From Lactarius indigo (Eukaryota > Basidiomycota > Agaricomycetes > Russulales > Russulaceae), in the NCBI GenBank assembly GCA_025766275.1, contig JAFKAC010000020.1, positions 310,001 through 374,000 of the forward strand: a stretch of 64,000 nucleotides of DNA, in the 5' to 3' direction. The position numbers and the translations under genes were made by a program. Below the pieces are notes generated by a model. That model was not told the DNA's origin. It saw only the letters and a program-made list of their open reading frames with translations, and made no database searches. Positions within the stretch are counted from its first letter, which is position 1. Each line of letters starts with the position of its first letter. Below are positions 1-64,000 of this stretch, in pieces.

Positions 1-1010
1 GGGGAGGTGGAACGGTGAAGTTTTGTTTTGCCACGCAACTAGGCTTTATGTACCGAGTGACAAGTCTCCATGTGGCGTAAAGAAAAACTAAGGGGTGGTA
101 CCAGGACTTTAAAAGCCAATTAGAGTACGCGGCTTGGTACGCGGAGCAACATCCGACAACAAAAAACGGCGATCTCCTGTTTCCGAGATTGTGTCAAAGA
201 AGTCAGCATATAGAGACCGTGACGTTGACCGGGTCTTGTGAGACTACGAGTTAGTGTACACTGCCAGTTGTCACTGGACCCTCTGACGGGAGTTTTGACG
301 GCCCGCACTAAGTTAGCCGCGTGTCAACCTAATTTAGGTGCCCTTACCATATCGATCCAGTGTTGGATGTTATTATTTTGCCAATATTGGGCAAGCCCCG
401 TCTGAGGGATCACTGGCAGGTTTATGACATCCAAGCGGTGATATCTGGGCCCTGTTCCAGTGTTGGGCTCAGGGTCTGGGTGGGACCGAGCGGGGTGCTG
501 AGCAGGGGTCTTTCATGGGCTGGGTGGCCGTGGTACCTCATATTGGTCAGTATGTTCTCAATCTTGTTAACGTCGTTAAAATTACTGAGCGTCTTGATGA
601 GCGCGGATTGAGGCACATGTCTGACGTAATCCAAAATTCGTAGGCGCTCACGCTTGTCATGTGTGCCTGAGACTGACTCGCTGTACACAAACCCACTCTA
701 GTGACTCTATGCTCGGTGGAACAGAACATATCCTTCGAAGCATAACGCACGCAACTCCAATGAGCCCCTCTGTCGGAACGAGTTTTCAAGGGTTCCCAAC
801 TTCGATTAGGTCCCACTATCGGCGGGTTCTACTTCGAATCTTTGGTCCATTCGCCACATCCTCGTATTGCACAAGAAAAAGATGGTTATCATAGCCGAAA
901 CGGTGCCAGTAGAACTATAAAGGTATGCCCCCATTCACAGCAATACTACCGTGGCCCAACAAACTCGCACTCGAAGACACAGGCCCTTTCAGCGAATCGG
1001 ATTTTTTTAG
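1..1010. other. No gene recognised
   Basis: Only short overlapping open frames on both strands, none with a recognisable domain. A TATAAA-like motif lies near 915-920, about 95 bases before the ATG at 1011, and could serve the gene that follows. I see no repeat ends or target-site duplications here. Confidence 0.5.
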
Positions 1011-2075
1011 ATGCCAGGGAACGAGGATTGCTCTTCAGAACCAGCTTCCCGAGGGGTATCATCATCGGATCGGTGCGTGGGTTTAGTCGCGAGGTAGGTG
1101 CTACATGATGATTCTACTGCTGGTGGAGCTGATTATCTCCTTCGGAACGTCAAAAGCGACCAAGAAGGATATGGCGATGACCTTTCGGCGGACGTGGACG
1201 CTGCACCACCCCCACTCGGGGTCAATCTGACGGGTTACAGGCTTCTCAACATGGCGACAGTATTCTCCTTTGGTATCACAAAGGGCATCCTAACCTACAT
1301 GGGCCAATCAACCGCACCGACGACATTGGATTGGGTCGGAGGAGCGCTGCTGGCAGTTGCGTGAGTCAATTTTGTCTTTCACTCGCGGTGACCAGAGGCA
1401 CTTTCTGAGATTTCGACGACGTAAAGTCTATACTGGATCGGCCTTTACGAACAAGAAAACGCAAAGAAGTGGGGATGGTTCTTCCAAGTCGATTTAGCGC
1501 CCGGGATCGGTTATTGCGCAAAGCGTGTCGTTGGAGGGGGTAAGCACACTCACACCTCGCTGGCCATGCTGCGCTAATATTGACGCGAACGAACGAACGG
1601 ACATACAGTCATGGGAATACTATTCTCCCTCCGCGGTACGCTTGCCATCACCTCGCTCAGTAGCTTGCCCGTGTTTCTACTTGCCCACTTTGTCTCCCAT
1701 GTCCCTGTTGACGCTTGGTTGGGGGTTTACGTCGGCTTCACTATCTGTGCACAATTTCTCTGGCATTGGGTCGGTGCACTTGTATGCGTAAATGCTTCTA
1801 ACGTTGACGAACTTGACCTGTTCCCGTAGACCCGACGAGTTCGAGCACGGGTCTGGGGATGGCAGCGTGTCATGAGCTTTATGGATGACTACGGACCTGG
1901 TGCACCTCTTGCGGAACAACATGGTGGGCACGGACTCCTTACTTTACTTTCTCGGCGCAATCTCTAACTATTTCGTTTAGAGTGGTTCGGTGCGATGGGA
2001 GCGATAGTGGGGTTCTTCTGTGGGACCGCCCTTGTTTGGTCGCCGCTCGCCGTGGCTTACTTATCCCTTACGTAG
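1011..2075 (+). CDS. Five-exon predicted integral membrane protein, N-terminus unresolved
   Basis: I splice five blocks: 1098-1360, 1427-1539, 1609-1781, 1830-1923 and 1981-2075 (TAG stop). All four introns are GT-AG, 48-69 nt, and the phases fit. The product is about 245 residues with four or five hydrophobic segments: one across the exon 1/2 junction (WVGGALLAVALYWIGLY), two in exon 3 (ITSLSSLPVFLLAHF and GVYVGFTICAQFLWHW), one in exon 5 (AIVGFFCGTALVW). The N-terminal part is hydrophilic and acidic. An ATG at 1011 opens the same frame, but a TAG at 1095-1097 lies between it and the long frame; either a small intron removes it or the gene is broken. I do not recognise the family. The coherent splicing and hydrophobicity argue for a real gene. 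Confidence 0.6.
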
Positions 2076-3519
2076 TACCCGTCATGAGATCCCTCTTATG
2101 TCACAGATTGGTAGAACGCGGCATTGTACACGAGTTATGAAAGACTAGCGGGTGTCAGCCGCAGCAGAACTGAGGGTCATTGTATACTCTTTCCGGGATC
2201 CACTTCATCACATGTGTTACGAAATTGCGGTCGATATAATCCCCCCGGAACACACACAAGGGACACCCCAGACCTTGTGGGACGTGAGATAACGCTTAAA
2301 TCACTCATTTTGCGACTCGGAGTTACGTCGATAGCGTGATTCCACATCTCAAGGTGGTGGGCAAAGTACACTGGAATGTCCCAGATCTAGACCACTGTCG
2401 CGCCTCGTGCTCCGCCGAGTCCTTTCTTTCCACCCCCGACACTGCCCTGCACTGCCTCGTGGTCCTTTCCTCACATATAGATACCCCTCCCGCCGTGCAC
2501 AGACACCTCTTTGTTCTAGTGCTCTTCTAGTGCATATGGGCGATCCAGAACTGGATTTGTTGAGCTCGTATGTTGAGTGACGGTTTGTGGCTATGCAGGC
2601 CCTCATCCCATGCGATTATACTTTGGCGCTAGGAGGCCACAGAGGGGCTCAGGGATGCACCACAGTAAACCCCATGAGCTCCTCTGAGCTGGACTTGACA
2701 TTCTACACACCCCAGGCGCCTGGTGTCCCGGGACCATCCAGTCCCTTGCATCCTCGTACGGCTACCCATAGGCGGTACACGTCACTCCTGCTCCTGTCCA
2801 TTGCCCCCCCACCAGATGGCAGGTGACTACACTAGCACTTGGTCACGAACACTTTCACCCGCCTGCAGGAGCGCACATTCCGCAGAATGACCGTCGTGGT
2901 ATATGATGCAACTGCGAACTTAGAACCGTGAAGCAAGAATGCGGCGCCGACCTTGAAGGATGCAGAAACGTGCGAGTGCTGCGCATCCGATGCCCACTAT
3001 TCAGGGCCATGGGGTCTCACTGACGCTATCACTTGTGCGGTATCTCTGCCAGTGCATAGCACCGATCCGACGGCCCATGCCCCTTTCTCCTTTCTATATG
3101 CGACGACAGTGGTCCGTGGGTCGCCCATACTACGGGCGGGCTTGGGCGTCACTCGTTCAAGCTGTGATCTCAAAGATACGAAGCCAAACTCGACTACACC
3201 CTAGGCTACCTGAGGCTATGCTGGATGTTGATCAACCTGAGAACCAAGGACGCTTGTGACTGGGGCCGGGATCGATTCAATTGCGTTCAGAAATTCTAGA
3301 CTATCTACATCGGGGGGTTCATTTCCTCGCTATAGCGCTGAACCCTTGTGAAAGGAAACGAATGAGTTTGGTCGATTCAAATTCCGGACTATCTCATTCA
3401 CTGAATAATCTAATCTAGGCGATAACTCAGGAACTATCCGAGGTGCGCTAAACTTTGAAAATGGTTGCTCGCTACATGCAACCCGCGGCTTCAATAGGCG
3501 ACCAAAGTCGATGGGCAGG
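2076..3519. other. Intergenic, nothing recognised
   Basis: Overlapping short open frames on both strands without domain similarity that I can see. No convincing exon-intron series, terminal repeats or RNA gene. Confidence 0.45.
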
Positions 3520-3832
3520 TGTATGTGCGGCCTTTTCCCTACACGTCAATGGCAACGTCTAAAAGGTTTTGTCGCCCTTCGACCATTCTGAAAATGTGTC
3601 CCCTTTCTGTCTCCTTCACTCTGACATCCCAGCCCCTCATCAGACCGAACTTCACCGAAGATCGGAAGTCCCAACGGTTTAGTCCCAACACCGGGTTATT
3701 CCTTTACGTCCGCATCCATCTACAAACATGTCGGCACTCGGCGGTGTCAATGGGACTGTGTGTAATGCACAGCAGTATCGACAATCCCTAGTAACCGACC
3801 CTCACCCTGTATCTTGTCTGTCGGGGGGTTTA

Positions 3833-4337
3833 TGTTGCATTTCGGCACGCTCGACCCGGCCGACTCGAACCCCCACAAAAACAACACCGCCGCGATAATG
3901 CGCGGCGGCTCAAGATCCACCATTTCCATTTCCATTCCCATTCAAACGTCGCAAGTCTCATAGGGGTCTAACTCCCCTTTCTACTCCATTTCTCGACACT
4001 GCTTCAACTCCTGTTTCATGGCTTTGTATGGCCCATGCGCCTTTATATTTCTTTACTCTACTTTGTTACTATTATCTTTAAAAACGTATCTAAATTGTAT
4101 TTAAACGCGCTCGTTTGTACTCGAAATATTATCCAGTTGTTCTCCCTAAAAATCCTCTCGTGTGCCTCTTGAACTCCTCTCCAAAGCGAACTTGCTTCGC
4201 CTTTGTACATCTTCGCTCGTGCTCTCTCATTATTCGACTTCGCGCTTTTCTCGTCGCCAATTGAACCGGCCCTTCGGATCTTATCACCCGACCGGCACAC
4301 TTAGCCGGATCGCCCCTATTGCCCGACCTTTACACCA
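3833..4337 (+). repeat. Copia 5' LTR
   Basis: 505 bp, begins TGTTGC and ends ACACCA; matches 7965-8469 except two CpG-type transitions. Preceded by the 5-bp target duplicate GTTTA. Confidence 0.95.
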
Positions 4338-4338
4338 A

Positions 4339-4350
4339 GGTTATGGGCCC
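4339..4350 (+). promoter_or_regulatory. Copia primer-binding site, initiator-tRNA anticodon-arm type
   Basis: GGTTATGGGCCC starts two bases after the 5' LTR. It complements the anticodon stem-loop of eukaryotic initiator tRNA-Met (CAU within a GGGCYCAUAACC context) rather than the CCA end. This matches the half-tRNA priming known for Drosophila copia. Identity is inferred from the general tRNA sequence, not from this genome's tRNA. Confidence 0.7.
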
Positions 4351-4438
4351 TGACGCTGCAGTCTAAATCTGATATTACCGAGAATCTATCAGCGCGTACC
4401 TTTCATTATCCGAAACCCCGCTTACCCTATTCGTCATC

Positions 4439-7400
4439 ATGAGCGAAGACTACAAACTCACCATCGTCAAACTGGCCACCGACGGATCCAACTGGGTCAC
4501 CTTTAGAGACCGCATGGTCTGGGCGTTCGATAACCGAAGATGGTCCGAACATCTCACCAGTACCACGGTCCCCACGACTTGGACGCCAATCAATAGCGTC
4601 CCTCCTCAGGAACGCTGGGACGCGGAAGAAGCCGCCGCCAAGAATTTGATCGCGGCATCAGTACCCGATTACGTCTTCAACCGAATCAAGACGAAAACCA
4701 ATACAAAAGATATTTGGGACGCCGTCAAAGAGATATTCCAGAAAAGATCCAAGATGATCGCCGTTGACCTGGGCCGGAAACTCTCGGGCACCAAATTAGG
4801 CGAAGATGAAGACGCTCGCGCTCATCTTACTCATCTTCTAGATATGCGAGAGCAGCTCGCTTCTATGGGGGCCACCAAGACCGACGATGAATTCGCGTCC
4901 ATCATCCTCGGCTCACTCCCTCCCTCCTACGAATCCCTCATTAATTCTATCAACTCAGCAGCCGATCAAGTGGACGAATCAGTCACACCCGATCGGGTAA
5001 TCCGATTGGTTACCGATCAGTACGATCGGCGCGTTATCCAGAAAGGCAAGACTAACGGCCCAGAAGAGGCCTTCTTAGCCAACGGACAGAAACGCGACAA
5101 GCGCAACGTAGAGTGCCATAACTGCCACAGGCTCGGCCACTTCAAATCTGATTGCTGGGCCAAGGGAGGCGACAAAGAGGGCCAACGCCCGCCTCGAAGA
5201 GACAACAACTCAAGCTACAGCAATCACAACAACTCAAGCGACAATCGCGACAATCGCGGCAATCATAACAATCGCAACGGCAATAACAACCGAAACAACA
5301 GGAACAGGAACAACAACCGTTCCGACAACGCAAACTCGGCCAGCAATGACATCGAAGCTTGGGCCGCAATCGAGGAGATCGACGACGACTCCACTTCCCC
5401 CACTCCACAGGCCTCCGCGTACAGCGTGGGGCCACCTATCCAGCATCCCCCCATCGAGATCGAACTCTACGACTCCGGGGCGTCTCGGCATATGTCGCCC
5501 TTCCATCATCGTTTCATTAACTATCGATCTATTCCTCCCCGCGCTATTACCGCCGCTAACAAACGTATTTTCTATGTGATAGGTACCGGGGACTTACAGA
5601 TCGACGTCCCCAACGGGAACGTCACTACTCCCGTCCTGCTCCGCGACACCCTCCACGCGCCTGAAATGGCGCTTACTATTGTCTCTGTCGGCCGCATTAC
5701 TGGAGCTGGGTACTCTGTATCTTTCGAGCGACAATTCTGCAAGATCAAGAATAGATCTGGCGACACCATAGGCAACATTCCTGCTAGCTCTAACGGCCTA
5801 TACAAGGTCGAACACTCCTATCTGGCTGCTAGCACTGGCTCTCCTGTCGAACAAGTCGACATCCACACACTCCATCGTCGCCTCGGTCACATCTCGGCCG
5901 ACGCTATTCGCTCACTCATTCGCAACAACGCCATCGAAGGCGTACAACTCATCGACGACGGTTCACCTATCATCTGCGACTCTTGTCAATACGCTAAGCT
6001 CACTCGGAAGGCTATTCGAGCTGAGCGCGAGGCTCCTCCAGCTCGGCACTTCGGAGTGGAGATCCATTCTGACCTCTGGGGACCTTCGCCTACCACTAGC
6101 CTAGGGGGCCGTCGATACTATGTCACATTCACCGACGACCACACTCGCTTCACTCGTGTCGACATCTTGCGCACTAAAGACCAAACTCTGGATGCTTATC
6201 GCGCGTTCTCGGCTTGGGCTCGCACTCAGCACGGCGCCAAAATCAAAGCACTTAGATCGGACCGCGGCGGTGAGTATACCGGCCGCGAATTCACCCGCTT
6301 CCTTCAGGACGAAGGAACCGAACGTCGCCTTACCACCCACGACACCCCACAACACAACGGAGTCGCGGAATCTCTTAACCGCAGGCTCCTCGAACGCGTG
6401 CGGGCCATTCTCCATCATTCTGGCTTGCCCAAGACTCTCTGGGCTGAAGCTCTCCAGTTCGCGGTCTGGCTCAAGAACCGCACCTCTACTCGGGCTCTAG
6501 GCAATAATACTACGCCCTACGAAATGCTCTATGGCAACAAACCAAACATCTCTGGTGTCCCCGAATGGGGACAAACCGTCTGGGTCCACTCTGGCACCGG
6601 CTCGAAGCTCGACGCGCGCGGAATCGAAGCGCACTGGGTCGGATATGACGCGGATAGTACTCATGCACACCGCGTCTACTGGCCCAACAAGAATTCGATC
6701 TCAGTGGAACGCAACATCAAATTTACTTCCCCTCTTACAGTCATCGACATAGGCCAGCCTCGCATCATTTCCGCGCCGCAACCAGCTGCGGCGCAAGCAC
6801 CCCCCGGATACGACACTCAGGGGGAGTCGGTCAAACACCTCCGCAAATCCCTTTACGGACTCAAGCAAGCCGGCCGCAAATGGTATGATACCCTGCGCCG
6901 CGCTCTCATGAACTTGGGCTTCGGCGTCAACAACGCTGACCCCGGTGTCTTCTCTATCCACGACAAAAATCACATTACAATCCTTGCAGTTCATGTTGAC
7001 GATTGCATGATCACAGGTAGCTCAGACGAGCTCATTCAGTACTACAAGAGAGCGCTCAACTCGCGTTACTCCCTCACCGACCTCGGCCCCATTCACTGGC
7101 TGCTCGGTATCAAGATCATCCGCGACCGCAAATCGCGTACTATTTCCCTCTCACAAACGTCTTACATCGACACCATCCTTTCCCGCTTCTCCCTCAGCCA
7201 CGCTAAACCCGTCGCCACTCCTATCATTCCCGGGGCATCCTATTCAAAATCCGACGCACCCTCTGACGCCACCGAAGCGGCGCACATGAAGAAGGTTCCT
7301 TATCGCGAGGCCGTCGGCAGCCTCATGTACGCCGCCGTCGCCACTCGCCCCGACATCACCTTCGCAGTTTCCATCCTATCTCAATTCCTCAGCAACCCGG

Positions 7401-7957
7401 GTGAAATCCACTGGGAAGGCGTCAAGCGCGTCTTCCGTTACCTCACCGGCACCAAGAATCACACTCTTACCTTTGGCAACGAGCGCCACGACCTTCTGGG
7501 ATTTACTGACGCAGATGGCGCATCCCAGGAGCACCGTCATGCGATATCCGGCTTCGCCTTTCTCATAGACGGCAGAGCGGTCACATGGGCCTCACAGAAA
7601 CAAGAGATCATCACCTTATCCACCGCCGAGGCCGAATACGTCGCCGCAACTCACGCGGCCAAGGAATGCATCTGGCTCAGGAGATTCACTGAGCCATTTT
7701 TCGGCTTATCGCACTCCCCTACCCCCCTTTATTGCGACAACCAGGCCGCGCTCCATCTCGCCACCGAAGATAACTACCATGCTCGTACTAAGCACATCGA
7801 CATTCGCTTCCATTTCATTCGACAAACGATTTCCGACGGGCTCATCGACATCAAGTATTGCCCGACTGAAGACATGACCGCGGACATCCTCACCAAGCCG
7901 CTGGCGAAGTTCAAGGTCGCGTTTCACTCGCAGAACCTCGGACTCCATCGAGCGTGA
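4439..7957 (+). CDS. Copia Gag-Pol polyprotein, 1172 aa, RT fingers deleted
   Basis: The ATG at 4439 opens an uninterrupted frame. Order: UBN2/Gag-like region (about 1-200), CCHC knuckle (CX2CX4HX4C, about 225-238), an Asn-rich spacer, protease DSGASRH (about 345), GAG-pre-integrase His-Cys block (about 478-530), integrase core with D (IHSDLWG, about 545), D (SDRGGEY, about 607) and E (HNGVAESLNR, about 646), then RT and RNase H (DADG, TAEAEY, CDN). Copia polyproteins are usually about 1,400 residues. Here the integrase tail passes within about 20 residues (about 776-795) straight into the mid-RT KSLYGLKQ block. The N-terminal half of RT, including the first catalytic Asp, is missing in frame; the HVDD box is present. 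The product should lack polymerase activity, so mobility would need RT in trans. Confidence 0.93.
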   Translation: MSEDYKLTIVKLATDGSNWVTFRDRMVWAFDNRRWSEHLTSTTVPTTWTPINSVPPQERWDAEEAAAKNLIAASVPDYVFNRIKTKTNTKDIWDAVKEIFQKRSKMIAVDLGRKLSGTKLGEDEDARAHLTHLLDMREQLASMGATKTDDEFASIILGSLPPSYESLINSINSAADQVDESVTPDRVIRLVTDQYDRRVIQKGKTNGPEEAFLANGQKRDKRNVECHNCHRLGHFKSDCWAKGGDKEGQRPPRRDNNSSYSNHNNSSDNRDNRGNHNNRNGNNNRNNRNRNNNRSDNANSASNDIEAWAAIEEIDDDSTSPTPQASAYSVGPPIQHPPIEIELYDSGASRHMSPFHHRFINYRSIPPRAITAANKRIFYVIGTGDLQIDVPNGNVTTPVLLRDTLHAPEMALTIVSVGRITGAGYSVSFERQFCKIKNRSGDTIGNIPASSNGLYKVEHSYLAASTGSPVEQVDIHTLHRRLGHISADAIRSLIRNNAIEGVQLIDDGSPIICDSCQYAKLTRKAIRAEREAPPARHFGVEIHSDLWGPSPTTSLGGRRYYVTFTDDHTRFTRVDILRTKDQTLDAYRAFSAWARTQHGAKIKALRSDRGGEYTGREFTRFLQDEGTERRLTTHDTPQHNGVAESLNRRLLERVRAILHHSGLPKTLWAEALQFAVWLKNRTSTRALGNNTTPYEMLYGNKPNISGVPEWGQTVWVHSGTGSKLDARGIEAHWVGYDADSTHAHRVYWPNKNSISVERNIKFTSPLTVIDIGQPRIISAPQPAAAQAPPGYDTQGESVKHLRKSLYGLKQAGRKWYDTLRRALMNLGFGVNNADPGVFSIHDKNHITILAVHVDDCMITGSSDELIQYYKRALNSRYSLTDLGPIHWLLGIKIIRDRKSRTISLSQTSYIDTILSRFSLSHAKPVATPIIPGASYSKSDAPSDATEAAHMKKVPYREAVGSLMYAAVATRPDITFAVSILSQFLSNPGEIHWEGVKRVFRYLTGTKNHTLTFGNERHDLLGFTDADGASQEHRHAISGFAFLIDGRAVTWASQKQEIITLSTAEAEYVAATHAAKECIWLRRFTEPFFGLSHSPTPLYCDNQAALHLATEDNYHARTKHIDIRFHFIRQTISDGLIDIKYCPTEDMTADILTKPLAKFKVAFHSQNLGLHRA

Positions 7958-7964
7958 GGGGGAG
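7955..7964 (+). promoter_or_regulatory. Copia polypurine tract
   Basis: The purine-rich run GAGGGGGAG lies directly against the 3' LTR, where plus-strand synthesis would be primed. It overlaps the stop codon region of the polyprotein. Confidence 0.75.
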
Positions 7965-8469
7965 TGTTGCATTTCGGCACGCTCGACCCGGCCGACTCGA
8001 ACCCCCACAAAAACAACACCGCCGCGATAATGCGCGGCGGCTCAAGATCCACCATTTCCATTTCCATTCCCATTCAAACGTCGCAAGTCTCATAGGGGTC
8101 TAACTCCCCTTTCTACTCCATTTCTCGACACTGCTTCAACTCCTGTTTCATGGCTTTGTATGGCCCGTGCGCCTTTATATTTCTTTACTCTACTTTGTTA
8201 CTATTATCTTTAAAAACGTATCTAAATTGTATTTAAACGCGCTCGTTTGTACTCGAAATATTATCCAGTTGTTCTCCCTAAAAATCCTCTCGTGTGCCTC
8301 TTGAACTCCTCTCCAAAGCGAACTTGCTTCGCCTTTGTACATCTTCGCTCGTGCTCTCTCATTATTCGACTTCGCGCTTTTCTCATCGCCAATTGAACCG
8401 GCCCTTCGGATCTTATCACCCGACCGGCACACTTAGCCGGATCGCCCCTATTGCCCGACCTTTACACCA
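7965..8469 (+). repeat. Copia 3' LTR
   Basis: 505 bp, near-identical to 3833-4337; followed by the target duplicate GTTTA (8470-8474). Confidence 0.95.
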
Positions 8470-8697
8470 GTTTAATGGGTTAGACTAAAGCCACATGCAG
8501 CTAATTGCAGAGGCATCGTCCCTCAGTATCGTTGCCGTAATCATCGTCATTGTTTTGATCGGGGTATGTCCGACCTCATCTCAGAAGCGTCTGTCAGCCT
8601 TGACGAGAACCGTGAAGAGAAATGTGCTACGTTATAGAAGGGCCCTTCCAAATGGTCGCTGGAAGTTGTTGCAGGTGCCTGCTGACATTGATATGGT

Positions 8698-8712
8698 CTG
8701 GTCAATGTTTTC
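8698..8712 (+). repeat. LINE target-site duplication, left copy
   Basis: CTGGTCAATGTTTTC is repeated at 20818-20832. The two copies bracket the LINE exactly, within intron 3 of the left receptor copy. A 15-bp duplication fits target-primed reverse transcription. Confidence 0.93.
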
Positions 8713-9454
8713 TTTTTTTTTTTTTTTTAAAACAGTATTTATTCCGGGACAGAGCATAGCTCAAGACCGGTCTTCAGACATAGTAGATGTAAGAAATTAG
8801 TAGGTAGAAGGAGTTAAAACTCGCGTGCGCCGATGTATGGGGTAAAGTAAATAGCCGGAACTAGATTGGCCACCTCCCAGAGGAATGCCAGGGTCAACCA
8901 TAAAGGTAAAGAGGGGTCACGGAACCAGTTAGCGAAAACCGGGACAAAGTAGTACGTAGTGCGCTTATGATGTGATGCTATTTTAGAGTTGTGGGATCAG
9001 GTGGGCAAAGGCCCACCTCGGGTCTTGATGCTGCGCCGCTGTCCTGCAAGAAGCGGCAGAGGAAGTACGCTTGCTCTCCCTCACCTGTGAAGAGGTCGAT
9101 GGGCGTAGGGATTGGTGGTGCACCCCAGAGTAGGGTCCAGTGGTGCAGGTGTTTGTCGCACTGTCTGGTATAGCGTGGGCAGTCGTAAATGATATGGTGG
9201 AAGGACCGGTCCGGGGTGCTGCAGGGGCAGGAGAAGGATTCCTGAGGGAGGTCCGGTTGATGTCGTGCGTAGTTGGATGTGAAAGAATGGAGTGTAGCAA
9301 GCTGCATAGCTGTGCAGTGTGTCCGTCTAGTGATGTCCTTCCAGTCAGGTGGTGGCTCTTTTGGGGGGATAGCCGCTTTCCACAAGGGGTGGTTGCGGCC
9401 GTCTGGGGGATGGTGAAGACCAATAGCGTGTGTAGTGATGTCAAAGTTCGGTTC

Positions 9455-9660
9455 AGTCTGGTTCTTTACCCTTTGTGGCTGAACTCCGGACCGGACCGAG
9501 GGTCCGGTTTTGGATATTGCCGAACCCCGAGCCGGACCCTGGTTCAGGGTTCACAATGGTCCAGTTCCAGTTCGGGGAGGCTGTGAACCCAGAACCGGAC
9601 CTGAAGGGGATTTTGCGGTCCGGTTCCGGTTCAGGAGGTCGAACCGAACGCTAAATCGAG
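9455..9660. repeat. hAT left subterminal repeat cluster
   Basis: Dense, imperfect GGTCCGG/CCGGACC and GGTTCGG/GGTTCAG copies in both orientations. A similar cluster runs at about 17,450-17,600. In hAT elements such arrays are where transposase binds; that role is inferred here. Confidence 0.7.
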
Positions 9661-10073
9661 GTTTGGGACAACGACGCCGCTTCCCTTTCCTGATTCACGC
9701 TTCTTGCGAATTCTCGTACCGATGTTTTAAAAATCATTTTGTAGTCCAGAGTCCATACTCTTACCCACGTCTGCCGGGTTTAGGGACACAGTATTCTAGG
9801 ATTGTCAAGGCCGTGAACAGATGTGCCACACTAGGTAATGCACACGGTGGACCGCACGGCTCAATAGTGATAGGTGTTGCAAGGGGTCACACATACTCCA
9901 GCTTGCAGTGCTTCAATCGGCCCTGGAACTTGAAGAGAAATAAGGCAAGTTGGCAACTCGGCGCCGATATATTCAGAGGAGACAAGCGGTGGAACGCAAA
10001 ACGAACGACATGCTGCACGCTAGTATGCTATGGACTAAATACTGTATTTCTTCTATAGTCGTATTTTCTAATC

Positions 10074-13000
10074 TCACTGTAATGACTCCAAGATTGAGTC
10101 AACGTCGATTGGTTCAATCTCAGTGTCTCCAACATAGTCAACGTCTAATGACTGTACACGGGCGTCGAAGTGTTCTGCCGCCTGTGTGACGGCAGAGATA
10201 TGCCCGTTCCTGTAAGCGCTTTTGAGAATTTGAAGCCCCTCGAAGATTTCTGGGGTCAGCAAATTTCTTCGTGAGCAGCCGGTTATCCCCCCACTGCTAA
10301 ATGCGCGTTCCAATGGTGTAGCTGATCCCTGGATTGCGAGGTAATCCCGGGCGATCCTCTTCAGTGTGGGGTATTTCGCATCGCTTTGGGTCTTCGTTTC
10401 CATATGCATTCATTAAAAGTATGCTGGACACAAATAAAAGAACTCACCCCCCACCACGAAACGACATCGGCCACACTCTCAACCCCAGAATGTAGGTATT
10501 GCTTGAGTTCATCGCGAGGATTGCCATCTGCCTTCTCTTTTTGTTGGAACAGCTTGACAGCCTCCAGAAGGTACGAACCGCTGTAGTGGGCTGATGGCTT
10601 AGGCACAGGTGGCACGATGGTGTCTTCAGTACGCGTTGTAGTTTCCGGAGTAATATAATATTTGTTGAACTAACGAGTTGATATCGGTATAAGAACAATT
10701 GAATATTAAAAAGATCACATACCACTTCCTCAAGCTCCCTCATAGCAACGGCATATTGTTCGTGATCCCATTGGACTCGGAAATAAAGATCCTTGAGATT
10801 TGGATCAAGAACTGGTGTAGTCAGCTCAAAGTTAAGAACGAGTACAAGTGTGAGAACTCACCGACACATATGAAATAAGTAACGCGTGAGCCTTCGACAC
10901 GAGTATACCACTTGCGAAGATTCTTGAGTCCTTCGTTCAGCGCGTCCTTCAGCTCGCGGTATTGAATGTGATCAGCCATAGTCTCCCAGTTTTTGATGAG
11001 GAACTCGAAAGTTGAGAGAACACGCCAGACGGTCGGGGTGTGCTCTTTCGAGAACGTCTGCTGAGCGTTGGACAGCTCCTGGTAGAGTATGAACAATAGA
11101 GAGAAGGCGGGAATTGGAAGAAAAAAAAACACACCCTTATGGAAGATTTGATATTTACGAGCCGTTCCCGGTCTTTCTGCGTCAGCTGAAAGTCGGCGTA
11201 GCTCCGCTGCCTGGTCAAGTTTGGGACTTGGTCGTTCACATCTGCGAGCAGAACAAATTGTTCAATTCCCTGTAGGAGATAAGTGTCAGTGATTGAGATG
11301 ATGAAAACGCGACACGCACCAATCGTAACTTGAGGAACCGGTCGAGGAAGCTGTAGAGGGACCCCCAGCGAGTTCGGATCCACACGATAAGCTCCAACGG
11401 TGCAGCCCCAACTTGAATGCAGGCCTCCCTGAAGTAGGCTCTGGCCTGCGGCGATTTACGAATCTGCAGTGCAACACACACACATTAGTGCAAATGCAAG
11501 TCCGGTGTGGAAGGAACTTACCTGTTTGACCAAGGCGACTGCTTTTCCGAGTGAACTACCTGAGTCGAAGACCTCCTCGTCCTCGTCCTCGTCCGAGTTG
11601 TTATCAGGGTCCTCCAGGTCTGGCCTGGTAAAAGCGTTCCTACGATTCGTGTCAGAGCCTAAACCTGGCGCGACCTTCTGTATAAAGTGCTTTGCTGCGA
11701 GGTGGAGTGAGTGTTCCATGCACCTGAGAGTTCAATTAGAATGTGTTCGGGAATACCTGGATGTAGCAGGACTTACAACATATCGTGTTCTACGGCGCTC
11801 CACTCGTCTTCTGTAGCGGCAAGCTTGTTCTGGAGCACGCGAATAGTTGTCCGATTGACAGCTGCCCCATCACTGGTAAACCAGCCGATCTATGTAGGTT
11901 CCGAGTGAGTCACAAGAAGAGAGAGACAACGAAAGCGTTACCTTTCCATGAAGCCCATAGCTGTCTAGCGTACGAGCCAGGATGTCGGCGATATTCTTAC
12001 CCGTGTGCCTACCCTTAATTTCCTCAAATATGAGCTGTTCACACTTGAGGCGCCATATGTGCGGTTGATCTGCTGGTGCATCTATATAGTGGGCCGTGAC
12101 AGATAGATAGGGGTCTCCAGGTTCCGAGGTCCACGTGTCGAAAGTGAACGATATCTTGCCAGGGGCTCTCTTCATGTTCTCACGCATTCTTCCCTGTGCA
12201 ATGTGAACACGTCTAAGTACCTCGGCGCGAATTGTGTTGCGGGAGGGTATGTCCTTCTCCAAAAGAGAAGGCCGACAGAACTTGAGGAGGCGGCGAAAAG
12301 CCCCACGCTCGACCAACAAGAATGCCTGAGGGCGGAAGAAGATCAAATTATAAAGTATTATAATGTGCGTATTCACTCACCTCGTCTTCACAGACAATAA
12401 GCTCGATGATGTGGTCGAGTAAGCCTGCAGTTGTAAATGGAGGGACCTTCGGTTCGCGAGTGACCACGCCATCTAAACTTGTCTGGGTGAGACTACACGA
12501 AATGTGAACCGATTGTCAAGTGAATATGGGATAGCGGCGACGTACCTGCTGCTGCGTGAACTGGCAGGAAGGCAGGAGAGGGTGCGGGGATGTGGCTCGA
12601 TGCCAAGTACTTTACAGCGTTTGCAATACAAGTTTACATGATGCCTAGAAAGGATCAGAAGATTGCGCAAATAGAGAGTAGTAGATTACCTTGCAATATG
12701 CATCTGCAAAGAGCTCGTGCTCCCTGTCAATATGCACGAGTTCTGGTTGATCGAGAGATCCTTCCTTCAAATAACTTCAGTGAACGAAGGGAAAACAGGA
12801 AAATAAAATATACTCACTCGCAGATCGTGCACAAGTGTGCATCGGAGATCTTGCCTGAAACCGGGTGCTTATACTCCTTTTGCCGTTTAAAGATAAGGAG
12901 GATATCTGCCGTAGGGTTTTGTCTCGGTTTGAAGTTCACGGCCTGAATAATCGATGAGATTATTTACGGAGATGTGAGTAGGCGACATACCTCATGGTCC

Positions 13001-13491
13001 GCATCTGCCATCGCCCTGATAGACCCATAGCCGCCGGTAGACGTAAGATTACCCACATCTTGTGACTCCATGGAAGCGTCACTGTCAGGCACGTTGGACA
13101 CGAGGTCATTCACATCGTGTGTTGGCACCACGGAACTGTCATCGTCATCGCCGTCGTCGCCGTCATATGATGAGGCATCGTCGATATTGACACTGATCTT
13201 GCGTGCGATGCGCCGATCTCCAGTAGACGTACTTGAGGCCTTGCGTTTGGCAGCCGGTTTAACACCTCTTGTCACTGCAGAACCCGAAGATGCCTCGGCT
13301 GCCTCAAGAGCTCGCCGAGATGGGCAATGAGCACGTCCTGATCGCCTAGCGCTGACAGCAGAACCACCCAAGCTCTGAGAAGGAAATGGGATCGACTCAT
13401 CTGCGTCGAATGTCCAAGTCATCTCCGAGGCGTCCTTCAACGATCCATCGGGTCGGACAGCGTGCCCCGGATCTTCTGTGTTTGAGGACAT
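10074..13491 (-). CDS. hAT transposase, multi-exon
   Basis: The gene reads from 13491 to the TGA at 10074-10076 with many short introns. The N-terminal exon (13491-12964) is acidic and Ser-rich. Then comes a BED-type finger block (HPVSGKISDAHLCTICE near 12,830-12,880, followed by TGSTSSLQMHIAR and HHVNLYCKRC). The core has PPFTTAGLLDHIIELIV and RPSLLEKDIPSR, the first Asp in FTFDTWTS (near 12,150), the second in FTSDGA (near 11,855), and the RTRWGSL block (near 11,375). The C-terminal dimerisation domain is split by an intron (ends DVVSWWG; resumes YPTLKRIARDYLAIQGSA ... ERAFSSGG, 10,400-10,260). Exon borders were not all resolved, so I cannot say whether it is fully intact. I see no obvious in-exon stops. 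Confidence 0.85.
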
Positions 13492-13730
13492 TGTCTAAAA
13501 GATGAGCTGGTTGTCGTAGGGACATACCTTGCTTTTATCCTTTTTTTGCCCCCTCTGTACGTTAACGTTGCAGAGGTGAAGAAGTGCATTTGAGGTGTTT
13601 CGAATTGACCTAGAGGACTGTGGAGGTGGTGAGGTAGCGAGAAAATAACTCGTGATGAGAGGACAACCTGTCGGCCCGACACGTGACTGGGCTTCCCAGA
13701 TCTGCGTTGACTCATGTTTCATCTTTTTTC

Positions 13731-14280
13731 CCATCACTCGCTTCGATTTTTAACAAGCTTTCTTTCCTTCCCCCACCATCGTCTCACGTCTAGTCGCCTC
13801 TTCGCCTCGCCAGATGCCCAACTACTCCGACGTCAACGGCTGTCCTCGACTACCTACACCATAGCCGACAATGCCGAGGTTGAAACATCGTCAAGGGTCG
13901 CACATCAAAACACTCCCTGTCTTGTGGGCTGTCGTCAAGGGTCTCACCTTCAGGCTGTCGTCAAGGATCTCGCCTCAGAACATTTCCTCCATCCCCTGTC
14001 CTGTGGGGCCTTGTCATTGTATATACTTTCGGCGGCCAATGACCGGCCTGTTTGTCGGGAAAAGGTGCGCTGCATTAAATCATTCCTCGTCTCGCGGGCT
14101 GTCGTCAAGGGGTCCTGCCTCCAGGCTGTCGTCAAGGATCTTGCCCCAGAACATTCCCTCCATCCCCTGTCCTGCGGGCCCTTGTCGTTGTATATACCTT
14201 CGGCGGCCGATGACCGGCCTGTTTGTCTGAAAAAGGTGCGCCGCAATCTTAGTTTCTCTCTCGTACTATCTATCTACAGG
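13731..14280 (+). repeat. Inverted copy of the 16,560-16,835 segment, with an internal 170-bp tandem duplication
   Basis: The stretch CCCATCACTCGCTTC through the CATCAAAACACTCCC region resembles the reverse complement of about 16,835-16,650 over roughly 180 bp, including a short open frame starting M(P/S)N(Y/H)SD. In the left copy that frame is stopped by TAG near 13,861. Beyond it, 13924-14093 and 14094-14255 are two diverged 170-bp direct repeats, each with GGCTGTCGTCAAGG twice. Function unknown. Confidence 0.65.
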
Positions 14281-14313
14281 GTTGGTCATTACCGCTCCTG
14301 TTGTTCCCTTCAT

Positions 14314-15227
14314 TTACGTGCGTAGGCACTTCCATCCCCCCTCCGGCAGCCGGGCATTACTCATCATGGCGGCAACCCTCTTTTTGGCGTTGGCACGTTC
14401 TTGGGCTTCATCACTGTCAGGCTCGTTTTTATGTAAGTCCCCTGAGATGATACGAGCGTTGGTGCTGTTGTCGGTGTCAGCTTGGCTTGAAGCTTGTAAG
14501 TTCACTTTCCAATTGGCCTGGATGTTGGACCCCCCCGATACTAGTAGGGTGGCATTGCATCGCTTGAGGCCTTTAGTGGCATTCCTGGATACGGCAGTAA
14601 GTGAGAAGTCCAAGTATTCGGTCTCATCAGCCGAGCATTCGGTCTCATCGTCACCGCCCAGAGACTCGCCCGGACAGCTTGCAACTCTGCTGTCCCCGAG
14701 GTTGCCCATCATGTCCGCGGCAGGCCTAGCTTCACAGGTCACTATACGCTACTAGGTCAATTGATCGCACTTACTCTGTGTCAGGTTTGGTTTCGGCAGT
14801 ATCCAAGACCGAGTATTCGGTCTCATCGTCTGGGTATTCGGTCTCATCAGCCGAGAATTCAGTCTCATCATCACCGCCCAGAGACCCGCCCGGACAGCTT
14901 GCGACTCTGCTGTCCCCAAAGTTGCCCATCATGTCCACGGCAGGCCTAGCTTCACAGGTCATTATATGTTACTAGGTCAAATGATCGCACTTACTCTGTG
15001 TCAGGTTCCGTTTCGCCAGTATCCAAGACCCTGAAAGACTTCATGTACGTTGAAACGCTACTTAGGCTGGGGAGTTGAATTTCCGCCACTGATCTTGTTG
15101 CTGGCTTGGGACCCCCCTCAGTCATTGTGATCCGTGCGATGGCCACCTGACGCCTTGCATTGGCATGTGATAGACGTATCCCAACAGGCATGTTGGAGAC
15201 TCGGGGAGGATGGAAGAGGCGTGGCAT
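14314..15227 (-). CDS. Predicted three-exon gene inside the hAT, with a duplicated acidic exon
   Basis: Exons 15227-14995, 14945-14775 and 14725-14314 join in phase through two introns of 49 nt with the same sequence at their ends (GAGTAAGTGCGATCA ... GCTAG). The product is about 271 residues. The middle exon and the start of the last are copies of each other: both read PA(V/A)DMMGN(F/L)GDSRVASCPG, then SLGGDDETE and SADETEY. The end of exon 1 (VLDTGETEPDTE) also matches the end of exon 2 (VLDTAETKPDTE). So an exon with its intron was duplicated and the frame was kept. No known domain recognised. It could be a transposon accessory gene or a captured host gene; it lies upstream of the transposase on the same strand. 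Confidence 0.5.
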
Positions 15228-16080
15228 AGGGTAATAAATAAATAAAGGTGTGTGTCTCTATCTTCGATCATTCGATTTTCTTATGACACCACTTGCAATC
15301 CTGTGTGTCGCACAATAAAGTTGGAAGCACCGATGAACATGAATTGGTGGGGTGGTGCTAATGCCCGAGAAAGGCGGACGTTGGACAGGCGACTGAAACG
15401 ACTGAGTGGTTTCAAGGCTACTACAGTACATAAGAGTCTAATGTACGTCACACGGACAGTGCGACACTCGGACAGGATTGTAAGTGACAACATAACGAAC
15501 TGAATATATAGTGTTGTAATAGACCAAGTGTATGGCGTCTGTGTATCCCTGGGGTCCAAAAATCATGTAAAAGCTGTTTCGTCGATGGGTAGAAACAGAC
15601 TGACCTTTGTTTTTTTACCCCCACACCACACCTCTTCCATTCTCTTTGAGACAGGGTCAATCTTGTCTGGGAGATGAACCGGATACGGGCCCATATGCGC
15701 TCATGCATGCCTCCACGGTGACTGCACCTGAGCCTGGGTGCGCGTAGACTAGCGACTCGAGCGCTCTGACCATTACCTCTGGAATGGGATTGTGTTGGGC
15801 GGGAGCGTGGCAGAGTGGATCCATGTAGCGCTACTCATCCTCGGGCTCTTCCATGTGGTGTCGATCTTCCTCGACCGCTGGGATCCCACAGTAGAGTAAT
15901 GATGTCGACGAGATTACTAAGTTCCGTAGTCGAGAGCGTGCGTAAGAAGCCTCGAGGGGGATGGTGCGTTGCCCAGTAAAGGGCTGCAGGCGGGCACGCA
16001 TGAGTGAAAACACGTACCTAGGGCCCTAGGGCTGCAGCGGCAGACAGCCCCCCTGTCGTGACTCCTATTCTGATTATTAG
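15228..16080. other. hAT interior without recognised gene
   Basis: Short frames on both strands only. AATA microsatellite-like run at about 15,232-15,244. No domain seen. Confidence 0.4.
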
Positions 16081-16896
16081 TTAGGGTCGTGCTTTTGAGC
16101 TCAAATGTATTTTATTAAACGCGAGTTCGACCCTCATATACCTCAAGCAACAGTAAGTAGGGGTGGTGTAGTCGAAAATGCCAAGTCGAGATTGGGCTGG
16201 TAGATATCGCAAGTAGGGGAAAGTAAGTAAGTAAGTAAGGAGGGGCTTTAGCGACAGAGTCCGTGAGTTGGAAAGGTGAGGATAACACGCGTAAGCGGGT
16301 CCCAAGGTCGGCGGTCTTGAATGAAGCCGGAACCAGGAAGGCCAGTGAAACGGGGTAAATGGGTAGCGCAAGAGGGGTAAGTAGACGAGACATGTTGGTC
16401 TGAAACGAACGTGAGAAAGAACGATATTGGCCAAAGAGGCAGTACAAGTTGGTTTTGACAAGGCACGCAGCGCACTGGAGGAAGCGAAAAGTAAGAGATT
16501 CGAAGGGTCGAAGGGAGGTTTGAGGCGTACCTTTGCTTGAGACAAAGAGCGTGACACAAGGCCTGTCAGCCGAGGGTATACGCGTTGACAATGTTGCACG
16601 GTTGTGCGAAAGTTAGGTAAAGAAAGGCTCGCAACACGGGGAACAGAAGGGAGTATGTTTTGAAGCGAGACCCTTGGCGACGTTTTGAGCGAGTTGCCTT
16701 CGGGTATGGTGTGGGTGGACGAGGGCCGTCGGAGTCGGAGTGGTTGGACATTGGGAAAGGGCGAAGGAGCGACTGGGGTTGAGACGAGATGGTGGGGGAA
16801 AGAAAGAAAGAAAGTTGGAGAATGAAGCGAGTGATGGGCTTTTGATAAAAGGCGAAGACCGCTGATCTTCCTTCCGAGGATGGAGAGCCGAGTCAC
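16081..16896 (-). other. Transcribed-looking repeat unit inside the hAT, probably not coding
   Basis: A 271-codon open frame runs on the minus strand but is compositionally odd (Ser/Leu/Pro/Arg rich) with no domain. A competing 61-codon frame (16751-16566) starts MSNHSDSDGP and is the one shared with the inverted copy at 13.8 kb. A GTAAG repeat lies at 16,223-16,242. The stretch around 16,145-16,200 (GTCGAAAATGC(C/T)AAGTC) resembles 44,455-44,485, and the piece around 16,530-16,560 resembles 43,975-44,010 and 44,820-44,850, so this is a dispersed repeat family. Confidence 0.4.
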
Positions 16897-17598
16897 GTGT
16901 CAGGCTGATGATTCTGAAACGACCGAAAGCACTTACAAGGGCCGCGGCACCCTCACACTGCACAGGCCGCCAACGTCCGCGGTTGTTGGTGCTGTCGCCC
17001 AGGAGGCAAAATTAAAACGAAAGAATGAATCTATGATTAAAGAGAATGAGGACATACCGAGTGGAAGCTGTTCTGCGTGAAAACAGCTCTATGCAAAGCC
17101 CAAGGGCTAACTGGTTGGCCGTCAATCTTGCCGTCGATGATGATGTCTTGATCGTTTGGCCGAAGGCCTGCAGTGTTGGCGAACTGCGTGAAAGGTGCCT
17201 TGAATCAGTCTTCAGGTAGCGGGAGCAATTTACTGCATTGAACGGCCCATTGTAGGGCGAGACAAAGGACTTGTGGTGGTGACTGTGGCAGGGTGCCAGG
17301 TATCTGTGCGAGTGCGCCGTTAAATGGCAAGTTATGTGAGGCGACATTTGCGTCAAGTTCGTAATTGCTCACCTAAACTTGCTGCCTAAACCAAGTTCCA
17401 GCGCGTACATCTCAGCTAGATGCGAGAGTCAAGAATACCTGAGTCCGAACGCGTTCAGAAGCGTTCACCTACGGTTCAGCAGAATCTGAGTCTTGCTGAA
17501 CCGCGAACGGAACTGTGGTCCGGTCCAGGACAGTCGGCCGAACCTGAACCTAAGATTGGGGTCTGGTTCAGTTAGGTTCGGGTCCGAACCAAAGTTCA

Positions 17599-17620
17599 GA
17601 ACTGAACTTTGACATCACTA
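17599..17620 (-). repeat. hAT right terminal inverted repeat
   Basis: Reverse complement of 9433-9454 with one mismatch. It is followed by the target duplicate AGTGTGTG at 17621-17628. Confidence 0.92.
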
Positions 17621-20600
17621 AGTGTGTGAGTAGATGCGGTAGCGTTGAGATGGGTGGGTGGATTGAATGTAGTGTCTCCACTCGACGGTCCACTGATGGT
17701 AGGCGCGCTGGCGAGCTTTCTTTTTGACATGTGGGGCAGACTGGACGGGCCTCAGAGCCGAGCGGGGGGTGAGTGTGCAGGTGTGGAGGGCAGCCTTCCT
17801 AGCAGAGGAGTCCGACGGTCTCTGGTGTTTGGCTGGTGCCCATACTAGGTGGATCCTCGTGTTCCTATGCGTGGAGTAGAAGCCTGTAAGCGCTCTATGG
17901 AACCGGAGGAGCTCCGTTTGGTTCTCCAGCGACCTGGTATTGGTGATATGGGCGATTGCTGCAGCGTCATCCGAGAGTACGTAGATGTGAGCAAGGGGGG
18001 CACGTGAGAACTCAGTTGAAATCATCTCGGCAATTTTGGACAAGCTGAAGAGGTGGACGTCGTACATTTCTACCCCTGTGCCCAGGCACCAGGCCTGTGT
18101 GCGTGTTTCCTTCCCTCCTTGCCAGACACTGGCGGCAGCACCACCTACCAGTTGATCGTTGGTTCGGTTTTTGTTGGAGACCGTTCCGGCGGCTTGGATT
18201 ATGACTGTACTTGAGGTGGTTGACTCTGCGTAAAGGTTGTTGACCTCCTCGTTCTGACGCTCTGGGTCCGAGCAGCCTTCGGAAGACACATGTGCCTCCC
18301 AATTGTGCACCTCCCAGGGGGCGATGGCGGTGACATCAACTCGCTCCATCAGTAAGGGGTCAACGCGCGTGCCCAGGGCCTCTAGAGCAGTGGGGCGCTG
18401 TGTGGTCCTTTTGTTTTGGGCCCTGAGTGCGCTGTTTGTTATTGTCCCTCCATCGCTGGAGTGAGGACCGCTTTGGACTGGAGGGGCCCAGTCGTTGCCC
18501 AGGCGAGCTATGAGCTGAGAAGTCTGGGGGACATGGAACAGCCTGAGGGCGGAGGTGTGTGTCAGCTTTTCAAGGTAGAGCTTGGCAGGTAGGATCCATA
18601 GCAGTTCATGAAGGGGGCCGCGTGGCACTGTGCGGAACGACCCAGACACTACCTTGACCCCTTCATTCATGACGAGTTGGATTTTCTTTATCAGAGATGC
18701 CTTCTTCCTTGAGGTCATCCAAAGCTGGAATCCGTAGGATAAGACTGGCATACAAACAGCATTAAAGAGAAGGTGCCAGTTCGCCGTGGAGATGCCCCTT
18801 TGGGAAGTGCCGAGCATCTGTAGGGCCTTCAGGGAGGCGCGTGCCTGATTGCACATCGTGGTCACGTGTGGCTCCCAATCTAAGCATTGGTTAATGAAGA
18901 AGCCAAGGTATCGTATAGTAGGTGAGGGGAGGACTGTATAGTACGTATTATGCTCGGGGTCAGGTAGGTAGATAACTGGGGGGGGTGGGGGGGTGGACTT
19001 TCGTGTGCCTGGTGGGATGAAGTAAATAAGTTCAGTTTTGTCTGGTTTGCAGGTGAGGTTAGACTGATGGAGCCAGTCTTCGCATTGCACATATCGGTTG
19101 CAGATGAGGTAGTTTACCTCCTGCCAGTCTTTCCCATGTGCGAAAATGATGCCATCATCAACGTACATACCTAGCGTGGTGTCCATGTCAGGGGGACAAA
19201 GCTTAAGGAGGGTGGAGGTGTAGATGGCAGAGAGGATGGGGGATATGGGGGAGCCTTGCAGTGTTCCAATAGGCTGGCCCCGTTCAGTTCTGAAGGCGCT
19301 GTTGAAGGAGAGGGTTACCTGCCTGTCTGATAGGAAGGAGTCGACCCAGCCCGTGATCAGCTCAGAGAAGCCAAGGATCTGTAAGGTGCAGACTAGTCTT
19401 TTGTGGTGGACGTGGTCGAAAAAGCCCTTGATGTCGAAAAGGAGGGCGCCGCTCTTCCTTTTTGTTGCGAAGGCCTTCTGGATGTCATGGGTGAGTGTGA
19501 GGCCGGCGTCCAAGGTGGATGAGAAGGCATGAGTGCCATATTGGGTCGTGGGGAGAAGCTGGTATTTGTCCACGTCAAAAAGAAGGCATTTGGCTATTAC
19601 CTTCTCGAGTAGTTTGCTCAGGCACTCAATGAGTGAGATTGGTCGGTATGCTTTGGGTAGTAGGTAATCGTCTTTCCCAGGCTTGGGAATGACAACTACT
19701 GTGGCCCTCCTCCACATATGGGGGTGGTGCTGAAGGTGGAGGCAGGCGTTGAAGACGTGGATAGTGAAAGTCTCGATCCGCTCCCACGCGAGCTTGAGTA
19801 TCCACCAAGAGATGCCCAATTCACCAGGTGCGGAGGAATTATCACATTCGCAAAGGAGGGGGTCAACCTCTTTGGCAATGATCACCTCGAACGGTTGCAC
19901 TGGTAGGGGTGGTGGGTCGTCAGGTTGGCTAGCTGGGACGTCCCGGAGGTCTGACGCAAAGAACTTGTTGGAGAGGGCATCAGAGATCTGGTCCCTTTCG
20001 AAAATGATGGTTCCATCTGGGTTGCAGAGGGCTGGTATTCCTGCCAGTCGTCTCCCATGTCTCCAGGAGGCGACGTCCCATATGTTACCATTCTTGATTA
20101 CGTTCTTGTAGTAAGAGCATTTACTCGCTTTGGTGGTCTTTCTGAGATGTTTGGCAGCATTCTTACGTTCTGTGGAGTCGCCTGGTGGGAGTGAGCGAAG
20201 GGCGTGGGCAGCCGCAGCGCATTCGTCATTCCACCACGGGTGGGAGTGGGCTTTACCAGGAATCTTTTCTTTCATATGTTCGCTGCAGGCATCGCTGATC
20301 GCAGTCTGTAGTAGCTGGGCCACGAGATCGAGTTCCTCATGGGTGGTGATATCGTTGCCAGTGATCGGTGGTAGTCGTGCGGAGATGTCATCTAGCCATG
20401 CCTTCTGTGCGTCATCGTCTTCAAAGTCGATGGAGAAACCCTTCAGGCACTCTTGCTTAGCCCCCCGGTAAGTGCCCTCCAGCTGCCAGACCGTTCGAAT
20501 GGCTGCGTGGTCAGACCCTATAGAGGCTTCCCAGTCCGTTATAGGTGGGGTGAGGTCAAGATTCATGATTGCTGCACAGTTATGCCAGACTAAGTCCAGC

Positions 20601-21978
20601 ATGCTGGCGCGTTCTGTCTCGAGGCCTTTCCGAGTTGGTTCCCCGGGCACAGACATGAGCTCAAGAGCCTGGGATGCCGCCCATTGCTCGAACTCGAATG
20701 TGTGGGAGAAGGATGACCAATCCCTCGGGGACCATCTCTGGGAGTGAAGGTCGAAGTCGCCAACCAGGATGGTCGGGACTGTGGGGTCTAAATCGAGAGT
20801 AAGTAGGGAGCGTAGGACTGGTCAATGTTTTCGATAGACCCGCATGGTCTCAGTGGCATCTCACTTTCATCGTGTGACAGCTTTCCCTTTTCATATACGA
20901 TATTCTATAAGCCCTAGGCGGTTTCCTTGACATTCGATGGATCCACGACGGGATCGTGACGCCTGGTCCTTATTGTACAGCGCAAGGCATTATTCAGCAA
21001 ATCGGTGAACTCGGAGTCGCACTGATCACTCTCGTATGCGCCTCTTACCGTGGCCGGCTTCTCAGAACGCTGATGTACAACTGACCAGATAATCGCTATC
21101 CACACATTCGTAGTGGCTCTGTGGAACGTAGGAGCTCGAGCATGTCGCTTTGCTTTTGGCATTGTTGCCCTCGCATCTCTTTTCAACGCGCTCTGGGTTG
21201 TTGTAGGCAATCACGTTCATAAGAACTTTGAGACACCTACACCTGTGAATATCCCCAATTTTCTTACTTCCGCATCTCGCCACTGACACTGTCTGGCTAG
21301 TATTGGTGCTGGGTTGGTCCTGAATACAAATTGGAACGCTTAGCTGGGGAATACGTTTGGATTTGGACCGCTTTGTTTGCTTCGGCGATGATGTACATCC
21401 CACTCTACTTCTGGGCGAAGGGTCGCTTGTCGGCTGATCCTGATAAGTGGTACAAGTTTCGTCTCAGCGAGTCCGATGACGGGTACACACAAAGGCGAGC
21501 TGCGTTGGGGTTGCTTTTGTGGGTCGTAGCCTTTCTACTGCAAACATCCCTCATAAGTTTCTCAGCTACCCACTTGCGTACTCCTTCATGGTCCTTCCAC
21601 TCTCGGTTGCCCGTTGGTCGCTGTTCGATCACAAGAATGTGTCCACGGGGGGTACCGTTTTTGCTGTCTCGGTGTATAACCTCTCAGGCGCGATCAACGT
21701 CCTTCTATTTCTAATCGTCCGACCTCAACTTCTCCTATTCTCCCCCCCCCCCCCCCGAGGAGTTTAGTGAACCCGGGATAGTAGAACTTCGCCCAAGACT
21801 TCATACAACTACAGACTCTGCGATATTCCCCGATAGGACAATATACAGCCATAGTCCGCAACCGACTGGGTTGAAGGTCGTAGACTATGCGGAAGACAAT
21901 GTCGGGAATTCGGCTGTTGACGGCAACAGCAGAGTGCTATCTCGCATCGATTCTAGGCCAAGGTTGGACGACATTTGA

Positions 21979-23142
21979 CGGCCGAGTCTTGGCGAGCCTT
22001 ATATCTTCCTCACATCGAAAGTAGGCGCATCGTCAATCTGCTGTTAGGCCACCACAGGGGTTCGGCCCAAACCCCCTCATTTCCGACCTCCTTCAGCCAT
22101 CTTGGATCAGCACGGCCTTGCGCTTCTTTGGCCCTCATTTACCTTCCCCTACAGCTCCTCTATGCATCCTGCTCCGTTCTTGATCGCAATTGCCAATGTC
22201 TTGTCTCGTTTATATGCTTACACGTTCATTCTCCCCCCTCCCACCTTTCCCCCTGCTCACAATCTCTCTCCCGTAGCGCCAGCGTCTCCGGTACATAACC
22301 CTCTCTTGCTGAACAGGATCTGTATCAAGTCGCCATTTATTCATTTTAAAAATCAATTTATATTGTAGGCCTGAGACAAAAACCAGTGGTGAACTACAGT
22401 TATGAAGCCACGTACATTGGGCGTACATGTGCCATTTTAACGTTAGTCAAGGACTCGCGTGGGCGACAGGATGGGAAGCCCGAGGGACGAAGAAGACGGC
22501 GTTGATGCACGCTTTTTCCCAGTCGCAGCGCAACTGAATATCCAGGTTCAATGGCAACAATTTTGTCAGTAAGTTGCGAAGGATTTGGAGAAATTTATCC
22601 AGTGCCCGAGCACAGTTATATTTCTGACGCACTCTCTAAATCCCTTCATCCGAACGCGGATATATATGATTTCTTTTTCTTTTTCTAGTTCCGGTGGGTC
22701 AGACAGTAATGTGCGTTTCCACATGTGAAGAGCATATAGATGTACTCGTTGTGCCAAGAACACGACTCGAGAGACAGAATCACAGCCACACTGTAGGGCA
22801 GGGTCACCTATTATAATTCGTATTCGGCGGTGTTGAGGTTACAAAGGTACAGATAAAAATAAAGTTCCTGGCTATCTATTCGGTTGTCACATGGAATTGA
22901 AGTGCCGAGAAGGTGGATGCTGTTGTGCACATCGAGTCGTGAGTCGTCTAGTGTGATCGCGAAGCCACTTTACACCAAGCACCATTAAGTCCAAACGCAT
23001 CCAGATTTATAAACCATCAAGTATGTGTCTTTAGCAGTGGGGGCTAGAGTTGAGGAACAGCCAACCAAGGTAGAGCGCGTCAGAAGAGAAACAACCAGAA
23101 CCCGGTGCCAAACGTCCAAGTGAGCACAGAAGGCCAACTAAT
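21979..23142. other. Intergenic; 3' flank of the receptor duplication
   Basis: The first ~450 bases match, at reduced similarity, the sequence after the right receptor copy (27,589-28,060), including the segment just before a GAGACAAA(A/G)ACC motif (near 22,373 and 28,022). After that I recognise nothing until the end of the oxidase gene. Confidence 0.5.
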
Positions 23143-25648
23143 CTACGTCTTCACTGGACGTGCAAAGTTTGTCTTTTTTCTATCTTCTCCAGCAGACGGC
23201 AAGATAGGCCCTTCCGTAATGAGGGGCGCAGGCAGTGGGGCCGGAGGCAGAGCATCTTGTTGGTTGATTTCACCCGAACCTACCATGACGAAATTGCCAA
23301 TGGACGGAACACTGTTCACGACGACAAACAAGACTACGAGGGACGATAGGGCTGGCGTACTTAGAAGATAGGGAAAGTCACTCACAAGCAGGGCCTGGCG
23401 GGAAGATGGCTGGGTTCGGCGGAAGGTTGCTACAATGGAGAATTCCTGAACCGTCGGCGTTTGCGGTGTAAGAAATTTCAAGTTCGACAAGACGCTGCCC
23501 CATATTCTGTGGATTTAAGTCGTTTATGAATGGTACACGAGTAAGGGCCCGATCAGTACGGACCATGGTATGCGTCGAAAATCCCGTCCGCATCACAACA
23601 ACCCTGGAACGCTTCACGTTCTCTGCGTCCTCGAAGAGATCGCTGGCAGACAATGATAGGTTGAAAAAGGGCCCTCCATATCGCAAGTTATTCGGAATCC
23701 CTGTGGGCGAAGGCCGGCGCTGTTTAAAATAAGTTGGATAGAATTTTTCCACACGATACTCGGTTGGATAGGGTATGCCAGAATCGATGTAGTCCGAATT
23801 AGGATTTGAACCAGCAACAAGAACGGAGCCTGTGCCCTTCGTTAGAGTATCTAGTCATTCGAAACAGAACGACAGCACGCTCACCATCAGGAAGGAGAGA
23901 TGCAGTGGAATGATACATCCTAGGGACAGCACTTGCGGGAAGTCCATCCCGGGACCATTGAGAACCGGCGGGTGCCGACGAGTTATAGACAACCGGTTGG
24001 AGAATGGGATGATCTGTGTACGACTGGCCAATAGCCCATGAGTCATTGCCGTAGCCAGCAACGCCTGGATAATCGAGTTGTGTCACTAAAAATGATATGT
24101 GGGTCAAGTGATCGCACCTGTTCCAGCACCGTTAACACAAAGAACCTGGCCAGTTGGTAGTAATATGAGGTTTCCCATTGTCCTGCCTTCCGGTAGAGGA
24201 TCGACATGGGTATAAGAACTCGAGACATCTGGAGTGATTTGTACGCAAGACGAAGAGGCCTCATGCTGAGCAATGTTCCAATTCTTCACCCATCTACACG
24301 TTTACAGGATGGTAAGTGGCAACACCCCCCAAAAGTGGCGCACGCACTCATTTGACCCAATATTGGTGCCACCACAAAACATGACGGTGACAGTCCAGTT
24401 ATTTGCGGGGGTCAGAGGCATCATCACGACACCTGCACTTGCGGGGTAGGTCCTCACGGCGTCGGGGATGTCGTCAATTCTGTACTCCACACCCTGACGA
24501 TGGTCGAGTAGCGCTGTCTGCCAGTTGGCCTGGACCAAAAGACGACCAGATGGTAGCAGGAATACAAGAGGATACAAGTTCAAGGGGAGTGTGTTTGTCA
24601 ATATGGGCGAGGTTACCGGTTGACCGCGAGACGGGAGGAATTCGTACGTAGGATTCGACTGGGCCGCATCATCGACGAAGCCCCCCCACTGGCACCCCCC
24701 TATCTGTTGACAGCATCAGTAGCAAACGACTGGACGACAGAATACGTACAATGATCAAGCTACCATCTTCCAGCGTCTCGCTGTACAAGCAGTCAGATAA
24801 AACGACACCCTTACCTTTAGGGGACTTACACTGATGGATACCAACGGCGAGTGGTCATGGTGCCCGTCAGTATCCAGTCGCAACTATTGTCGTCGCATGG
24901 ATTTAAAAACCTATACAAGAAGATTGTCAATGAACTGTCACTCAATCAGTTGGAAAGATATAAGTACCGAATTCTGTTGTATGGAGAGGAGTGTTTGAGC
25001 GGAATGCTCGAATGTGAGGGTGTCAAAGCTTACGATTTACCCCCATCCGGATCATTATAGGGTTGACCGCCGTCCTGGCTCATGGCAGTAGCCCCACCAT
25101 AGGTCACAGCTTGATTACCGCCGATATTGACCCATGTTCCATTTCCAAGAACATTCCCGCCCTGCCTCAGGTTCAAACAGACTGCCAAAGGTGGATAAGG
25201 CAGAATCCTCGCACCGCACAAAATGAATTCGTAATGATGTCCATGGGCCTAGCCAAATTTCTGGAAATCGAAAACTCTAGATAATGAGGATGTTCGCCGA
25301 GATAGCCTTCGCATAGATATGTGATTGCGTACCAGCTGCCCAGGCAGGGTGGCCACGAATCGGGGTGGGATTGTTTTCAGTCTTGTCGACAATGTAAACT
25401 TTGTCCGTAGTGCCCAGAAATAGCTGCAATTGAACCGAGGTATGAGTCAGAAGGTCGTTACAAAGAAGGTTGGAACGAGTGTACTTGTTGCGCACTAACA
25501 AGGCTAGATCCTACGATCTCAAAGCCGGCAGCGTACCAGAGGCACCTTCCAGCGCCAAGTAGCTGGATGGGAACGAACCCGCTTGTACAGGAACAGCACT
25601 GAATGCCACGGAGGCTGCGGTAAGAATATTACGATAGAAATGCCCCAT
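23143..25648 (-). CDS. Glyoxal oxidase (AA5 copper-radical oxidase), N-terminal splicing unresolved
   Basis: This is a multi-exon minus-strand gene. From N to C I read: LVSAQQ|LFLGTTDKVYIVDKTENN (intron before the L), ARPMDIITNSFCA|GGNVLGNGTWVNIGGNQA, MTTRRWYPS, LEDGSLIIIGGC, VMFCGGTNIGSN, LILLPTGQVLCVNGAGTG, PRMYHSTASLLPDG, TGFSTHTM and a C-terminal DUF1929-like end (LFVVVNSVPSIGNFVMVGSG). The copper-radical site appears complete: Cys in NSFCA, Tyr in RRWYPS, Tyr-His in RMYHS, His in FSTHTM. The product would be secreted and oxidise aldehydes to feed H2O2 to peroxidases. A signal-peptide-like start (MGHFYRNILTAASVAFSAVP) opens at 25648 but is out of frame with the GFEIVGSSLVSAQQ stretch. I also found no in-phase GT-AG joint between the exon ending AWAAG and the one starting at NLARPMD. 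So either splicing there is unusual or the gene carries frameshifts. Confidence 0.85.
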
Positions 25649-26047
25649 CTGTTTGGGGGGAAGTGGACTAGAATATGGTGGCTACTAGTATGCAGGAGGA
25701 GGCTCTATCATGATATTCGGAAACCACATACAGTGACTGTATGTACTATATTGTATCTGACTTCGGCGACTGAATTGGAACTGTTGCCACAGCCCACACA
25801 CAGCGCCGCTCGGATGATCACGACCAGTGTCGATGGATATATTCTCAAAGACTGGGTGTACGCACGCCTTCTCCCTCTATAAATGCCTCAAGTAATTGCA
25901 CGCCATTCGAGTTGTCCGATACACGTCCTCTTTCTATATCCTTCGCTCTGACATCCCAGCCCCTCCTGATCAGACCGAACCTCGAAGGTTCCGACAGTCT
26001 AATCCTAATACCAGGGTGGTTCCTTTGCACCCGCCCCATCTACAAGC

Positions 26048-27588
26048 ATGTCGGCACTTGATGGTGTCCACGGGACTGTCTGTAACGAGCAGCAGTATGA
26101 ACTATCAATCAAAAGTGACACCAACCCCCGGCCCCCCATTACATGCTTGACACACGGTCAGAGCATCGGTTTGGCTGTAGGCATCTTATTATCTGTTGCG
26201 AGGTTTAGCGGGTTAGACTAAAGTAAGCCGCACGCAGTTGACGGCAGAGGCATCATTCCTTAGTCTTGCCGCCGTAATCATCGTCCTTGTATTGATCGTG
26301 GTATGTCCAACTTCATCTTATTACCATTCTCTATCCACCTTGACAAGAACCTCGCAGAGAAATGTACTACACTACAGGAGGGCTCTTCCAAATGGTGGCT
26401 GGAAGTTGCTGCGGGTACCTGCTGACATTTACATGGTTCGCTCAATATTTTCACTTCCCCATGTGATCTCACTTTAGTCGTGTGACAGCTGTCTCTTTTT
26501 GTGTACGATATTCTGCAAGCTTTGGGTGGTATTCTCAATGCTCGATGGGCCCATGACGGGATTGTCATGGGGGGCCCTTTTTGTAGAGCACAAGGCATTA
26601 TTCAGCAAAGTGGCGAACTTGGAGTCGCACTGATCACTCTTGTATGTACCCTCCCTTAGAACCATTACCATGGTTGACCCTTCAGGACACTGACATATAA
26701 CAGATACTCACTGTCCACACATTTGTAGTGGCTCTATGGAAAGTGGGAGTTCGAGCACTTCCCTTTGCTTTTGGCATAGTTGCCCTCGCGTCCCTTTTCG
26801 TTGCACTCTGGGTCGGTATAAGCAACGGGATTCACAAGAACTTTGAGACCCCAACCCCTGTACATATTTTTAATTTTCTGGCCACCACGTCTCACCACTG
26901 ACACTGCCTGGCTAGTATTGGTGCTGGATCAGTCCTGAATACGGCTCAGAGCGCTTGGCTGGGGAATATCTCTGGCTTTGGATCGCGTTGTTTACCTCAT
27001 TTGTCATGTACATCCCAGTCTATTTCTGGATGAAGGGCCGCTTGTCGATTGATCCTGAGAAGTGGTACAAGTTCCGTCTCAGTGAGTCCGATGATGGGTA
27101 CACACAAAGACGATCTGCGTTGGGAATGCTTTCGTAAGTTTAGTTTTTCCTTGAGTCATTCTGTCGCAGACACAGCTCATAAGTTTCTTAGCTACCCACT
27201 AGCGTACTCTTTGATGATCCTTCCAGTCTCAATTGCCCGTTGGTCAGCGTTCAGTAACAAGAAAGTGCCCTCGGCAGCTGCCTTTTTTGCTGTCTGGATG
27301 TTCAGCATGTCAGGCGCAATCAATGTCCTTCTCCTCCTGATCGTCCGACCTCAACTTCTCCTCTTCTCCCCCCCTGAGGAGTTTGGCGAACCCGAGGGAG
27401 TTGAACTCGGCAACCCAACTACCGGCTCTACGATATTCCCCAACATGGCAAAAGATAGCTACACTCTGCAACCAACTGGGGTGGGGCTTGTGGAAGACAT
27501 GGAAGTTGGGCCATGGAATCTAATTGTCGACGGCAACAGTGTGGCGCTGTCTCACGTCGATTCTAGACAAAGGTTGGATGACGTTTGA
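26048..27588 (+). CDS. cAMP-receptor/Git3-like seven-transmembrane receptor, right tandem copy
   Basis: Seven exons: 26048-26176, 26238-26300, 26358-26435, 26489-26641, 26704-26859, 26916-27133, 27192-27588. All six introns are GT-AG, 53-62 nt, and the phases fit a 397-residue protein. Hydrophobic segments: exon 1/2 (LAAVIIVLVLIV, TM1), exon 4 (LFVYDILQALGGIL, TM2; then C-R-A-Q and GELGVALITL into exon 5, TM3), exon 5 (FAFGIVALASLFVALWVG, TM4), exon 6 (YWCWI loop 2, then YLWLWIALFTSFVMYIPVYF, TM5), exon 7 (YSLMILPVSIARW, TM6; AINVLLLLIV, TM7). A 90-residue cytoplasmic tail follows. TM3 Cys with CRAQG and the YWCW loop fit the fungal cAMP-receptor-like/Git3 group, which signals through G proteins in nutrient sensing. 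The ligand cannot be read from sequence. Confidence 0.8.
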
Positions 27589-28269
27589 CAACAGAGTCTT
27601 GCGTATAGAGTATCTTCCTAACCCTAGAAGTAAGCATATCATGTATTTGCCATGAGGCCACCACAGCGGTTGGGTGTGAAACCGCCCACTTCCGACCTCC
27701 CCCAGCCATCTCAGACCAGCATGGCCATGCGCTTCACCCTAATTTACCTTCCCTTGCAACCTCTTCGTGCACCCTGCTCCGCTCTTGGTTGCAATTTCCA
27801 TCGTTTCACCTCTATGCTTCCATTCCCATTATTTTTTTCGTCTTGATTGCATCACTACCCACTTTGCTTACCTTTCCCCCTTCACCTTTTTTCCCGTGCT
27901 TACAATATCTCTCCTTTAGCACTGGTCTCTGCTCTACATGACCCCCTACTCACTGAATGGAATCACTGCAAAGTTGTCATTTGTTCTAAAAAATACTAAT
28001 TTAATTTATGGAGTGCATGCCAGAGACAAAGACCTGTAACAAAGTTTGGTTATAAACAGCATGGACAGCCTCCTCATGTGGTGCAACAGCTATAGACCCC
28101 TCAGTTGCAGTAGGATGCAAATGACTTAGTTTACCTATGACTAGGTATAGTAGCATTGAAAGGACGGCCCTCCGGGCCATCTTTTGCAATTGCATGACGG
28201 ACAGAACAGATTGGTAGAATAGATAATATTGTACAAACATGTTTGTTGTGCAGCCACATTGAATACATG
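27589..28269. other. 3' flank of receptor gene; nothing else recognised
   Basis: The first part is the 3' flank shared with the left copy. No gene seen up to the stop codon of the minus-strand remnant at 28,270. Confidence 0.45.
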
Positions 28270-28647
28270 TTAAGTGTCTTCCTTCACTTCTTCTTCGTAA
28301 GACTCAGCCTTTTGTTTTCCCAGCTGTTGATAAGTGACCTGTGCGCACTTAGCGGCTCTAATGGCCTCATAGATAACGGACTACAGTAGATTAGATTATT
28401 TTGATCTATACAATCTGGACTATGACATCACATGTATATGATATCATATGGACTGATCCGGACTTACTATTGTACTACGTTTCTTTGTTCTACTTTTGTT
28501 CTTATCTTTATTATGATGTCATTATGATATCATCCTGCTCTGGATTCTTCTTGTTCTCTACGCCTTGTTCTCTTTATATCCACTCCTTTGTGTCTTGTAT
28601 AGAACAATGCATCTTGTATTTTGTGACTAGGTGTTACTCACCTTGTA

Positions 28648-29110
28648 TGTCACGTTTCGTGTATTGAACCCTTACTGTACTGGTTGTGACTACGGCGGTA
28701 AGGTAGATTAGTCACGGACTCGGGGTTTACAAAGGAGTTAGGAGTTTGGAGATGACTCGATCCTAGTACAGGTAGTAGTAGTATTAGGATAGAGGTACTT
28801 ACGCGATATGTTGGACGCTACATTACGGTGACTCATAGCAGCGCTTGAAAGCCTGCTTTTCTTGTATTTAAGGGTAGCTGCAAAGACCAAGATACGCCAT
28901 CTTGGTCTTCTTCAATCGTCACTTCTCGCCTTGTCTCTCTCTCTCTCTCTCTCTATTCGATTCGTACTTTTGTCAAACGTTCGACATCGACGCCTTAGTG
29001 CCTTCGAGCATCTAACATTGCCTTCGTGCCATACGCCCTTGGCGTGGATAGCCAAGCTACAAGTCGCCCTTATCAAGCTCAAGTCGGGCTAACGCTGTGA
29101 CGGCGTTACA
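28648..29110 (+). repeat. Gypsy-1 5' LTR
   Basis: 463 bp, TGTCAC...GTTACA, with a TATA-like TATTTAAG at 28865-28872 and a (TC)n tract near 28,935. The 3' LTR is 2 bp longer because of the TC tract. Confidence 0.95.
28883..28909 (+). promoter_or_regulatory. LTR hairpin, putative transcript start and self-primer
   Basis: AAGACCAAGAT (28883-28893) and ATCTTGGTCTT (28899-28909) are a perfect 11-bp inverted repeat with a 5-base loop. The second arm starts 27-34 bases after the TATTTAAG box, where transcription should begin, and it is complementary to the PBS at 29113-29123. The same hairpin is conserved in the Gypsy-3 LTR (about 37,212-37,238) and Gypsy-4 LTR (about 38,052-38,078). Confidence 0.65.
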
Positions 29111-29112
29111 TT

Positions 29113-29123
29113 AAGACCAAGAT
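29113..29123 (+). promoter_or_regulatory. Gypsy-1 primer-binding site, self-priming type
   Basis: AAGACCAAGAT lies two bases after the 5' LTR. It does not begin with TGG as a tRNA-CCA-type PBS would. It is an exact complement of the LTR arm at 28899-28909. This layout is the one described for Tf1/sushi-group elements, where the mRNA 5' end primes minus-strand DNA. Confidence 0.65.
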
Positions 29124-29128
29124 ACATC

Positions 29129-31114
29129 GTGGCGACGGTCAATACACGCGATCAGTGGACGAACTTCCGTCCTTACTATTTAGAACGAAGAGGAGATCGC
29201 AATGTACCAACCAGATTCCTAGGAGCAGCCCGTTGGAGAGAACGAGGGGACAAAACCGGATATTTCGTGGAATTCAACGGACCTACAAGGTTCCGACCCG
29301 TTGAGTTCAATTTTGATCACTTGTGTTGGGTAGAAGTTACGTGGAATCCGATAGATCATCGCTGGGACGTTGTCAGACCAGCAGGAAGACAATATCAGTG
29401 CGACATCGACGCACGAGAACTCAATTCACGCGCAGATTGGGGACCTATCGACGGACAACTAAGAGAGCACTCGACTGGAGAAGCAGTAAGTGAAGAGACC
29501 GAGGAAGAGGGACAAAGCGAAGATAACCCTCCGGTGAACATCGGACCCATCGAGCAGTACACCATCCAAAGAGCTGAGTCCTTACACATCTCCGAACAAC
29601 CAGAAGTAATCCACGTACGATCGCCTGCTGCAGAGATGGCAACTACAACAATGACGGCAGAAGAAATTATGGCCGTTCGACAACAAGCGGCGCAAGAAGC
29701 AGCCGAAGCAATCAGAGAAGAATCCCAGAGAAACCTCATGCCTATTAACCCCGATACAGGACATCGAATGACCACGGACGATGCGGCGATATTTCGCGCC
29801 ATCGGACCGGATCAAGGCGATCCCCCATCGGGAGAAGGGCCACGACGAGGGATGTCGCTCGACCCCCCACCGGGATGGGGAGGACCTCCCGGAGGAGATT
29901 TCCCATGGCGACCGGGAGGTGGAGGAAACCCACCCGATCTCCCATACGGAGGACCCCCGGGAGGAGGAGACGGAGGAGGAAATCCGCCAGCTGGAGGAGG
30001 GGGAGGAATACATGGACACGAGAAGCTCACAGGTGAACCCCCCACTATTTTTGATGGAGACCGCACCAAGGTAGACTCATTCCTCACGCAATGGCATGTG
30101 TACTGGGGTATGAACCTCGACACCCCCGTCATGCGCAACGACTATCGACGATGCCTACTCTTCCTCTCCTACATCAAAGGAGTGTCCGTCAGCGAATGGG
30201 TACTCTCGTACCTCAAGTGGCTTAATCGACAAATACAACGAGGAATAGACCAACATACGCGAGATTTGTGGAATGCAGTGGCAGAAGGGTTTAACCAAAG
30301 GTTTGTCAACACCCTTGAACGAGAACAGGCTCAAGCCCTGTTAAGGAAAGGCCTCAAAATGGTTGATGGAGATATCGACAAATACGTCAATGAGTTCGAG
30401 GAAGCGGCAAGGAAAGCAGGCTATCGCCTCAACGACCCGCAAACCATCGACTCGTTTACAAAGGGGCTTCCAAAAAAGTTATACGAGAAAACCTACGATC
30501 TAGACGAACCAGAGACCTTCGACGAATGGAAGTGGGCAATGCTCCGCCGACAACACAATTACATCCACATCAGAGCCAGGGTGGACGAATACAAGGACAA
30601 CAAACCAAAGAAGACGGGTAACGCTAACTGGAGCGTCCCACAGAACCTCGCCAACCCCTGGGCCATGGATACCTCTGCAGATTGAACCAGGGCAAGGTTA
30701 GCCGGATCGGAAGAAATCGACTATGGCAAACCGCCATACGCCCACTTACCTCCGTTCCCGCCAAGAGGGGGCCCGGGAGTTAGAGGGCACAGAAGAGGAA
30801 GGATGCGACGAGACCTAAGGACAGTCCTGTGCTATAACTGCAACGCACCCGGCCATCTCTCATGTAATTGTCCCCATCCGCGGCAGCCACGACAGTGGCG
30901 ACCACAGGAATCCGGACCCTCTACAGTCCGGATGACAGAAACCGACTATTATACGCAAGAAGCACCGCCCGCTCAAATACAAGCCACCTCGACCAGCAAA
31001 ACGGTGGAAGAGCGAGCCAAGGAGTGGCTCACAGGAGTAGCCAATGCCCCAGACGACGTAAAAGACCTGATACTGCAGGACTTGTGGGGGAAAGAGGGTT
31101 TTCAGAGCGCCTGA
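29129..31114 (+). pseudogene. Gypsy-1 gag
   Basis: One frame from just after the PBS to TGA 31112-31114, broken by a TGA at 30683-30685. The first in-frame ATG is only at 29635; the frame is open from the PBS and at 29129 reads GTG GCG ACG, so the original start may have been lost. Content: an N-terminal acidic part, a Gly/Pro-rich linker (29,820-30,020), a retrotransposon-gag domain (about 30,040-30,600; FDGDRTKVDSFLTQW, WNAVAEGFNQRF) and, after the stop, one CCHC knuckle (CYNCNAPGHLSCNC, near 30,832). The TGA sits where Arg (CGA) would fit (SAD-TGA-TRARLAG). Confidence 0.88.
31096..31102 (+). promoter_or_regulatory. Putative -1 ribosomal frameshift heptamer
   Basis: G GGT TTT in the gag frame (GAG GGT TTT CAG) fits the X XXY YYZ slippery rule. 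Slipping by -1 leads directly into the pol frame (TCA GAG CGC CTG AAC). The gag stop follows nine bases later (31112-31114). Pol is in the -1 frame relative to gag throughout. A downstream pseudoknot was not modelled. Confidence 0.65.
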
Positions 31115-34100
31115 ACCCATCGGCCTGGGTGAGGGCTTTAAATTGTAATTCTGTAATCATGACGCGCTTTCGTTCTCTTCGAATTCCAGTCTCGATTCGC
31201 ACGAATTACCAAATGGCCGACATCAGAGCGTTGGTTGACTCAGGAGCAACCGACAATTTTATACATCCGAGTTTCATCAAAAAGTTAGGCATCGGGCTCC
31301 AACCACTGCCACAACCGTGAAAGATTTGGAACATAGACAACACAGAAAATAAAGCTGGGTCTATCACCCACTTCACCGATCTAGATGTATATGCTAAAGG
31401 ATACCACAGAACCATGCGCTTCCTCATCACCGACCTCGGAGAGGAAGACATCGTTCTAGGATATCCTTGGTTAGCAACCTACAAACCAACCATTAATTGG
31501 AGGGACGCGGTGATACACGAAGAAATCATGCCGGTCGTGATTAGTACACAGAACAGTCCAAATCGTCATACCATTATTGCAGCTGCGCTCACAAATGACG
31601 AAAAGGAGGCAATAGTCCTTGATATGGATGAAGAAGACACGTATTTGCGGGCAACTATGTCTACAGAACTGGCAATTCGTGCCAAGGAGGGAGACAACTC
31701 CGTGGAACTACCGGCAGAATACAAAGCCTTTGAAAGGCTTTTTAGTGAAGAAGCATCTCAACGATTTCCCCCGGCTAGACCTTGGGACCATGCCATCGAC
31801 TTTAAGCCAGGCGCTCCCTCCGCCATCGACTGCAAAATATATCCACTAATGCAAGAGGAAGAAGGGAAGCTTAAGGAATTCCTGGACGAGAAACTTCAAC
31901 AGGGTTATCTGCGACCCTCCATCTCCCCGTACGCATCATCATTCTTCTTCGTCAAAAAGAAAGACGGAAAGCTACGCCCTGTGCAGGATTACCGGGTTAT
32001 CAACTCACACACCGTCCGCAACCAATACCCACTTCCCCTCATTCAAGATCTTATCTACGACCTCAGCAATGCCCACATCTATACGAAGCTCGACATTCGA
32101 TGGGGGTATAACAACATCCGTATACGAGACGGCGACCAGGAGAAAGCGGCCTTTAAGACTAAATTCGGCCTTTTTGAACCAACCGTCATGTTTTTCGGAC
32201 TCACTAATTTGCCAGCCACCTTCCAAACAATGATGAATCACATTTACCGTGACACCATTGCCACGCACGAGCTACGAGGTACCATCATCTGCATTTACAT
32301 GGACGACATCGGGATTGCCACGCGGGAAGGCTCTACCATGGCCAACCACATCACTGCTGTAACTGACATCCTCCGCGTCGCCCAGGACCATGACCTCTAC
32401 TTCAAGCTCGAGAAGTGCCTCTTCCATCAACCGCGGATGGATTACCTGGGGGTAATCCTTGAGAGGGGGGTGACATGCATGGATCCGGTAAAAGTTCGCG
32501 GCATCAAAGACTGGCCAACGCCGACCAAGGTCAGGGACGTACGATCATTTTTGGGCTTCTGTAACTTTTACCGCCTTTTTATCCGAGGTTTCGCAACCCA
32601 CGCACAACCACTCAACTGATTAACGAGGAAAGATGCCGAGTGGAAGTGGGGAGACGATGAAGACCGCGCATTCAAAACTCTCAAACGTCTCGTAACTGAA
32701 GAACCGGTACTGGCACATCCCAACTTGCAAGATCAATTCGAGTTAGAGGTCGATGCGTCGGGATTCGCAGTAGGTGCTGTACTCCTACAAAAGAAAAATG
32801 ATGGTTGCAGGCACCCAATAGGATATTACTCGGCTACGCTGAGCGAAGCAGAACGAAATTACGACATCTACGATCTGGAGCTTCTAGCCATCGTCAAGGC
32901 CCTTAGACATTGGAGGCCCCTACTCACAGGGTCCCCACACAAAATCAAGATATTCTCAGATCATCTAAACCTCCAGTACTGGAAGACTCCACAAAAGATC
33001 AGCCGACGGGTCGCTCGAGAAGTACTGGAGCTAATGGAATATGATTTTGAGATTCACCACATCAAAGGGAAGCACAACGGTAGAGCAGACGCCTTGTCCA
33101 GGCGGCCGGACTATGACCAAGGAGAAGGGGACAACCAAGGTGTGGTGGTCTTACCCCCCGAAGTGTTCGTGCGAGCCACTAACGTTGCCCGCGCCCTGGA
33201 AATACACCCGTTACTGCAAACGCCGAGACGACGGCAAGACCCAAAGATCGTCCAGGCATGGGTCGACGCCCACCAGCTGAAGAAGATAGATGGAGAATGG
33301 TATAAGGATGGACGACTGGTGGTTACCGGACCCCTGACCACATACAGGGCAATAATACACGATCATCATGACCCCCCTGTTCACGGACATCTGGGTATTA
33401 GTAGAACTCAACGACTTGTGGAGAGGCATTACTGGTGGCCAAGGATCCGTCGAGATGTGTACGAGTATGTCACAGGATGTGCCGACTGCCAACGAAACAA
33501 AGTCAACACAAGACCAACGCACATGCCGCTACACCCCATCACGGCAGTAACGGACGCACCCCCCTTCCATACCATCGCGCTGGACTTTATCACTAAATTA
33601 CCGATATCCCAATCCTATGACAGCATTCTCACTATCACAGATCACGACTGCAGCAAGGCATCAATATTCATCCCATGCAATGAAGAGATTACAGCAGAGG
33701 AAACGGCCACCCTGTACATCCTCCATGTATTCAGATGGTTCGGACTACTGCGTAAAATCATCAGCGATCGCGACCCCCGATTCACATCGAGGTTCATCCA
33801 AGAAGTCTGTCGAATCCTGGGCATCAAGCAAAACGTCTCCACGGCGTACCACCCCCGGACAGATGGGCAGTTGGAACGAACAAACCAATGGCTGGAACAG
33901 TATCTGCGGTTCTGGGCCAACGAGCGTCAAGATAACTGGGCGGCGTACCTACTGATAGCAGAATTCGCTCACAACAATTGGCCCCACGAACACACGAAAC
34001 AATCCCCCTTTATGCTGCTTATGGGTTACGATCCGACAGCAGATTGGGCGGATAAGCCATCTCCCATTCCCCGTGTCATCACTAGACTCACACAACTCAA

Positions 34101-35829
34101 AGAAGCGCGACAGTTAGCCCAGACTCTGATCAAGAAGGCCCAAGACAGCTGGGTGAAACACCAAAATACCCCCAAGTATCAAGTAGGTGACCAGGTATGG
34201 CTAGAAGGAAAACACCTTCGAACCAATCAACCCACGGCGAAACTTGCGGCGCGACGCCACGGTCCTTTTAAAGTAGTCCAGGTGATGTCCCCATACAACT
34301 ACCGTCTAGAACTTCCCACGCAGTGGAGCATCCACCCGGTGTTCCACATAGACCTTCTCACGCCCTACAAGAGTACAACCATACACGGCGAAAACTTCCC
34401 CCGACCACCACCGGATCTTGTGGAAGGGGAGGAAGAATATGAAGTCGAGGCCGTTCTAGATGCGCGGCATTTCGGCCGCCGCAAAAAGCTCCAATATCTC
34501 ATCAAATGGAAGGGGTACCCTGACTCGGAGAATCAGTGGGTCGATAAGGACGATGTGTTCGCTCCGGAAGCAATAGAGGCATACCTGGCGGGCCGAACAA
34601 CCGCAAGACACCTTAAAAGCCAGCCAGACGAAAGCAAGGGAGAGCATCGCTCCTATCTTCGTTTTTCTTCCACTTTCATGCCTACCTCTCCTCTCAGACA
34701 TGTCACCACGGCGATCCTCCTCGACCAAGTCGCACAAGACGCCGCCGCCATCCTCCAAGACGACGAAGAAACCGTGGTTCCAGCGGTCCAGCTCACTCCA
34801 TACACACCTGCAAACATGCGAACGGGGCATATCACCGCTCAAGAATGGGCTGGCATCTTACAGAGGTTCCCAGACCCCACGCGCCAGCCCAGCGACGAGC
34901 AGCCTGCCATCCCTCACGTCTTCCAAGACGACAGCGGGGCACGCGAACCCATCGCGATCATCCCCCCAGACGACGCTCTTATCGGTATTAGGGGAGTTTT
35001 CCTGGCCGATCGATCTAACGAAGGACCGAGTGGAGGTGGAAGCGGAGGAGGCCTGGCGGAGGACGGCTCAGGAGTGGGCGAGAGAACAGTTGAGGTTGGC
35101 GCAGGAGAGATTGAGCGAGTTGCGGCGGCGCAGGCAGCGATGCCGGACCAAGCTGACCATGACGACGGAGATTACTACCTGGTCAGCCACCCCCTCCTTC
35201 GAACGAACTGCGACTCTGCTAATCCCGGAATCACCCCGTGGCTCTTGCACACCGACGGAACCCCCATGTCTCGAGGACGTGTGCGACTGCCCGGCGTCGC
35301 ACTACACACCACCATTACGCGAGACGACGACCCGGCGCAGGTCCTTGCACCTGAAGGGTTCCGGGCGAATCGACAGCCCCATTACATTCACTTCCCCATC
35401 ACCGGGCCGGACGGAGTAGAGTTACAGGCGAGCCATATACAGATTGTCGGAGGTGCGAATCCTTTTGTCCTGGGAATAATCCCAGGGTCCCCCTATCTCT
35501 ACGGCAAACCACTTTACGCCACCCCACGACTCTCGGCTGCGAATTGTGCCTTCATTGCCCACGAGGACCTCGTCATCCTCGCCGCCGACAAGCTTACCAA
35601 CCGCGCACTCAACCGCATAGGGGACGAATCCCTGGTTGCGGAGGTGACGCGCTACCACGCCGCGGCCCACGAAGAATCGTGCCTGCAGGCACGCATTCGT
35701 CAGCTTCATGGGATGGTTCTCGTCACCCGCGAAGACAAGATGGACTGCGTGTACCGCCTGGAGCGCGCGGACGTATTCCGACGCATCGAGGACGAACAGC
35801 GGGAGTGGATAGCACGTGACTTTCAGTGA
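31102..35829 (+). pseudogene. Gypsy-1 pol with chromodomain and C-terminal extension
   Basis: A single -1 frame runs from the slippery site to TGA at 35827-35829, cut by TGA at 31318-31320 and 32617-32619. Order: protease DSGATDNF (31,240), RT with KLDIRWGYNNIRI and the YMDD box (IYMDDIGIA, 32,300), RNase H (EVDASGFAVGAVLL), integrase HHCC (HGHLGISR ... CADCQRNK, 33,385-33,500) and DDE core (IALDFIT, SDRDPRFTS, GQLERTNQWLEQ), chromodomain (34,440-34,600; LQYLIKWKGYPDSENQW). About 400 further residues follow, including the HYIHF domain (35,380-35,510) and a helical end (35,630-35,826). The two stops sit at Arg-compatible positions (PQP-TGA-KIWN and PLN-TGA-LTRK). Reverting two CpG transitions is all that separates this copy from an open pol. 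Confidence 0.92.
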
Positions 35830-35860
35830 GTCTGGGGCCTCATGCTAGAAAAGGGGGTGA

Positions 35861-36325
35861 TGTCACATTTCGTGTATTGAACCCTCACTGTACCGGTTGT
35901 GACTACGGCGGTAAGGTAGATTAGTCATGGACTCGGGGTTTACAAAGGAGTTAGGAGTTTGGAGATGACTCGATCCTAGTACAGGTAGTAGTAGTATTAG
36001 GATAGAGGTACTTACGCGATACGTTGGACGCTACATTACGGTGACTCATAGCAGCGCTTGAAAGCCTGCTTTTCTTGTATTTAAGGGTAGCTGCAAAGAC
36101 CAAGATACGCCATCTTGGTCTTCTTCAATCGTCACTTCTCGCCTTGTCTCTCTCTCTCTCTCTCTCTCTATTCGATTCGTACTTTTGTCAAACGTTCGAC
36201 ATCGACGCCTTAGTGCCTTCGAGCATCTAACATTGCCTTCGTGCCATACGCCCTTGGCGTGGATAGCCAAGCTACAAGTCGCCCTTATCAAGCTCAAGTC
36301 GGGCTAACGCTGTGACGGCGTTACA
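35861..36325 (+). repeat. Gypsy-1 3' LTR
   Basis: 465 bp, preceded by the purine tract AAAAGGGGGTGA. Matches 28648-29110 with five substitutions and one TC unit. Confidence 0.95.
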
Positions 36326-36998
36326 TTGTAGTACTGTCACTCCCTGTATGAGTATAAGTAGAGTACCATGTACGCTCCTGGTCCACATCAGTTCCTCACT
36401 GTTGTGTGCCAGGTATGTCTTCTCCTCTCTAATGTATCATCAGTTCCTCACTGTTGTGTGCCAGACACTTTGCTTTACCTGCAAGACATCTCTGTCAACT
36501 GCTTCCCTGTGCCTTCATATCTCACCACAGTACTCTTTGTTTCACTGTGAGTATGATTCTCTAGCTATGCTGTTTATCACCAGCTTGACTTGTGAGGCAG
36601 TTGGGGAAGAAGACATTTGAGAAGAGGTTGTTTCTGTTGCTGTATGACTGCATGCTTTGATGTGTTCTCACATGTTCAATTTTTGTTCAGTAGGAGGTGG
36701 CTTGGGCAGTGTCTGATTGTCTTTCTCTTTTTTTGGTTTGAAAAGGTATGCAATATCTTTGACTGCCATGATGATGCAAGTGGTCTGTGGAATGGAGGGA
36801 GGATTGTATGCTTCAAAATGTTGCAGTACGCCTGTAAAAGCAATCACAGATTTTATGTCCAGTAGTCGTTTTGTAGGTTCCAGCCATTTTGGGTTGTTCA
36901 ATAAGGAACCTCAGATGGCAATGTCTTCTGTGCCACCACCAATGTATTGTGTAGCATACATGAAAAATTCAGGGGGCTTGGTTGTAGTGGAGGTAATT

Positions 36999-37776
36999 TG
37001 TAATGTTGTCACAACGTTAGCTCGACTTGAGCTTGGTGAGGCGGCAACCGACTTAGCAAATAGACATGACTGTGCAAAGGCACATGCTTCTGAGTGAGTG
37101 AAAGCATGAAGGCTCACTTGCAGGACTTGATATGGCAATAAGATGAGAGAGAGAAAGAGGAGATAGAGATGAGAGGCAAAGAGAAGAGACAACAAATAGT
37201 GATGATTCAAGAAGACCAAGATGGCGTATCTTGGTCTTCGCCGGTTATCTTAAATACATTCTGAGCAGGCTTTCAAGCGCTGCTATGAGTCACAGTAAGG
37301 TAGTGTCCAATGTATTGCAGAAACAGCGCGAACCCTAATACTACTAGTACCTGTACTAGTATTGAGTCACCTCGTCGTAACACTGCAATCTCCTATCATA
37401 CTACCACATCACAATCGTAAAGGCCTAAGGCCATAAGTCCATGACTAATCTACCTTACTGCCGTAGTCATCACCAGTATAGTAAGGGTCCATGAGTCAAA
37501 ACATAACATCACCCTCCTCTTAGCGTGAGACTCCTGACTCACTGAAAGTCATGAGCTGGCCAACTACTCTGTTCATCCGCAATACACTCCAACGCTGTGG
37601 CGCGTTCCAACTGATAGATGCAGTCCTGCTTGTCGTCCTGCGCACACTGTATCATAGTGCAAAGCTGACTCACCCTTGTATGTAGCCGATTGAGCTTGAA
37701 GCTCACTGCATGGTAGTGTGTGACTTTGGCTGTGAGCGTTTTGTCATTGATGCAGTTTGTTATGTTTTGATTTGGA
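36999..37776 (-). mobile_element. Gypsy-3 fragment: 3' LTR plus end of pol
   Basis: The minus-strand LTR is 37508-36999 (510 bp, TGTTATG...ATTACA), related to Gypsy-1 LTRs and with the same hairpin. Directly upstream on the minus strand is the purine tract AGAGGAGGGTGA. Then, read backwards, comes a short pol end (37,760-37,539) that matches the Gypsy-1 C-terminus: CIYQLERATALECIADEQ against CVYRLERADVFRRIEDEQ, both closing ...DFQ. The element is cut at about 37,776 by the Gypsy-4 LTR; the rest is missing. Confidence 0.8.
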
Positions 37777-38087
37777 TGTCGTGTTTCGGCTTGTGGACCC
37801 TTACTGTACTGGTTGTGACTACGGCAGTAAGGTAGATTAGTCACGGACTCGTGGCCTTAGGCCTTTACAGCGATATGGTGGTGTGATAGGAGATTGCGTA
37901 CGATAGCTGACTGATGGTATGACTCGTTACTAGTACAGGTACTAGTAGTATTAGGGTTCGAGTTGTTTCTGCAATATGATGGATGCTACCATACTGTGAC
38001 TCATAGCAGCGCTTGTAAGCCTGCTCAACTTGTATTTAAGACAGCTTGCGAAGACCAAGATACACCATCTTGGTCTTCTTGAATCGT
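37777..38087 (+). repeat. Gypsy-4 LTR fragment
   Basis: Plus-strand LTR start (TGTCGTGTTTCGG) with the family's promoter and hairpin (about 38,052-38,078), ending abruptly at the Gypsy-2 LTR. No internal region remains. Confidence 0.75.
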
Positions 38088-38669
38088 TGTTATGCCCTAG
38101 CAGGGGCGTGGGTTCTAGAGGTTTCAAGTCACACAAGTATCAAGCGAAGACTTCTGTTGTCTTATTGCTATGAAATACAAGTGGCAAAAGTGTGGCACAG
38201 GGTGCAGCACTACTCTGTAACGTAGGACTCCTCGTCCGAAGTGTCTAACACTTCTCTACACTTGATCTTGCTAGTGCACAGAGTATAACAGGTGTGACGC
38301 ATTGATATAGTTCAACTGCAAAGACTTCGAAGTGTCCTGGTTAGGGACTGAGGTAGGGGGTGCACAAGAAGAGGGGAATAAGGCGAGGTCACACCAAAGT
38401 ACGGAGGCAAGGTTGCTAGATTGCAAACAAAGCCAAGTCTGGCTTCCTACGGTCTACAGTACAGGTTTATATAGGGCAAGGTTCCAAACAACATGAACAC
38501 AAGCCCACACAGAAGTAAAGAAACTAGATGGAGTAAAGAGACATTTGGATCAAGACAAGTAATGCCACTAACAGTAGTAGCTCCTTCGGGTAACAAGGCA
38601 TGGGACATAAGGAGAAAGAACAAGATGAGAACACACTGTAACTGAGGTCTGAAGTGTCAGATCATAACA
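38088..38669 (-). repeat. Gypsy-2 3' LTR
   Basis: Ends are inverted repeats TGTTATG/CATAACA. A purine tract (AGAGAGGGGCTCA on the minus strand) adjoins it at about 38,670-38,685. The partner LTR is not in the window. Confidence 0.8.
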
Positions 38670-38695
38670 TGAGCCCCTCTCTAAGTCAACTCTCC

Positions 38696-40114
38696 CTAGA
38701 GTGCTTCGAAGTCCATCAGGTCGTAGACATCATTGTCCACATCGTTGGCTGGAGTGCTTTCATGAGGGAGGGGGCATTGATGTTGGCGAAGGAAGTTGAA
38801 GGGACCATAGGCCCCACACTTGCGGCAATTTTCGTACTTGGGGCACTTGATTTCTTCGTGGCTGTTGCTGGTGAAACACTTGCAACACCACTGAGTGCGT
38901 TCTTCTGGGGCTGGCCAAAAGCACTGGTAGGGGAAGTGGTCAGTGCTAGAACACCTCCAGCAGTACTTCTGTTTCTGAGGACAAGCGAAGGAGAGGTGGT
39001 CTTTGGACTGGCACCTGTAACAAAGTCGGATGGTGCCAGTCTCCTTCTTGTTGGACCTGCGCTTGCGTCTTTTCTTTCTTTCTGCGGAAGGGCTAGGTCG
39101 TTCTGGTTCATAGTGGAGTCTTGGCATGGAGTGGTAGCGAGGTGGAGCAGGGGCAGGAATGGGGTGAACTCCGAAGGGGTGAGTCTCTTCTTCAGAAGGA
39201 GGAGGGTGTAGTGTGAGCCACTGGTCTGCAATTCGGACATAGGCCTTGTGTTCTTGTAGTCTCCTTCGGACACTGGTTAGTTGCATGTCCATGTTGAGGA
39301 GGTGTCTTTTGAGGGGCTCCATCGTCTTGTACAGGCCTTCAATCTCCTTTCGGAGGGCCTTCTGGTTTTGCAAGAATCGGTGAGTCCTGGAGATTTCTGC
39401 TGTGAGGCAGTCATCTCCCAGGTCTTCTAGGACTTCGTCAACTTGTCTGGCTGTGGGGGAAACTTTGTCAAAGTTCTGCATCTGGGCTGAGGTAATGGGG
39501 GGAGCTGGATTGTGGGGGTCATCGTCTTTGGGAAGGAGGAAGAGGGGGAGGCCATAGTGAGGGAGATTTTTGCCCATGGTGCCAATGACCTCTTCTTTGT
39601 TTTCACTGATCTTGATCCATTTAGCATCCTTTCGGATGTATGAGGTTGGGTCAGCATCGTTAGGGATGAGGAAGTGGACATAGTGGCTGCTCCAGGGGTC
39701 ATTCAGGAAGAAGGGGTAGCCAGGGTTGTCATCTTCTTCAGCAGTGATGTGCATCCTTTCATAATTAATGGGGAGTGTGTCCATGATTGGGTCATTAGCT
39801 ATTTCACTGAGGCGAGCTATAGTCACTCTAGGATCAGGGGGGGAGGTGATAGGTCGGTGTATCTCAGGAGTAGGGGGAGCTGTGTGTCCAGGAGGGGGAA
39901 TGTGAAGGGCTATTCCTCCTCCTTCTGTTTCTATGACGCTGGGCATAGTGGGATCGATGGGCTGTGGTTCCTGAATGAGCAAAGGCAAGGAAGGGGGTCG
40001 TGCTGGGAAGGGGGAATAGCCGGAGGAAGGTGTGACAGAGGGTGTTTCGTCAAAGGAGCCTCTTTCCATGGCACGAGCAATGAGGCGTTCTACAGAGGAG
40101 GAGCGAGAGGGCAT
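38696..40114 (-). CDS. C-terminal extension of Gypsy-2 Pol: HYVHF domain, coiled region, four zinc knuckles
   Basis: A 472-codon open frame. It lies in the same frame as pol, separated only by a TGA (40148-40150) and 11 sense codons, so it was probably the tail of Pol rather than a separate gene. A Pro-rich linker (20-110) leads to a domain starting HYVHF (about 144) and ending YGLPLFLLP (about 190), which resembles HYIHF...YGKPLYATP in Gypsy-1. A helical, charged stretch follows (about 225-300). Four Cys-His clusters lie near 368-450: CYRCQSKDHLSFAC, CWRCSSTDHFPYQC, CCKC...H...C and CRKC...H..C. Zinc knuckles normally sit in Gag; finding them after the chromodomain is unusual. It has no internal stop, although the adjoining pol has several. 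Confidence 0.75.
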   Translation of the reverse strand: MPSRSSSVERLIARAMERGSFDETPSVTPSSGYSPFPARPPSLPLLIQEPQPIDPTMPSVIETEGGGIALHIPPPGHTAPPTPEIHRPITSPPDPRVTIARLSEIANDPIMDTLPINYERMHITAEEDDNPGYPFFLNDPWSSHYVHFLIPNDADPTSYIRKDAKWIKISENKEEVIGTMGKNLPHYGLPLFLLPKDDDPHNPAPPITSAQMQNFDKVSPTARQVDEVLEDLGDDCLTAEISRTHRFLQNQKALRKEIEGLYKTMEPLKRHLLNMDMQLTSVRRRLQEHKAYVRIADQWLTLHPPPSEEETHPFGVHPIPAPAPPRYHSMPRLHYEPERPSPSAERKKRRKRRSNKKETGTIRLCYRCQSKDHLSFACPQKQKYCWRCSSTDHFPYQCFWPAPEERTQWCCKCFTSNSHEEIKCPKYENCRKCGAYGPFNFLRQHQCPLPHESTPANDVDNDVYDLMDFEAL

Positions 40115-40147
40115 AGTGAAGAAGCTAGTGGGAAAGGTGGTTACTGT

Positions 40148-43100
40148 TCATATTGTTACTTCCTTTTGTTTTAACCACTGTTTTGCTCCTTCGCTTCTGG
40201 GGTTGCTTTCAAAGTGTTCCTGAATAAGTTCTGGGGCGTTGAGGTTCTTTTCTGGTTCCCAGCTATTGTGTGCATCAGAGTATCCTTTCCACTTGATTAG
40301 GAACTGTAACTGGTTCCTGTGGCATCTTGTTTCTAGTATTTTCTTGACTTCCCACTCCTGTTCTCCATCTATCAGATCTGGGGGTGGCTCCATGAAGTTC
40401 TTTCCATGTATGGAGGTTTCTTTGTATGGCATCAAGAGGGACGCATGGAATACTGGGTGGATCCGCCACTGATGGGGAAGTTTTAGGGCATATGTAGTGG
40501 CGGAGATCTTCTTTGTGACCCTGAAGGGTCCATATCTTTTTGGGGCTAACTTGAAACTAGGGTGCGTTGTTTTCAAGTTCCTGGCGTCCAGCCACACACT
40601 ATCTCCTTCTGTGTGTTGTTCAAAATGAGAGGATCCTTTGTGGAGTGACTGTGCATGGGTAATTGCCGCTTGGGCGGTCCTTCTGGCTTCTTGGATCCGC
40701 TCCAGTCTTTCTTGTGTTCCTGGTACTGTGGTCGTTCTTTCTGGTTGGTGTACTCTTGGGATGTATCCAAGAATTAGCTCATAAGGTGCTTTTTTGGTGG
40801 TTGTGCTTGGCCAAGAGTTGTGGGTGTACTGTGCCAGTGGTAGTAGCTCTGTCCAGTTATCTTGTTGATGGTTTATGAACATTCGGAGGTACTGCTCTAA
40901 CCACTGGTTTGTTTGTTCTGATTGTCCATCTGTTTGTGGGTGGTATGCTGTGCTGATATTTTGTTCTATGTCAAGTACTCTGCATAGTTCTTTGATGAAC
41001 TTCGCTGTGAATCTGGGGTCTCTGTCGGAGATGACCCTTCTTGGTAGTCCATAGTGTGGCAGGACAGTTTTGGCATAGAGTTTTGCCACTCCTTCTGTGT
41101 CTATTGTTTCACTGCATGGGATAAAGAAGGCTGCTTTGGAACAGTCATGATCCATGATGGTGAGAATTGTGTCATTGTCTTCTGATTGGGGTAGTTTTGT
41201 GATGAAGTCTAGAGCGATGGTTTCAAAAGGGAGTGCTTCTGGGTTAGTCTTGATGGGGAATATCAGTGGTTTCAGGTTCCCAGGGAAGTTCTTGTTTGAT
41301 TGGCATGTGGCACAGCCCTTTACATATGCGGATATGTTGTCTTTCATGTTTGGCCACCAAAAGTCTTGTGACACTAACCACAAGGTCTTTGTTATTCCGG
41401 GGTGTCCAGCTGTTTTTGTATCGTGAAACAGGGAAATTACCCCCCTCTTTAGCAGTGTGTTGTCCACAACCACCAGTTTGTCACCTTTCCACCAGTGTTT
41501 GCCTTGTTTTACTAGGTGGAAGGGGGTGGCCCACTCGTCCAGAGTGTCTTGGTGGTCTAATTGGTGTGTCATGACCCAGTCATCTATCCTTATGGAGAGA
41601 GCGGAGTTTGCGAAGATAGTTGGGGTCAGGACCACCACATCGGTGTTATCTTCTGCTCCGGTGTCATGGTCAGGGCGTCTTGACAGGGCATCTGCATGGT
41701 TCTGGGGTCCAGGTTTATGGTGAAGTTTGATGTGATAGTCTGCAAGTCTGGGGATGTAACACGCCACTCTCCTATTGATTTGTCAAGGGTGGCGATAATA
41801 TTCTAGGTTTTTGTGGTCTGTAAACACTGTGATTTCGTGGGGGGACCCTAAAAGAAGGTGTCTCCAGTGTTCTAGTCCTCTGATTACTGCCAGGAGTTCC
41901 CTGTCATGGATGTCATAGTTGTGCTCCACTTCTGAAAATGATTTGGAGAAGTATCCCACAGCTTGTGGTTTGTTTCGGCTGTCTCTTTGTGTTAAGATTG
42001 CCCCTGTGGCGAAAGCGGAGGCATCTACTTCTAGTTCGAAAGGTTTGTCCATATCTGGTTGACATAAGATGGGGTCTTTGCACACAAGCGTGATGAGAGT
42101 TTCTAAGGCTTCTGCTGCTTCTTTTGTCCATCTAAAGGGTCCTTCTGATGTCTTTATTGTGTCCGTGATGGGTCTTGCTAAGTGAGCGAAGTTGGGGATG
42201 AAGGGTCGCTGATAACTTAGTGTCCCCAACACGCTTCTTGCTTGTTTGACTGACTTGATATCTCTTGGCCAGTCTTTTAGTCCTTCTACCTTCTTTGGGT
42301 CAATTTTGATCTGAGACCCATCGATGACGATGCCTAGGTAGTGGATCTTTCTTTGTTTGAACACACATTTCGATGCTTTGAGGAAGTAAGATTCCTTTTC
42401 ACAGGTTTCCAAGAATTCGTGTACAATTTGTCTGTGGCGCTCTGTATCTTCTTCTGTGGCTATCAGGACATTGTCCATATACACAAATAGTTCTCTGGGG
42501 TATTTGTCCATGAGTGGTCAGAGTATTCTGCTCATGGTTCTTGCAAAGGTGGCTGGTGCATTTGTGAGGCCGAAGGTCATAACTCGAGGGATAAACAGTC
42601 CCCTTGGTGTTTTGAAGGCTGCCTTCCACTGGTCTTCCTCTTTTATGTGGATGTTATGGTACCCCCATCTGATATCGAACTTTGAGAACAGTGTTTTCCC
42701 ATTTAAGTTGGTCAAGATGTCGGAGATGAGAGGTAGTGGATAAGTGTCTTTTATTGTCCAAGTGTTTAGGGGTCTGTAGTCCAGGATAGGGTGCAACCCT
42801 CCATCTGTTTCTTTCTGAAGAAGAAGGAGGAAGTGTAGGGGGAGCTTCCTTCATAGATGTATCCTTTTGCTATGTTTTCGTTGAGGTATGCTTTTAACTC
42901 TTTGTCTTCTTCTGGAGTCAAGGGGTAGATTTTACAATTGATCTTGTTAGGTGCATCTGGACGCAGTGTGATGGGATGGTCTTCCTCTCTTTCTGGGGGA
43001 AAGTGCTGTGCTTCTTCATCTGAAAATACTTTGTTGTGGCGCTGATATTCTTCTGGAATTGCGGTTTCTTTTACTGGGTCAAAGGTTGTTTTGGTTGCTG

Positions 43101-43239
43101 CCGCTTTTGCTTCTTGGTGTCGCTTTCTTCGGAAGCAGTATCCTCCTGCATCAGGAAAAATGGGATCCTGAAAATTTTCAAAAAGCGTAGAAAAGTTACC
43201 ATATTGGACAGATTTTGACAGATCACGCAAATTATGCAA
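40148..43239 (-). pseudogene. Gypsy-2 pol (RT, RNase H, integrase, chromodomain)
   Basis: The frame begins inside the RT lead-in (QHFPPEREEDHPITL). Breaks: a frameshift near 42,790-42,800 (between SSFFFRKK and HPILDYRPLN), a TGA at 42518-42520 (SRIL-TGA-PLMDKYP) and a TGA at 41783-41785 (YRHP-TGA-QINRR). The polymerase box reads YMDN instead of YMDD; a GAC-GAT to GAC-AAT change is CpG-type. RNase H (EVDASAFATGAIL), integrase (HPGITKTLW ... CATCQSNK; ALDFITKLP; SDRDPRFTA; GQSEQTNQWLEQ) and the chromodomain (LQFLIKWKGYSDAHNSWEP, near 40,290) are readable. The terminal TGA at 40148 leads in frame to the extension ORF. Confidence 0.9.
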
Positions 43240-45238
43240 GATTTTATATGGGGACCCTAATATTTCTGAAAATGTTTCATAAAATCGTTGAGAAACTGAG
43301 AAAAATGTGTGACTTTGTAAACTATGAAAAATTGTGAAAATTTAGAAAAAGACGAAAGTGCAGTAAACCTGCTTGATAGCATGTGTAAGTAGTCGGGGCA
43401 GAGAGAAATTCGCATGAGTTGGGGAAAGCAAGGAAGGGGGTGCAAGCGCGATATCAAAAAGTTGGGGAGGTGAGGAAAGTCAAGCATGAGTTCAGAGCTC
43501 AAGAATGCTTCTACAAAGCGCCAGGCAACAATTGCAACGAAGTGAGACCTAGGGTGGGAATAAGTCAGTAGAACAAAAACAGGAAGTGGTGATGAGAGCT
43601 GATGTTGAGGGATGAAGAGGTTGATATGCACGCAATGTGAGAGGGAAACCAAATTATATAAGTGCAAATCTGAGAGCTTTATCAACTGAACAGTGCCTAA
43701 ACCCGAATACGATCGAAAATAACAAGTTGAAAATTGTGATGAAGTAGTAAAGTGAGCAGAAGGCTGTAGGTAGGAAAGAAGTCGACAGACTCAAACACAC
43801 GGCTGACGCAAGGTAGAGAATATGAGTCATAAATGAAATCGGGGAGTGGGTAAGCAAAGTCACATGGCCGAACGACAGTGCCAGAGGTGGTGCCAGAGGC
43901 CCAGAGGTGACGACAACGCGCACTATAAGTACAAACAAGGTGTCAGTGAAAGTGGGGTAAGATCCAAGAAATAGTGAGCGCACCTATGCCTGAGACAAAG
44001 AGCACGAACTAGAAAGATTGGCAAAACGAGTTTGAGAGGCAACAACATGACGTTGATCTGCCGAGGGCAACAACACAAGCAACGTGATGGATACGAGGCG
44101 GAAGGTAAGGGAATGGTGGATGGCAGACGCACGGCAGGCCTTTTGAACCAGGGCCAAGTGCGAGATCGAGGGGCAGCAACGGATTGAGAAGGGGTTCAGC
44201 AAGCGAGAAGGCCCATACAAGCAAGGCTCGTAGCACATAAGGTGACCAAAAGACAACTGTAAAGATTGTTTGGGAGTGAGTACAAGTGCAACCGTTGATG
44301 TTCGCTTGGGTGCCCTCAATTTAGATCTGCCCTGACAAAGCGTCACAACGATCATGTGAGATATAAGTATAAGAACGATTGAAACTTGAGGAAAGTGGTA
44401 GTTTATTGGATGCCAGACCGAGCCTTACATATGTCATGTATTTGTACGTAAGGGTGGTCGGTGTCGAAAATGCTAAGTCAAGAACCATGAGGCAAGGTGA
44501 TGAAGGTAGGGAGAGTAAAACAAAATGGTCCAAGTCCTGTGGATATCAACGGAGAATGAAGATGGAAGCTTGGGGGGAAGACTATTGTAGTATCTGTTGT
44601 CCCTGGGACAGGCAGTGCTGTCGACATGTGCTGTATTGAAGCGAGTGTCAAGGCAAAAGTGGGAGGCAAGTATCAAAAGGGAGCAAAAGGAATGCAGACG
44701 AGTTGAAAGGAACGTGGGTGGCTGATGGTGAAGTACAATCGAAGAGATGCGGTTGGCATTGACAAGGCATACTGTGAGAAAGAACAACGGATAAGAATTT
44801 AAAGGGCAACAAAAAAAAATTGGGCGCACCTTTGTTCAAGGCAGAGCACAACTCTAGACCAATCACTGGCCGGGGGCGTAGGCATGAATAATATTCCAGG
44901 GTTTTGAAAGAACCAATCGAAAGAAAGCTCACAAGGCGGGGAATGGTAAGGGTACTGTTCCTCAGCGGGACTTTTGATGACGATGTGGACAAGGAGTTGA
45001 CTGGAATTGGGTGGTTGATTGGCGGTGGCTACCGCTGTCGGAATTATTGAGCATTTTTGATGTGGAAAGGAACGATGAAAGGTGAGATGAGATGATGGGA
45101 AGAGAAATGGGAAGAGAAAAGAGCGGAAAAAATGAGGCGAGAAGGGTGATCTACAAGACACATGACATTCTGAAATCATGTGCTGAGCTGACAACTGAAT
45201 TCGTAAGAGGAAAGACAACGGTTCACACATAAAAGTAG
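43240..45238. other. Dispersed non-coding repeat, two related segments
   Basis: Between the broken end of Gypsy-2 and the end of the Plavaka gene. Long Ser/Leu/Pro-rich open frames on the minus strand show no domain. Segments at about 43,970-44,010 and 44,820-44,850 share a GCGCACCT(A/T)TG motif with each other and, more loosely, with the hAT interior at about 16,530. Another piece (44,440-44,490) matches 16,145-16,200. I read it as one repeat family with at least three partial copies. Confidence 0.4.
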
Positions 45239-46969
45239 CTAAGATAAGTCTCGATAAAGGTGTCTATCTGTAAATGGGTTTAGATAGAAGGTCTTGCACA
45301 TCTCCAAAATGTTGCTACTCATCCATGATGCAGGAGCAACTCTACCAAACTTCAGGTATAAATGGACGCTCCGAAAAATGTTGATTACTGGTATGATACT
45401 GGCGGGTTTAGTACCATCTGGAAGAAAACAGCGCGAGATCTTATGTAGCCCAGAGTTATGCTCAGGTTCCCAAGAAAATGACGTAAACCACTTGACATAT
45501 GCGAGGTGCTTGGGAATGCTCTGCCCAGATGGAAACAACCGTGCACATTCAGATTCTGGAAGCGAAAATACCACATGCACCTGTCCAATACGCCGATCCT
45601 TCACTCCTGCCTCAACTCCAGTACCACTGTTGATGAGTACTATATCGTGTTGGGCAGGAATGAGCTGGTCCTTTTTGTTCTGTCATTCGGGGTGGCAGTG
45701 AATGATATCAGCAGTGACGAGTTTGCCGGTCCAAGGATCTTCTTGAAGGTATTTGATATTGTGCCACACCAGAAAGCGACGGATTGAGAGATGGACGTCA
45801 TTTGCCTCATCTTCCAGCTGGGAATAAGTGAGCCCTGTATGCGTCAGTCCAGCGACATATCACCCGATAGCTGCGCGAAAGTGGATTGCACCATAACTTT
45901 CTTCTAATCGGTCAATTGGAGCAGAGGCGACCGTCGGACGAATTGCCATCTTCAAAATATGACGATTGTCAAGTCCTGGAGGGACCCAATTGACGGACTT
46001 CGGTGCAGGGCACCCATCAAGTCGCCACTGAATATACTTGGTATGACGAGCCATCTTCTCCTTCCGCTCTAGCCATAGTGCCATCTGAGGGAACTCGTCC
46101 TTGTGATTGGTTGCAGCATAGGCGTCCTTCGCAAGGTCGATGTGCAACCGTTCGGTATACTCAGTATTGAAGTTGTCAGTGGTCCCAAAAAGTTTTATCG
46201 AACGGCAGTAATGTTTTGTGAAGTGGAACTTGGGTATGTTGAAGTTGTCCTGAATGCCGAGGGAGACGAAGATGTGCTTGTTGTCGTGAAATGATTGGAG
46301 TGCTGCATCCATCTTCTGTAATGTTTTGGTTGTGTGAACTGGGTATTGTGCGAGATAAAGAAAGTCCAACAATTTGCGTAATGCACACAAGGGCACTGCT
46401 ATCTAGTCTATCTGGAAGTGGAATGTCGAGTACCAAAGCCAGGAGAAAGTGACAAATCTGACCATGCTCGGTACCGGAAACACGAGAGAGACTGCTAATA
46501 CCCTTCAAGAACAATCGGGTGTTGTGATTTGGTGGGAGACGACAGCAGCGAGCATCAATTTCAGCAGCCCCAAAGATCTCTGTTGTCCAATGGATCGCGT
46601 GCTTCATTACTCCCTGATATAGTTGGTGAAGGATGTCTGGTGTGATTGAGCGATAAACATGGGTGTATGGGAGATCCTTCCAAAATGGCTCCGTAACGGG
46701 CTTGACACCAAGCTCTTTGCATGACTCGAAAAAGGCCGCCGGATCATCATCGAAGTTGTGGAGTGTGTCGAGGAGAGTGTGCAATTCACGCCAGCCAGTA
46801 GGGATCTCTGGACCTGTGTCTCCAAGTTTGTCGCGTGGCTCAGGGCACTGAGCACATTCACCAGTCTTCGTACAGGTGATGAGTACCTGCTCGGGATAAT
46901 CCCTGATGAAGCAGGCGTATATTGGGTGACAGCGCCGACTAATGCCATCTGCGCTGGCCATTGTGACGC

Positions 46970-47823
46970 TGATACCCTAAACCGTCGCTAGACGCAAGAA
47001 CGACTGGTAAAGGAGTAATATTGGGTTCGAGAAGTCGGGGAATATAGGACCGATAATCCGGCCGATGGCGACTTTAACCGAAGGCGCACCGACGCGGGAC
47101 CGAACGAGCCGAAGCCGACCGGGGTGAGAGCGATGTAGTCTTAACGCGACGCAGGGCTGCGAATAGCCGAGGTATAGCTGAATACGCACACATGGGTGCT
47201 TCGCGAAATCAAAATAGAATAGATGTCGTAGATAATCGAATAGTAGGATATGAGCGTATGAATCGAATGAGGTCGCTATGGGCTCCCCCAAAGGTTTTTT
47301 GTTCTTGTACCTGTGGTATAGAGCTATTTATGTGCTGCCGCTCGCCAACCGAATCCGCACCTCGCCGCTTTTCCCTTGCTGAACGTCCATCTTACTCTCC
47401 TGCCTTAAACCCACGCCGGTCTGATCCGCTCTTCTCTGGGGTGTCGCCTTACCAACCCTAGGTGCTGCTTTGCCTATTCGTGCCATGGCCGCGCCTGTGA
47501 TTCTGCTCGGCCGCTCCGGTATGTCGCTATTCGCCATGTTGGCCCTGATCGGTTTCTGGGGCTTTCACATGTTCCGCGCTAATATAGGCACCGTCTCGTA
47601 CCCCGCGCTGGGGCCGCACCCGTGATTGCAGCAGTAGGCTACCGTTCGCATATGCGGCTAGAATATTTGGGCGTCTCGGCCCATCACCACGGGCCGCTCT
47701 TCCCGCCGCCGAGAGTGACCGATCGCAGTACTCTAGATGGGCCGGTTGGGCCGGTCTGCCGCATATTGTCGTATTAGCTTAGATCTGCGAAAATTAATGC
47801 TTAGTGGCGCGCCGGGTGTATCA
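46970..47823 (-). repeat. Element Y 3' LTR
   Basis: 854 bp. In the minus-strand orientation it follows the purine tract AAGAGGGGAAA (47834-47824). Matches 58151-59004 apart from twelve CpG-type transitions. Confidence 0.95.
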
Positions 47824-48004
47824 TTTCCCCTCTTGGCTGAGCTTCTGACTGTCCTCAGTCAGTCGGCGCAATAGCATCGCGTGGTAGAAGTCGTCGGGCG
47901 GTGCCGGTAGTGTGAGAACAGTCCGCGAGTCCGCCATACGTTGTCGTCGATATTGTTATCATCGTCCTTTCGCCGTTTTTCTTCCTTGAGTCGATTCTTC
48001 TAAC

Positions 48005-49521
48005 ATGTCGCAAAAATCCCGTGTTTTTTCATTCGCTAAATTGTCGCTCTTGCGTCTTCGCCCCGAGTTTGAGAGGACCGATTTGGATGCCGCGTCGGCC
48101 AACGAGCTAGCGCAGACCTTTTCGTCGGCTCTGGTGAGTACTTGTCGGCTTTGATCCGTGCTGATCATGGTTGATCGGGTTGACAGGAACTTGTCGTTTC
48201 GTCGGCAATCGAGGCCGGCGTAGATGTTGGCGTCGATCAGGAGGTGGACACTCTTGTTGGCGCTGCACGCAGCTGCCTGCTTCTGTTCGCTTCGGCGGCT
48301 TGGCTTGAACATTCGCCTCGTCTTGTTGCTGGGAGTGAGGAGCGGCTGGGCTCCTTGTTGGCGCCGTCGGTTCCGCCTGGGTCGGCCGATATACCCGGTG
48401 ACTATGCGCGGCTCGCCGAGTACTGCTGACAGGTGGAGGCTGGTACTTTGTCTCGCGCCGAGTTCGAGGCCCACCGTGCGGCCATTCTCGCGGCCGACAC
48501 CAGGCCCGACATGCCGCCATCGCTGCCGGTTCCATTGCCGCTCTTGTGGTCGTCCGCGTGCCCACTCGGCCCTTCACCCGTCGGCGGTTCTCCCGCCTTC
48601 GGCTTATCAGAACTCTTTTCGCAGAGTTCCATCCAATCTCCCGCTCTTCGTGCGGCTGGGGCGGCGCCTTCCCCGTCTGGTGCCGCCGCCGCGCTTTCTG
48701 AGGAGCCCGCGGTCGCTTCCGGGTCGGGGACCGGTCGCGGCGTTAAGCGCAGTCGTACGCCCGAATTGATGGATGTTACGTTGATCGCTGGGTGGCGGCG
48801 GGTGCGTTTCGGTTGGCTTCTCTTGGGTGTTGGCTAACCTGTCTTCTAGTGCGTGACTTGCATCAAGAGCAAGGTGAAATGCGCGCCCGTTGTCGGTAGT
48901 TTGCCGCCGTATCCGTGCTGGCGGTGCGTTCACGGGGATCGCGCGTGTGTTCGGGCGCCGCTTCTGCGCCGTCGCCGCCGTCGGGCAGGCGCCACCGCGC
49001 CTCCCCGTGTTCCCTCTCCCGGTGTCGCTTCGCCCGGTGTTGCTTCGCCCGATGTTGCTTCGCCCGGTGTTGCTTCGCCCGGTCCCGCGCCATCTGGCAG
49101 TGCTCGCGCCGGCTCGTTCTCTGGCAATGCTCGCGCCGGCGCCTTTTTTGGTCCCCCAGAGGACTGTTCGGGCGTCGAGCTCGCCGCGACGATCGTGTTT
49201 TATCGTGCTGAGCTTGCTCGCGCGATGGCTTCTTGTACGTTGATCGACGAGAATATCATTTTCCTTCGCTTCCAGTTGGCCAGCTATCTTGGTATGATGG
49301 TTGAGCCCGGCACTTCTCTCGGGCAGCCGCCGCCGAAACGGCCGCGAACGCGCGCTTCGTCGAAGGGTAAGGAGCGAGCGATCGACGTTGACGCACTCTC
49401 GGATGATGATGCCGAAGCGGCTGACGAGGATGAAATTGAAGACGGGACCGAATACGAGTATGAGGAGGAAGATGCCGAAATGGACTGGGCGGGCATTTCC
49501 GGGGATCTTGGTGCTGAGTAA
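48005..49521 (+). pseudogene. Element Y antisense gene A: helical domain, Zn2Cys6 cluster, acidic tail
   Basis: Exons 48005-48133, 48187-48801 and 48850-49521 (introns 53 and 48 nt, GT-AG, phase 0). About 471 codons with one TGA at 48427-48429. The TGA falls between AEYC and QVEAGTLSRAEFE, which aligns ungapped with AEFRDLLAAGVISFNEY of gene B, so I read it as a point stop (CGA to TGA) and not an intron. Exon 3 opens with CVTCIKSKVKC, 11 residues, then CWRCVHGDRAC: CX2CX6CX11CX2CX6C, the fungal Zn(II)2Cys6 DNA-binding pattern with Lys-rich loop. A fivefold VASPG repeat (15-bp DNA repeat, about 49,025-49,085) and an acidic C-terminus (DEDEIEDGTEYEYEEED) follow. The layout is that of a DNA-binding regulator; targets are unknown. 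Confidence 0.75.
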
Positions 49522-49707
49522 GCCGCGGTCGCCCGATGTACCTTTGTAGAACATTTGTAAATAGACTTTCCGTGTTGCCCTGTGCCTTGCGCTTTTTCTT
49601 GCGCTTTCCCCCCCTGAAAAAATTAATTTGGCTGTCCTCAGCCGCCACGTCGGGCCGGCATCTCGGCGCCGGCGATACTTTTTGTCGCGCTTGCAGTGTG
49701 AGTAGGG

Positions 49708-50368
49708 ATGGAACGTTTTCTCCCTTTGCGCTCGATGCCCGTTCCTTCGAATAACTCTAGTCTGGTGGACTCGAGCGATGGCGAAAACCGTCACGCATAT
49801 GTGCGTGCGATTGCGCAGCTGGCCGTGCTTTCCGAGCGGTGGTTCGGTCTTCAGTGCCGCCCCGCAGATGTTGCCGACTTCCTTCAAGATTTCTATCGCG
49901 CTTGGGTACGACGCTTCTTTTCGCTTGTCTTCGCTAGATGCCTAACTTCTCCAGGAATATGCCAAGCGCATGGCCGCCCGTGCTGGTGTTCATAGCCTCG
50001 CCGAGTCCGCTCGGGAGCTTCGGACCATCATCGAGGAAGCTGCCGCGCCTCATGCCGAGCTGGAATGGCTTCTATTATTCCCTGGCGTTTTCGAGGAGCA
50101 CCAGTCGCGGCTCATTCGGTATGCCGTCGTATTCAGCCGCGCTCAGTCCGCCATTATCGCGAACATGATCCATGGACCGGGGGTATCTGCGCTTCGGGAC
50201 CCGTACGTCTTAGCCGTTGCCGAGTTTCGGGACCTTCTCGCTGCGGGCGTTATCAGTTTCAACGAGTATCAGTGGCAGGAGGAGCAGCTCGGTCGGGCTA
50301 GTTTACTGGCTGAAACCGCGCGGCGAAGCTCTTCGGCGACCGAGGGGGTATCGCATGATGCGGAGTAG
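49708..50368 (+). CDS. Element Y antisense gene B, helical-domain protein
   Basis: Exons 49708-49905 and 49955-50368 (49-nt GT-AG intron, phase 0); 203 residues. No known family recognised. The N-terminal part has FLQDFYRAW just before the intron; exon 2 is Ala/Glu/Leu-rich and looks all-helical (AELEWLLLFPGVFEEHQSRL). It is a clear paralogue of gene C, with the intron at the same place and matching motifs (W|EYAKRMAARAG vs W|DYLRLMADAAN; EFRDLLAAGVISFNEY vs EFESLRAAGDISREDY). Gene A has the same C-terminal motif of this domain. It has no zinc cluster. Confidence 0.7.
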
Positions 50369-50534
50369 TGTTCCTTGTACCTGTCCGGCCTTTGTAATTG
50401 GCGTACTACAACCTGTTATTAAATGGTGTCGCTTGTGTCGATCTTCGTCCATTGACATGTGAAAAGAGTCTGTAGCGAGTTGTCTCGCATTAAAGCGGCT
50501 TGTTCGCTGTGAGCCGGTCCCAACGTTCCCTGCC

Positions 50535-51321
50535 ATGGCTGATACCGGTCGTGACTCTGATGCCTACTTGCCCGAGGGTTTGCTCAAGGCTGCCTTCGAT
50601 TCCGCTTTGACTAGTTTCTTTGTGTTTGGCGAAACTTGGTCGCAGTGTCCTCGCCAGGCGCCACAGATCGCGTCGTGGCTACGCTTGTTCCAGGGGTCGT
50701 GGGTACGTCGCTAAATCTATGTGTTTTGTTCATTCCATGGTGATTGGGCACTTCTAGGATTATCTTCGGCTGATGGCGGATGCTGCTAACGATGGCGAGA
50801 TGGGGGCTGACGCATATGCCCTGCATTCGCTTGTTCGGACCGAGGCCGCACCATTTGCGGATGTTAATTGGCTGCTCAAGTTCCCCATGGTCACTGAGCA
50901 CGTTCGAAGCCGAGTGTTGCTGTATACGGGGGTCTTATGTCGCACGCAGAGCGCTGCTCTTGAGGAGTGTCTCGCCGGAGCGCTGGTTAGCGAGCAGGTC
51001 CCGGATGTTTATGATCGTGCCGCTATCGAGTTTGAGTCGCTTCGGGCTGCCGGGGACATTTCGCGCGAGGACTATTATTGGTACCTCTCGAAGTTGCGAT
51101 CTGACCGGCTGACGGTGATTTTCAAGCGAGGGTCGCTCCCGAAGATCATGAGTCTGGGCCGCTCGCCTCGCGGTATGCTTTGCCTATTTCTTTTTCGCCG
51201 CTTTATGCCTAATCGCTTTGCTGTAGAGTTGCACGTTGGTATTGGCGCCAAAGGTTATTTTGTTGCTGGCGCGGAAGACGGTGCAGAGGACGATGGTGGT
51301 GAGACTGGGGTAGGTGTCTAA
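50535..51321 (+). CDS. Element Y antisense gene C, paralogue of gene B
   Basis: Exons 50535-50702 and 50758-51321 (55-nt intron, phase 0); 243 residues if read straight through. A further GT-AG intron (about 51,173-51,226) is possible and would keep the frame. It shares with gene B the sequence around the intron, NWLLKFPMVTEHVRSRVLLY (gene B: EWLLLFPGVFEEHQSRLIRY), and the EF..L.AAG.IS..(D/E)Y motif. It ends with a short acidic tail (AEDGAEDDGGE). Unknown function; presumably acts together with genes A and B. Confidence 0.7.
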
Positions 51322-51679
51322 GGACTGTCGCGTTGGATCGTGAAGGAGCGGTGGCGCTGGTATACCCGGAATTTTGGTAGCGAGCTTGTAGCAGCCTCCT
51401 GCTGTACTGGAGAAGTTGTTTATCTCGATGTGAGAGTCCCCGTGGGCGTTGGCTATTGCGGAAGTTTGGTGTTTTAGTTGGCCCGGTACTGCGGAAACAG
51501 GCTTGTTAGGCCGGCATGTGTGTGCTCGGTGCGCTTGGGGTTCGGCCTCGTGTAGCGGGTATATCGCATGTTATTTCACTGTTCGCATAGGATTAAAAGC
51601 AATAATAAAGTAAGACTATAGAAAATTAAATTCCAGAGATGGCTCTTTCGCAGCCCGTGTTTTCGCGCTTATGGAATGT
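51322..51679. other. Gap between convergent cassette and integrase
   Basis: About 360 bases between the end of gene C and the end of the integrase frame on the other strand. An AATAAA-like AATAATAAAG at about 51,600-51,610 could end plus-strand transcripts. Nothing else seen. Confidence 0.45.
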
Positions 51680-54600
51680 TCACATGTCAAGTTCTTCAGC
51701 TGCCTTGGGTATATCTTCGTCGTCTTCGCTCTCCTGGGTGCCTTGCCATGGGTCCACATCCGGTTCGCCACTGGCTTCCAATTCGCACAACCGAGCGACC
51801 GAGACGTCCAAATGTTGTTCTAGATCGGGTATGTCCATATATTCGCGGGCGAAATACGGCACCACTCTGAAGGCTGCTATGGTGCTGTGTAGTAGTGTGC
51901 CGTCGAGTTCGCATACTATGTAGGCCCCTCCTTTGTTTCGCGAGACCACTACTAGTGGTCCGAAGTAGCGCGGCCGCATTTTGCGATTCAGCGCTTTTTC
52001 TATCGCGGTGTTGCGGATTAGGACTAGAGCGCCTCTTCTGAAATCGTAGTCGCAAATTGTTGCCGAGTGTGCCTTCTCGAACCGAAGGGCCGCGCGATTG
52101 CGGTGTTCGTGGACTCTCGCCTTGAGCCGGTCTAGGTCTTCCGGTCGCTTTTGTAGAGCTACCGCCCGCCGGGCGATGAGGTCGGTTGTCGCTAGTATTG
52201 AATCAGGTGGGGGCGATAGATAGTTTGCTTCTACGATGTCGAAGGGTAGCAGTGGGTGAACGCCGGTCGCCGCGAAGAATGGCGAGCAGCCGAGACGCTT
52301 CCGCGGCGTAACGTGCTCCGACCAGAATACGGAATATGTCGCCTGCGGCCAGCGGTTTTGCTCACCGTCGACCGCTTTAAACAGCGCTTGCCGCACGTCG
52401 AAGTGCGCGTGCTCTACTATGCCATTCGCGCGAGAGTTATATCCGCTTATCCTAATATGCGTCACGTGGTACTTGCGTTCCAAGTGGCCGAGCGCTGCGA
52501 CGAAGGGCTTGCCGTTATCTGAGATGATTTCTGTCAGCGTTCCCCATCGGCATAGTACATCTTGGAATATCCAGTCGCCGAGTGCCTGAGCTGTTTCTTT
52601 TCGGAGCATTCTAAATTCTGGGTATCCGGTCAGAGAGCAGCGGCCTTGTACAATGTAGGAGTAGCCGGCGGCACGCGGGAGGTGCATTGTGTCCATATAC
52701 ATCTTCGCAAATAAAGGTGCGGGGGTGGCGACCACCAGTGGTATTGAGATTTGCTGGGTCTGCCGGGTCTGGCAGACATGGCAGGTGCGCACGTACCAAG
52801 CGATGTCATCGCCCATGAATGGCCACCAGTACCGTTCTATTAGTAGAGCTCGGGTCGCGTAGAAGCCACGGTGCCCAGTATCGTCGTGGGCTGCGTGTAT
52901 CGCTTCGATGCGTCGGTGCCGATACAGGACTCTCTGGTGGGCCCCCTGCGGGTTTCACTTCCAGAGTAGCCCGTCGTCTACGAAGAATCTTGCTGCGAAG
53001 CGCACTAGAGCGGTATAATCTTGTTCTGTCATGCCTTCCGGTCGCTCCAGGAAGGTCAGCCAGTCGTGCGCTGCCGCTAGTTTTTCGTCGGCTCGCGCGG
53101 CCGCTTTCGTTCGTGGGATTAGATCGTAGTTCGGCTCATATGGAAATGCGTCGGCCATCTCGTATGGTCGCTTTTCTGGTATGTTCATGCTTGCGATGGT
53201 GTATAGAAGTTGGTTCGTGCGAGGCGCCGCAACCGGGTGGTTAACCATATGCATGAAGCCATATAGGTTATCAATCCAATCTTCGAATTCTTCTTCGCTG
53301 CTTTCTTCCTCCTCTTCTTGTTCATCATCCAGCTGTACTGGCCGCCGAGAGAGTCCATCCGGTCCGTGCTGCTTTCCGGGGACGTGGCGCAGCTCAAAAT
53401 GAAAGGTTAGAATTGATACTATCCAGCGATTGACGCTGGCCGATGGTGCGATGTCTGGATTATTGAGCATGCCTTTGATATACCTGGCATCTACTTCCAC
53501 TATTAGGTTGCGCACGCCGACGATGAATATTTTGTAAGCGCGCAGTGCCCTATAGAGGCCGTATAGTTCTAGCTTCGGTTGTGAAAAGCGGTGCTCTCGG
53601 TCATTTAGCGGCAACGAGCCAAAGCGTGCGTAGTACCGCTTTTTCGGCATTGCTGGGTCGGCCTGGCAGAGGTAAAACCCTACGGCTATCGGTGAGGTGT
53701 CCACGGCCAGTATTACCGGTGAGTCGGATTGGTAGTCAATCGGCCGAAGCGCCGGCGAACTCAAGAGGGCCTGCTTTAAATCTTCTTGGGCCGCAACTTG
53801 CGCCGGTCCAAATTCGAATGGAACGCCTTTGCGAGTGAGATTGATGAGCGAGTTGGCTCGTTTCGCGAAGTTTTGTATGAATATCCTGCACACTCCTACA
53901 GTGCCGAGGAATGCGCGAACTTCAGATAGGTCTTTGCACGGTCCCCAGTTAACGATCTTGTTCACGCGGGCCACCTCTGGTAGCCTTCCGCGCGGTGTGC
54001 ACCGGTGTCCAACTGCAGTTATTTCCTCTGCGCAAAGTATTGATTTTAGGCCGCTAAACGTGCCGCCGCAGTACTTGACTCGCTGGACTACTCGATTGAG
54101 TCCTTGGAAGTGCTCCCAGATAAATCGGCGGATGCCGGTATTTTCTAATATGCGTTCTTCGGTTCCGTCGGCTAGTTCGTACCGACCGGCCGGTCCGCGA
54201 ATCGGCACATCATCGATGTAAGGAACCGTGACGTCTGGGATCTCTGGCTGCAATATGTATGTGACGTCGTCGTGAAATATCGGGACTGAGTTCGTCCATC
54301 CCATGGGTAAAGTGACCAGTCGCAAGGCGCCGAATGGTGATTGGAAGGTTGTTAAATCTCGTGATTCTGGTGATAAGCCTCGTTCATCGTAGCCGACATA
54401 TAGGTCTAGCATGCCGCCGCATGCTCGGCCGGCGAAATGCTCGCCTATCTGATCAGTAAATGGGGTGACGCCGGCGTGCTTGATTGTAACTTTGTTAAGC
54501 GGCTCCAGGCTGTGGACTATGCGCAGTGATTTTCCATCTTTCTTTACGACGCAGAACCACCGAGATCGGTATGAAGAATTCGATGGCTCATATACGCCGG

Positions 54601-55288
54601 CGTCGATCTTGCATTTTATTAACCGGCAGACTTCATCGTAGATTCCGGGTGGTATTGGTATGTTTCGCTGAGCCCAAGGCTTGTGCGGGATCGTAGGGAT
54701 TTCGATCGGCGGAAAGAAGTCTTCGCGGAAGTGTCCACGCTCAGCATCTTCCCAGGCAAATGCTTTATTCTGGATGCACATGAATTCGTGCATTAGCTTG
54801 CATTCTTCTGGTAATAAGAAGGTACCGGCGTGCGCGAGGTCAAATTGCGTTTTGCGTTCACTAGTATATCAGCCGGTCGGTCGGAACTCGCTTGGTTTAG
54901 TGGGTAGTGCCGGTAGGTCTTGTAGTGGGTCGCCGGTTATTTCGCGGACTATTCTGAACCGGCTTGGGAGTTCGGTTTCTATCGGTCTGATTTTGAGTGC
55001 TACGGGTTTGTATTTCTTGCCGAGGTATATTGTGGCCGGTGCTTTTGCGTCGGCGAAGGCGATGCTTTTGCCTTCCTGCCGGGCCGGCTGATCGCTGCTG
55101 TTAGATTCCGAGGTATTAAGGTAGGTGCTTAGGTTGGGGTTTTCTGAATCACATAGAGAGATGTACGCCGCTGCAATGTCTTGTTGTGTGGTATTTGCCG
55201 GTAGCGGCGCACAAGCTTCGATTGTCGCTTCCTGACTTGATTGATTGAAATTTAATATTATTGCGAGCTCTCCTTGGTTTGTTACCAA
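51680..55288 (-). pseudogene. Element Y RT-RNase H-integrase
   Basis: One frame from about 55,300 to 51,680, stopped by TGA at 54869-54871 and 52955-52957. RT: KCKIDAGVYEPSNSSYRSRW, LPMGWTNSVPIFHDD and the catalytic box as YIDD (VPYIDDVPI, near 54,210). RNase H: ILAVDTSPIAVGFYL, then HVPGKQHGPDGLSRRP. After the second stop comes the integrase: ERYWWPFMGDD, CHVCQTRQ, MDTMHLPRA, ISDNGKPFVAALG, HIRISGYNSRANGIVEHAH, closing with an acidic tail. Both TGA codons occur where Arg fits (PTG-TGA-YTSER, LWK-TGA-NPQG). There is no chromodomain, unlike Gypsy-1/2, so Y is a separate Ty3 lineage. Confidence 0.9.
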
Positions 55289-55299
55289 ATCATCGACGC

Positions 55300-56700
55300 T
55301 TAAAAATCCGAGTCTTGCGATTGTTCGCTTGTCTGCTTCTTTCTTCGCTCGGCAAATCGGTTGCTGCCACGCGGTACCATCGGCACCGTTGCCGTTTTCC
55401 CGGTGTTCGGGTCGAGGATCGTTATTGTCTGGTCTTCGTTCCGGTAGTTGCGCACCACGGATTGGGTCAGTATGTCGAATGGCCGTCCGAGTAATATATC
55501 ATAGGCTGGCGAGCGCAGTATGTGAACTTGTAGATAGAGGGTTATTTCGCCGACGTGGAATGGTACGTTGCGCGCCAGTCCTAGCGATTGATTTACACCG
55601 CCGTTCACCGAGATCATGTTGAGCCGTATGCTCGGGTCGTAAGGGATCGCCAGTGCGTTGCACACTTCTTCTGACATTGCGACTATTTGGCAGCCGGGAT
55701 CTAAGATGGCCTCTATCTTTTCTGATCCGTCGACTACCGGTAAGATTGCGCGTAGGGCATTTGATTCGGTCGCAACTTTGATCGTATTTTGCGATCCATC
55801 GTCATCGGCCGGTCGCGCCTTTAGTAACGCCTCATACGGGTCGGCTATTATTGTCGCGTCGGCCGGTGGAGTGCGCTTGGCGATCGAGAATGCCGCCGGC
55901 ATATGCGATTCTGTCGATTGCTTCAGCTCCTCCTTGGTACTGTCTTCTACGCTTTCTTGGGCGTTAACACGAGCAACGCGGCGCTTTGTCGTTACTTTGT
56001 TGACTTGGGCCCGCAGTTCTGGTGCTAACGAGAGTAGTTCTCTTTGCGTCACTGTTACTTCGGCTTCCATCATCCTTTCATAGACTTTTCCTGCTGCCTT
56101 TTCGTTGTATATGGCCGTATTTGATGTATAAGCGCGCTCGCTTTTGCGGTCGTTCGCCGTATTTGTTGCCGGGGTCGGTCCTAGAGTAATCGGTTCTGCT
56201 TCTTGCGTTCTGGCGAATGGATGTTCCTTTATTGTCGCCGCAACCTCGGTTGTTGCTTCTATCGTCTTTTCTAGGTGTGGCGGTCGTTCCTTGCGATGCG
56301 ACTGGCTTTCTTGCTCTTCTTCTGAGTCTTCTTGCTGGATGCGGGCAGTCGGCATATGTTCGAACCTGGTCCTGGTCCTTCCGCCCATCCTTGGTATGAA
56401 GCCTCTTCGAAATGCATATACGCCTGCTTGTCCTGGTTCTGGGCATTCTTCTGCAAAGCGGACTGTTTTCGCCGTTCGCGCTTCTGCGGATGCCGTCGGC
56501 CTTGACATTTCGAGTAACATTTGTGCCGCCGCTATTTGTCCTGGATTTTGCCTGTGGTATTCGTCTATGCGGTCGCGCAGCCATGCTCCAGTGATATGCC
56601 GAGGGACCACGGCGCCTGATGGTAGCACGATTTTCCCTTCTGCGCTACGCTTGCACTTGCCGAGTCGCATATATTCGGCCGCTACTTCGCACTCTCGCAT
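55300..56700 (-). pseudogene. Element Y gag end and protease
   Basis: It continues the gag frame after the TGA at 56773. It begins with a CCHC knuckle (CNFCGTPGHFMREC, about 56,720) and a linker rich in Glu/Lys/Thr. The aspartic protease reads ILDPGCQIVAMS (55,715-55,680; DPG for DTG/DSG), with HILRSPAYDILLGRPF as second block. It ends at TAA in GAT TTT TAA; the next frame (LGFLSVDDLVTNQ) is -1 relative to it and overlaps the T5 run. That could be single-codon -1 slippage at a stop, or a lost T. Confidence 0.8.
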
Positions 56701-56772
56701 GAAGTGTCCTGGCGTTCCGCAGAAGTTGCACTTGGTGGTTGGTTCCCCTATCGGCCTAGGATTTCCGGCATT

Positions 56773-58038
56773 TCAGGCCTTCTCGCTTGAGTTTTGGATT
56801 TCTAGCGCGTTTTTGAACATTTCGCCTAGTGTCGCGACCGCGGTTGCTAGCGCGGTTTGGATCTCTGTCTTTATCTCTGTTGCCGGTGGGAGTGTCACGC
56901 TTGCTGAAGTTATGCTAGAGATCGCGACCAGTGCTCGGCCCTGGAGTACATAGCTTGCGGCATCATACAAGTCTTCTAATCTGTAGGGGTCTTGCTGGTT
57001 GTGGTCTGGCATCTTTAGCTGTAGCCTTTGCTTGACTTGTTGTTCCATATCCGGCTGTAATCCTCGCATGAACGCTCTGGTCTGCTCGGCCTGCGACATT
57101 CTGTTTTTGCCGATCAAGTATTTGGAGATTACTTTGAATTGTCGGTAGTATTCGCCGAGTTCCAGTTCTGAGACTATGCCGATGCAGGCGCGCTGTCCTA
57201 CGAGCGTATCCAGGTGTAGGATTGTATGAATGTCTTCCGAGGATCCGGGGTATAGCTTGTAGATCTCGGCTTTGTATTCTTCGTATGTTTTTGTTACGTC
57301 CGTTAATGCATCGCTTGTCTTCCATACTCTTTCGGTCGCGGCTGTCGTAAGGTATTTGAGTGTGCCGCTTTTCTTATCTGCGTTGGTCGTTACTGTGTGC
57401 CTATCGTATAGGGCTTCCACTTCGGCAAAATATCGGCCAAGCTCTTCTGGGTGCTCACCATCAAAACTAGGTGCTGACCGCTCGCCTCTTCCGGGTAAAT
57501 CTGCAAGGGGCATCCTTCTGACGTTGACCGCTGCTGCTGGGACGGGCTGGTTTATTCTTGCTGGTGGTAGTCTTGGGGCCGGTTGCGGTACAGCCTGTGT
57601 TTGCGTTGGGTTCTGGTTTATCGAGGGTACTACGGGGTTTATCGCTGTGTTGCTTTGCTGAGGCGGCGCCGATTGCGCTCGTTGGTTACTACTGCCAGGC
57701 TGCCGGTTATTATCTTCTGTCGCTGATGCTGTGGTGTTCGCTGGTTGGTTAACACTTTGATCGGCTGCTTCCTGTTCTTCGGCCGATAACGCTTCTGCCT
57801 GCTGTTGTTGTGCTAGGATTTTCGCTCTTGATCTTGTTGTTGTGCCGTGGCGCGCGGGTAACGGAGCCGAGTGACTTGACAGGATGAGGTCGACTTCCTT
57901 TTCACTATTGGTTTCTTCTTGTCCCGAGTGACTAGATGAGGGGTCGCTTTGTTCGCTACTAAGGCTGCTAAGGGGTGTTAGGTCTTCGGGGCTAGGATAG
58001 CTTCCTGGAATTGATTGAGTTGGGTCGTATCCGGCCAC
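56773..58038 (-). CDS. Element Y Gag, 421 aa up to TGA
   Basis: ATG at 58038. The first 180 residues are low-complexity (Ser, Gln, Pro, Asn). The capsid-like part follows (RSAPSFDGEHPEELGRYFAE ... SGTLKYLTTAATERVWK ... FMRGLQPDMEQQVKQRL). It ends at TGA 56773-56775. The frame continues 24 codons later with the zinc knuckle, so TGA is either a CpG mutation (A-CGA-NAG) or a leaky stop. Confidence 0.85.
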   Translation of the reverse strand: MAGYDPTQSIPGSYPSPEDLTPLSSLSSEQSDPSSSHSGQEETNSEKEVDLILSSHSAPLPARHGTTTRSRAKILAQQQQAEALSAEEQEAADQSVNQPANTTASATEDNNRQPGSSNQRAQSAPPQQSNTAINPVVPSINQNPTQTQAVPQPAPRLPPARINQPVPAAAVNVRRMPLADLPGRGERSAPSFDGEHPEELGRYFAEVEALYDRHTVTTNADKKSGTLKYLTTAATERVWKTSDALTDVTKTYEEYKAEIYKLYPGSSEDIHTILHLDTLVGQRACIGIVSELELGEYYRQFKVISKYLIGKNRMSQAEQTRAFMRGLQPDMEQQVKQRLQLKMPDHNQQDPYRLEDLYDAASYVLQGRALVAISSITSASVTLPPATEIKTEIQTALATAVATLGEMFKNALEIQNSSEKA

Positions 58039-58129
58039 GATTAATTCTTCTAGTAGGCTTCGCTGTTCTCGCCTTCTCGGCAGTATGTTAGTTATTTAAT
58101 GCGCACGCAAACCTTCTATATTCCAACTT

Positions 58130-58146
58130 CCCCACGTTGGCCACCA
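58130..58146 (-). promoter_or_regulatory. Element Y primer-binding site
   Basis: On the minus strand TGGTGGCCAACGTGGGG begins four bases after the 5' LTR. TGG would pair with a tRNA CCA end. I cannot say which tRNA. It is a different priming mode from the self-priming Gypsy-1. Confidence 0.6.
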
Positions 58147-58150
58147 GAAA

Positions 58151-59004
58151 TGATACCCTAAACCGTCGCTAGACGCAAGAACGACCGGTAAAGGAGTAAT
58201 ATTGGGTTCAAGAAGTCGGGGAATATAGGACCGATAATCCGGCCGATGGCGACTTTAACCGAAGGCGCACCGACGCGGGACTGAACGAGCCGAAGCCGAC
58301 CGGGGTGAGAGCGATGTAGTCTTAACGCGACGCGGGGCTGCGAATAGCCGAGGTATAGCCGAATACGCACACACGGGTGCTTCGCGAAATCAAAATAGAA
58401 TAGATGTCGTAGATAATCGAATAGTAGGATATGAGCATATGAATCGAATGAGGTCGCTATGGGCTCCCCCAAAGGTTTTTTGTTCTTGTACCTGTGGTAT
58501 AGAGCTATTTATGTGCTGCCGCTCGCCAACCGAATCCGCACCTCGCCGCTTTTCCCTTGCTGAACGTCCATCTTACTCTCCTGCCTTAAACCCACGCCGG
58601 TCTGATCCGCTCTTCTCTGGGGTGTCGCCTTACCAACCCTAGGTGCTGCTTTGCCTATTCGTGCCATGGCCGCGCCTGTGATTCTGCTCGGCCGCTCCGG
58701 TATGTCGCTATTCGCCATGTTGGCCCTGATCGGTTTCTGGGGCTTTCACATGTTCCGCGCTAATATAGGCACCGTCTCGTACCCCGCGCTGGGGCCGCAC
58801 CCGTGATTGCAGCAGTAGGCTACCGTTCGCATATGCGGCTAGAATATTTGGGCGTCTCGGCCCATCACCACGGGCCGCTCTTCCCACCGCTGAGAGTGAC
58901 CGATCGCAGTACTCTAGACGGGCCGGTTGGGCCGGTCTGCCGCATATTGTCGTATTAGCTTAGATCTGCGAAAATTAACGCTTAGCGGCGCGCCGGGTGT
59001 ATCA
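58151..59004 (-). repeat. Element Y 5' LTR
   Basis: 854 bp, partner of 46970-47823; followed on the plus side by the ACGC target duplicate (59005-59008). Confidence 0.95.
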
Positions 59005-59572
59005 ACGCCATTCCTGCCAGGTTTGATGATCGGCGAAAGGATTTCTGACAAACAAGCGTGGTAAAGGTTGATAAGGCAGCGTCGGCGAGAGGCCTTACTG
59101 GTGATGTGGGGAAGTCAAGATGTTGGAAGGTAGGCAACGAGAACATATGCACGCGACGAAGGACGGCGACGGATCTCTTTTGGAATGTTGCCGATTGTCA
59201 TGTACAGTGGATAGGCAGACTTATTCCGGAATAAAGTGATTTGAGTCTTGTCACTTGAGAGAATAATAGGAATGATTGTTTTTCCGGCACCTGCATCTCG
59301 GTCTAACGCTTTCTGTTCAAGCTGATGTGTTAGTTAGATTATATAGAATTGAACGTGTGACTTACTTGTGTGGACCACCACCATTCTCTGGTGTGCATGT
59401 CGTGGTACATCCTCAGGTCGCACTTCTCGTCGACATAGTGGCGTTCGGGGGCATAGACAAGGTAGGGGGAAAACTCTGGATCACGGTACAATGCCTGCAC
59501 GCATTCCATGATGTCTCAGAAGTAGACATTGAAAACCTCACCTCCCAACTCTACTCCCATTCGTTTAAAACT

Positions 59573-60183
59573 TGATGAACAGCAAACATAGAGGGCATAC
59601 TCACAGAGACAAGGTAGACTGTGGTGAGATATGCTAGAGTGCTGGAAGCAGAGGTGAGACAGGGATCTTGCAGGTAAAGCAAAGGGAGTCTGGCACACAA
59701 CAGTGAGGAACTGATGTTACATTGGAGAAGAGGGAACATACCTGGCACACAACAGTGAGGAACTGATGTGGACCAGGAGCGTACAAGCCTACTACTTATA
59801 CTATACAGGAGAGTGACACTAGTACAAGAGAAGTAACACAGGGTCACAAAGTACAAGAGACGTTGTTCTACATGTGGGACAAAAGAGTGTGCTTATGGAG
59901 AACAAGGAGCGCAGAACAAAGAGAGTCTAGAAGTAAATGACATCATAATGATATCATGATAAAGATAGAACAAAGGAAAGTACAAAGGCGTTGAATACAA
60001 CGCAGAGTCTGGATCTATGATATCATAAGGTACAGTGATGTCATACATGACGCAATGATAAGTGCTAGATTGTACAGATCAAATGTAAGTAATCTACAAG
60101 TCCAATTAATCTAATCTAAAGCAGTCCATGCTGCAAGTCCGGTCCGTGTGAGCCGCTAAGTGCACAGGGGTCACTTATCAACA
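59573..60183 (-). repeat. LTR-X solo LTR, copy 2
   Basis: 611 bp, on the minus strand TGTTGATAAG...TGTTCATCA. The perfect 5-bp duplication is AAACT (59568-59572, 60184-60188). It lies inside a Plavaka exon. Both LTR-X copies contain a 27-bp direct repeat (CATCAGTTCCTCACTG then TTGTGTGCCAG), the first followed by GTATGT. Confidence 0.88.
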
Positions 60184-61132
60184 AAACTAGGCCGCCCAGG
60201 AAGTTGTGTGTCAATGATCCTGTTAAGTTCCATGCTATTTTTAAACAACAAGCCGAGTTTATCGACCACCTATAGCGCGACAGTCAAATTGAGAACATGC
60301 AACCCAGAAAAGAATCATACCCTATCGATGCCCACCAAGTCTGTGAACGCCGATGAACTTGGTCCTCGCATCTTTGCCCACTGAGCAATCTCCCAATCTG
60401 TACGGGACTTGAATGGCACATAGGGATTCGTTTGATCCCCCAAGGAGTCAAGATAATGTTCCTGGTCTGTGAGAGCTGCCTTTTCTGAGACGGGGCACAC
60501 AGGTCGGCCAGCAGTATCAGGGTAGCTGACAACATGTGGACCAACCTGAAGATGTCTTTCTGTATGGGGGTCGCAGGTGTCGATTGGAGGAGTGGTTGCA
60601 CAGTGTTGACGCTGACCTGAGTCGTCCACAACTGGCTCGTCCATGGGTGGCTCATTGGCATTCTCGCGCTCCAGTTCAAGCTCGCATTCTATCTCTGCAT
60701 TGAATTCGTCAGTCTCCAACTCCCCACATAGTTCTTCGTCCATGTCATCGTCCAAATCCATGCCAGGGACCTTATTGGGCGATTGAAGTTGTCCATGATT
60801 GGATCTATGGGAATCATGAGGGACGCCATTTGAGTCGCACTGAAACAAAAAGTCAGACTTTGAACCGAACATAAACGAAAAGAGCACACCCTATCATCGC
60901 TGTATCCGGTCCAGTCGTTATAATCACCGAAGTCCGAAGCAAGACTGAAGTACTCTCCAGCGTGGTTCACAACAAGCCCTTCCTGTTCACCAAGGGATTC
61001 TCCTGGGGTTGCTAACTTGTCGTCGGATAGAAGCTCACAGTCTAGTTCAGCAAGATATTCACGACAACGAGGATCAGGACTTTTTTGAAGATGTAAGCGG
61101 AGATATTTTGCTGAAACCTTCATCTGGCACAC

Positions 61133-62250
61133 TTTGCATCAGTAACAAGACATAGGGAAAGATGGTCACGTTGGTTGAGAAAGAGATGTAGGAGTTATGG
61201 ACAGAATTGGCGTAACACGGGAGTCGCCAGGGTACAGGTACAGTAAAGGTACAGTAAGTTAGTATGGGTTTGGAAAAACACTGTGAGAAAACCAACTTGG
61301 ACGTCAAATTCTAGTAAAATTTTCTGAAACTTTTTACGCTCTTTTACATTTTTTACCACGGAAAGACAGGTTCCCAGTCCCGGTCCACTTGCAATTGTAC
61401 TCGTGCAATGCCACACCCTTACTCACACGTTTACAGGTTTGGCATCAACCCAGTTCCTTACCCATCTAGTCCCCGTTGTGGCCTGCTCCGTTCTTTCTGC
61501 TCTGTAGCTGTCGCCTCTGCTTCATAGCCATCTCCACCCATGGTGCTTAGGTTCCTGCGGCTCCCTGGCAGCACTCATGGCCTTACCTCACCTCGTTCCA
61601 TCTACCCTTCCCAATTGGTGCGTACGCAGTTTTTCCCTGTCATTGCCTGTCATTCATACCCAGTCCTACAAAGCTGCCCCTGATACACGTGTCCATAGGA
61701 CTCAAAGCAGCACGGTTCTTGGTCACAATGCATGCAACTCGTACCCATGCAACGCCATGCCCATACTCATTCACAGGCTTACATGTTCACGGCCGGGGTT
61801 TGGTGTCAGCCCTGGCTCTCTACCCATCTGGTCGCTCCATTCTTTTTGTAACCGTTCGTGTGTTCTATTTCGTACACTGCCATCCATGGCACCCAGGTTC
61901 CTACCTTCCTAGCAGTGCCCCTCGCCTCGCCTCGTTCCACAAAACCATTACTGATACACATGTCCGCGGGACTCAAACAGGCTACAAGGCGGCAGGCGCA
62001 CGGGCAGCATCTGCAACTCAACCACTGAGAACCAACAATCCCTGTTCCAGACTGCACTTGCCAATGGCATTGATGGTGCGTTCAGCTCGATGCTTAACTG
62101 GCCCTACAGCTGATGCGTTCAGACTTTGGTGTTTTCGCTCCTCCTACTTCCAATTCGACCATCGGCGACACAAAGGGCGAAGAAGTCATCTAATGCACCA
62201 AGAAGGGTCATGGTAGCCAGTTGATCCCTGAAGGGACGGTATCACAGGTG
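61133..62250. other. Non-coding, with a diverged ~300-bp tandem duplication
   Basis: About 61,400-61,720 and 61,735-62,000 resemble each other (CCTTACTCACA.GTTTACAGG / CATACTCATTCACAGGCTTACA; CCATCTAGTC / CCATCTGGTC; GATACACGTGTCCATAGGACTC / GATACACATGTCCGCGGGACTC). Open frames differ between the units, so coding is unlikely. Confidence 0.5.
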
Positions 62251-62298
62251 TCTCAGCCCTCAATAACAACAACTATTCCATGCAGATGCGTCGCCGTT

Positions 62299-62760
62299 AT
62301 GAGTCAAGTTTTGTGCGCTGGTTTGGAACCAAATACAGCAGTCGTAGATTTGTTAGGCGGCCTTGGGCCCTTCTCTCGAGGATCTATTCAACTTTCGTAA
62401 CCAGAAGTTTTCCCTCCTTACTGGTCAACTTCATGAGGCCTTAGGTTAATCTATTATTGAACACTGTTAATGGCTGGATCAGATATCCTTGCATCAAGTA
62501 CATCCATCCTCGCAACTTCATTCACCGTGACATCAAACCCGATAACTCCCTGGTGGGTACTGGCAAGCATGGCAACCAGGTTAAGGCGCCATTGATTCCG
62601 GTCCCACAAAGAAGTACAGGGATCAATCGATCAAGACTCATCTCCATGCCCCTTACCGTGAGAACAAGAATCAAACCAGAACTGTTCGCTATACCCGCTT
62701 TGGTGGTGAGACACATTCGCTTCTCGGTTAGATTTCCTATCTCGAGTACTAATCATGCCT
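62299..62760 (+). pseudogene. Casein kinase I (CK1) pseudogene fragment
   Basis: Three frames are needed to read it: VRWFGTKYS, then AVVDLLGG, then PSLEDLFNFRNQKFS (62,310-62,410), then [20 protein letters not shown] (62,495-62,555), then [28 protein letters not shown] (62,600-62,700). These match the hinge, the catalytic loop HRDIKPDN and the activation-loop region of CK1. The DFG equivalent reads D-S-G, and the C-lobe is missing. Frameshifts, a TAG/TAA and loss of both ends mean that it is dead. Introns were not identified, so it may be a retrocopy or a decayed gene. Confidence 0.75.
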
Positions 62761-63420
62761 CCAGGTTTGTTGATTGTATGTGCCCTACACTCCCCATATC
62801 CCTTCTGGGTCTATTGGTCATACCTTCCAGAGCTCCGCATTATACACAGATCTCGTTTCTGTCTCCACTCAATCCCATCTGGCGCATCAACTTCCACCCC
62901 CACCTGAGTGAAGGTGGTCGCGCTCTGGGAAGAGCATTCTTGCTGTCATGTTCACTGTCACGTTCTCTGCATAGACAGATACATTTGATGCCCCGTGTGC
63001 CAGTTATGTGTATGGTGGTTGCGAGTTCGTGGCATAATAGAGTGGGTATCAGAGACCCATAGAGATAACAGACGCTCGTTACTATCAATTTGCGTATACT
63101 GTGCATTGGTTCAATGGCTATATTTTTGTACCGTACTCACACGCGCTCTTGACACGTTAACCGTCGCAACTGTCAAGCCTTAGGCGCCTTAGACGGGACT
63201 GAATAAGCGAGCAAGGCTGAGTCCATGCGGTGATTCCAATCACTTCACATTGCCCTTGGCCCAACTGTCAACTAAGTACCGTCTCTACCCTTGTTTCCTA
63301 CCACTTTTTCTTTGTCTTTGTCATCTTCGTGAGTTTCTTTGAAGCTACCCACTGGCGCAGCCTATCCATCTAGGTACTTGTTGCCTTCCTGGTTTTGACT
63401 ACGAGTACGCTGACAATATC
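62761..63420. other. Intergenic, nothing recognised
   Basis: Short frames only. A C/T-rich stretch at about 63,280-63,390 precedes the ATG at 63421 and may be a promoter pyrimidine tract. Confidence 0.4.
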
Positions 63421-64000
63421 ATGAGTACAAGCATGCCCAAACTACCGACACTTACCCCACGAGCTATGCGTGCACAAGCATTGGCTCTCAAGAAGCAAGA
63501 GGATGCCCTCACCGCAAAAAAGCTTGAAGAGGAGATGGCTGCCAGTGGTGGGTGGTAGTTGTGAGCGTGAGACTGCCTTCATTATTTTTGATGCCAAGCA
63601 ACGTCTACAGGTGGACGCCTCAAAAAGAAACAGGCCATAAAAAACGCAGGCACATACTTATTCTGTGATGCAGAAGGCTAATCCGAGTCAATCGTGGTGG
63701 TTCTTTTAGTTTGGAAGAAGAAGGACGTACAGGATGACGGACCTGCACCCAGCCGCAAGCGAACTCAGTCCAATCCGGATGAGAAAAATGCCACGAAGAA
63801 GAAGAAAGGTATGTGCAACTTCAACAATCATCCGTTTGGTGTGCAGGAACTGAATAATATTTGCGTGTCTATGCTCGACAAAAGGTGTTACCACCAAACC
63901 CAAACCATCGACTGTAAAGGGAGATAAATGTAGGTCGACACTGCTCACATATTAGCTATACATTGAGCAGATCCCTCGCAGAAAAGTCGAAGTACTTACC
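63421..64000 (+). CDS. 5' part of an unidentified Lys-rich gene, runs off the window
   Basis: ATG at 63421 opens MSTSMPKLPTLTPRAMRAQA, then LALKKQEDALTAKKLEEEMA, a likely coiled coil, up to a GT-AG intron at about 63,549-63,611. It continues GGRLKKKQAIKNAG and, after another likely intron ending in TTTTAG near 63,710, WKKKDVQDDGPAPSRKRTQS with a KKKK run (63,711-63,806) and a GTATGT donor. The basic clusters suggest nuclear location. Family not recognised; the rest lies beyond the window. Confidence 0.5.

Follow-up and report, generated by a model that had tools for sequence, protein, structure and literature searches.

A three-gene, intron-bearing antisense cassette in a Ty3/gypsy-type retrotransposon of Lactarius indigo

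Intron-bearing genes that run opposite to gag-pol inside a retrotransposon raise two questions: whether they belong to the element, and what they might do for it. We address these questions for element Y, which lies in a stretch of 64,000 nucleotides of Lactarius indigo DNA (the whole stretch analysed, here called the window). A first-pass annotation had placed three plus-strand genes, A, B and C, opposite to gag-pol in this element, and the LTRs, the Pfam frames and the gene coordinates bear this out.

Element Y and its reverse-strand genes

Element Y occupies 46970-59004 on the minus strand, as delimited by its LTR pair and internal frames. Comparison of the LTRs, each 854 bp (3' LTR at 46970..47823 and 5' LTR at 58151..59004, both on the minus strand), revealed 12 differences, all 12 of them transitions. 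A target-site duplication, ACGC, flanks the element (46966..46969 and 59005-59008), and a polypurine-tract-like sequence recognized by eye, AAGAGGGGAAA (47824..47834, minus strand), adjoins the 3' LTR. From the 5' LTR inward, the minus-strand frames are a gag-like ORF (56773..58095; Pfam Retrotrans_gag below its cut-off), a frame with a zinc knuckle and an aspartyl protease (55300..56772; Asp_protease_2 over the cut-off, zinc knuckle below), reverse transcriptase and RNase H (52955..54868; RNase H over the cut-off, YIDDV seen by eye, and RVT_1 without a match at E 1 in the Pfam search of this frame) and an integrase (51680..52954; H2C2 over the cut-off, rve core below). The protease, RNase H and integrase lie in separate open frames, and the gag-pol frames of the window copy are interrupted. 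With two LTRs, a target duplication and the order Asp_protease_2, RNase H and Integrase_H2C2, each over its Pfam cut-off, Y is by its sequence features a Ty3/gypsy-type LTR retrotransposon.

Two observations concern the neighborhood of Y. The sequence on either side (45860-46976, and from about 59400 onward) resembles a broken gene, presumably of the transposase type. Inspection of the ORF list by eye places a second, separate gag-pol element at 38696-43341 on the minus strand.

A, B and C are on the plus strand between the integrase and the 3' LTR, opposite to gag-pol and clear of pol. Gene A has three exons (48005..48133, 48187..48801 and 48850..49521) separated by a phase-0 intron of 53 nt (48134..48186) and an intron of 48 nt (48802..48849). 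Gene B has two exons (49708..49905 and 49955..50368) and an intron of 49 nt (49906..49954). Gene C has a first exon at 50535..50702, an intron of 55 nt (50703..50757) and a second exon with the 3' end at 50758..51321; past 51171/2 it either continues unspliced to 51321 or proceeds through a possible further intron at 51173-51226. The predicted proteins are 456-461 aa for A (in five genomic copies), 203 aa for B and 194 aa for C up to the possible last intron. In the window copy, A is broken in exon 2 by an in-frame TGA (48427-48429) that is also present in copy C33, and A frames are intact in other Y copies. Within A exon 3 there are in-frame 15-bp repeats (49003-49098), the number of which differs among copies.

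Conservation of the cassette

The cassette is a real, stable and always-antisense part of the element. We searched the 90.3-Mb assembly of the same genome for copies of Y, and A, B and C matched the same 21 Y loci (B in 21; C whole in 19 and in pieces in 2; A whole in 18 and in pieces in 3), on the strand opposite to the integrase in 21 of 21. Because the same 21 copies match all three genes, and because wrong-frame controls differ from the true frames (see below), the cassette is more than a chance occurrence. With Y loci defined by an integrase identity of at least 84% in some part, there are 22 integrase-bearing copies, and 21 of them have all three genes; the expectation that other copies would carry the cassette was thus realized. 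The exception, C35, matches Y up to window position 47974 and again from 51284, and by this alignment it is a copy that lost A, B and all but the last bases of C through one secondary deletion of 3.3 kb. None of A, B and C was found in a decayed copy, C151 (integrase 63-68%, gag 75-84%), the integrase of which runs into other sequence over the 4 kb inspected. Elements bounded by an LTR on each side number at least 16, namely C35 and 15 others that have the cassette; the count comes from 40 scored LTR matches out of 53 candidates and is a lower bound. Single LTR matches without Y gag or integrase matches occur on contigs C285, C234, C212, C231 and C260 of the same genome (G000) and are perhaps solo LTRs.

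The protein frames of A, B and C are under purifying selection in young copies, although the P value for each gene is modest. We counted 14 copies as young (C113, C135 twice, C244, C2, C33, C226, C1, C157, C101, C240, C219, C79 and C4). Pairwise dN/dS, which had been proposed as a check, was not near 1 in these copies: it was 0.32 for A (13 copies), 0.36 for B (14) and 0.29 for C (13), and 0.47, 0.50 and 0.41, respectively, after correction for base-change class and CpG context, all of these values including changes after insertion, which are expected to be neutral. Left out of dN/dS were C79, C223 and C133 for A, C223 and C133 for B, and C79 and C133 for C; the piece of C79 at the start of A is inserted sequence, and its A start was unread. 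In a per-site test that counted every variable site once, amino-acid changes in the true frames of young copies fell short of expectation, at ratios of 0.67 for A (P 0.0022), 0.60 for B (P 0.019) and 0.55 for C (P 0.015), compared with 1.00-1.71 in the two remaining forward frames. The ratio was also lowered in one antisense frame of each gene, a frame that shares third positions. With all copies included, the ratios were 0.75 for A (P 0.0016), 0.73 for B (P 0.027) and 0.79 for C (P 0.12, not significant), a weakening that is as expected if old copies decay. An integrase part served as a control (18 copies) and showed the same tendency, with, in young copies, 0.61 at shared sites (P 0.18) and 0.48 at single-copy sites (P 0.00057). 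C133 was omitted from the per-site test, the integrase control and the splice-site comparison, as was C216 for gene C. Stops in young copies were found in 0 of 14 for B, 2 of 13 for A and 1 of 13 for C.

By eye, copies C216, C266, C271, C287 and C133, and A of the window, are rich in C-to-T and G-to-A changes, a good part of them at CpG. This pattern suggests methylation-linked or RIP-like decay of older copies.

The cassette extends beyond Y. Three decayed older loci (L060, L066 and L090) all have the order A-B-C, and one of them alone, L066 (contig C270), adjoins an integrase, which is 66% identical to that of Y and on the opposite strand. In L090 (G000:C277:179500-184500), a decayed A-B-C set, an integrase of its own was not found at the expected place. 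All three loci share intron starts with Y: in B after FYPLW, in C after YHSW and in A behind the ELMD stretch. Two relatives with integrase identities of 47% and 48%, taken from about ten at 43-54%, are without the cassette in the roughly 5 kb inspected downstream of the integrase. Protein searches at E 0.001 gave homologues of the cassette proteins in Lactarius only (6, 2 and 13 matches, the search with 13 having scored the best 7991 candidates) and none outside that genus. There are 13 gene models of A orthologues, from L. deliciosus, L. sanguifluus and L. pseudohatsudake. The arrangement in those species is known from locus tags and gene models alone: neighboring tags are B and A (EDB89DRAFT_1904800 and 1904801) or C and A (EDB89DRAFT_1911645 and 1911646), and at least four models fuse A with B. 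The best explanation is that the cassette was acquired before Y and the older family, 66% identical in the integrase, split.

The introns are also conserved. GT-AG is kept in 18 of 18 copies compared for each intron of A and in 19 of 19 for those of B and of C. The first-pass annotation attributed intron survival to the antisense placement, and both this conservation and the same intron places in the older loci fit that explanation. The genomic RNA would hold the introns reversed and unspliced, so that they would persist through copying, and only integrated DNA would give rise to the proteins. The Y cassette illustrates clearly how introns can outlast many rounds of reverse transcription.

The predicted proteins

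B and C are clear paralogues by sequence comparison (hhalign E 1.2e-16), and, as had been claimed, they share an intron position, a phase-0 intron after Trp. The position extends to A, whose first intron is also phase 0 and lies at the residue aligned with that of B ('ALE' of A and 'AWD' of B in hhalign). The relationship of A to the other two is weak: hhalign gave E 0.73 against B and E 0.01 against C, and Smith-Waterman scores for A exceeded all 300 shuffles against B only. The common intron position helps the case for A, and the proposal that the genes arose by duplication is convincing for B and C and tentative for A. The motif 'EF..L.AAG.IS..(D/E)Y', which was said to be shared by the three proteins, resembles the short SHOCT motif of Pfam and falls below its cut-off. 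SHOCT scored 14.4 bits against A of copy C244 (cut-off 27), and in a further search its best E was 0.0072, in 1 of 11 members. A C orthologue was modelled as seven helices (mean pLDDT 70.7).

The first-pass annotation likened A to a Zn2Cys6 regulator. Such regulators have a canonical cysteine spacing, and A fits it: exon 3 encodes CX2CX6CX11CX2CX6C, with KVKC in the motif, and an acidic tail, both as annotated. In A of the genomic copies, a basic stretch (KRPRTR...KGKER) comes before the acidic tail. The model of an A orthologue has N-terminal helices, a disordered stretch and, after the Zn motif, a helix of 44 residues (helix pLDDT about 50-55); confidence is low both for this helix and for the Zn region, with pLDDT about 25-55. 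Gal4-type regulators are laid out as a Zn motif, a helix and an acidic part, and A recalls them in its cysteine spacing, KVKC, predicted helix and acidic part. However, the motif of A is placed centrally, with a helical part ahead of it, and is below the Pfam cut-off.

The six cysteines are invariant in the eight motif sequences compared (one from a Y copy, five from the seven orthologue models in which the motif is complete, and those of loci L060 and L066). The whole motif is present in 7 of the 13 orthologue models, the other 6 being without parts of it. L060 and L066 retain all six cysteines, and L090 has a stop at one of them. Pfam Zn_clus scored 11.8 bits against exon 3 of the window copy, below the cut-off of 21, and it matched 8 of 14 members of the A family at E up to 1 (best E 0.011). 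When eight fragments of the motif were searched, six matched, the strongest at E 0.00063. No other regulator domain was matched in A in the Pfam search. In a PDB profile search with the A motif, the best matches were not zinc-cluster proteins (E 0.11), and LEU3 had E 1.8. We regard A as Zn2Cys6-like on the basis of spacing and conservation; these parts of the earlier description stand, and the window copy itself falls short of the domain cut-off. Pairs of CGG sites were not enriched in the LTR (21 compared with 14.4 expected, P 0.15).

Possible roles of A, B and C

Antisense extra ORFs at the place of Y's cassette are already known, and the claim that no such element had been described was too strong as a statement about the class, which has members in plants and in Boty of Botrytis. 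Zhao et al. 2011, going by its title, reportedly describes an antisense extra gene, brtn, in Boty. Two papers also describe brtn of Boty, from Botrytis cinerea, as an additional gene that a fungal LTR retrotransposon carries in antisense orientation (PMC8365987, PMC7264820). The title indicates one gene, compared with three in the cassette of Y. The plant elements Retand, Grande and RIRE2 have antisense additional ORFs (aORF-3R), the products of which are predicted to bind DNA, through a TRP28 domain, or to be nuclear, and a regulatory role has been proposed for them; the same papers describe the function of antisense extra ORFs in LTR elements as unknown (PMC11963269, PMC7264820). Y has the features of the aORF-3R type, opposite-strand genes between pol and the 3' LTR that are kept in most copies, but it differs in having three consecutive genes, of which two are clear paralogues, together with a Zn2Cys6-like motif and other protein families. 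TRP28 (PF04195) was not listed at E 1 in Pfam searches with A, B, C or their orthologues. The word 'intron' is absent from the text of the Retand and Grande papers, which refer to splicing in connection with sense messages and as a point that deserves a search (PMC11963269, PMC7264820). LTR elements of bdelloid rotifers resemble Y in that extra genes are fixed in element families; their ORF3s are expressed from spliced messages and encode other protein types (env-like, GDSL, DEDDy) (PMC5408684). What is new in Y is a set of three intron-bearing genes with a zinc-cluster-like protein, and we did not find this combination for a mushroom element in the literature searched.

HBZ of HTLV-1 is antisense and spliced, starts in the 3' LTR and inhibits activation of transcription (PMC1459196). 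The cassette is likewise antisense, and by analogy it could be spliced, start in the 3' LTR and encode a transcription regulator. HBZ is a bZIP protein from a single gene, however, and we claim no sequence relation between the two.

We postulate that a Ty3/gypsy-type lineage of Lactarius-like fungi took up a small antisense gene set between the integrase and the 3' LTR. Transcription of the set would begin at the 3' end of the element and run inward. Since 181 bp separate the start codon of A from the inner boundary of the 3' LTR, the promoter of A probably lies within this LTR or beside it. Once the RNA is spliced, A would be a nuclear zinc-cluster DNA-binding protein and B and C its two helical partners, and together they could adjust the element's own transcription, probably by lowering sense transcription or setting its timing, much as HBZ does. 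Regulation of the element is the likeliest role of A, B and C, along the lines proposed for the antisense proteins of plant Retand and shown for HBZ. The best explanation as a whole, to which we give about an even chance, is an acquired antisense A-B-C set that would regulate the transcription of the element. More tentatively, and at somewhat less than even chances, we suggest that the cassette is a permanent, spliced antisense regulatory set, a zinc-cluster factor with two paralogous partners, that keeps its introns across families and host species and forms an HBZ-like circuit run from integrated DNA only, since nowhere else would the introns lie in the orientation needed for splicing.

The proteins might instead aid a later step, such as bringing the integration complex into the nucleus or selecting the integration site, with A tethering the integrase to DNA. 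The DNA-binding-like motif and basic stretch of A would suit such a task, the small helical protein modelled for the C orthologue could be a scaffold, and the antisense product of maize Grande is reported to be nuclear (PMC7264820). One would expect the sense strand to encode any protein that the particle needs, however, and we consider a role in these later steps unlikely.

A role against the host, in which A, B and C would oppose silencing by means such as DNA methylation or RNA interference and so keep the element active, also deserves mention. Host silencing pressure is plausible in view of the C-to-T and G-to-A changes seen by eye in older copies and the LTR pair that differs by transitions only. 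Nevertheless, searches of Pfam, PDB and BFVD matched none of the proteins known to act in this way, and we find this role quite improbable.

The antisense RNA itself could act, silencing or regulating the element through double-stranded RNA, with the proteins incidental. Antisense transcripts are discussed as a regulator of this type in plant elements (PMC7264820). But amino-acid changes are fewer than expected in the three protein frames and not in the other forward frames, and the splice sites are kept, neither of which is expected for a function of RNA only; in addition, the gene set does not overlap pol. An effect of the RNA alone seems very unlikely to us. Capture of genes by LTR elements is well known, but we give hardly any credence to passive cargo, be it host genes picked up by accident or another element inserted into Y, given that an older family with an adjacent integrase 66% identical has these genes in this order, and given the purifying selection in young copies, the lack of a second LTR pair or an inverted repeat of at least 30 nt in 44000-64000, and the lack of homologues outside Lactarius at E 0.001.

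Regulation of the element's transcription by an acquired A-B-C set is the reading that we prefer. Y combines three genes, a DNA-binding-like motif, kept introns, measured selection and many recent copies in one family, and with these features one can test directly whether the reverse strand of a retrotransposon codes for regulators of the element's own transcription.

Each of the three genes is preceded by a palindrome with a 4-nt center: CTGACTGTCCTCAGTCAG before A (47845..47862), GGCTGTCCTCAGCC before B (49630..49643) and GCGAGTTGTCTCGC before C (50475..50488). Hairpins of this size are near chance level across the whole cassette, and the palindromes are possible candidates for control sites, not more. 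Those of A and B have CTGTCCTCAG in common, and neither strand of the window contains it at any other place. The core GGCTGTCCTCAGC before B is kept in the 20 copies listed.
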